From Cliona cf. orientalis (Eukaryota > Porifera > Demospongiae > Clionaida > Clionaidae): a stretch of 64,000 nt of DNA. Where the stretch lies: NCBI GenBank assembly GCA_963930775.1, contig OZ005692.1:9219029-9283028 (forward strand). Direction: 5' to 3'. Under the pieces are notes generated by a model. The model did no database searches, had not been told where the DNA came from, and saw only the letters and a list, made by a program, of their open reading frames with translations. Below, in pieces: positions 1 through 64,000 of the stretch. Each line of letters starts with the position of its first letter. Positions within the stretch are counted from its first letter, which is position 1. Position numbers and translations under genes: made by a program.

Positions 1-214
1 TTTGTTATAGGTGCTCTTTCCCGTATGAGTACACACGCAAGGGGTTGTCAATGAGTGACTTTTGTTCTTATTCTGTAACAATATCCAGGCATCGTGATAG
101 AGGCCGTGTACATATGCCTCTCAATACTACTGTCTTGGTGACATTCAGTATAGCTATTGCATCATTCATGTGAAGAAATTTGCAATTGATAAAGTCTAAA
201 CACAAAAGACATGC

Positions 215-249
<35 letters not shown>

Positions 250-590
250 CAGTATGGTATTGCTGTACCTATGCAGGATAGGAAATGTTAATGTGTCTGT
301 GATCATAGCTATAACCACCAAACCATCAAACTTTATCGTGCGTGTCAGTGGTGTAATTGTATATCTTAAGTCACATGGTTACTTGCCATTTGATTGTGTT
401 ATCGCTGATGATTGTATCTTATTATTCTCTAGTGGTTAACTGTGGTACTTGTACTAAATAGCACTTGACAATTTATAATTTGAGAATTTATTAAAAGTTA
501 GTATGTACATGCATACACAATAATATTCAACTACATTGCTCTTCTAGTCTAGTAGCAGGGGTTCATGTAAGCTGTCTCTCCCCTGACTGT
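1..590 (-). pseudogene. Decayed 3' end and downstream flank of a long-form family gene
   Basis: This stretch is a diverged copy of about 8095-8440, the 3' flank and last codons of the broken long-form gene further right. Shared blocks include the flank around 111-126 (cctctcaata), 405-440 and 460-590. Read on the minus strand, 544-590 still encodes a tail ending in EPLLLD and a TAG stop, as at 8388. Upstream of those codons the similarity fades, so only the extreme C-terminus survives. It is a relic of a duplicated or truncated paralogue, not a working gene. Confidence 0.7.
217..246. repeat. (TA)n microsatellite
   Basis: About 15 uninterrupted TA units lie inside the decayed gene flank. The copy near 8200 lacks them, so the expansion arose after the duplication. 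Confidence 0.9.
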
Positions 591-633
591 TTGGTTGATT
601 TTGGTAGAGTATATTCCCAAGTATTTTTATAAA

Positions 634-1123
634 TTAATAGCTATTACATGCCGTCTCCATGAGTATAATTAATGAACATACCGATTAAACTTGTGTGATT
701 GATCTTTGTGTAAGTACATGTACCAAGTAAATAATATCAGAACATTTGATCTAGTAAGCACAATACATGTCTATTAGTTATTAAGCAATGCGAGGTAGGA
801 TTAATTTGGGCGTAACCTGGGTCATTGATGGCAGCTGGGTAACTTGACTGTACGACTGGAAGGTCAAGGTCACTATGTTTGAGTATCAGCGTGGGAGTCC
901 TGCCATTGAGGCCAGGTACCAACTGGTGAGTAGGCTAGTACCAGCGTGGGAGTCCCAACCTGAGTCAGGTGCCAACTGGCAGTTACGGCCAGCGTGGGAG
1001 TCTCGACCGTGAAGTTGAGTACCAACTGGAACTAGGACAGTGACATCCAGCGTTAGAAAACAAAGATATTGCTGGCGTGACCGATAAGTTACATGTGACA
1101 TTCAGCCACCAATCAATTCCCCC
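634..1123. repeat. Direct repeat copy 1 (about 0.49 kb)
   Basis: Almost the same sequence recurs at 1419-1907, differing by a few substitutions and small indels. The inner part (about 888-1060) holds three degenerate tandem units, each beginning cagcgtgggagtc and carrying accaactgg. Short minus-strand ORFs across it (886-1101 and 1669-1884) are near-identical only because the DNA is duplicated. No coding signature is visible. Confidence 0.85.
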
Positions 1124-1238
1124 TATCTACTCTAACGTGAATGTATACATGTGTATTGTGTACTACCTATTGATTGATTGGCGTAGTGTGTTGAATGCAT
1201 GGACTGAACATGAACTTGTCAGGGTGGGAGAGGTGGGA

Positions 1239-1418
1239 GATTTTTCCACTGCGATGTTCTTCTTGCTTGCAGGAGTTGTTGCGCAGTTAAAGTGTGCTTT
1301 ATTTAGAATAATTGTATACTAGTGTGACGTATGCGCATGCGCCATACGTCATGGGCAAACGTGCTCCTTACGTCGGCCTGATGCTATTAACTATAGTTTA
1401 TGCATGCATAAACATCAT
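1239..1418. mobile_element. 180-bp dispersed repeat, copy 1
   Basis: A nearly identical 180-bp block is found at 5666-5845. It contains two palindrome-like stretches, one around tgacgtatgcgcatgcgcc and one around tttatgcatgcataaa at its right end. Length, dispersal and terminal palindromes suggest a short non-autonomous transposon (SINE or MITE). The exact class cannot be decided from two copies. Confidence 0.6.
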
Positions 1419-1907
1419 TTAATAGCTATTACATGCCGTCTCCATGAGTATAATGAACATACCGATTAAACTTGTGTGATTGATCTTTGTGTAAGTACAT
1501 GTACCAAGCACATAATATCAGAACATTTGATCTAGTAAGCACAATACATGTCTATTATAGTTATTAAGCAATGCGAGGTAGGATTAATTTGGGCGTAACC
1601 TGGGTCATTGATGGCAGCTGGGTAACTTGACTGTACGACTGGAAGGTCAAGGTCACTGTGTTTGAGTATCAGCGTGGGAGTCCTGCCATTGAGGCCAGGT
1701 ACCAACTGGTGAGTAGGCTAGTACCAGCGTGGGAGTCCCAACCTGAGTCAGGTGCCAACTGGCAGCTAAGGCCAGCGTGGGAGTCCCGACCGTGAAGTTG
1801 AGTACCAACCGGAACTAGGACAGTGACATCCAGCGTTAGAAAACAAAGATATTGCTGGCGTGACCGATAAGTTACATGTGACATTCAGCCACCAATCAAT
1901 TCCCCCC
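1419..1907. repeat. Direct repeat copy 2 (about 0.49 kb)
   Basis: Second copy of 634-1123. It begins immediately after the 180-bp dispersed repeat and contains the same three degenerate cagcgtgggagtc units. The order repeat / dispersed element / repeat suggests the segment was duplicated around, or together with, the element. Confidence 0.85.
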
Positions 1908-2089
1908 AAATTACCCCCAAATTAGTGCCCGGTAGATACCAGATATTGTCCATGTGATATTGCCTTGCCTGCTAGGTGCAATGGGGTAGGTGATGCTGAC
2001 ATGTATGCCAGATATGCTGCATTTTAATCACCTGACATGGGCAAGTCTGTGAGGCAAGACCACAGCCTATGGCTATTGTGGTAATGATT

Positions 2090-3650
2090 TATAGTAGTGT
2101 ATTTTGTAAGAGGTGGCTGCTAATGTCTGAAGTTGATGCCAGTGGCAGAATTTAAGCAGTACAGTGTTGTAATAGATACTGGGCTGCTGAGGTTTATACA
2201 GACTGTAAAATTTACATAGTGTATTGTGTCGGTATAGTGAATGCTCAGATTGACCTAACTGAGGTAAAGTGCACTGAAATGGAGTGTAAGTGAGGTTAAT
2301 GCCAGTGGCAGAGTGTGCATACCGTGTAGCAGTGTAGAAGAGCTCATCGTGGGTTATGGCTGCTGAGGTCAATGCCAGTGGCAGAGTGCAGATACACTAG
2401 CCGTGTAGCCGAGCAACTTGTGGGCTATGGCTTAGATCAATGCCGGAGGCAGGGTGTACGTGCACTGTAGCAGCGTAGCAGAGCAATTTGTGGGCTATGG
2501 CTGCCAAGGTCAATGCCAGAGGCAGGGTGCACGTGTGCTGTAGCAGCGTAGCAGAGCAATCTGTGGGCTATGGCTGCCAAGGTCAATGCCAGAGGCAGGG
2601 TGCACGTGTACTGTAGCAGCGTAGCAGAGCAATTTGTGGGCTATGGCTGCCAAGGTCAATGCCAGAGGCAGGGTGCACGTGTACTGTAGCAGCGTAGCAG
2701 AGCAATTTGTGGGCTATGGCTGCCAAGGTCAATGCCAGAGGCAGGGTGCACGTGTACTGTAGCAGCGTAGCAGAGCATCTAGAGGGCTATGGCTGCTGAG
2801 GTCAATGTCAGTAGGTGAGTGCACGTACCCTGTAGCAGCATAGTAGAGCAATTAGTGGGCTATGAGGTTATTACCAGTGGCGGAGTGCATGTACACGCCT
2901 GTACACTGTAGTGGTGTAACAGAGCAGTTAGTTGGACTGTGACTACTAACGTCTTTCTTTTTAGCGGAATTAAAAGGGTATACTGGAGCAAGACAGCAGT
3001 GTATTTAAAGAGCTATGACTGCTGGGGTCTATGCCAGCGGCAGGGTTACATGCATAAAGCTGTGCAGCAGTGTAATTAGTGAATTAAGGCTGATGAGGTT
3101 TATGCTGGCATCCGAGTTAGAGGAAGTGTACACTATAATGATTTAGCAATGAAATTAATGAGTTATGATTGCAACAGTTTATGCCAGCAGCAGCTTATAA
3201 ATTGTTGTATTTATGAGTCAAGGCTTCCAGGAATTGTGCCAGTGGCAGAATTAACGTGCATATATATAGCAGCATAGTAGAGTGGTTTGTGAACTATGAC
3301 TGCTGAAATTGATGCCAGTGGCAGAGTGCGCATACATTGTAGCAGCATGACAAACCAGTTAGTGGGATCTGGCTGTGCCAAGGTCAATGCCAGTAGCGGA
3401 GTGCATGTATACTGTATGTACAATGTAGTGGCATAGCAGAGGAAGTAGTGAGAGCCATGGTAGCCATACCAGTGGTAGAGTGCAGATACGCTGTAGCAGC
3501 ATCGCAGAGCAATATGACTGCTAAAGTTTATGTTAGTGGCAGGTTAAATTACACTAGCAGTGTCAATAAGTGGACTATAGCAGCTGGGGGTTGTGACAGC
3601 AGAAGAGCTATAGCAATGCATGATTTACTGTGGTTTACATCATAATATGT
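2090..3650. repeat. Minisatellite with a 73-bp unit
   Basis: Between about 2492 and 2790 near-perfect units recur every 73 bp, each containing gggctatggctgccaaggtc, then ggcagggtgcacgtg and agcagcgtagcagagca. Degenerate units with the landmarks 'atgccagtggcag' and 'gtagcag' spread to about 2090 on the left and 3650 on the right. The homogeneous centre and decayed edges are typical of a growing tandem array. ORFs overlapping it on both strands are by-products of the repeat. Confidence 0.88.
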
Positions 3651-5665
3651 TAGCAGCAGAGTTAAACGTATTGTTACATATCAGTACTGCTGTTTTCCCT
3701 AGTTGTATATGTACCGTCTTCTAACCAGAAATACATAGGTCCATGCATGATTACATGGGACAGGTAGTATGAAAGACTGTTTGCTGAAACCTGTGTACAT
3801 GTTGTTGACATTTTAAACGATCTATTGAAACTCAGTTAGTACTGATGGGTACATCATCGGACAATCATGTCTGGTCTGTGTTGACAGATCTATTAGTTTT
3901 TGGGCTCCCTAGAGGTATGGGAGTGTATAATGAACCAGTGCTAGCTGGTGAGAGTGAGATGCTTACAAGTAGTCTGGTGCTGTTGTAGCTTCATAGCTAG
4001 GTAGAAAAGGGTCTGTCAGAGTCATCTTACTGTTATAGGAGTGGGACTGCTCAGTGTAATTTTTGAGTAACGCTACATGTCTGCTTAATTCTGAATCCGT
4101 CAGACATTTATGTTTATGAGGGTTCTGATTATTTTGTGCACATGGGATGATGCTGACGAGAACCTATATAAATATTATGTTAACAGCTAATACAACAGAT
4201 CTAGACATATCTTGAAGGCCGCTTTAACATAAAATCAACTTCAGCATGTATGATCACATTGCATTGGGGCACATTATTGCATATGTGCAATGATATTGGA
4301 TAGATTGGATAATAGAGTGTGAATACATTAATTGGAGCAGGTCACTGTATATGTTAAGGAATATAATTCTGCTGAGCAGATCATAATGTGACCATATTAA
4401 AATGGAGCAGGATGTTGTGCAAAATACTGTGGACTGCAGCCCATGTGACCATGGTAAATGGGATAAATCACTGCTGCATATGTGTGCAGTGATGTTACAT
4501 GTAAATATATAAGTCGAATGGAGGTAAAGTGGACAGCATTTGTCTAAATGTGTCGTATTTAGCCCCTGAACCCAGTGTGCATACTGTGATTTGCATGCTA
4601 GGAAGTGGGGGGATCATGGGTGACACAAGATTGTTTGGCTCGAAACAATACATGTTAGGAAATGCTCCATATTTCTACACAATTAAGAACCTTCGTGGTT
4701 GGAGGTCAAAGCCTCTGCTTGATTGGCTATTTCAACATGAGGTTGATGTACACCCGTGACCTCCTGATGTCGTGAAATACAAGGATATGATAGTCTAAAA
4801 GTCTTGCAGACTCGAAATAGTTGTCCCTTACAAAGTGGACATGTGGGCATTTGATATTACCGAATAATATGAACCCTCTGATTGAAGGTTTTGCATGTCC
4901 TATTGTGTAATACTGCAATCGGGTCTGTTTGACCAGATGGTATACTATAATTGGTGACTGGGAATTCTGTGGGATAGCGGGTTACATGGTCATGAGGAGT
5001 ATAAACAGGCAGCGGAAGTGGAATTAAATTCCTTGTGAAACTGGGACTGTAGATGCTGGGAGTCCTAAAAATAGATGGCTTCCCGCATATGAACCCGAGG
5101 CACTGAGTCTGAGTTGTGCATGCTGCCTAAAGATATGTACATACCTGGTGCTGGCCAGGCTGTATAAGTACAAAAAATATACACAAGTTCAGGTCTACAG
5201 TCTAGCCACTGCTTTGAATTTCAATCTAAAAGTATCTGTCATGGCCATGCATGCCGCCAGTGGACATCACAAGTTAATGAACTCTAATGATTAACTTACG
5301 GACCATTTGAGGAACAGAAAGGTACCGGTTGAATTGGTGATGTTGTAGTGTGTGTAACACTACCGCATTGTCGTGTTTTAATCGGGCCGGTTCAGCAAAG
5401 GTGGCTGTGACTGCATGGTCGCCTCAAGTCGTGCACTGCGCTGTGAAAGGGCCCTTCAGGATCTCCGCTGAAACGGGTCGCGACAAGCCATTGGAGAATT
5501 TCTCATTACTGTGACAGGGTGTTCGTGAAGTCACGGTGTAGCATGGACTATAATTTAAATAACTTGATCGTCTCATCCTGCATTGACCATGGCAGTAGCT
5601 TGTCTTATTAGGCTCTGGTCATGGCGTTGGCCGTTCGTAACTGTTCGGTGGCAAGGCGATTCAAA
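3651..5665. other. Intergenic, no gene seen
   Basis: About 2 kb with no ORF resembling a known family and no convincing splice chain. Small imperfect repeats around 4250-4500 share 'gcatatgtgcaatgat' and 'gtgaccat' style words. The 76-codon ORF at 4529-4759 has no recognisable features and is not called. Confidence 0.6.
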
Positions 5666-5845
5666 GATTTTTCCACTGCGATGTTCTTCTTGCTTGCAGG
5701 AGTTGTTGCGCAGTTAAAGTGTGCTTTATTTAGAATAATTGTATACTAGTGTGACGTATGCGCATGCGCCATACGTCATGGGCAAATATGCTCCTTACGT
5801 CGGCCTGATGCTATTAACTATAGTTTATGCATGCATAAACATCAT
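5666..5845. mobile_element. 180-bp dispersed repeat, copy 2
   Basis: Matches 1239-1418 in the same orientation with very few differences (for example caaatatg here against caaacgtg). Here it stands alone in intergenic DNA, which supports a dispersed element rather than a local duplication. Confidence 0.6.
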
Positions 5846-6187
5846 AAAATGTTTTATATGTACAAATTTGTCTACTGAATTTAGTTGGGGATAAGCTAGA
5901 TACAGTCTGTGTTTTGTTAATATGCATGTCATTGATCACTTAGTATGGGAAATTTATAGACTGACTCTGATAAAAATAAAAAATGTATTTATACATTGTA
6001 CACTATTATTGTTAATGTGGTACAGGATTATTAATTTAAGTTTTGTAAAAAGCAATGGTATGCATGCACATGGGTACAAAATTATTATAAAGAAATGTGT
6101 TATGATGCTACTGGATATTAGTAAGTTATGATAGCGTTTGCTAGCGATGAGTATGAATTTCTTGCATGTTAGCCAATTGCTCTCAGA

Positions 6188-7903
6188 CTAATAATCATAC
6201 AATTTATACCAACGAAGTATGCATAATAAGTTAATCTTTGAAATGAGCCATGAACCAATAAGAAAAAATGTGTAGATCATTGGAATAGCTGATGATATTA
6301 CTCCAATTGCAATTAAAGTGGTATAATAGGCATCGTATTTTTCATACATAGAAGATACTCTTTCCAAAATGGCTATGTGGGTAAAGCATAATAAGAATGT
6401 GAAGATTATATCAACAAGGGGGTAATGTGGGCCAATCGTTTTTAGTGGCTGAATATTAATCATTGCTATCAACAGAATCAGTACGATGATCAAGCTATAG
6501 ATGAAGTACAGAGTAGATAATGTTAAGCCGTAAATGGTGAAGAATAATGGCCACATTAGCAGCATAGGTACCGAGAACCACCTGCAGTCGTGTGTTCCAG
6601 GCTCTGTTCCATCCTTGTAACAGCCTTGAAAGGAGTCAACAAAGGCATGGAGAAAGTGCCAGTTGATGGGAAAGAGAGAGAGAAACTTTTGAAAGAACTG
6701 ACAAGGGTATAAAGTGAAGATTATTGTAGGGACACTCACAAACAGTGTAACCAAGATTATTGCTAGGATAGCATAAGGAAGATGCTTTTCACCAAAATAA
6801 GGAACAGTAGGTGAATAGTAAACTCCAAACTTAGATTTGTCAGAAGAAAGCTTAAAAATTTGAGTTGGGATCAAAAGATCAGCTGTTACATTTAAAATTT
6901 TTATGTAGGACAATAAAAAGAATGTAGCAAAGGAATCAAGTACTGAAGTACGAATGTCCCAATATCTTCGAAACGTGGCAAGAACCTTATTGAATGGCTT
7001 CCATATAGCTACTATTACTGGAACTCGCCTATCATAAAGCACAATAAAAACGTATGAAATCAGTATTAATACAAAAGGATAGAAAGCAAGTAGATATTCC
7101 AGGCTTAAGGCTTGAAGGGTGGTTACATTAAGGCAGATACTTGGAAGGATGGAACGAAAAATATCAAGATTCCACATGCTATAGAAGGCAAACATTACTT
7201 TTGCAGCTATTAAATATTTCATGTCTCCACTAAAGACCAGTAGGACTACTCGAACAAAGGCTGGTGTAGATACAAATTGACTGTACCAAACCACACCATG
7301 GAGGCGAGAAGATGTCACATTAATGTTAAAGGTAACTATGAATAGATAGAATACTGTGAGTGGTACAAATCCAACAAGGATGAATTTCCACCAGTTTTTA
7401 TGTCCATCTGGACACTCCACACAACTGAGGCTGTACGAGAGCACTAGTGGACTATACCCCTCTTCACAGTCACCACACAGTAGACCAGTTCGATGAAAAG
7501 GTGAGCATACTGAATCAGATGCATTGATAAGTGATTCTGGATTTTTTGGTAGTTCTTTAACAAATACTTCAAATGATGAACTACTCATGTGGCAGTTATA
7601 GAAGCAAAGCCCAGCATAGGTAGATTTGCTCTCATTGTCATAAGTCACACAATTACAGCTCTCAACTGCAGAAATTTGAGCTTCATTATTGCATATAATT
7701 CCCATTGTGTGTCCCCTATCACATTGACACCTTTTCTTGGCATTGCATATGAACCATGTGGGACAAGTACTGTCATTTCTGCAGTGATTGTCAATACCTG
7801 AAAAACTCACTGAACAGATGCTATCAGGGTTGGTACTTTCTAGTTCAGTTGATAATATAAATAGTAGCATTGAAATCAATGCTGCTTTTAACAAGGAGGA
7901 CAT
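6188..7903 (-). CDS. Short-form multi-pass membrane protein (Cys-rich ectodomain, about 8-9 TM)
   Basis: Single-exon gene of 571 residues from the ATG at 7903; an upstream in-frame TTG extends the open frame but is unlikely to start it. Residues 1-23 form a signal peptide. Residues about 30-165 are Cys-rich, with CPTWF.C, a C.CVTYD box and HRTGLLCGDC just before the first membrane helix (about 170-192). After it comes FNINV...LHGVVWYSQ, then hydrophobic spans to the end. Near residues 420-435 lies the family signature GCYKDGT followed by CRWF. The tail after the last span is very short. Function is unknown; a surface receptor or channel-like protein is possible. It lies tail-first to a repeat-rich gene-poor region and is followed upstream by the broken long-form gene. 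Confidence 0.88.
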   Translation of the reverse strand: MSSLLKAALISMLLFILSTELESTNPDSICSVSFSGIDNHCRNDSTCPTWFICNAKKRCQCDRGHTMGIICNNEAQISAVESCNCVTYDNESKSTYAGLCFYNCHMSSSSFEVFVKELPKNPESLINASDSVCSPFHRTGLLCGDCEEGYSPLVLSYSLSCVECPDGHKNWWKFILVGFVPLTVFYLFIVTFNINVTSSRLHGVVWYSQFVSTPAFVRVVLLVFSGDMKYLIAAKVMFAFYSMWNLDIFRSILPSICLNVTTLQALSLEYLLAFYPFVLILISYVFIVLYDRRVPVIVAIWKPFNKVLATFRRYWDIRTSVLDSFATFFLLSYIKILNVTADLLIPTQIFKLSSDKSKFGVYYSPTVPYFGEKHLPYAILAIILVTLFVSVPTIIFTLYPCQFFQKFLSLFPINWHFLHAFVDSFQGCYKDGTEPGTHDCRWFSVPMLLMWPLFFTIYGLTLSTLYFIYSLIIVLILLIAMINIQPLKTIGPHYPLVDIIFTFLLCFTHIAILERVSSMYEKYDAYYTTLIAIGVISSAIPMIYTFFLIGSWLISKINLLCILRWYKLYDY

Positions 7904-8387
7904 AATCAATAGACACACTAGTACTGGAGCTAGCAATCAAATTAATTTTCAGCCTTCTGTCTGTTAAACTTATAGTTTCTGAATCTTGTTCAGTTTGTAA
8001 ATGCAGAGTGTATAAAGCTGTTGCCAATTATATTGCATGAGCAAATTTTTTGGCATTGCAGCTAAGCATGTTACTATGAAAACTGGTTCGATGTTTTTGC
8101 TAGCTATAGGTGCTTTTCCCATATGAGTGCACATGTAATAGTGGCTGTTTACAAATGCCTCTCAATAATAAAATTGTTGCAGCATTCACATTGTATCTTA
8201 AGTCACAATTGCCAAAACTACTGAATCCAGTTGATTTTGTTGTTACCGATGATCGTATCATATTATTATTCTCTAGTGGTTAACTGTGGTAATAAAGAGC
8301 ACTTGACAATTTATAATTTGCGAATTTATTAAAACTTAGTATGTAGTACTACGTGCATACACAGTAATATCCAACTACATTGCTTCT
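7904..8387. other. Intergenic: 5' flank of one family gene, 3' flank of the next
   Basis: The left part is the upstream region of the short gene (a weak minus-strand TATA-like word near 8010-8016). The right part, from about 8095, is the 3' flank of the broken long form and is the sequence duplicated at 1-545. No gene is visible. Confidence 0.6.
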
Positions 8388-11300
8388 CTAGTCTAGTAGC
8401 AGGGGTTCACGTAAGCTGTCTCTCCCCTCCCACTCAGTTGTAGATAATGGAGGAGTATTTTCAGATGTATCATGTTCTTCCCCATATTCATTTGTGCACG
8501 CTTCTCTGGAATCTGATAGTCCAACTTCAGTAAATGTAGGTCCAACTTGGGAGGGTATTGTCTGCATCATCAAATCTGTTTCTTGATGGCGTATCAGTAG
8601 ACGGGTTTTGCCGAACTTGCTTATTTTCTGTATAATCGATGTTTTTAATTGATTGATGCGGGAAATTTCGAGCAAAGTAATAACAATGTGATAAATGAGT
8701 ACACCAATGAGTAAAATGAATGAAGCACCCACAGAAATTTCTGCGGAAATTCTCTGTCCTTTTGTATTATTTTGCCAATAAAGTTGAGCAACGCTAAGCA
8801 TGCATTAGGAGATTAAAGTAACAGAAGGAATTAAGACAGCCAACAAATTTTTTTCCTATAAACCTTGCCACCTACTGCTATCGTTAGAAGAAGTAGACTA
8901 GCTGCTACCAATGCTGCAGCCAAAAGGCTAAATTTAGAATCACTGTAATTATAGGCTATTTCTAAATAAAGCACAACTCGAATAAGTAACAATAGGCCAA
9001 TCCAGTACCGATGTTTAGGTCTATAAGCAGCAAAGTTCACCTCCATGAATGAATTAAATCTTGAGTTACGAATCCATCTTAGTAGTCTATAATTTGATGC
9101 TGGAAGCAGGCACTGCCATAAAAACAAGAAAATTGTGTACGAAAGGCCTACAATGACAACCAATACAGCTACTAAGAAAAGTGGGATGTGCTTTCCTTGA
9201 AAATACATTATGTTGGCATCAGGAAGCCAGTGCAATTTTCGTGATCCATTGGGATAGTGGATGGTAGCAAACGAGAGGATATCAATGATATTGCGAAGGA
9301 ACTTCATATAGGAGACTAACATGATAGTTGCAAGGGTTGCGACTGGATTTCGTTTGCCTATCAATTGAGCAAATCTGGATGAGCATCTGCTAATGCCGAT
9401 TATCGCCAGTAGCACCATAATTAAGTAAATGGGGAATGCAAATTGCAGCCACACTTTAGAGTATGTATCCAGTCCTTTGACGAAGCATGTATCTATTCCT
9501 AATTCTAGATTAAACCAAGCTATGAACACTGAGAATAGAGTATTTGATACAGAACCACTGCTGCGATAGATGATATTATTTGAAGCTACAATGTTTATGT
9601 AGAACACAAATCCATTCAGTGTGCCAACTGCTATGGTCATATTTAATACCAAGATTATTACTACAAATGCAATACCAGAGAGGCCTCCCCCAATAGTGAT
9701 GGCAATAAATCTTTTTGGCCAGTCTGCTGTACAATTTAAACACCGTGAACTTCCGACGGACAGGCTAAGTGGAGGTTTACAGGTACTACATAGTAACCCA
9801 GTGCGATGAAATTCACATTGTGCATCAGCTCCATGAAGAATGTTTAGATTTATGCTCACATTTTGTGTTGATGGAACACAATAATCATAAGGACAGTTGT
9901 GATAAATAATGTAAGGGTTATCTGCTGTGGTATTACGCAAGTAATCAATCCAGAATTTGCCTTGTCGTAATAGTGATTTAGTGGCTTCGTTGCATTTTGT
10001 AATGTACTTTTTGATGTGTCTATCACAGTCACATAGACAGCCACCGCTTTGGATATTCATTTCTTGAAAACCTGCTGGACAAGTGCATTTTTTGAAGATT
10101 ATATTTAGACTTCTTTTTGACATTGTAGTGCCATTACAGGGACCAATAGCATACAGATAGAGTGTCACTTGGTTATGATACGAGGAATAGACATTCAAGC
10201 TCAAATCGCTACATTTATTGGATATTTTTTGTATGTATTGTCCTTCTCTGAGGTAAGCGCCACTCGAGTGGGGATAATCAGTTTGAACGGTTGCGTTCAC
10301 TTGATGCTCGACTTGGTCAACTGCAGTAACACTTACATAGAACACTCTTCCTTTCTCAGTCTCAACTATATGATTATTGTAATAACAGTCCATCTTTCCT
10401 TTTGGACAGTAGCACAGTCTCACTGGATCGGATGCTATGAGTCTCTCAACGGTGTTATCATTCGTTACTCGCTTGAAGTAGTTGATACCTTTAGTCAAGA
10501 CTTTTGCCCTGTCAAAATCTGTGTAGTCACTCTTTGCGATGCACCTATCTAGCAGTCCTCCGTAGAGGGCACTATTACTGTTTGCACTGGTTATTATGAC
10601 CTGAAAAGAGTCACTTTTATTTCTAAACTGTGGTGTTTGTATAAAGCATGTTGAGTATCTCGCATCATTACAGGTGTCATAATCATTCACAAAAATTGCT
10701 GTTCCTTTCTGTGCAGTGTTATTGATAAATTCTATTGAGTATGTATAGAATGCTTTTAATGGGCCACGTACTTTGGCATTTGCTTCTAAGCTGATCCCTC
10801 CACCAGAATCTGTAGCATTATTGTCCACAAATGATAAGTATCTTGACAGATTATTCGTCCTCTGATGAAGATTGTACCATTCATATCCAATGGATATTAT
10901 TGAATCAACTGCGTGAATTGCTCCACCTTTTATTGATGCTGTGTTGCCAATGAAGGTACAATTTGACAGACAAATGAAGTAGCTGTGATCCAGATGCACT
11001 GCACCACCCTTTTCTGCTGTGTTTTCTGTGAATACTGCATTACTCTGTGCATATAATCTACTCTCTATTGCATTAATAGCGCCTCCATCCTTCCAAGATT
11101 TATTTCTGAAAAACTTAGTTATGTTGCAAAAGTAAATAGCACTCCAAATACTAATTATAGCTCCTCCCTGTTTGTAAAATGAGCTATTTCTTGGCTGTAA
11201 TTGCTCATTGTCAAAAAATTTACTTGATCCATTGAATAGTACTCTGCTCTCTTCAATAAAGATAGCACCGGTATTGTTAGAAAAGATTAGGCTGTCCTTG

Positions 11301-11919
11301 AATTCGACATTACTTTTACGAATGTCTGCAGCACTTAAAATGGCTCTATTTCCTGTGAATATTACCGTATGATGTACTTTCAGATCACTTTCAACACTCC
11401 CCACTCTACAGAATTATCTATTATTTCCAGTGTTTGGAATATTTCCACTTCACTGTACCAGAGAGATAATACTCCAGTTTTTACCACTGTATTGCTAAGA
11501 AAAGTGCAATTTTCAATGGTAAGTTTGACATACCTACATAGAAGCATACTTATACGTTGGAGCGTATTATGCTTAAATGTAGTCCCAGCAATTTTGAGTA
11601 CACCATTTGACTTTGACCGGAGTATTCTACCTCTGACTGCTGAGTTACTGATCAATTCACATTGATTCAGCTCAATATCGCTGTTGAGTAGTTGTATCAA
11701 ATGTGTTTTTGCTGTTACTGTATTGTTTCGAAAGGTACATTTCTGGAATATTCCTCTGCTTGATTTGATGTCTAATATTGTTTTTGAGTTTAATTCAAAG
11801 CTACAGTTAGTAACAGACATACTGGAATTATGCCGTGCGGTGATCACTTCTGCCTGTGACAATTTAAAAATGCTATGCATTATTTCTACTTGAAACACGT
11901 TCTCTTTTATTTCATCCAA
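8388..11919 (-). pseudogene. Long-form family gene, central and C-terminal part, frameshifted
   Basis: Three overlapping minus-strand frames (11919-11380, 11404-8831, 8801-8388) together match the intact 1297-residue gene at 15471-19364. They encode beta-helix-like repeats (GGAI, NNTA), a YGGLLDRC block, a Cys-rich stretch with FHRTGLLCSTC, the NGFVFYINIV motif, RYWIGLLLL.R and a tail ending REPLLLD. Frame breaks: one missing base near the C-run 11399-11402, one extra base in the 7-T run 8848-8854 (immediate stop at 8831), and a 4-bp duplication in gcatgcat at 8798-8805. The stop at 8831 would remove the last one or two membrane spans and the tail. Its N-terminal exon-equivalent lies at 14245-14769 beyond an insertion. 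Assembly errors could explain the homopolymer shift but not the insertion. Confidence 0.8.
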
Positions 11920-14296
11920 TTCTCTTTTGCAAGATTTGGGCTAAAATTAGCCATTTTCACAGCAAATTTTAATAAAAGTAGTAAAAATCATCCATTTCTT
12001 TAGCATGGATGCTGGACAAATGATGTAAAGTGATAGTAATTCAACAAATTGTCAAAATAAGAATGATTCTTCTCAATTCTTTCAGCAATACTACAATCTA
12101 AGAGAATACAAAGAATACCTTAAATTTTTAGGATAGCACCTAAAGAATCAACAAATATTTCTCAAAAAGGAAACACAGTTAAAAACATCCATTAGTTTTT
12201 ACACTCCGTGTCCTCCCTTGAGCATCACTGCTTGAAATATCAGACAGTGAGTAGAATTTAAGTGCCAAGGCACTGAAGACAGCTCAGAATTACAGTCTCG
12301 ACACTACATAGTTGTCGATATTAAGTGTAGGTGTCCTACAGAAGAGAGAATATTGACAGTAAGGTAACCATGGCTGTCAAAGATGTACAGATGACAACAA
12401 TTTTTTGTCCAAATGAAAGCGAAATTATTAGAAGTCCTAAATATGAGGCAGCTAGATGCCAAAAATGTAGGTACTACAGTAAAATCCATCTATGAGTGCT
12501 AGTTACTACCTAAATTTAGGCACTACTACAATACTATATGGCCCAATAATCACATTTTGGAGCATGCTATAGGGGTAGATACCTAAATTTAGGTACCACG
12601 ATAAGATCTGGCACCTGTGGTGGCTAGCCACTACCTAAATTTAGGTACTGCTGCAATACTGTGGCCCGATACTTACATTTTGGAGGAGCAATCCATGCTA
12701 TAAGGGTAGAATTATGTCAGATATGTCATGCATTTGTGTGGTAAATTATTCAGCCCCACACACTGATGCTTTAGAGACCGTTTCTAATTAAAGCACACTA
12801 AGTAGAAAACAATATCTAACTCAAAACTGTTAGGATGAATCTGTTCATTCTCTATTGCCGCCCTCTACTCCACTCCATTTCTCAGCCCACTTTTAAGGGG
12901 TTCTACTATCCCGGGCCACACAGACCCATCATAGTTGTACCAGCTAACTTAGCTATAAAATGATTTTAGCTAGCTCCTGGATAATGAAGCACTAAAAACG
13001 TAAAGGCTTACCAAACAGTAGGTGCAGATAATCATCCTTTTGAATCCTCTCTTTCTGCCGTCTACCGGAGATACCACCATCGCGCTGTGACACTGAAGGT
13101 AGTCCTCGAACCCAGGCTCACTGTGAAAAAGGCAGCTGCTTTCAAGATCGCGCTTTTGTAATATGAACTTTGACCCCCGAATTTTGCAGCTGTCATCGAC
13201 TCGAGTTCAACATGGCTCCTGATAATTGCTAGCAGTAGGTAAGTGTACGTTTATTGTGTTCTGTATATGATTATTTAAGTACAGTGGGTTACCAAACCTG
13301 CATGAACTTGAACTAAATTCGCTCAGCTTCAACTATAACGGTTAATTTAGCACAGCCATGAGTCTGGCTGTTCATAGGGTTGGGGATTAGCATGCTTGGC
13401 AGGCCTCGAGCTTGAAATAGCTACTAGACTAGGCTATAGTGTTCAATCAGGCTAGGCCTGACACTTAGCTAGTTGAGTCAGAATGACAATATCTGTGCAT
13501 GGCTCAAAGTATAATATTTAATATATTAATGTGGATAGGCTGGCTAGCTAGCAAAGAAGGCTTGATGATATAGCTATAGCTATAGGATAATTCAGCATAG
13601 AGGCACAAGGGCAATGTCCCCCCTCCTCCCCCTCTGGTGAGCCACACATGCTATATATCAGGGCCATAAGAGAAGTGCAAAATCTAAAGTTATCAATCAT
13701 ATAACCATAGTATACAAACCCAACTTTAATACTCAAATAACTGAGCAGTTACAAGTTCCATTACCACGTGTCAACAAGCATTGGACGACCGTTAATTAAG
13801 GGGTGTGGCCAACAGTTAGGAGGCATGGTCACAAAATTAAAAGTGCCGTGTGGTACACATAGTATATTACAACTATATTAGAGGCAATTACTATACCCCA
13901 GTAACTTTTAACGTCTATGTAACCCACAGCATGTCTTGTCCAGTAGAATACCTAAATTTAGGTAACCCACAGCAGTATCGAGTACCTAAATTTAGCGTTT
14001 ATGCTATGTGTGACTGTTTTTCTCTTTGATATCCAGCAGATCAACCAAGATGCTTTCAAATCAAAGACTTTATTCTGTTATCTTTAGAAGACACTGTGAT
14101 TTAAAGTGAAACTGACTGGAGTTTACAGCATCTCCTTTTTGCTGCTAGCAATTTAACTAATTTCATGTGATCATTTTTGTTAAAAAATTTTTATTGTCAA
14201 AATTGCTGGATCTCTTAGCATGCCTGCTAAAGAAATAGATCAAATTATTTGTAATCCTGCAAAAGAGAATTGGATGAAATAAAAGAGAATGTGTTT
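11893..14296. mobile_element. 2.4-kb insertion with 44-bp inverted ends splitting a long-form gene
   Basis: The segment 11893-11936 is the reverse complement of 14253-14296 with 2 mismatches in 44. Weaker inverted similarity continues inward, for example ttctttagcat near 11997-12007 against gctaaagaaat near 14226-14236. The block sits exactly between the N-terminal (14245-14769) and remaining (8388-11919) parts of one long-form gene. No transposase ORF is visible. A foldback-type or non-autonomous DNA transposon fits. A local inverted duplication of host sequence is the alternative, because the right-hand inverted end is also translated as part of the family ORF. No clear target-site duplication was found. 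Confidence 0.55.
12507..12720. repeat. 125-bp-spaced repeats with TACCTAAATTTAGGTA palindromes
   Basis: A unit beginning ctacctaaatttagg and continuing through cacattttgg / gcatgctat / ggggtaga is present twice, 125 bp apart, and a third palindrome lies at 12580-12595. More copies of the same palindrome are at 13949-13964 and 13983-13995. They all lie within the 2.4-kb insertion. Confidence 0.6.
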
Positions 14297-14769
14297 TGAC
14301 TGTTTTTTGCAATGATCACTTTTCCCCTTGAGTTGGTAAAAACACAACCATTGATACTAACACTACTTTGAAAGAGATTTATGAATCCGCTGAAGTCCCC
14401 ACAGCCTATAAATTTAGTATTGCTCACGGTAAGTATCTTCACATTGTTAACAATAAATCCTACAAATGGAGTGCAATTGATGCTCGCTGTAGTTTCTGAA
14501 ATAATTGAGAACATGTCGACATTTTCCAACTTGATTGATCCTGACGAAACACCATGTGTTCCCGAATTTAACCTCAATATGGTTTGATTTCTGATGTGCT
14601 GAGATATGTTGCCTACAAACTGTTCAAATGTGAGGCATGGCTCGTCTTGTACACAGGAACTATTTTCCGAAGATTTGATTGTGTAGCTCAGTGGATCACA
14701 TATTGTGATGCAGAGCAAATGAAACAAAACTACTACTGTTGCTGATGGAAATATACTTCGACGATCCAT
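14245..14769 (-). pseudogene. N-terminal part of the split long-form family gene
   Basis: 174 codons from the ATG at 14769. The product has a signal peptide (residues 1-24), then an N-terminal block with SCVQDEPCLTFEQF that matches NCFSRQSCLTLEEF of the intact long gene, then early beta-helix repeats (INCT, INGCVFTNS). The frame stops at 14245, just inside the inverted end of the insertion. Added to the 11919-8388 part, the total is close to the 1297 residues of the intact relative, so both pieces are read as one disrupted gene. Alone it could still give a small secreted protein. Confidence 0.72.
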
Positions 14770-15470
14770 CTTAAATTGTGGATAAAAAATTTCAGTACTT
14801 AGACTACTGATTCAGAAACTATTTACACAAATTCATAGTTGCTTGACATACGAATCAATGTACCGTATGCAGATTAACTATCACTAGTAAGTTTTATATG
14901 GAATACTTAAAGTTTTGGGAATGGATACTGTTGTAACCAATAATATTATTTTGGGAAGGAGTTGGGACTTTTCAGTGTTTTCTCCTATGATTGATAGTGA
15001 TGAATACGCTGTAGGCTATATTTTTCTGCATAGGTGAATGCCACTGAGTGACGATAACTATTGGTCTTATTTTGATAATTTCACCTAATAATGTAGTCTA
15101 TAAATGAAGGAGTGTTTAGTATATTATAGTGTAGTTTGTAGGAATGGAAATTAAGGTTAGGGATGCATAATAGTATACCAGGTTAATGGCCACGTCATAT
15201 CCAGGATATTACCCATTACAATCCGAGTATATACAGCAGACGTACACAGAGACTGGCTAAGAAAGCATTTCATTGAAGCACATGGCAAAGCAGCTCAGGG
15301 TTGTCTCTCCCTCCTATCGTATACCCACCCGATTATAGATATCATGTATATCACCGAAGTTGTTCATAACGTGTAACATTAACTTAAGTAGTTCCTGAAA
15401 TATAAAGCACTTGTGTATATACAAACTATTATTAAATTTCTATGATATTAAATGATTTCCCAATGAGAAT
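14770..15470. other. Intergenic, no gene seen
   Basis: About 700 bp between the 5' end of the split long gene and the 3' end of the intact long gene. No ORF, repeat or RNA gene was recognised. Confidence 0.6.
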
Positions 15471-18400
15471 TCACAGTAGTGGCTCAATGAGGCTATCTGG
15501 AGTGAACGCATCCTGCTCTATAGTACGTACTACAGCTTCATACGTCTTCTCACTTCCTTTCTCTGTCATTTCATCCTTTCCATGATGACTCATATCCATG
15601 GCTGACATTGATACCTCAGTTGAAATGCATCTATTGAATGTTTGAGTATTCAATTCTAGACTTTGACCATGACTTGTAGCTGTTTTATGTCTCTTCATCG
15701 TTTGTATTACAAGTGTGCACATATTTTGGCACCGCTTGATATTTTTTAAGGCAGAATATGTATGATATGTTATCACACACAGTGATAAAATGAAAATCAC
15801 TCCAATTGATGTATAAGTTGCAGTTTTGTGAACAATCTGATTATCAAGGGAGTAGAACGTCACTAATGTGAGTAACAGAAGGTTTAAGTAGCAGACATTC
15901 TCAAGGCAGTCTATGATCCTTTTTTTGTAAATATTGTCGCCCAAGTAGACTTTGAACATGATTAAGCACGCAATAAGTACTCCGGTAGCAAGAAGATTAT
16001 ACTGACGATCACCAGATACATTTGCTGTTATTGCTACACTGAGTGCTATACGTATGAGCAGGAGCAAGCCAGTCCAGTAGCGATATTTCGGCTTGAAGGG
16101 AGCATGGTACGCTTCAATGAAGGAATTTAGCTTTGTACTTTTTAGCCATCGGAATATTACAATATTTGGTAGTCGATGAAGCCATTGCCATGTAAAGAGA
16201 AGGATGGTATAGGCAAGACCTATAATGATAAGGATAATAGCTGAGAGAAACAGTGGAATATGCTTTCCTTGAAAATATTTTACACTTGCGTCTGGAAGCC
16301 AGACAGTTTTATGTGTTTCATCTGGATACTTGATTATCGTGAATGATAAAATGTCGAGGATGCTTCGAAGGAAATAAGCATATGAAAGTAGAATTAATGT
16401 TGCTAATGTAGCCACAGGATTTCTTCTACCAAGAAGGCGTGCACATCTTAGCGAATATTTGCTTATGAGTATGATGACAAGTACCAGGCTTATCATATAC
16501 AGTGGGAAGACATAGCTAAACCATGTTCTGCCGTATGCATTCATACCTTCCCAAAAGCATCTCTTCATTCCCATTTGAGTATTTAATAAGTATATGACTG
16601 CGGTAAAGAAATTGAGCTGATCTGTACTGGACGGTAGAAATATACTTTTGTTGATAAGCACAATGTTTGCATAGAATATAACCCCATTTGGTGTTCCCAG
16701 GGCCACAGTAACATTGAGGAATAGAAGGAGGAAAACTAGCATTATTCCAAACACTATTCCCGTTAGAATATTTCCAATCACTAATCCAGGCCAGTACTTA
16801 GGACACGGAATACAGTGTGAGCCACTCATAGAAAGTGAATAGCCTTGCTTACACTGCCCGCAAAGCAACCCTGTTCGGTTGAAGTTACACTGAGCATCAG
16901 CTGCACCAGTTTGATTTAGATCCATTACCCCCACTGTAGGGTGTGCTGGAAGGCAATAATCGTAAGGACAATTAGGGTGGATTATGTATCCATCGAAAAT
17001 GTAAGTTATCCAGCAATTTTTAATTCTTACAACAGAGTGTGTATTGAATGCGGTGATATAACCTTTTAACTGTGGATCAAGGTTGCATTCACACCTATTC
17101 GATTCATTGGACGATAAAAACCCTATAGCACACTCACAGCGTTTGAAAGTTATAGTGACTCTGAAAGTAGAAATACCTTTATCTTTGCATGGTCCCTGGT
17201 CAGCGTATAAGGTGAGATTGACAGATTCACAGGGCGATGAAACATTGAATGTTAAATTTGTACATTCACCTTCTGTGTGTTGTAGCTGTTGTCCTTCACC
17301 AAGAAAACTCTTCTCATGTAATACGCTGCGTATGGTAGCATTAACTATTGTTCTGTTAACTTGATCCATTACCACGATGGGTATATTAAATTTTTCTCCT
17401 TTTTGCACAAAGATCCTTTTATAATTTTGACAGCTAAAGTACCCAGAATCTTGACAACTGCACACTCGCATTGCGTCGGACTGAATATCATTCAGTTCTA
17501 CCGTTCCTCTGCTCTCATTCTTAAAATACTCCAGTCCACTAATATTAAATTTTTTGTTAGTACTTGCAACATGTATATCAGCCATTGGACTCAGTGAGCA
17601 TCTGTCTAGAAGTCCTCCATACAATACTTTACCTCTATCAGCAGTGTTGTTTTTGAAAGTGATAAAACGTTCCTTTTGTTGTGATTTATGGATGTCGATG
17701 TCATTGTAAATGATTTGAAAGAAGCACTCTGTACGAGTGCGGTGAACAAAGGAAGACTTGCTTTTACAGGTTGTGAAGTAGGTTTCATCTCGGATAAAGA
17801 TTGCACCGCCATCTGTTCTTGCAATGTTACCATCAAAAATTATGCTGTAATTGTTAATTCTGTCAACGATGCATTTAATATATGAATTTAGCTCAAAGAA
17901 GAGAGCTCCACCTCTCTCAGCTTCATTAGCGACAAAACTCAACCTCAAGATTGTAGTGTTATAGTTATCATTTTGAGTATCATTTGATAATGCAATTACT
18001 GAACTGACTGCATGAATACCTCCCCCACTTTTATTGGCTATATTTCCTGTGAAAATGCAGTTTCCATGACAAATGAAAGTAGAGAGATATAGAAATGCTC
18101 CACCGCCACTTTTTTCTGCAATATTGTTGGCTATCAATGAATAATAGTATATTGTGATTTTACTTTCACTGGAATAAATAGCACTCCCTGAGTATGTCGA
18201 ATTATTGTCAATAAAAGTTACATTTTTCCAAAATACAATCGTACTTTGTATTGTAGTAAGAGCACCTTTTGCTTTCACTTGACCAATTTTTGATACTGTA
18301 TGTGACTGTGAGCATTTTTCAAACATTGTGAGACTATAGAATTGTACATTGCTGTTAATGATGAGTAATGATCCAAAATTGTTTGAGTACGTCATTCTAC

Positions 18401-19364
18401 CTGTGATATTCGTACCGGTTTTCAATAAATAGATTACGCTGAAATTCCCGTGATTTCCTGATACTAGCGTATTGTTTAAGAGAACTTTGCTCTTTACAAT
18501 GCAAAGAATACAATCTGCTCCAAAATTGTTATTGAAAATGCTATTATTGATTTGTACATTGCATTGTCTAACATAGACTATTTTTTCTCCTTTATTTTTG
18601 ATTATGTTACTATCTTCAATGAGAAGTTTACCATTTGAAATCTGGATGAGAGTTGAAGGCTGATCATGCCATGCTGTACCTGTTGTGCTATTGCTAATTG
18701 AAGTGCTTTTGAGATGAATGGTACTTTTAGATTCTGCTAGCAGAATAGTAGTTCCATTGATGGTTAACTCACTTGCTTCTATTTTCACAATACTTGCATG
18801 AGAAAGAAGTGCAGGTTGTACAGAATCATATCTGTTTCTTGTGTTGATGATGTAAAATGAACTATTTCTGAATAGTACCGTAGTTCTCTTAAGCTCAAGC
18901 AATGAGGAAGATCCATTACCACCAAGAGAAAATGTACAATTGTTAATAATTAGATTCTTCAACTCCATAACAGTATTATTTTTACATTCCAGAAATTCAA
19001 TTCCATTTATCTGACTCCTTCTGATGTTGAGTAGACTTAGCTGGCCAAAACTGTTGCATATGATTCTTGTCTCTTCTGTATCTGAAGTTGCATTCAACAA
19101 TAAATATTCCAAATTTTTGAACGATAATTCTGATGAGAGACTGTGATTTCCTGGGGCAAGAGTCAACTCGATCGATTTAGCTGAAGCGTTTTTTAAAGCA
19201 TGCGTTGCAAATTCCTCGAGAGTTAAGCAAGACTGTCTACTGAAGCAGTTATTAATAGATGGCCAAATACTGTATATTTGTGTCATACAGAGTGAAGAAT
19301 TTATCCAAGCCAACACCATGATAAGCACTTGCATGTAGGTTGCAACTTTAAGCATCCTTTTCAT
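15471..19364 (-). CDS. Long-form membrane protein: pmp-like beta-helix ectodomain plus multi-TM core
   Basis: Intact single-exon gene of 1297 residues with ATG at 19364. Residues 1-27 are a signal peptide. Residues about 40-600 are a run of short imperfect repeats rich in N, S and T (NNCTF, GSAIYSSES, SGGGAFL, SGGGIHA, RGGALFF, DGGAIFI), which suggest a right-handed beta-helix with many N-glycosylation sequons. A Cys-rich segment follows (PYDYC, then FNRTGLLCGQC at about 826). The membrane core runs from about 858 to 1215, with LNVTVALGTPNGVIFYANIV, then RYWTGLLLLIR near 1095. The cytosolic tail (about 75 residues) ends IEPLL. Names such as 'outer membrane protein pmp' given by automatic pipelines reflect only the repeats. 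Role unknown; likely cell-surface. Confidence 0.9.
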   Translation of the reverse strand: MKRMLKVATYMQVLIMVLAWINSSLCMTQIYSIWPSINNCFSRQSCLTLEEFATHALKNASAKSIELTLAPGNHSLSSELSFKNLEYLLLNATSDTEETRIICNSFGQLSLLNIRRSQINGIEFLECKNNTVMELKNLIINNCTFSLGGNGSSSLLELKRTTVLFRNSSFYIINTRNRYDSVQPALLSHASIVKIEASELTINGTTILLAESKSTIHLKSTSISNSTTGTAWHDQPSTLIQISNGKLLIEDSNIIKNKGEKIVYVRQCNVQINNSIFNNNFGADCILCIVKSKVLLNNTLVSGNHGNFSVIYLLKTGTNITGRMTYSNNFGSLLIINSNVQFYSLTMFEKCSQSHTVSKIGQVKAKGALTTIQSTIVFWKNVTFIDNNSTYSGSAIYSSESKITIYYYSLIANNIAEKSGGGAFLYLSTFICHGNCIFTGNIANKSGGGIHAVSSVIALSNDTQNDNYNTTILRLSFVANEAERGGALFFELNSYIKCIVDRINNYSIIFDGNIARTDGGAIFIRDETYFTTCKSKSSFVHRTRTECFFQIIYNDIDIHKSQQKERFITFKNNTADRGKVLYGGLLDRCSLSPMADIHVASTNKKFNISGLEYFKNESRGTVELNDIQSDAMRVCSCQDSGYFSCQNYKRIFVQKGEKFNIPIVVMDQVNRTIVNATIRSVLHEKSFLGEGQQLQHTEGECTNLTFNVSSPCESVNLTLYADQGPCKDKGISTFRVTITFKRCECAIGFLSSNESNRCECNLDPQLKGYITAFNTHSVVRIKNCWITYIFDGYIIHPNCPYDYCLPAHPTVGVMDLNQTGAADAQCNFNRTGLLCGQCKQGYSLSMSGSHCIPCPKYWPGLVIGNILTGIVFGIMLVFLLLFLNVTVALGTPNGVIFYANIVLINKSIFLPSSTDQLNFFTAVIYLLNTQMGMKRCFWEGMNAYGRTWFSYVFPLYMISLVLVIILISKYSLRCARLLGRRNPVATLATLILLSYAYFLRSILDILSFTIIKYPDETHKTVWLPDASVKYFQGKHIPLFLSAIILIIIGLAYTILLFTWQWLHRLPNIVIFRWLKSTKLNSFIEAYHAPFKPKYRYWTGLLLLIRIALSVAITANVSGDRQYNLLATGVLIACLIMFKVYLGDNIYKKRIIDCLENVCYLNLLLLTLVTFYSLDNQIVHKTATYTSIGVIFILSLCVITYHTYSALKNIKRCQNMCTLVIQTMKRHKTATSHGQSLELNTQTFNRCISTEVSMSAMDMSHHGKDEMTEKGSEKTYEAVVRTIEQDAFTPDSLIEPLL

Positions 19365-20204
19365 AATGTATCTAATGACAAGTCAACTTCTTAGTTCTCT
19401 TTCAGTTTTGCACTATAATATTATGCTGATGGTTTTAGTATTATATAGGACCTCTTCCCTTGATGTTATTATCTTATGCCCAATAGTGCATTCTAGAGCT
19501 GTACACACTCCCAAATGCTTTGTTTTGATGGTTATTGGGACTTTGTACGTGCGTGAATGAGCTTGATACTGTAACTGAATGTAGATATAGTTAAATATTT
19601 TTATGTATCACGTTTTCCCTTGATAGTAACATAAATTAGTGATATTCACCAATATATCAGCACTCGTGGTGTTCCATAAGTATACAGTACATGTCGGTAA
19701 CTATCATTTTTATATTTGGGAGTTGAACGTGACATATGTTTGTCTATACAATGAGATCATGGATCAGTTGATTTTCATTATTGATTTATCCTATAAAAAT
19801 ATTATTATATTGTGTAGTGTTCTGTAGGAAGACATTGATTTCCTTCGTGCTCATAGAGGCAAAGTTCATGTTTGTGATGCTTAATTGTAATATACTTAGT
19901 CTGTGCAGGTGGTACTACTAACTAAGTACCATGTTTATGCTAATAAAACGCAAGATCTAATTAGCTCAAGAAATTTCACATTCTAGGACTTTTCATAATG
20001 CATCTTAATGTAGAGTGTGACGACTTTTACCAGAAAGTCGCACGAAGGTTAAAATTGTAATTATTTTTTTAGCTTGTGTTCTATTGGCATAAACACGATA
20101 ATAATGAATAGTGCTTCATATACATACAACGGCACAAAATACAATAATGTGGCTCTTGGCTGTTACGAGATGCTATAGTGCTAAATATACACTATCAACA
20201 GTTT
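19365..20204. other. Intergenic: long-form promoter side and a small transposon
   Basis: A minus-strand TATA-like word (tatataa, 19441-19447) lies about 77 bp before the long-form ATG. The rest holds a MITE at 19930-20097 and no gene. ORFs on the plus strand here have no family resemblance. Confidence 0.5.
19930..20097. mobile_element. MITE, family 1 copy 1
   Basis: Ends are inverted: atgtttatgctaata on the left, and attggcataaacacg on the right. A second copy with the same internal sequence (taattagc.caagaaa, tcataatg.atcttaatg, gacgac.tttacca) is at 47132-47281 inside a dynein intron. Two dispersed copies with inverted ends support a non-autonomous DNA transposon. Confidence 0.7.
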
Positions 20205-21908
20205 TTATATGATCCACTTCCTTCTTGAAAGCAGCCACGTGCCAATAAGAAAGCAGGCGTAAATAACTGGAATAAATCCCACTATGAGTGAAACGATTAT
20301 CCATATCCTGTAGAAATATCGGTACATTTCGGAATCACAGTGGTCTCTTCCTAGGATAGCAATGGAGATGAGACTAAATAGAAAGAGGAATATCAGATCA
20401 GTAGGTGGATAGTTGGAAGGTGTCTTCTTATATGGCTGAATGTTAATTAGTAGAATCATAAGTAATGTGAATATAACAGTGGCATATACAAAGTACATGC
20501 TAGATAGTGTTAAGCCAAATATGAGGAAATGCAGTGGCTTTATGATTAGTAATATCACTGAGAACCATCGGCAGTCAAATGTTCCAGGCTCTGTTCCGTC
20601 CTTGTAACAGCCTTGAAAGGAATCAACAAAGGCATGGAGAAAGTGCCAGTTGATGGGAAAAAGAGAAAGAAATTTTTGGAAGAACTGACAAGGGTAGAGA
20701 ATAAAGACGATCGTTGGAATAATCACGAAGATTGTCAACATCAATATGGCGAAAATGGCATATGGGAGATGGTAGTCCCCAAAGTAAGAGACGCTGGGCG
20801 AGTAATACAGTGCAAGCTGTCTCTCATTTGAACCAAGTTTTTGAATTTGAGTTGGAATCAGAATATCACATGTGATGCTCAAGATTTTCACACAAGAGAG
20901 CAAGAAGAAAGTAGAAAATGAGTCGATAATTGATGTGCGAATATCCCAAGACCTTTGAACCTTGGCCTGTAAGATTTTAAATGGCTTCCATGCGTACACT
21001 AGGAGCGAACACTCCCTATCGTAAAGTACCAACATGAGATAGGAAGATATTATAAGAACAAAGGGGTAAAGAGCAATAAGATATTCGAGTGCTAAGGCCT
21101 GAAGAGTAGTCACATTTAAACAAATATTGGGAAGGACTGAACGGAAAAAATCAAGATTCCAATAGCTGTACAAAACTGCAAAAATCTTTCCTATTACCAA
21201 CTGATTCCCATGGACTTCTAGGTTGAGAAAAACCATGCGGACAAAGGCGGGCATGGTTACCATTTGACTGATCCATACAAAACCATGAAGACGAGAAGAC
21301 GTCACATTTATGTTAAACAGGACTACGAATAAATAGAATAGCGATATAGGAGTGAAACCTGCCACAATGAACTTCCACCAATTTCTTTGAGCATCAGGAC
21401 ATTGCACACAACTGAGGTTGTATGAGAGCACCAGTGGACTGTACCCCTCTTCACAGTCACCACACAGTAGGCCTCTTCTATGAAAGTGTGTGCATGCTGA
21501 ATCATTAATCAATTTCTCGGGATTTTGTGGAAGAAGATCATAAACTGTACGCTCATCGCCTCCTGTATTAATGGCATTGAAACTCTCATAATGATAAAAG
21601 CATGGTCCAGCATAGGTTGAGCCACTTTCTTCATCATATGTCACACAGTAGCAGACTAAAAGTGCAGAGAAAAAGTTTTCATTATCGCACATTATTCCAT
21701 CATTGTCACTGTTTTTGCACTCGCATCTATCATCCGAGTTACATGTGAACCATGTGGGACATGTGCTATCATTGTTACAGTGATTATGCTTATTTTCCGA
21801 TAGTCGACTAGCTACACTTGTGTTTTGATATGATACAGTCCACTCATCACTTGCTGTCACTAGTCCTGGTAACATTAAAAGTAGAGAAATTACTGATAAG
21901 CCCTTCAT
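20205..21908 (-). CDS. Short-form multi-pass membrane protein
   Basis: Intact single-exon gene of 567 residues with ATG at 21908. It has a signal peptide (1-19, ending VTAS), a Cys-rich ectodomain with CPTWFTCN, YCVTYDEESGSTYAGPC and HRRGLLCGDCEEGYSP, then the first membrane span at about 175-196. FNINVTSSRLHGFVW follows it. GCYKDGT lies near 432 and FDCRWFS just after. The protein ends SRRKWII a few residues after the last span, so it has almost no cytosolic tail. It differs from the 22.5-29.9 kb group more than those differ from each other, so it is an older branch of the same sub-family. Confidence 0.88.
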   Translation of the reverse strand: MKGLSVISLLLMLPGLVTASDEWTVSYQNTSVASRLSENKHNHCNNDSTCPTWFTCNSDDRCECKNSDNDGIMCDNENFFSALLVCYCVTYDEESGSTYAGPCFYHYESFNAINTGGDERTVYDLLPQNPEKLINDSACTHFHRRGLLCGDCEEGYSPLVLSYNLSCVQCPDAQRNWWKFIVAGFTPISLFYLFVVLFNINVTSSRLHGFVWISQMVTMPAFVRMVFLNLEVHGNQLVIGKIFAVLYSYWNLDFFRSVLPNICLNVTTLQALALEYLIALYPFVLIISSYLMLVLYDRECSLLVYAWKPFKILQAKVQRSWDIRTSIIDSFSTFFLLSCVKILSITCDILIPTQIQKLGSNERQLALYYSPSVSYFGDYHLPYAIFAILMLTIFVIIPTIVFILYPCQFFQKFLSLFPINWHFLHAFVDSFQGCYKDGTEPGTFDCRWFSVILLIIKPLHFLIFGLTLSSMYFVYATVIFTLLMILLINIQPYKKTPSNYPPTDLIFLFLFSLISIAILGRDHCDSEMYRYFYRIWIIVSLIVGFIPVIYACFLIGTWLLSRRKWII

Positions 21909-22537
21909 ATCACGTACTATCTTTTTAGCGATAGCAAAGGGTGCTTATTCCGTCAGATAGACTTTGATCTACACAAAGTTAATTCACTGCAAAAAATGAA
22001 TAGTGAACGTCACTATTTGATATCTGTGGCAAAATGTAGTGACTATCACTACATTTTTTTGCCACAGATATCACTACCTAGTAGTGACATTCACTATTCA
22101 TTTTTACAGTGAAAGTATCCTTCCGTATATGTTGGATAGTTAGCTGGATTCTTATCACACATATAGTACAGTTTTCAATGTTATAATATTATGTACGTAA
22201 CATAATAATTATTATGATATGCATAAAAGATGAAAGTTTTTTTAGGTGACTCTATTGGTGGCTTCCATATGTTGTTTGTGTTGAAGGATAGATATGGGAA
22301 TTTGGAAAATGTTTTATTGTATTATCATCTGATAGTATTCTGTGTACATTATGCAGCTATCAAAGTTATGCTAGCAATACGGATGCACATGTGATTCATG
22401 CTTACATAGGCATTTTCAAAATGTTAATTGCACGAGTAGACATGGAGGGTTCAACTCTAGATTAATACAAGCTATAACAATTATGTGTAAAATTTATACA
22501 AAAAAGCTTAAGCAACGAAAGCATGATGCAATGGTTG
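21909..22537. other. Intergenic duplicated unit
   Basis: This block is nearly repeated at about 24570-25221, including the 127-bp hairpin element and the 3' flank of the downstream gene. The duplication of gene plus flank explains the two close copies to its right. No gene is seen. Confidence 0.7.
21985..22111. mobile_element. 127-bp hairpin MITE, copy 1
   Basis: The left end cactgcaaaaaatgaatagtg is the inverse of the right end cactattcatttttacagtg, and the inner arms (gatatctgtggcaaaatgtag and its inverse) pair around a centre near 22045. The whole element is one long hairpin. It is an in-place duplicate of 24652-24778, carried by the segmental duplication rather than transposed twice. Confidence 0.8.
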
Positions 22538-24219
22538 TTATTTGCATATGATCCACTTTCTTCTTGAGAACAACCATGAGCCAATGAGATAGCAAGTGTA
22601 AGCAAGTGGAATAAATCCCATACCGAGTGAGGCAGCTATCCATAGTGTATGATAGTTATATAAGCTTGAGCTCTCTCTTCCTATGATTGCAATATAGGTG
22701 AGACTGAGCTGAAAGTAGAACATCAGATCAGTGGGAGGATATTTTGAAAGCATCTCCTTTTTATAGGGCTCAATGTTGATGAGTATAACTATTAGAATAA
22801 GGATGACTACGAGAGCATATATGAAGCACATAGAAGATAATATTAGGCCAAAAACGGTAAAGAATATTGGCTTGGTGATCAGTGTTATCACTGAGAACCA
22901 CCTGCAGTCGTGTGTTCCAGGCTCTGTTCCATCCTTGTAACAGCCTTGAAAGGAGTCAGCAAAGGCATGGAGAAAGTGCCAGTTGATGGGAAAAAAGAGA
23001 GAGAGAAACTTTTGGAAAAACTGACATGGATAAAGAATGAAGATAATGGTGGGAATAGCCACAAAAACTGTTAAAACAGTTAGTGCTAAAATAGCATATG
23101 GACGATGTTCATCTCCAAAGTATGGTACACTGGGCGAATAGTAGAGCGCAAGTTTTCTTGTGTTGGAATTTAGTTGCTGAATTTGTGTCGGAATCAAAAG
23201 ATCGCAAGTCACACTCAAAATTTTCACATACGATAACAAGAAAAACGTAGAAAAGAATCAATGACTGATGTACGGACATCCCAATACTGTCGAAGTTTAA
23301 CCTGCAAGTCTTGAAACGGTTTCCATGCATATGATAGAAGTGAAGTTTTTCTGTGATTGTAAAGTGTTATCATGAGATATGAAATAGATATGAGTACAAA
23401 AGGATAAAGAGCAATGAGATATTCCAGCGCTAATGCCTGGAGAGTAGTTATATTCAAACAAATATTCAGTGGAATAGAATGGAAGAAATCAAGATTCCAA
23501 TAGCTGTAAAACATCGCAAAGAATCTTCCAAGATTTAGGTTTCCATAGATTTGTAGAGAAAAGAAAACTATTCGGACAAACGGAGGCATGCTCAGTACTT
23601 GGCTAGCCCATACAACGCCATGAAGACGAGATGATGTCACATTTATGTTGAATAAAACTATGAAAATGTAAAACAGCATTAGAGGAAGGAATCCAGTCAA
23701 GACGAACTTCCACCAATTTTCTTGACCATTTTCACAAGGAATACAGCTGAGATTGTATGAGAGTACCAGTGGACTGTACCCTTCCTCACAATCTCCACAT
23801 AGTAGGCCTCTTCTATGAAAAAGCTTGCATGCAGAATCATTGATCAAGTTTTCGGGATTCCTTGGAAGATAGTGGTAAATATAGCGCACATCATTTTTTA
23901 TTGTAGCATCACAGTTATAGAAGCATTGTCCAGTGTAGGTTGAGCCAGTATCATTGTCGTAAGTTACACAGTAGCAAACCAAGAGAGCGGAGACATGCTT
24001 TTCATTATCGCATTTTATTCCATCATCTTTACTATTTTCACACTGGCAATTATTTTCTGAGTTACAAGTGAACCAAGTTGGACACTTACTTTTGTTGCTG
24101 CAGTTATTATTCTCAATATCTGAGAGAAGATTGACATTGCCAGGTTTTTTGTGCATCCATGATTGGCCGCCTACTGCCACTGACAGCATTAAGAGTAACA
24201 CAAAATATAAGCTATTCAT
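22538..24219 (-). pseudogene. Short-form membrane protein copy with a 1-bp frameshift
   Basis: The sequence is close to identical to the gene at 25222-26916 across coding and flanking DNA. The ATG equivalent is at 24219 (MNSLYFVLL signal peptide). The first frame covers signal peptide, Cys-rich ectodomain and first membrane spans. At 23251-23254 there are four A on the plus strand where the intact copy has five, which shifts the frame and stops the protein within about ten codons, at TSVIDSF. The downstream frame (23239-22538) carries the remaining spans and GCYKDGT. An in-frame extra Phe codon is present near 22990-23000. It is a recent loss, or a sequencing error in the A-run. Confidence 0.82.
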
Positions 24220-25221
24220 GCCCCTCTTCTTCAAATTTTTCGCTTCTAATATGAATCTAAGTAACCAAAAAACTACATTGAACTGGCAATGCGAGTGGCA
24301 CAAATTTTTGTAGGAGTAATATTATTATACTATGTTGATCATCGATACTATAGATCTGCTGTTTGTGCGTGGTTTTAGTTTGGATCTTGTCATCATCTGT
24401 CAAATAAACTTCGAGTCGCATATTGAATGATATTATTATCCTTGATGTTTTCTTTATGATGTCAGACGACAGATAATAATTGTATTGTCTCTCGTGCATT
24501 ATTATATTATATTGTAGTCAGTTTTTGGACATTTGTATTGCAGTTAAACGATACAATTACTTTTTTTTTCTTCATATCACGTACTATCTTTTTGGCGATA
24601 GCAAAGGGTGCTTATTCCGTCAGATAGACTTTGATCTACACAAAGTTAATTCACTGTAAAAAATGAATAGTGAACGTCACTATTTGATATCTGTGGCAAA
24701 ATGTAGTGACTGTCACTACATTTTTTTGCCACAGATATCACTACCTAGTAGTGACATTCACTATTCATTTTTACAGTGTTAAAGTATCCTTCCGTATATG
24801 TTGGATAGTTAGCTGGATTCTTATCACACATATAGTACAGTTTTCAATGTTATAATATTATGTACGTAACATAATAATTATTATGACACCATGCATGATA
24901 TGCATAAAAGATGAAAGTTTTTTTAGGTGACTCTATTGGTGGCTTCCATATGTTGTTTGTGTTGAAGGATAGATATGGGAATTTGGAAAATGTTTTATTG
25001 TATATTATCATCTGATAGTATTCTGTGTACATTATGCAGCTATCAAAGTTATGCTAGCAATACGGATGCACATGTGATTCATGCTTACATAGGCATTTTC
25101 AAAATGTTAATTGCACGAGTAAGACATGGAGGGTTCAACTCTAGATTAATACAAGCTATAACAACTATGTGTAAAATTTATACAAAAAAGCTTAAGCATC
25201 GAAAGCATGATGCAATGGTTG
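24220..25221. other. Intergenic duplicated unit with upstream region of the frameshifted copy
   Basis: 24220-24560 is the 5' flank, similar to those of the neighbouring copies (26917-27240 and 29859-30190). From about 24570 it repeats 21898-22537. No gene is seen, apart from the MITE at 24652-24778. Confidence 0.65.
24652..24778. mobile_element. 127-bp hairpin MITE, copy 2
   Basis: Same element as 21985-22111, with ends cactgtaaaaaatgaatagtg and cactattcatttttacagtg. It is flanked by gttaatt on the left and ttaaag on the right, compatible with a TTAA-like target. CACTG ends occur in some CMC-type DNA transposons, but assignment is uncertain. Confidence 0.8.
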
Positions 25222-26916
25222 TTATTTGCATATGATCCACTTTCTTCTTGAGAACAACCATGAGCCAATGAGATAGCTAGTGTAAGCAAGTGGAATAAAT
25301 CCCATACCGAGTGAGGCAGCTATCCATAGTGTATGATAGTACTGATAAATATATAAGCTTGAGCTCTCTCTTCCTATGATCGCAATATAGGTGAGACTGA
25401 GTTGAAAATAGAACATCAGATCAGTGGGAGGATATTTTGAAAGCATCTCCTTTTTATAGGGCTCAATGTTGATGAATATAACTATTAGAATAAGGATGAC
25501 TACGAGAGCATATATGAAGCACATAGAAGATAATATTAGGCCAAAAACGGTAAAGAATATTGGCTTGGTGATCAGTGTTATCACTGAGAACCACCTGCAG
25601 TCATGTGTTCCAGGCTCTGTTCCATCCTTGTAACAGCCTTGAAAAGAGTCAACAAAGGCATGGAGAAAGTGCCAGTTGATGGGAAAGAGAGAGAGAAACT
25701 TTTGGAAAAACTGACATGGATAAAGAATGAAGATAATGGTGGGAATAGCCACAAAAACTGTTAAAACAGTTAGTGCTAAAATAGCATATGGACGATGTTC
25801 ATCTCCAAAGTATGGTACACTGGGCGAATAGTAGAGCGCAAGTTTTCTTGTGTTGGAATTTAGTTGCTGAATTTGTGTCGGAATCAAAAGATCGCAAGTC
25901 ACACTCAAAATTTTCACATACGATAACAAGAAAAACGTAGAAAAAGAATCAATGACTGATGTACGGACATCCCAAGACTGTCGAAGTTTAACCTGCAAGT
26001 CTTGAAACGGTTTCCATGCATATGATAGAAGTGAAGTTTTTCTGTGATTGTAAAGTGTTATCATGAGATATGAAATAGATATGAGTACAAAAGGATAAAG
26101 AGCAACGAGATATTCCAGGGCTAGGGCCTGAAGTGTAGTTATATTCAAACAAATATTCAGTGGAATAGAATGGAAGAAATCAAGATTCCAATAGCTGTAA
26201 AACATCGCAAAGAATCTTCCAAGATTTAGGTTTCCATAGATTTGTAGAGTAAAGAAAACTATTCGGACAAACGGAGGCATGCTCAGTACTTGGCTAGCCC
26301 ATACAACGCCATGAAGACGAGATGATGTCACATTTATGTTGAATAAAACTATGAAAATGTAAAACAGCGTTAGAGGAAGGAATCCAGTCAAGACGAACTT
26401 CCACCAATTTTCTTGACCATTTTCACAAGGAACACAGCTGAGATTGTATGAGAGTACTAGTGGACTATGCCCTTCCTCACAATCACCACACAGTAGACCT
26501 CTTCTATGAAAGCGCTTGCATGCAGAATCATTGATCAAGTTTTCAGGATTCCTTGGAAGATAGTGGTAAACATAACGTACATCATTTTTTATTGTAGCAT
26601 TGCAGTTATAGAAGCATTGTCCAGTGTAGGTTGAGCCAGTATCATTGTCGTAAGTTACACAGTAGCAAACCAAGAGAGCGGAGACATGCTTTTCATTATC
26701 GCATTTTATTCCATCATCTTTACTGTTTTCACACTGGCAATTATTTTCTGAGTTACAAGTGAACCAAGTCGGACACTTACTTTTGTTGCTGCAGTTATTA
26801 TTCTCAATACCTGAGAGAAGATTGACATTGCCAGGTTTTTTGTGCATCCATGATTGGCCGCCTACTGCCACTGACAGCATTAAGAGTAACACAAAATATA
26901 AGCTATTCATGCCCAT
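25222..26916 (-). CDS. Short-form multi-pass membrane protein
   Basis: Intact gene of 564 residues if it starts at the ATG at 26916 (MGMNSLYF, a good signal peptide). The frame is open for another 95 codons to 27201, but that stretch has no signal peptide in front and is not conserved in frame in the sister copies, so it is treated as 5' UTR. The ectodomain has CPTWFTCNSENNCQC, CYCVTYDNDTGSTYTGQC and HRRGLLCGDC. The first span is at about 172-194. FNINVTSSRLHGVVWASQ follows, and GCYKDGT is near 428. It ends SRRKWIICK. It is the intact sister of the frameshifted copy at 22538-24219. Confidence 0.9.
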   Translation of the reverse strand: MGMNSLYFVLLLMLSVAVGGQSWMHKKPGNVNLLSGIENNNCSNKSKCPTWFTCNSENNCQCENSKDDGIKCDNEKHVSALLVCYCVTYDNDTGSTYTGQCFYNCNATIKNDVRYVYHYLPRNPENLINDSACKRFHRRGLLCGDCEEGHSPLVLSYNLSCVPCENGQENWWKFVLTGFLPLTLFYIFIVLFNINVTSSRLHGVVWASQVLSMPPFVRIVFFTLQIYGNLNLGRFFAMFYSYWNLDFFHSIPLNICLNITTLQALALEYLVALYPFVLISISYLMITLYNHRKTSLLSYAWKPFQDLQVKLRQSWDVRTSVIDSFSTFFLLSYVKILSVTCDLLIPTQIQQLNSNTRKLALYYSPSVPYFGDEHRPYAILALTVLTVFVAIPTIIFILYPCQFFQKFLSLFPINWHFLHAFVDSFQGCYKDGTEPGTHDCRWFSVITLITKPIFFTVFGLILSSMCFIYALVVILILIVIFINIEPYKKEMLSKYPPTDLMFYFQLSLTYIAIIGRESSSLYIYQYYHTLWIAASLGMGFIPLAYTSYLIGSWLFSRRKWIICK

Positions 26917-28154
26917 CTTCTTCAAATTTTTCACTTCTAATATGAATCTAAGTAACCAAAAAATTACATCGAACTGGCAATGCGAGTGGCACAAATTTTT
27001 CATACATGTATGTGTAGGAATAATTATTATACTATGTTGATCATCGGTATTATAGATCTGCTGTTTGTGCGTGGTTTTAGTTTGGAACTTGTCATCAGCT
27101 GTCAAATAAACTTCGAGTCGCATATTGAATGATATTACTATCCTTGATGTTTTCTTTATGATGTCAGACGACAGATAATGATTGTATTGTCTCTCGTACA
27201 TTATTATTATATTATATTGTAGTCAGTTTTTGGACATTTGTATTGCAGTTAAGCAATATATATATATACAATTACTTTTGTACATTCCCAATATCTGAGA
27301 GATGATTGACATTGCCAGATCTTTTGTACATCCATGATTGGCCCTCTGCTGCCACTGACAGCATTAAGAGTAACACAAAGTATAAGCTATTCATTCTTTA
27401 AATTTTTCACTTCTAAAGGATCTACTTGGCTAAGTTTAGCAAGAATTTTTATAAGGTTCTTATTTATATTATAGAATTTATAGAAAATTTGAAGCCAAAT
27501 TAACTAGTATATTCTTTAATCGAAGCCTTAAAGATTAAGGGAAGCTATACCACTTTCAGTAGGTATTCACACAAAAGAAATTTGAAACTACAGCAAATAA
27601 CTGGCAATATGACTAGCACAATTTTTATACATGTGTATAAATATTATTATGCATGCTATGTTGATCATCGGTATTATAGATCTGCTGTTTGTGTGTGGTT
27701 AATTTTGATTTTATCATCAGCTGTCAAATAAATCTTGAGTCAAATATTGATATTATTACACTAAGTTAAAGCATGCTTTTGTATACATTGGATAGCTAGC
27801 TGGATTCTTATCATGCCTGTACCTATAGTATGGTTTTCGATGTAATCGTGCTGTATGCATGACACAATGACATGCAAAAGAATGAAAGTTTATTTATTGG
27901 TGGCTTCCATATGTTGTTTATGTTGAAGGATAGACATGGAATTTGGAAAAATTTTTATTGTATTATTATCTGACAGTATTCTGTGTACATTATGCAACTA
28001 TCAAAACTTATGCTAGTGATACAGATACATTATTATGTGGTCCACACTTTCAAAATGTTGATTGTATGTGTAGACATGGAGGGCTCATAAACTCTAGAGT
28101 AATACAAATTATTGTTAAAAAAGATAAATTTTCGAAATTATAGTGCAACGGTTG
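26917..28154. other. Intergenic between two short-form copies
   Basis: This holds the 5' flank of the left copy (26917-27260), a truncated gene start (27285-27405), then diverged 5'-flank sequence (about 27560-27770) and a diverged 3' flank (27780-28154) matching the region around 24800-25220. This order is what a deleted intermediate gene copy would leave. Confidence 0.6.
27285..27405 (-). pseudogene. Stub of a short-form gene: signal peptide and first codons only
   Basis: On the minus strand from about 27395 the sequence encodes MNSLYFVLLLMLSVA then GQSWM, matching the starts of the neighbouring genes. It breaks off after some 35 codons into unrelated TA-rich DNA. The rest of the gene is absent. 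Its own decayed 5' flank lies to the right. Confidence 0.75.
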
Positions 28155-29858
28155 TTACTTGCATATGATCCACTTTCTTCTTGAGAACAACCATGAGCCA
28201 ATGAGATAGCAAGTGTAAGCAAGTGGAATAAATCCCACGCTGAGTGAGGCAGCTATCCATAGTGTATGATAGTGCTGATAAAAATATAAGCTTGAGCTTT
28301 CTCTTCCTATGATCGCAATATAAGTGAGACTGAGCTGAAAGTAGAACATCAGATCAGTGGGAGGATATTTTGAAAGCATCTCCTTTTTATAGGGCTCGAT
28401 GTTGATGAGTATAACTATTAGAACAAGGAAGATTATGAGAGCGTATATAAAGTACATAGCAGATAAGGTTAAGCTAAAAATGATAAAGAGCAATGGTTTT
28501 ATCATTAGCAGTATCATTGAGAACCACCTGCAGTCGTGTGTTCCAGGCTCTGTTCCGTCCTTGTAACAGCCTTGAAAGGAATCAATTAAGGCATGGAGAA
28601 AGTGCCAGTTGATGGGAAAGAGCGAGAGAAACTTTTGGAAAATTTTACATGGATAAAGAATGAAGATAATGGTAGGAATAGCCACAAAAACTGTTAAAAG
28701 AGTTAGTGCTAAAATAGCATATGGACGATGTTCATCTCCAAAGTATGGTACACTGGGCGAATAGTAGAGCGCAGTTTTTCTTGTGTTGGAATTGAGTTGC
28801 TGAATTTGAGTCGGAGTCAAAAGATCGCAAGTCACACTCAAAATTTTCACATATGATAACCCAAAAAACGTAGAAAAAGAATCAATGACTGATGTACGGA
28901 CATCCCAAGACTGTCGCAGTTTAATCTGCAAGTCTTGAAACGGTTTCCATGCATATGATAGAAGTGAAGTTTTTCTGTGATTGTAAAGTGTTATCATGAG
29001 ATATGAAATAGATATGAGTACAAAAGGATAAAGAGCAACGAGATATTCCAGCGCTAACGCCTGGAGAGTAGATATATTCAAACAAATATTCAGTGGAATA
29101 GAATGGAAGAAATCAAGATTCCAATAGCTGTAAAATATCGCAAAGAATCTTCCAAGATTTAAGTTTCCACGGATTTGTAGAGCAAAGAAAACTGTTCGGA
29201 CAAATGTAGGCATGCTCAATACTTGGCTAGCCCACACAACACCATGAAGACGAGATGATGTCACATTTATGTTGAATAAAACTATGAAAATGTAAAACAG
29301 CGTTAGAGGAACGAATCCAGTCAAGATGAACTTCCACCAATTATCTTGACCATTTTCACAAGGAACACAGCTGAGATTGTATGAGAGTACCAGTGGACTG
29401 TGCCCTTCCTCACAATCTCCACACAGTAGACCTCTTCTATGAAAGTGCTTGCATGCAGAATCATTGATTAACCTTTCGGGGTCCCTTGGAAGATAGTGGT
29501 AAATATAGCGCACGTCATTTTTTATTGTAGCATTGAAGTGCTCGCAATTATAGAAGCATTGTCCAGTGTAGGTTGAGCCAGTATCATTATCGTAAGTTAC
29601 ACAGTAGCAAACCAAGAGAGCGGAGACATGCTTTTCATTATCGCATTTTATTCCATCGTCATTACTGTTTTCACACTGGCAATTATTTTCTGAGTTACAA
29701 GTGAACCAAGTCGGACACTTACTTTTGTTGCTACAGTTAGCATTCCCAACATCTGGAAGATGATTGACATTGCCAGATTTTTTGTGCATCCATGATTGGC
29801 CGCCTACTGCCACTGACAGCAATAAAAGCAACACAAAATATAAGCTATTCATGCCCAT
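28155..29858 (-). CDS. Short-form multi-pass membrane protein
   Basis: Intact gene of 567 residues from ATG 29858 (MGMNSLYF); the open frame extends upstream to 29936 without support. Signal peptide, CPTWFTCNSENNCQC, CEHFNATIKN (two more Cys-side residues than the sister), HRRGLLCGDC and the first span near 173-195 follow. GCYKDGT and HDCRWFS come late in the core. It is about as long as the 25222 gene and shares most of its sequence, but differs in the ectodomain and in the third-last spans (LLMIKPLLFIIFSLTLSAMYF). It is the closest family gene to the first dynein exon and is transcribed away from it. Confidence 0.9.
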   Translation of the reverse strand: MGMNSLYFVLLLLLSVAVGGQSWMHKKSGNVNHLPDVGNANCSNKSKCPTWFTCNSENNCQCENSNDDGIKCDNEKHVSALLVCYCVTYDNDTGSTYTGQCFYNCEHFNATIKNDVRYIYHYLPRDPERLINDSACKHFHRRGLLCGDCEEGHSPLVLSYNLSCVPCENGQDNWWKFILTGFVPLTLFYIFIVLFNINVTSSRLHGVVWASQVLSMPTFVRTVFFALQIRGNLNLGRFFAIFYSYWNLDFFHSIPLNICLNISTLQALALEYLVALYPFVLISISYLMITLYNHRKTSLLSYAWKPFQDLQIKLRQSWDVRTSVIDSFSTFFGLSYVKILSVTCDLLTPTQIQQLNSNTRKTALYYSPSVPYFGDEHRPYAILALTLLTVFVAIPTIIFILYPCKIFQKFLSLFPINWHFLHALIDSFQGCYKDGTEPGTHDCRWFSMILLMIKPLLFIIFSLTLSAMYFIYALIIFLVLIVILINIEPYKKEMLSKYPPTDLMFYFQLSLTYIAIIGRESSSLYFYQHYHTLWIAASLSVGFIPLAYTCYLIGSWLFSRRKWIICK

Positions 29859-30478
29859 CTTCTTCAAACTTTTCACTTCTAATATGAATCTAAGTAACCA
29901 AAAAACTACATCGAACTGGCAATGTGAGTGGCACAAATTTTTCCTACATGTATGTGTAGGGATATTATACTATGTTGTTCATCGGTACTATAGATCTGCT
30001 TTTTGTGTGTGGTTTTAGTTTTGATTTTGTCATCAGCTGTCAAATAAACTTCGAGTCGCATAGTGAATGATATTACTATCCTTGATGTTTTCTGTATGAT
30101 GTCAGACGACAGATAATGATTGTATTGTCTCTCGTGCATTATTATATTATATTGTAGTCAATTTTTGGACATTTGTATTGCAGTTAAGCAATACAATTAC
30201 TTTAGCAACTTTCAATTTTAGGAAGTACAAGTGACTTTATCCAGGTATAGCAGTGTCTGCCCATACAGGTTGTAACAGCAACCTTGTAATTTTTTGTATG
30301 GGCTTTTTGTAAGGGAGGTGGTAGGGTGCACAAGGCACAAACAGCAAGGGTGGGCATGATCCAAGTCTATTATCTTATTCGTACAATTTTGATATTTCCT
30401 ACCATGAAATTAAATTTTGGCTTATTGCCATTCATATTATGGTGACTGAATATGGTATGCACACTGCAACCCCTGCAG
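29859..30478. other. 5' flank of a short-form gene, then DNA leading to the first visible dynein exon
   Basis: 29859-30190 matches the upstream regions of the sister copies. From there to the acceptor at 30477-30478 no gene is visible, and no earlier dynein exon was found. Confidence 0.55.
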
Positions 30479-53235
<22,757 letters not shown>

Positions 53236-53636
53236 GTTCGCACTCACACATAAATAAATGTATTATGGTATGAAATATTGTGATAGCTACAAAATGATCC
53301 TCGTCCTGTGTATGCTACTGTAAGTATTTTGGGTGATATGTATGTGTATATGCATTTATGGGGGATCATAGAGGCTTCCTGTCATAGTATTTGGGTCATT
53401 TTAGTTTAAGAAAGCACTGAGAGTTTGCTAAAGTGGATAATTGTGGTCTGCCATGTGTTTATCCAAACGATGTATTTGTTGCAACTTTGGACAATTTATT
53501 ATCTCTTGTCAATATTATGTCATCCTATATGCCTCCCAAACAAGGGTTGATTTATATGTATAATGTTTACTCTCTAAACGTACACACCACTATCACTTTG
53601 GGAAATCAGGGTTTTTGAAACTTCATAATGTGGTAT
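53236..53636 (+). other. Spacer before the long-form array
   Basis: About 53380-53636 is a flank repeated before the second (57500-57742) and third (61290-61519) long genes (shared words: agcactgagagttt, gtgccatgtgttta, actttgggaaa). It is the upstream part of the duplicated unit. Confidence 0.7.
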
Positions 53637-53645
53637 TATAAATAG
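53637..53645 (+). promoter_or_regulatory. TATA box (TATAAATAG), long gene 1
   Basis: 62 bp before the ATG at 53699 and followed by cggtggataatcagc, conserved before all three long genes, possibly the transcription start area. Confidence 0.65.
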
Positions 53646-53698
53646 CGGTGGATAATCAGCTATTGATTCAGAAGTATCCAACGTTAGTAGAAATCGCA

Positions 53699-56600
53699 AT
53701 GAAAATCTTTCGTATACTGTGTTTCTCTGTTCTGATTTTGACGACGTACATTGATACCATCACTTCAGATTCTTGTGATGGTAGCAGTATCACGTATGTG
53801 GCTATGAACTCCACTTCATTCCCATGTCCAGAGAGTATTGTTGGTTGTAGATCTTTGACAATGGATGAGCTGATCAATACCAGTACAGCAGTAACTCGTA
53901 ATCTATGTAGCAATGAGGTTGTATTTCAGGAAGGATCATATGATGCGAAGAAGACCTTAACATTTTTAGCATCCAAAGATTTAATTATTCAGGGGCAAAA
54001 TGGTGTCACAATAACCTGTATCGACAAGTCAACAATTAGCTTGAAAAGCGCTTCTAACATTGCAATTAGAGAAATAGAGTTTCAGGCTTGTTCAATTACT
54101 GTTGTGACACCAAAGCTGATGCCAAAGCAAAGGCGCCGACACTCAAGTACCGGTATTAATATTGTCATTGTAACCAATTCAACTTTTAATGCTTCACATC
54201 TAACTCTGAGCGATCCTAATAGTGGACAGAAGAAGTTTAAAATGACACTTGTAGCCATTCTGCAGACCATAGAGTTGATTAATGCTTCTCTGACATTGGA
54301 AAAGGCTGATCATATTAATGTCACTGGGAAAGATACAGCTATTATATGTACGCCAGATTCTAAATTTATTCTGGACTCTAAAGCGCAAGGTACAATAAAA
54401 TTGTCTGATGTAAAGGTTCAGGACTGTAGTAATATCATCATTCAGTCAAGATCAAAGATAGCTACCTTCGAGACCAATAATGCTTTATTTGATAATTCTT
54501 GTCTGCTGTTTGAAGCTATTCGCACAAGAAGTCCTAACCATATTTTATCTATCAATATGACAATGACCAAGATTGAGCACTGCTCTTGTAAGTTTCTGCA
54601 ACTCCATGCAAACTTTAGTATAAATATAAGTATTTTACTCAATAACATCTCGGTGATAGGAAATGATTTACTGTTTATTGAATTTGAAGATAATCACAAT
54701 GTATCTGTTACAGTAATGGGCCATTGTCTCTTTCAAGGGAATAGAAATTTTATACTATATCTGGGCAATGGTTTGATCCATTTTGTCAACGCAAGCGTAG
54801 ACATCACTGATTGCACTATCATAGAAACCTCTACAGCACAAGGTGCTCCCATCTATACTCAGAATTCTATAATCATATTTGAAGATAGCACTGTTCTGTT
54901 TGACAATAATAGAGGCTCGCTCTCTGGTGGAATTGTGGCAGATGCAACCCAGACTCATTTCAAGAACAATGTTACTGTTATGTTTTATAACAACAGTGGT
55001 CCAAATGGTGGAGCACTTTCTCTGTACTCCGAGTCAAGATTACACTTTAATGCTAGTTCATTTTCAAACATTGCTCTATACTTTAACAATAATGTTGCAC
55101 AACTTGGTGGAGCCATCTATGTAGACGACAGTAGGTATAGAAATATTGAATCTATAATTCAGCTTTACTGTGAACCTGAAAATGTGAGATTGACATTTGG
55201 TAAAAATGTAGCTTCCCTTAGTGGAAATCAGATATATGGAGGCTGGATTGACTGGTTTATGAATGAAACAACTAACATTCCGGAGAATGAAACCGATATG
55301 GTAAATAACAAATTGATAGAATTTGAAAACCAAAGCCGCACTCAAGACTTGGTATCTTCCCATCCCATTCGAATCTGTCTGTGTATAAACAATGACATTG
55401 ATTGCAATATCACTGACTACAACATGACCATTTATGGTAAAGCATTAACACTGGAGTTAGTTGGAGTCGGACAGAGGTATACACCTATCATTTCACATGT
55501 TGAAGCGAACCTGAGCAAATCTGGTATTTATCCGATGCTCATGATTCTGCAGTCTGCTTGCACCAAAATCAACTACAAAATCAACTCTCAAAATGACGAG
55601 ACAATAACCCTTACACCATATTTACCATATTTGTACTATAGTGGCTATTCCCGTAATATATCCGAGGGTATAGTTGATAACCTATTTGAACAACTTGTTA
55701 TCAAATTGAAAATCAACGAATGCCCATGGGGTTTCGAAGTGCAAACTAATGGGAGCTGTGAGTGTCAACTGTCAAATCATCATTTGCAATGTGATATGAA
55801 CAAATACACAATTCTCAGAACTGGCCATCAGTGGGTAGGTGCAACTTATGAACACCGAATTAAAGAGAAGTTCCCTAGCCCTGGGGTAATTTCTCATCAG
55901 CACTGCCCTTTTGACTATTGCCGATCAGATGGCGAGTCCCTTTCCATCCGCTTGGAGAATCAAGATGAGCAATGTGCATTCAACAGGGAAGGGATTCTTT
56001 GCGGAGGATGTAGAGAAAACCTTAGTCGAGTTTTGGGGACTTCAAACTGTTCAGTATGCAATAATCAATACACTGTGCTGATTGCATTCAGTTGGATAAT
56101 TTCAGGTTTTGTACTAGTCGCATGTCTGATACTGCTTAACCTGACAGTCTCAGTAGGTACCATCAATGGGCTTACATTTTATGCTAACATCATTCAAGCT
56201 CAACATACCACTTTCTTCACACCTGATATTTCAACATCGTTCTTGAGCATGTTTATTGCTTGGCTTAATCTGGACATTGGAGCAGAAATGTGTCTATATG
56301 ATGGACTTGATTCGTATGTTATCACATGGCTGCAATACATCTATCCGCTTTACATCTGGCTCATTGCTGTCATAATCATTACCTTAAGCCACTTTTCCAG
56401 TCGCATATCTAAGCTCTGTGGTAAGAATGCTGTACAAGTTTTAGCTACGCTTTTCCTGATTTCCTATGCAAGGCTCCTTCGTCTTATTATAGAGGTCTTT
56501 TCCTTTACTTGGATAACCTACCCTGATGGCTATAAGAAAGCAGTGTGGCTAGTTGACGGAAATTACGAATTTTTCAAAGGAAGGCTCATCCCTCTCATAC

Positions 56601-57331
56601 TAGTGACTATTATCTTTGTGTTACTGTCGCTGCCTTACACATTTACTCTTCTCACGATTCAATTTCTCCAAAAATTGTCCCAATATCCCATCTTGTTTTG
56701 GGTCCGTAGACTAAAGCCCTTCTTTGATGCCTATACCGGACCTTACAAGTCTCGACATCGCTACTGGACTGGACTACTGCTTGTGGCTCGCTTAATCTTA
56801 CTCATAACTTTCTCAGTAAATCAAAGTAATAATGTTTCCATTAACCTCCTAGCTATCATAACAGTCTCTTTTGTTCTCCTAGGATGGCTTAGCTCTGCTA
56901 ACTTGGTCTATGCGAGTCCACTTAACAATTTCCTCGAGATCGTTTTTCTCGGAAACCTTGGTTTAACGTCAGCTGCAGTATTATTTAATGTATCAAATGA
57001 CAAGACTAGCCCAGTGGCGATCTATCTATCAACCAGTATAGCTTTCGTTCTGTTGATCTTTATCATCCTTTATCACGTTTATCAACGACTGGTGCTCACT
57101 AAACTGGGTTCAAAGTTGACAGTAAAAGTGATGCGAATGATTCCCTTTAAGATAAATTCCAATGACACCGATGATACAGTTGAACTACCTGATATGATCC
57201 CAACAACATCAGGAGCCAGCCGCAGTAAAGTCACTTCCACGATGGTCGATCTAGATCAACCTTCCTCTCACATGTATGATTCATACAATTCACAGGACTT
57301 GAAGGAGCCTCTTCTAGAAGATGACAAATAG
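53699..57331 (+). CDS. Long-form membrane protein, pmp-like ectodomain plus multi-TM core, array copy 1
   Basis: Intact single-exon gene of 1210 residues from ATG 53699 (MKIFRILCFSVLILTTY signal peptide; an in-frame GTG at 53648 is not the start). Residues about 25-560 contain a DSCDGSS/PCPE Cys pair, then beta-helix-like repeats with LSGGIVADATQT, NGGALSLYSES and LGGAIYVDDS. A QIYGGWIDW block and a Cys-rich region follow, with FNREGILCGGC at about 760. Membrane core about 790-1140: LNLTVSVGTINGLTFYANII, then HRYWTGLLLVARL near 1020. Cytosolic tail about 70 residues, acidic and Ser/Thr-rich, ending KEPLLEDDK. Lies in the dynein intron after 53235, same strand. Function unknown. Confidence 0.92.
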   Translation: MKIFRILCFSVLILTTYIDTITSDSCDGSSITYVAMNSTSFPCPESIVGCRSLTMDELINTSTAVTRNLCSNEVVFQEGSYDAKKTLTFLASKDLIIQGQNGVTITCIDKSTISLKSASNIAIREIEFQACSITVVTPKLMPKQRRRHSSTGINIVIVTNSTFNASHLTLSDPNSGQKKFKMTLVAILQTIELINASLTLEKADHINVTGKDTAIICTPDSKFILDSKAQGTIKLSDVKVQDCSNIIIQSRSKIATFETNNALFDNSCLLFEAIRTRSPNHILSINMTMTKIEHCSCKFLQLHANFSINISILLNNISVIGNDLLFIEFEDNHNVSVTVMGHCLFQGNRNFILYLGNGLIHFVNASVDITDCTIIETSTAQGAPIYTQNSIIIFEDSTVLFDNNRGSLSGGIVADATQTHFKNNVTVMFYNNSGPNGGALSLYSESRLHFNASSFSNIALYFNNNVAQLGGAIYVDDSRYRNIESIIQLYCEPENVRLTFGKNVASLSGNQIYGGWIDWFMNETTNIPENETDMVNNKLIEFENQSRTQDLVSSHPIRICLCINNDIDCNITDYNMTIYGKALTLELVGVGQRYTPIISHVEANLSKSGIYPMLMILQSACTKINYKINSQNDETITLTPYLPYLYYSGYSRNISEGIVDNLFEQLVIKLKINECPWGFEVQTNGSCECQLSNHHLQCDMNKYTILRTGHQWVGATYEHRIKEKFPSPGVISHQHCPFDYCRSDGESLSIRLENQDEQCAFNREGILCGGCRENLSRVLGTSNCSVCNNQYTVLIAFSWIISGFVLVACLILLNLTVSVGTINGLTFYANIIQAQHTTFFTPDISTSFLSMFIAWLNLDIGAEMCLYDGLDSYVITWLQYIYPLYIWLIAVIIITLSHFSSRISKLCGKNAVQVLATLFLISYARLLRLIIEVFSFTWITYPDGYKKAVWLVDGNYEFFKGRLIPLILVTIIFVLLSLPYTFTLLTIQFLQKLSQYPILFWVRRLKPFFDAYTGPYKSRHRYWTGLLLVARLILLITFSVNQSNNVSINLLAIITVSFVLLGWLSSANLVYASPLNNFLEIVFLGNLGLTSAAVLFNVSNDKTSPVAIYLSTSIAFVLLIFIILYHVYQRLVLTKLGSKLTVKVMRMIPFKINSNDTDDTVELPDMIPTTSGASRSKVTSTMVDLDQPSSHMYDSYNSQDLKEPLLEDDK

Positions 57332-57742
57332 ACTGCAACCAGTGGCCGCATGCACTACATTGTTTATTTCTGAATTGATAAACTATAGGACATGCACAGA
57401 CAGTTTGCTCTAAAATTGCACACCTTAACCTTTTGTTGTATTTCCCAAATAGAAACAGTTAACTAGTATGAGTTTCCCTCTATTTGTGATATTCACGTAA
57501 ATGTCATAGTATTTAATTTAAAGCATGCACTGAGAGTTTTGCTAAAGTGGGTAATTGTGTGCCATGTGTTTATTCAAACGATGTATTTGTTACAACAATG
57601 AGATTTCTTTAGAGAATGTGTTGTTATCTCTTGTCAATATTTCATCTTATGCTTCCCAAACATGGGTTCATTTTATGTGTATCATATTTATTCTCTAAAC
57701 ATACCACTATAACTTTGGGAAAATCAGGGTTTTTTATGGTGT
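57332..57742 (+). other. Spacer between long genes 1 and 2
   Basis: Closely related to 61135-61519; contains the shared 3' flank (agacagtttgctctaaaattgcacacc, shortened here: cagtttgctctaaaattgc) and 5' flank. No gene. Confidence 0.7.
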
Positions 57743-57751
57743 TATAAATAG
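57743..57751 (+). promoter_or_regulatory. TATA box (TATAAATAG), long gene 2
   Basis: 76 bp before the ATG at 57819, in the same context as in gene 1 (cagtggataatcagc after it). The promoter is kept although the coding start is damaged. Confidence 0.6.
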
Positions 57752-57818
57752 CAGTGGATAATCAGCCTTTGATTCAGAAGTGTTTTAAGTTGAATTTGCA
57801 ATGCTAGAAGAAGTCTCA

Positions 57819-60800
57819 ATGAAGATCTTACATATACTATGTTTCTCTATTCTGTTCTTGTGTTGGTCACAATATCACTCACGTAGCCATGAACCCAACG
57901 TCATTCCCCTGCTCTGTCTCAGACAGTGATATCAGTTGTAAATCTGTGACAATGAATGATCTGATTGCTACTAGAACAGTAGCTATTCATAATCGTAATC
58001 CATGTAGCAATGAAGTTGTATTTCAGCAAGGGTCATATGAAGTGAAGAAAATAAATTCAAGATCTCGTTGATTATCACTTCTAGCATCCAAAGATTTAGT
58101 TATTCGGGGGCAAGATAATGTCACAATAACCTGTATCAATGATTCAACTATTATAAGTAAATCTTCTAACATTAAAATTAGAGAACTAAAGATTCAGGCT
58201 TGTTTACTTAGTTTGGAGGCATCAAGTGTTATTGTAACCAACTCAATTTTCATTGGTTCACATCTAACACTGAATAGCGCTGGTAGGGATACGACTACCT
58301 TTGAGACCAATAATGCTTCATTCAATAATTCTTGTCTGATATTTCGACCTACTCACAAAAGAAGTTTTGTATCTATCAATATGACAAATACCACGGTTGA
58401 ACGGTGCTCTTGTAAATTTATGCAAGTTCATGTAAGCTTTGGTATAGCTATAAGTATTCTACTCCATGAGATGACAGTGACAGGAAATGATTTACCGTTT
58501 ATTGAATTCGAAAATATGCACACTGTATCTGTTACAATAACGGGTCTTTGTGTCTTTCATAAGAACAATAATTTTATACTACATCTGGTTGGTGGTTCAG
58601 TCCATTTTATCGGAGCAAGAGTGAACTTCACTAATTGTACTACAGTACAAAGTGCTCCCATCTACACTCAGGATTCTACGATTGAATTTGAAGAGAGCAC
58701 TATTATGTTTTATCATAATCAAGGCTCTCTCTCCGGTGGAATTGTGGCAGATGCAACTCAGACTCGTTTCAAGAACAATGTTACTATTATGTTTTATAAC
58801 AACAGTGGTTCAAATGGTGGAGCACTTTCACTGTACTCAGAGTCAAGATTTCACTTTAATGCTAATTCATTTTCAAACATTGCTCTATACTTTGATAATA
58901 ATGTTGCACAACTTGGTGGAGCCATCTATGTGGATGACAGTATATACAGAAGCATTGAATCTGTAATTCAGCTTCACTGTGAACCAGAAAATGTAAGATT
59001 GACATTTGGTAATAACAATGTAGCTTTCCTTGGTGGAAATCAGATATATGGAGGCTGGATTGACTGGTTTGTGAATGAAACAACTAACATTCCGGAGAAT
59101 GAAATCAACATCGTGGACAAGACGTTGATAGAATTTGAAAACCAAAGCTGCACTCAAGATTTGGTATCTTCCCATCCCATTCGGATCTGCCTGTGTATAA
59201 ACAATAAAATTAATTGCACTATCACTGACTACAACATGACCATATATGGTAAAGCATTAACACTGGAGTTAGTAGGAGTCGGACAGAGGTATACACCTGT
59301 TATTACACCTATTGAAGCAAGTATAAGCAAGTCAGGTAACTGTCCGAGGCTCACGATTCTGCGGCCTGCTTGTACCAAGATCAACTATATAATCGATGAA
59401 GATGACCTGGTGATAACCCTTAAGCCATATTTACCATACTTGAACTATAATGGCTATTACCGTGATAAAGCTAAGAGTATAGCAGATGACCTCTTTAAAC
59501 AACTTACTATCCAAGTGAGAGTCACTGAATGCCCGTGGGGTTTCATAGAGCAAGCTAATGGCAGCTGTTTGTGTCAACTATCAAATCATAATTTGCAATG
59601 TGATATCAACGAATACACAATCCTCAGAAGTGGCCATCAGTGGGTAGGTGCAACTTATGAACACTGTAATGAAGAGAAGTTCCCTGGGGTAATTTCTCAT
59701 CAGCACTGCCCCCTGGACTATTGCCGATCAGATAACAAGTCCCTTTCCATCGGTTTGGAGAATCAAGATGAGCAGTGTGCATTCAACAGGGAAGGGATTC
59801 TTTGCGGAGGATGTAGAGAGAATCTTAGTCGAGTTTTGGGGACTTCAAACTGTTCAGTATGCAATAATCAATACACTGTGCTGATTACATTCGGTTGGCT
59901 AATTTCAGGTTTTGTACTAGTCGCATGTCTGATGCTGCTTAACCTGACTGTCTCGGTAGGTACCATCAATGGGCTTACATTTTATGCTAACATCATTCGA
60001 GCTCAACATACCACTTTCTTCACACCTGATATTTCAACATCGTTCTTAAGCATGTTTATTGCTTGGCTTAATCTGGATATGGGGGCTGAAATGTGTCTTT
60101 ATGATGGACTTGATTCGTACGTCATCACGTGGCTGCAATATATCTATCCACTTTACATCTGGCTCATTGCTGCTATAATCATTACCTTAAGCCACTTTTT
60201 CAGGTGCATATCTAAGCTCTGTGGTAAGAATGCTGTACAAGTGTTAGCTACACTCTTCCTAATTACCTATGCAAGGCTCCTTCGTCTCATGATAGAGGTC
60301 TTTTCCTTTACTTGGATAACCTACCCTGATGGCTATAAGAAAGCAGTGTGGCTAGTTGACGGAAATTACGAATTTTTCAAAGGAAAGCTCATCCCTCTCG
60401 TACTAGTGACTATTATCTTTGTGTTACTATCGCTGCCTTACACATTTACTCTTCTCACAATTCAATTTCTCCAAAAACTGTCCCACTATCCCGTCTTGTT
60501 TTGGGTCCGTAGACTAAAGCCCTTCTTTGATGCTTATACTGGACCCTACAAGTCTCGACATCGCTACTGGACTGGACTACTGCTTGTGGCTCGCTTAATT
60601 CTACTCATAATTTTCTCGGTAAATCAAAGCAATAATCTTTCCATTAATCTCCTAGCTATCATAACAGTCTCTTTTGTGCTCCTAGGATGGCTTAGCTCTG
60701 CTAACTGGGTCTATGCAAGTCCACTTAACAATTTCCTAGAGATTGCTTTTCTCGGAAACCTCGGTTTAACATCGGCTGCAGTATTATTCAATGTATCGAA

Positions 60801-61134
60801 TGGCAAGACTAGCCCAGTGGCGATCTATCTATCAACCAGTATAGCTTTCGCTCTGTTGGTCTTTATCATCTTTTATCATATTTATCAACGATTGGTGCTC
60901 ACTAAACTCGGTTCAAAGTTGACAGTAAAAGTGATGCGAATGATTCCTTTTAAGATAAATTCCAATGACACCGATGATACAGTTGAACTGCCTGATATGA
61001 TCCCATCAGCATCAGGAGCTGGCTGCAGTAAAGTCACTTCCACGATGGTTGATCTAGATCAACCTTCCTCTCACGTGTATGAGTCATATAATTCACAGGA
61101 CTTGAAGGAGCCTCTTTTAGAAGATGACAAATAG
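57819..61134 (+). pseudogene. Long-form membrane protein, array copy 2, damaged at the 5' end
   Basis: The ATG (57819) and the first signal-peptide codons remain, but about 36 bp that genes 1 and 3 carry after 'tctattctg' are missing, shifting the frame. The correct frame resumes at 57889 (MNPTSFPC) and meets TGA at 58069-58071, where gene 3 has AGA. Beyond the stop the frame is open to 61134 (973 codons from the TTG at 58213). It keeps GGIVADATQT, GGAIYVDDS, FNREGILCGGC, NGLTFYANII, HRYWTGLLLVARL and KEPLLEDDK. About 90 residues of the repeat domain present in gene 1 (between SHLTL and TFETNN) are missing in frame. Without a signal peptide it should not reach the membrane normally. Confidence 0.82.
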
Positions 61135-61519
61135 ACTGCAACTACTGGCTGCATGTTTTATGGGAATTGATAAACTAGGACATGCACAGACAGTTTGCTC
61201 TAAAATTGCACACCTCAACCTTTTTGTTGTATTTTCCAAATAGAAATAGTTAGCTAGTATGAGTTTCCCTCTATCTGTGATATTCACGTAAATATCGTAG
61301 TATTTAATTTAAAGCATGCACTGAGAGTTTTGCTAAAGTGGGTAATTGTCTGCCATACGTTTATCCAAACAATGTATTTGTTGGAACAATAGATTTCTTC
61401 AGAGAATCTGTTGTTATCTCTTGTTAGTATTTCATCCTATGCCTTTTATGTGTATCATATTTATTCTCTAAACTGTAACTTTGGGAAAGCCAGGGTATTC
61501 TCAAACTTCATACTGCTGT
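61135..61519 (+). other. Spacer between long genes 2 and 3
   Basis: Same shared 3' and 5' flanks as 57332-57742; no gene. Confidence 0.7.
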
Positions 61520-61528
61520 TATAAATAG
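61520..61528 (+). promoter_or_regulatory. TATA box (TATAAATAG), long gene 3
   Basis: 67 bp before the ATG at 61595 and followed by cggtggataatcaac. Confidence 0.65.
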
Positions 61529-61594
61529 CGGTGGATAATCAACCATTGATTCATGAGTGTTTTAAGTTGAATTTGCAATGTTAAAGAAGTCGCA

Positions 61595-64000
61595 ATGAAG
61601 ATCTTTCATAATATACTATGTTTCTCTATTCTGATCTTGGCAATATACATTGATACCATCGCTTCAAGTTCTTGTGATGGTCACAATGTCACTCACGTGG
61701 CCATGTTCCCCTGCCCTGTCCCAGACGGTAATATCAGTTGTAAATCTGTGACAATGAATGATCTGATCGCTACTACAAAAGCAGCTACTGATAATCGTAA
61801 TCTATGTAGCAATAAAGTTGTATTTCAGCAAGGGTCATATGAAGTGAAGAAAATAAATTCAAGGTTTCGTAGATTATCACTTATAGCATCCGAAGATTTA
61901 GTCATTCGGGGGCAAGGTAATGTCACAATAACCTGTATCAACGATTCAACAATTACCTTGAGTAGTGCTTTTAACATTAAAATTAGAGAAATAGAGTTTC
62001 AGGCTTGTTCAATTACTGTTAAGACACCAAAGCTGAAACTAAAGCAAAGGCTCTCTAGTACTGGTATTAATATTGTCGTTGTAACCAACTCAACTTTTTA
62101 TGCTTCACATCTAATACTGAGCGATCCTAATAGTAAACTTAATATAACACTTGTAGCCATTCTGCAGACCGTAGAGTTGATTAATGCATCTCTGACATTG
62201 GAAAAGGCTGATCATATTAATATCACCGGGCAAGTTATGTGTACACCAGATTCTAAATTTATTCTGGACTTGAAAGCAAAAGGTACAATAAAACTGTCTG
62301 ATGTAAAGATTCAGGACTGTAGCAATATCATCATTAGGTCAAGATCAAGTGTAGTTACCTTTGAGACCGATAATGCTTTGTTCGAAAATTCTTGTCTGAT
62401 ATTTGAACCTACTCGCACAAAAAGTTCCGTTCACAATATATCTATCACTATGACAAAGACCAACGTTGAGCAGTGCTCTTGTAAGTTTATGCAACTCCAT
62501 GCAAAGTTCAATATAAGTATTCTACTCCATCAGGTGAATGTGACAGGAAATGATTTACAATTCATTGAATTCGACAAGCATACAGTATCTGTTACAGTAA
62601 TGGGCCATTGTGTTTTTCATAAGAATAGAAATTATATGCTACATCTGGTTGGTGGTTCAGTCCATTTTGTGGGAGCAAGAGTGAACTTCACTGATTGCAC
62701 TACAGCACAGGGTGCTCCCATCTATACTCAGAATTCTACAATTGTATTTGAAGATAGCACGGTTCTATTTGACCACAATCGAGGCTCGCTTTCTGGTGGA
62801 ATTGTGGCAGATGCAACCCAGACTCATTTCAAGAATAACGTTACTATCTACTTTTGTGATAATAGTGGTTCGAATGGTGGAGCACTTTCACTGTACTCAG
62901 AGTCAAGATTACACTTTAATCCTAGCTTCTCTTCAAATATTGCTCTATACTTTGACGACAATGTTGCACAACTTGGTGGAGCCATCTATGTAGATGATAG
63001 TAGGTATAGAAATATCGAATCTATAATTCAGCTTCACGGTGAACCAGAAAATGTAAGATTGACATTTGGTGACAACAACGTAGCTTTCCTTAGCGGAAAA
63101 CAGATATATGGAGGCTGGATTGACTGGTTTGTGAATAAAACAACCAACATTTCAGAGAATAAAATCGACATGGTGGACAACACATTGATAGAATTTGAAA
63201 CCCAAAACTACACACAAGACTTGGTATCTTCTCATCCCATTCGAATTTGTCTGTGTATAAGTAACAATATTAATTGCAGTATCATAGACTACAAGAAGAC
63301 TATGTATGGTAAAGCATTAACACTGGAGTTAGTTGGAGTCGGACAAAGGTATACACCTGTCATTTCACATGTAGAAGCAAACCTGAGCAAGTCTGGTGTT
63401 CATCCGAAGCACACAATTCTGCAGTCTGCTTGCACCAAAATCAACTACAAAATCAACTCTCAAAATGACGAGACAATAACCCTTACACCATACTTATCAT
63501 ACTTGTATAGTGGCTATTCCCGTGATGAAGCTGAAGGTATAGCTGATGATCTCTTTAAACAACTTACTATTCGATTGAAAATCAACAAATGCCCGTTGGG
63601 TTTCATAGAGCAAGCTGATGGCAGCTGTGAGTGTCAACTATCAAATCATGGTTTGCAATGTGATATGAAGAAATACACAATTCTCAGAAGTCGCCATCAG
63701 TGGGTAGGTGCAACTTATGAACACCGAATTGAAGAAAAGTTCCCTTGCCCTGGGGTAATTTCTCATCAACACTGCCCCCTTGACTATTGCCGATCAGATG
63801 ATGAGTCGCTTTCCATCCGCTTGGAGAAACAAGATGAGCAGTGTGCATTCAACAGGGAAGGGATTCTTTGCGGAGGATGTAGAGAGAATCTTAGTCGAGT
63901 TTTGGGGACTTCAAACTGTTTAGTATGCAATAATCAATACAGTGTGCTGATTACATTCGGTTGGCTAATTTCAGGTTTTGTACTAGTCGCATGTCTGATG
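61595..64000 (+). CDS. Long-form membrane protein, array copy 3, cut by the window end
   Basis: From ATG 61595 (MKIFHNILCFSILILAIY signal peptide) the frame is open for 802 codons, exactly in frame with gene 1 at the window edge (LVACLM in the first membrane span). It contains the repeat motifs LSGGIVADATQT, NGGALSLYSES and LGGAIYVDDS, the QIYGGWIDW block and FNREGILCGGC. It retains the repeat section deleted in copy 2. Since no stop closes it inside the window, it is easily missed. About 400 more residues of membrane core and tail are expected beyond the end. Confidence 0.9.
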   Translation, partial: MKIFHNILCFSILILAIYIDTIASSSCDGHNVTHVAMFPCPVPDGNISCKSVTMNDLIATTKAATDNRNLCSNKVVFQQGSYEVKKINSRFRRLSLIASEDLVIRGQGNVTITCINDSTITLSSAFNIKIREIEFQACSITVKTPKLKLKQRLSSTGINIVVVTNSTFYASHLILSDPNSKLNITLVAILQTVELINASLTLEKADHINITGQVMCTPDSKFILDLKAKGTIKLSDVKIQDCSNIIIRSRSSVVTFETDNALFENSCLIFEPTRTKSSVHNISITMTKTNVEQCSCKFMQLHAKFNISILLHQVNVTGNDLQFIEFDKHTVSVTVMGHCVFHKNRNYMLHLVGGSVHFVGARVNFTDCTTAQGAPIYTQNSTIVFEDSTVLFDHNRGSLSGGIVADATQTHFKNNVTIYFCDNSGSNGGALSLYSESRLHFNPSFSSNIALYFDDNVAQLGGAIYVDDSRYRNIESIIQLHGEPENVRLTFGDNNVAFLSGKQIYGGWIDWFVNKTTNISENKIDMVDNTLIEFETQNYTQDLVSSHPIRICLCISNNINCSIIDYKKTMYGKALTLELVGVGQRYTPVISHVEANLSKSGVHPKHTILQSACTKINYKINSQNDETITLTPYLSYLYSGYSRDEAEGIADDLFKQLTIRLKINKCPLGFIEQADGSCECQLSNHGLQCDMKKYTILRSRHQWVGATYEHRIEEKFPCPGVISHQHCPLDYCRSDDESLSIRLEKQDEQCAFNREGILCGGCRENLSRVLGTSNCLVCNNQYSVLITFGWLISGFVLVACLM

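Follow-up and report, generated by a model that had tools for sequence, protein, structure and literature searches.

A large family of putative membrane proteins in the sponge Cliona cf. orientalis, sharing a Cys-rich box and membrane core with or without a β-helix ectodomain

Family genes of the window and the layout of LA1

The window (the whole stretch of DNA analyzed, 64 kb) sits on chromosome 4 of Cliona cf. orientalis and holds 14 genes of one family, of which 10 are whole open frames and four are broken, cut or start-less. Starts are start codons from the bacterial table of the ORF tool, and exact starts are approximate. The family genes and one N-terminal fragment are as follows.

6188-7936, minus strand: SA1, short
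8831-11919, minus strand: LA2, long, broken, with its N-terminal part in another frame and its 3' end cut after approximately TM7
14245-14769, minus strand: N-terminal fragment of 174 aa that resembles a long-type gene start (likeness judged by eye)
about 15471-19364, minus strand: LA1, long, complete single frame of 1297 aa (ORF, translation and hydropathy)
20205-21908, minus strand: SA2, short, 567 aa
22538-24303, minus strand: SA3, short, split over two frames
25222-27201, minus strand: SA4, short
28155-29936, minus strand: SA5, short
32212-34101, plus strand: SB1, short
34626-36464, plus strand: SB2, short
36923-38737, plus strand: SB3, short
39762-41618, plus strand: SB4, short
53648-57331, plus strand: LB1, long, 1227 aa, with the tail DLKEPLLEDDK
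about 58072-61134, plus strand: LB2, long, start provisional (it aligns with LB1 from LB1 residue 215 onward)
61586-64000, plus strand: LB3, long, continuing past the window edge

Long forms run in the order signal peptide, pmp-like β-helix, possible β-sandwich, Cys-rich box and membrane core, and short forms consist of the Cys-rich box and membrane core only. LA1, on the minus strand throughout, is divided as follows.

19287-19364, minus strand: hydrophobic N-terminus, residues 1-26 (approximate boundary), a probable signal peptide judged from the sequence
17475-19286, minus strand: right-handed β-helix of pmp-like coils, residues ~27-630 (Chlam_PMP PF02415, TIGR01376)
17130-17465, minus strand: strand-rich domain, possibly an Ig/macroglobulin-like β-sandwich, residues ~634-745
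16800-17120, minus strand: Cys-rich module common to long and short forms, GLLCGQC...C..C, residues ~749-855 (hhalign)
15765-16763, minus strand: membrane core with nine proposed spans, residues ~868-1200 (hydropathy, loop charges, sequons and alignment)
15474-15764, minus strand: tail with an IEPLL end, proposed to be cytosolic (translation and charges)

In Pfam scans, PF02415 matched LA1 in three stretches (E = 1.7e-7), LA2 (E = 1.1e-10) and L053 (E = 1.4e-15), and fell below the cut-off in LB1 (0.14) and L055 (0.047). The TIGR01376 POMP_repeat model also matched LA1 (E = 1.1e-7), and Beta_helix PF13229 was sub-threshold (17.3 versus 25.9 bits). The DUF7630 profile (PF24633) falls on the Cys-rich module, at 19.9 bits in LA1 against a cut-off of 27; it stayed under the cut-off in all whole proteins scanned (L053 22.6, L054 23.3, L055 24.7) and exceeded it at 32 places in the genome.

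The motifs quoted in the original prediction are all found in LA1, namely GLLCGQC from residue 832, LNVTVALGTPNGVIFYANI at 883-901 and RYWTGLLL at 1095. Slight deviations occur in other members, with FYINI in LA2 and a variant shared by SB3 and SB4. The late motifs, described as two, are present as two forms of a single aligned region. The extra domain of long genes, put at 500-700 residues, spans ~720 residues in LA1 (27 to ~748) and comprises both the β-helix and the strand-rich domain. Four sub-families describe the window, with LA2 unplaced, and the genome contains further ones.

Loop charges and sequons suggest a predicted topology of nine spans with the N-terminus outside and the C-terminus inside. 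Hydropathy gave seven to nine segments in full-length proteins, some of these counts including the signal peptide; for LA1 it gave eight spans, and the second span was added by us. Positively charged loops precede TM4, TM6 and TM8, and the tail is also positively charged. A sequon precedes TM7 in 15/29 long forms; among eight short forms, six have one before TM3 and four before TM5. Against this topology, a sequon lies at the end of TM1 in 26/29 long and 6/8 short forms and before TM6 in 3/8 short forms, both on the proposed cytosolic side, and the proposed outside loop before TM5 carries a sequon in just one of 29 long forms. Ectodomains are rich in sequons relative to shuffled sequences in LA1 (32 versus 14.0, z 5.6) and LB1 (23 versus 11.7, z 3.9); the SA2 stub showed no excess (3 versus 2.3). 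An EPLL-like tail is present in LA1, LB1, LB2, L044-L046, L053 and L055 and absent from L039-L043, L047, L048 and the eight short forms shown; it does not match the strict [DE]xxxL[LI] signal.

Homology of the cores and history of the ectodomain

By profile comparison, the cores of the long and short forms are homologous. Alignment of the two profiles by hhalign gave a probability of 99.5% (E = 2.5e-23) over 442 columns, and the shared region starts ~80 residues ahead of the LC.xC box. An HMM built from 29 distinct long cores matched all nine distinct short proteins at 32 to 45 bits (these nine come from 11 rows, as L050 repeats SA5 and L051 repeats SA4), and the top score among 231 reversed or block-shuffled decoys was 3.0 bits. 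Mere hydrophobic composition as the source of the likeness was ruled out by these decoys, which preserve local composition. The comparison of LB1 with SB1 on its own reached only E = 0.029. These results bear out the proposal that long and short forms have one membrane core in common and that the β-helix ectodomain is optional, and at the sequence level the cores did not prove to be unrelated or to belong to different known families. Structure prediction and a fold search of the core, as suggested in that proposal, gave two AlphaFold2 models of low quality (mean pLDDT 52 and 47) with the same helix order in both forms and with short forms included in the alignment behind the long model; fold-search matches were at noise level.

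It had been proposed that long genes insert the ectodomain, and this direction is disfavored. L054 carries a β-helix on a short-type core and clusters with short genes at 100/100; because of this grouping, it is simpler to suppose, and more probable, that the short line lost its ectodomain, given an assumed root and one long branch. Two paralogs carry tandem 78-bp coil units, repeated 11.3 times in L039 and 13.4 times in L042.

Ectodomains diverge faster than cores. In the five pairs of long genes whose cores are complete, dN was 0.119-0.155 in the ectodomain, a value that misaligned repeats may inflate, and 0.031-0.055 in the core, a two- to fivefold difference within pairs. The corresponding dN/dS values were 0.44-0.82 and 0.18-0.51; whole-ectodomain dN/dS is thus below 1, and relaxed constraint would give the same picture as positive selection. 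In five short pairs, the stub evolved at most ~2 times as fast as the core, with dS near saturation in three. Core dN/dS was 0.15-0.51 across the ten pairs with full cores, and purifying selection on the core is well supported in the pairs tested.

Size and state of the family genome-wide

The whole genome contains 528 sites coding for the long-type CP[FYL..]DYC pattern, broken copies included, and 96 short-type motif sites. Reversed-pattern controls gave three and zero sites, respectively, which rules out noise as the source of the counts. The long-type number undercounts some genes, because only 18 of 21 scored long matches on one contig hold the listed pattern. Loci are spread over many contigs and are partly clustered. 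Three protein searches gave 66, 77 and 70 scored matches (the last two sets overlap), of which 64, 68 and 60 were stop-free; stops therefore lie inside 2/66, 9/77 and 10/70, and the true share of broken copies is higher because scored matches are the best ones. Open frames of 1000-2000 aa hold 53 of the 66 long matches. Another 12 lie in frames of <1000 aa, and therefore some genes are broken or intron-bearing. It is well supported that the family is mostly intron-less and numbers hundreds of copies; the genome as a whole is reported to have 5.78 exons per transcript (PMC12639293).

As originally stated, no function is assigned to this family: the core matched no Pfam or NCBIfam model, and a literature search found no account of it.

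Candidate roles and comparison with known systems

The pmp-like repeats resemble chlamydial Pmp proteins (PF02415, TIGR01376) in their FxxN and GG[AVI] β-helix coils and in the number of paralogs. They differ in that the sponge repeats sit on an animal multi-span core with a signal peptide and Cys-rich box; no Pfam match to an autotransporter β-barrel was found, and the C-terminal half is a hydrophobic core predicted to be helical. The likeness may be convergent. Adhesion and class C GPCRs likewise combine a large modular ectodomain, a Cys-rich membrane-near part and a multi-span core in expanded families, but differ from the sponge proteins, for which ~nine spans are proposed. Seventeen Pfam scans covering both forms, with the maximum E set to 5 or 10, gave no 7tm, GPS or GAIN match; HMMER filters still discard most weak matches at these settings.

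We are confident that this is a large family in which one Cys-rich box and membrane core occur in two architectures, with or without a β-helix. As to function, we give roughly even chances to an expanded family of recognition or uptake receptors, the best explanation overall, and slightly less than that to a recognition-receptor role specifically; 'receptor-like' is thus our interpretation of the design. The β-helix would form a recognition surface for microbes, particles, glycans or neighboring cells, the β-sandwich and Cys-rich box would couple binding to the membrane core, and the core would relay it by signaling, by ion flow or through uptake. In several sub-families, the tail ends in an EPLL-type sequence that would target the protein for endocytosis. 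Short forms, being ectodomain-less, would act as partners or decoys of long forms or as sensors of small ligands. No signaling, kinase, G-protein or channel domain was recognized in the proteins scanned.

Among other readings, the core could be an ion channel or transporter of a broad TRP-like kind, with the β-helix merely anchoring or gating it in chemo- or mechanosensing. Fungal TRP-like proteins (FLC/Pkd2; PF06011) place a β-sandwich ectodomain ahead of ~nine spans, and the best PDB sequence match of a 12-core profile was a K2P channel, at chance level (E = 0.12). However, the fungal proteins have no sequence match to the sponge proteins, no TRP match was found among 17 Pfam scans, and the structure matches are noise; the PF06011 profile matched nothing in this genome and nothing in control genomes either. 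We consider a channel unlikely, and we place at a similar level a role in sponge cell-cell adhesion or self/non-self recognition in place of sensing outside matter. Polymorphic self markers could well look like this family, which is large and partly clustered, has ectodomains that diverge and includes tandem coil units, but animal allorecognition loci form single clusters, unlike these hundreds of loci on many contigs, and a simple anchor would hardly need so elaborate a membrane core.

Right-handed β-helices are common in polysaccharide-cleaving enzymes, which raises the idea of a cell-surface enzyme tethered by the core; since only pmp coil repeats and no enzyme family scored above the cut-off, we find it improbable. 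Least credible of all is a decaying, mobile-element-like expansion devoid of a cellular role. Many copies exist and some are broken, stops occurring even among the best matches, but the core dN/dS values and the mostly open frames indicate selection on the protein.

Returning to the recognition or uptake receptors, NLR expansions provide a parallel in the mass expansion of candidate recognition proteins within a lineage, with different domains. We speculate, as a doubtful extension, that the family may constitute an undescribed class of nine-span receptors, a repertoire of ~600 genes diversified by coil duplication and loss and by ectodomain loss, which would sort food, symbionts and self. A sample of this sponge reportedly yielded Symbiodiniaceae sequences (PMC12639293). 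The sponge SRCR expansion (PMC10855680) is also a lineage-specific mass expansion of candidate recognition proteins built from other domains. Long-type sites, broken ones included, correspond in number to ~2% of the 25,502 annotated genes of this sponge. If such a role is true, the family would be a main candidate for the means by which a filter-feeding animal that lacks nerves and adaptive immunity distinguishes among food, partners and strangers.

The membrane core of long and short genes

The original prediction held that the long genes, with a pmp-like β-helix ectodomain, and the short genes, with only a Cys-rich box and membrane core, share one multi-spanning core, and this is borne out by their sequences. 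BLASTP of LA1, the long gene under study, against the short gene SA2 gave E = 2e-9 and 23% over 340 positions; long LB1 against short SB1, as a single pair, reached only E = 0.029. In a profile-profile comparison, long and short forms aligned over 442 columns that start at the Cys module and end with the last span (E = 2.5e-23, probability 99.5%). An HMM built from 29 distinct long cores matched all nine distinct short proteins at 32-45 bits (11 rows, two repeated), versus a top score of 3.0 bits among 231 decoys, either reversed or shuffled inside 10-residue blocks. The two late motifs given in the original prediction occupy the same alignment columns. Judged by sequence, the long and short cores are the same. 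Helix order agrees between low-confidence structure models of SA2 (mean pLDDT 52.3, pTM 0.52) and a long core (mean pLDDT 47.2, pTM 0.33), the alignment for the latter having included short sequences.

When 30 long and 8 short cores were placed in one tree, a single branch separated the two kinds (100/100, with a long-branch warning). The two architectures are bridged by one locus elsewhere in the genome, L054:

C16:6851000-6858000, 418-4359, minus strand: frame with a β-helix ectodomain on a short-type core

Its ectodomain is pmp-like (PF02415, 2.6e-5), and its core carries the short-type motif DSFQGCFKD..RFFAGLYFLYR and is nearer to short than to long forms (70-110 bits with six short proteins, ≤52 with long ones). 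A second tree (22 rows) joined L054 at 100/100 as outgroup of the short forms, on one long branch and with a midpoint root. Because a β-helix protein with a short-type core groups with the short forms, a single ectodomain loss in the short line would fit better than two gains, provided that the root separates the large long group from the large short one. Next to L054 lies another such frame, shorter at 376 aa.

Hydropathy of LA1 gave eight segments, and the short stretch NGVIFYANIV is proposed as a further one, the second span. Among 29 long cores, the loops preceding TM4, TM6 and TM8 hold on average 3.3, 7.1 and 2.5 Lys/Arg, and 15 of the 29 have a sequon in the short loop preceding TM7; the short forms show the same charge trend (6.8, 5.0 and 2.1), with sequons preceding TM3 in 6/8 and TM5 in 4/8. 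From these loop charges and sequons, and given an outside N-terminus, we predict nine spans and an inside tail. Counter to this topology are sequons at the end of TM1 (26/29 long, 6/8 short) and preceding TM6 (3/8 short), and the presence of one preceding TM5 in just 1/29 long forms.

Gene content of the window and the genome

The window (C4:9219029-9283028, of a 216.8-Mb genome) holds 14 family genes or gene remains within 58 kb. Whole open frames, with approximate start codons, are LA1, LB1, SA1, SA2, SA4, SA5 and SB1-SB4; of the other four, two are broken (LA2 and SA3), one has no resolved start (LB2) and one runs into the window edge (LB3). Other features are:

14245-14769: fragment resembling a long-type N-terminus, additional to the 14
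48355-48654 and 52300-52563, plus strand: dynein heavy chain gene pieces inside the candidate receptor array (Pfam DHC_N2, E 3.8e-17; AAA_6, E 3.1e-39)

The dynein pieces are short frames 4 kb apart, the pattern expected for an intron-bearing gene, and single frames therefore characterise the family rather than this region. The published genome note counts 5.78 exons per transcript (PMC12639293). A perfect (TC)83 microsatellite lies near these pieces (52821-52986). Two small related frames on the minus strand (43768-44163 and 44601-44861) both end in WPTQ.YYY and had no Pfam match up to E 1; the top PDB matches of the former, designed repeat proteins at E 2.4e-4, look like chance.

Genome-wide, the codon pattern CP[FYL..]DYC, which sits directly ahead of the Cys box in long forms, occurs at 528 sites versus 3 for a reversed control. 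The short-form pattern F-[QLH]-G-x-YK[DN]GT, which by design skips sub-families with different letters, occurs at 96 versus 0. Protein searches gave 66, 77 and 70 scored matches (the last two lists overlapping) from 1902, 1518 and 1395 first-look candidates, with stops in 2/66, 9/77 and 10/70, a lower bound on the share of broken genes because the scored matches are the best-scoring ones. Open frames of the 66 long matches spanned 1000-2000 aa in 53, less in 12 and more in one. DUF7630 scored above cut-off at 32 places in this genome and matched in 0/14 control genomes; its score fell below cut-off in every whole protein scanned.

Divergence of ectodomains and tails

Among the long pairs, five had complete cores, and three of these five share genes. 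In the five, dN was 0.119-0.155 in the ectodomain versus 0.031-0.055 in the core (2.2 to 5.0 times), and dN/dS 0.44-0.82 versus 0.18-0.51; in LB1-LB3 and LB2-LB3 the core was too short (48 codons). In five short pairs, three with dS >1, dN of the stub was 1.0 to 2.0 times that of the core. The core is thus under constraint in the pairs tested. Ectodomains elsewhere in the genome also carry tandem arrays:

L039 1674-2552: 78-bp array in an ectodomain gene, 11.3 copies
L042 4436-5465: 78-bp array in an ectodomain gene, 13.4 copies

The 78-bp unit is one coil of 26 residues, making these arrays a coil-number minisatellite; the tandem scan, covering the window and both loci, found no such array in the window's own family genes.

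An EPLL/ESLL/KPLL/EPLV-type tail end, common to otherwise distant sub-families, is present in LA1, LB1, LB2, L044-L046, L053 and L055 and absent from L039-L043, L047, L048 and the eight short forms examined. It recalls dileucine sorting signals by analogy, outside their strict rule. The L040, L042 and L047 tails end in EKEAVSQV or EKEAVGQI, unlike other sub-families; PDZ domains bind ends of the EKEAVSQV kind.

Candidate roles of the family

These genes form a family built of the modules described here. Its proteins would be placed at the cell surface, where the β-helix may bind a ligand, the probable β-sandwich and Cys box may relay binding to the core, and the core would signal, conduct ions or mediate uptake. 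Our first-ranked role is that of a recognition or uptake receptor, at a little under an even chance, ahead of a channel or transporter and of adhesion or allorecognition. Literature searches found no published account of such a family. Similar unnamed proteins probably occur in other sponges. The membrane core is the part that may be new. Because the role of the family is putative, we would place it with a known kind, the mass-expanded candidate recognition proteins.
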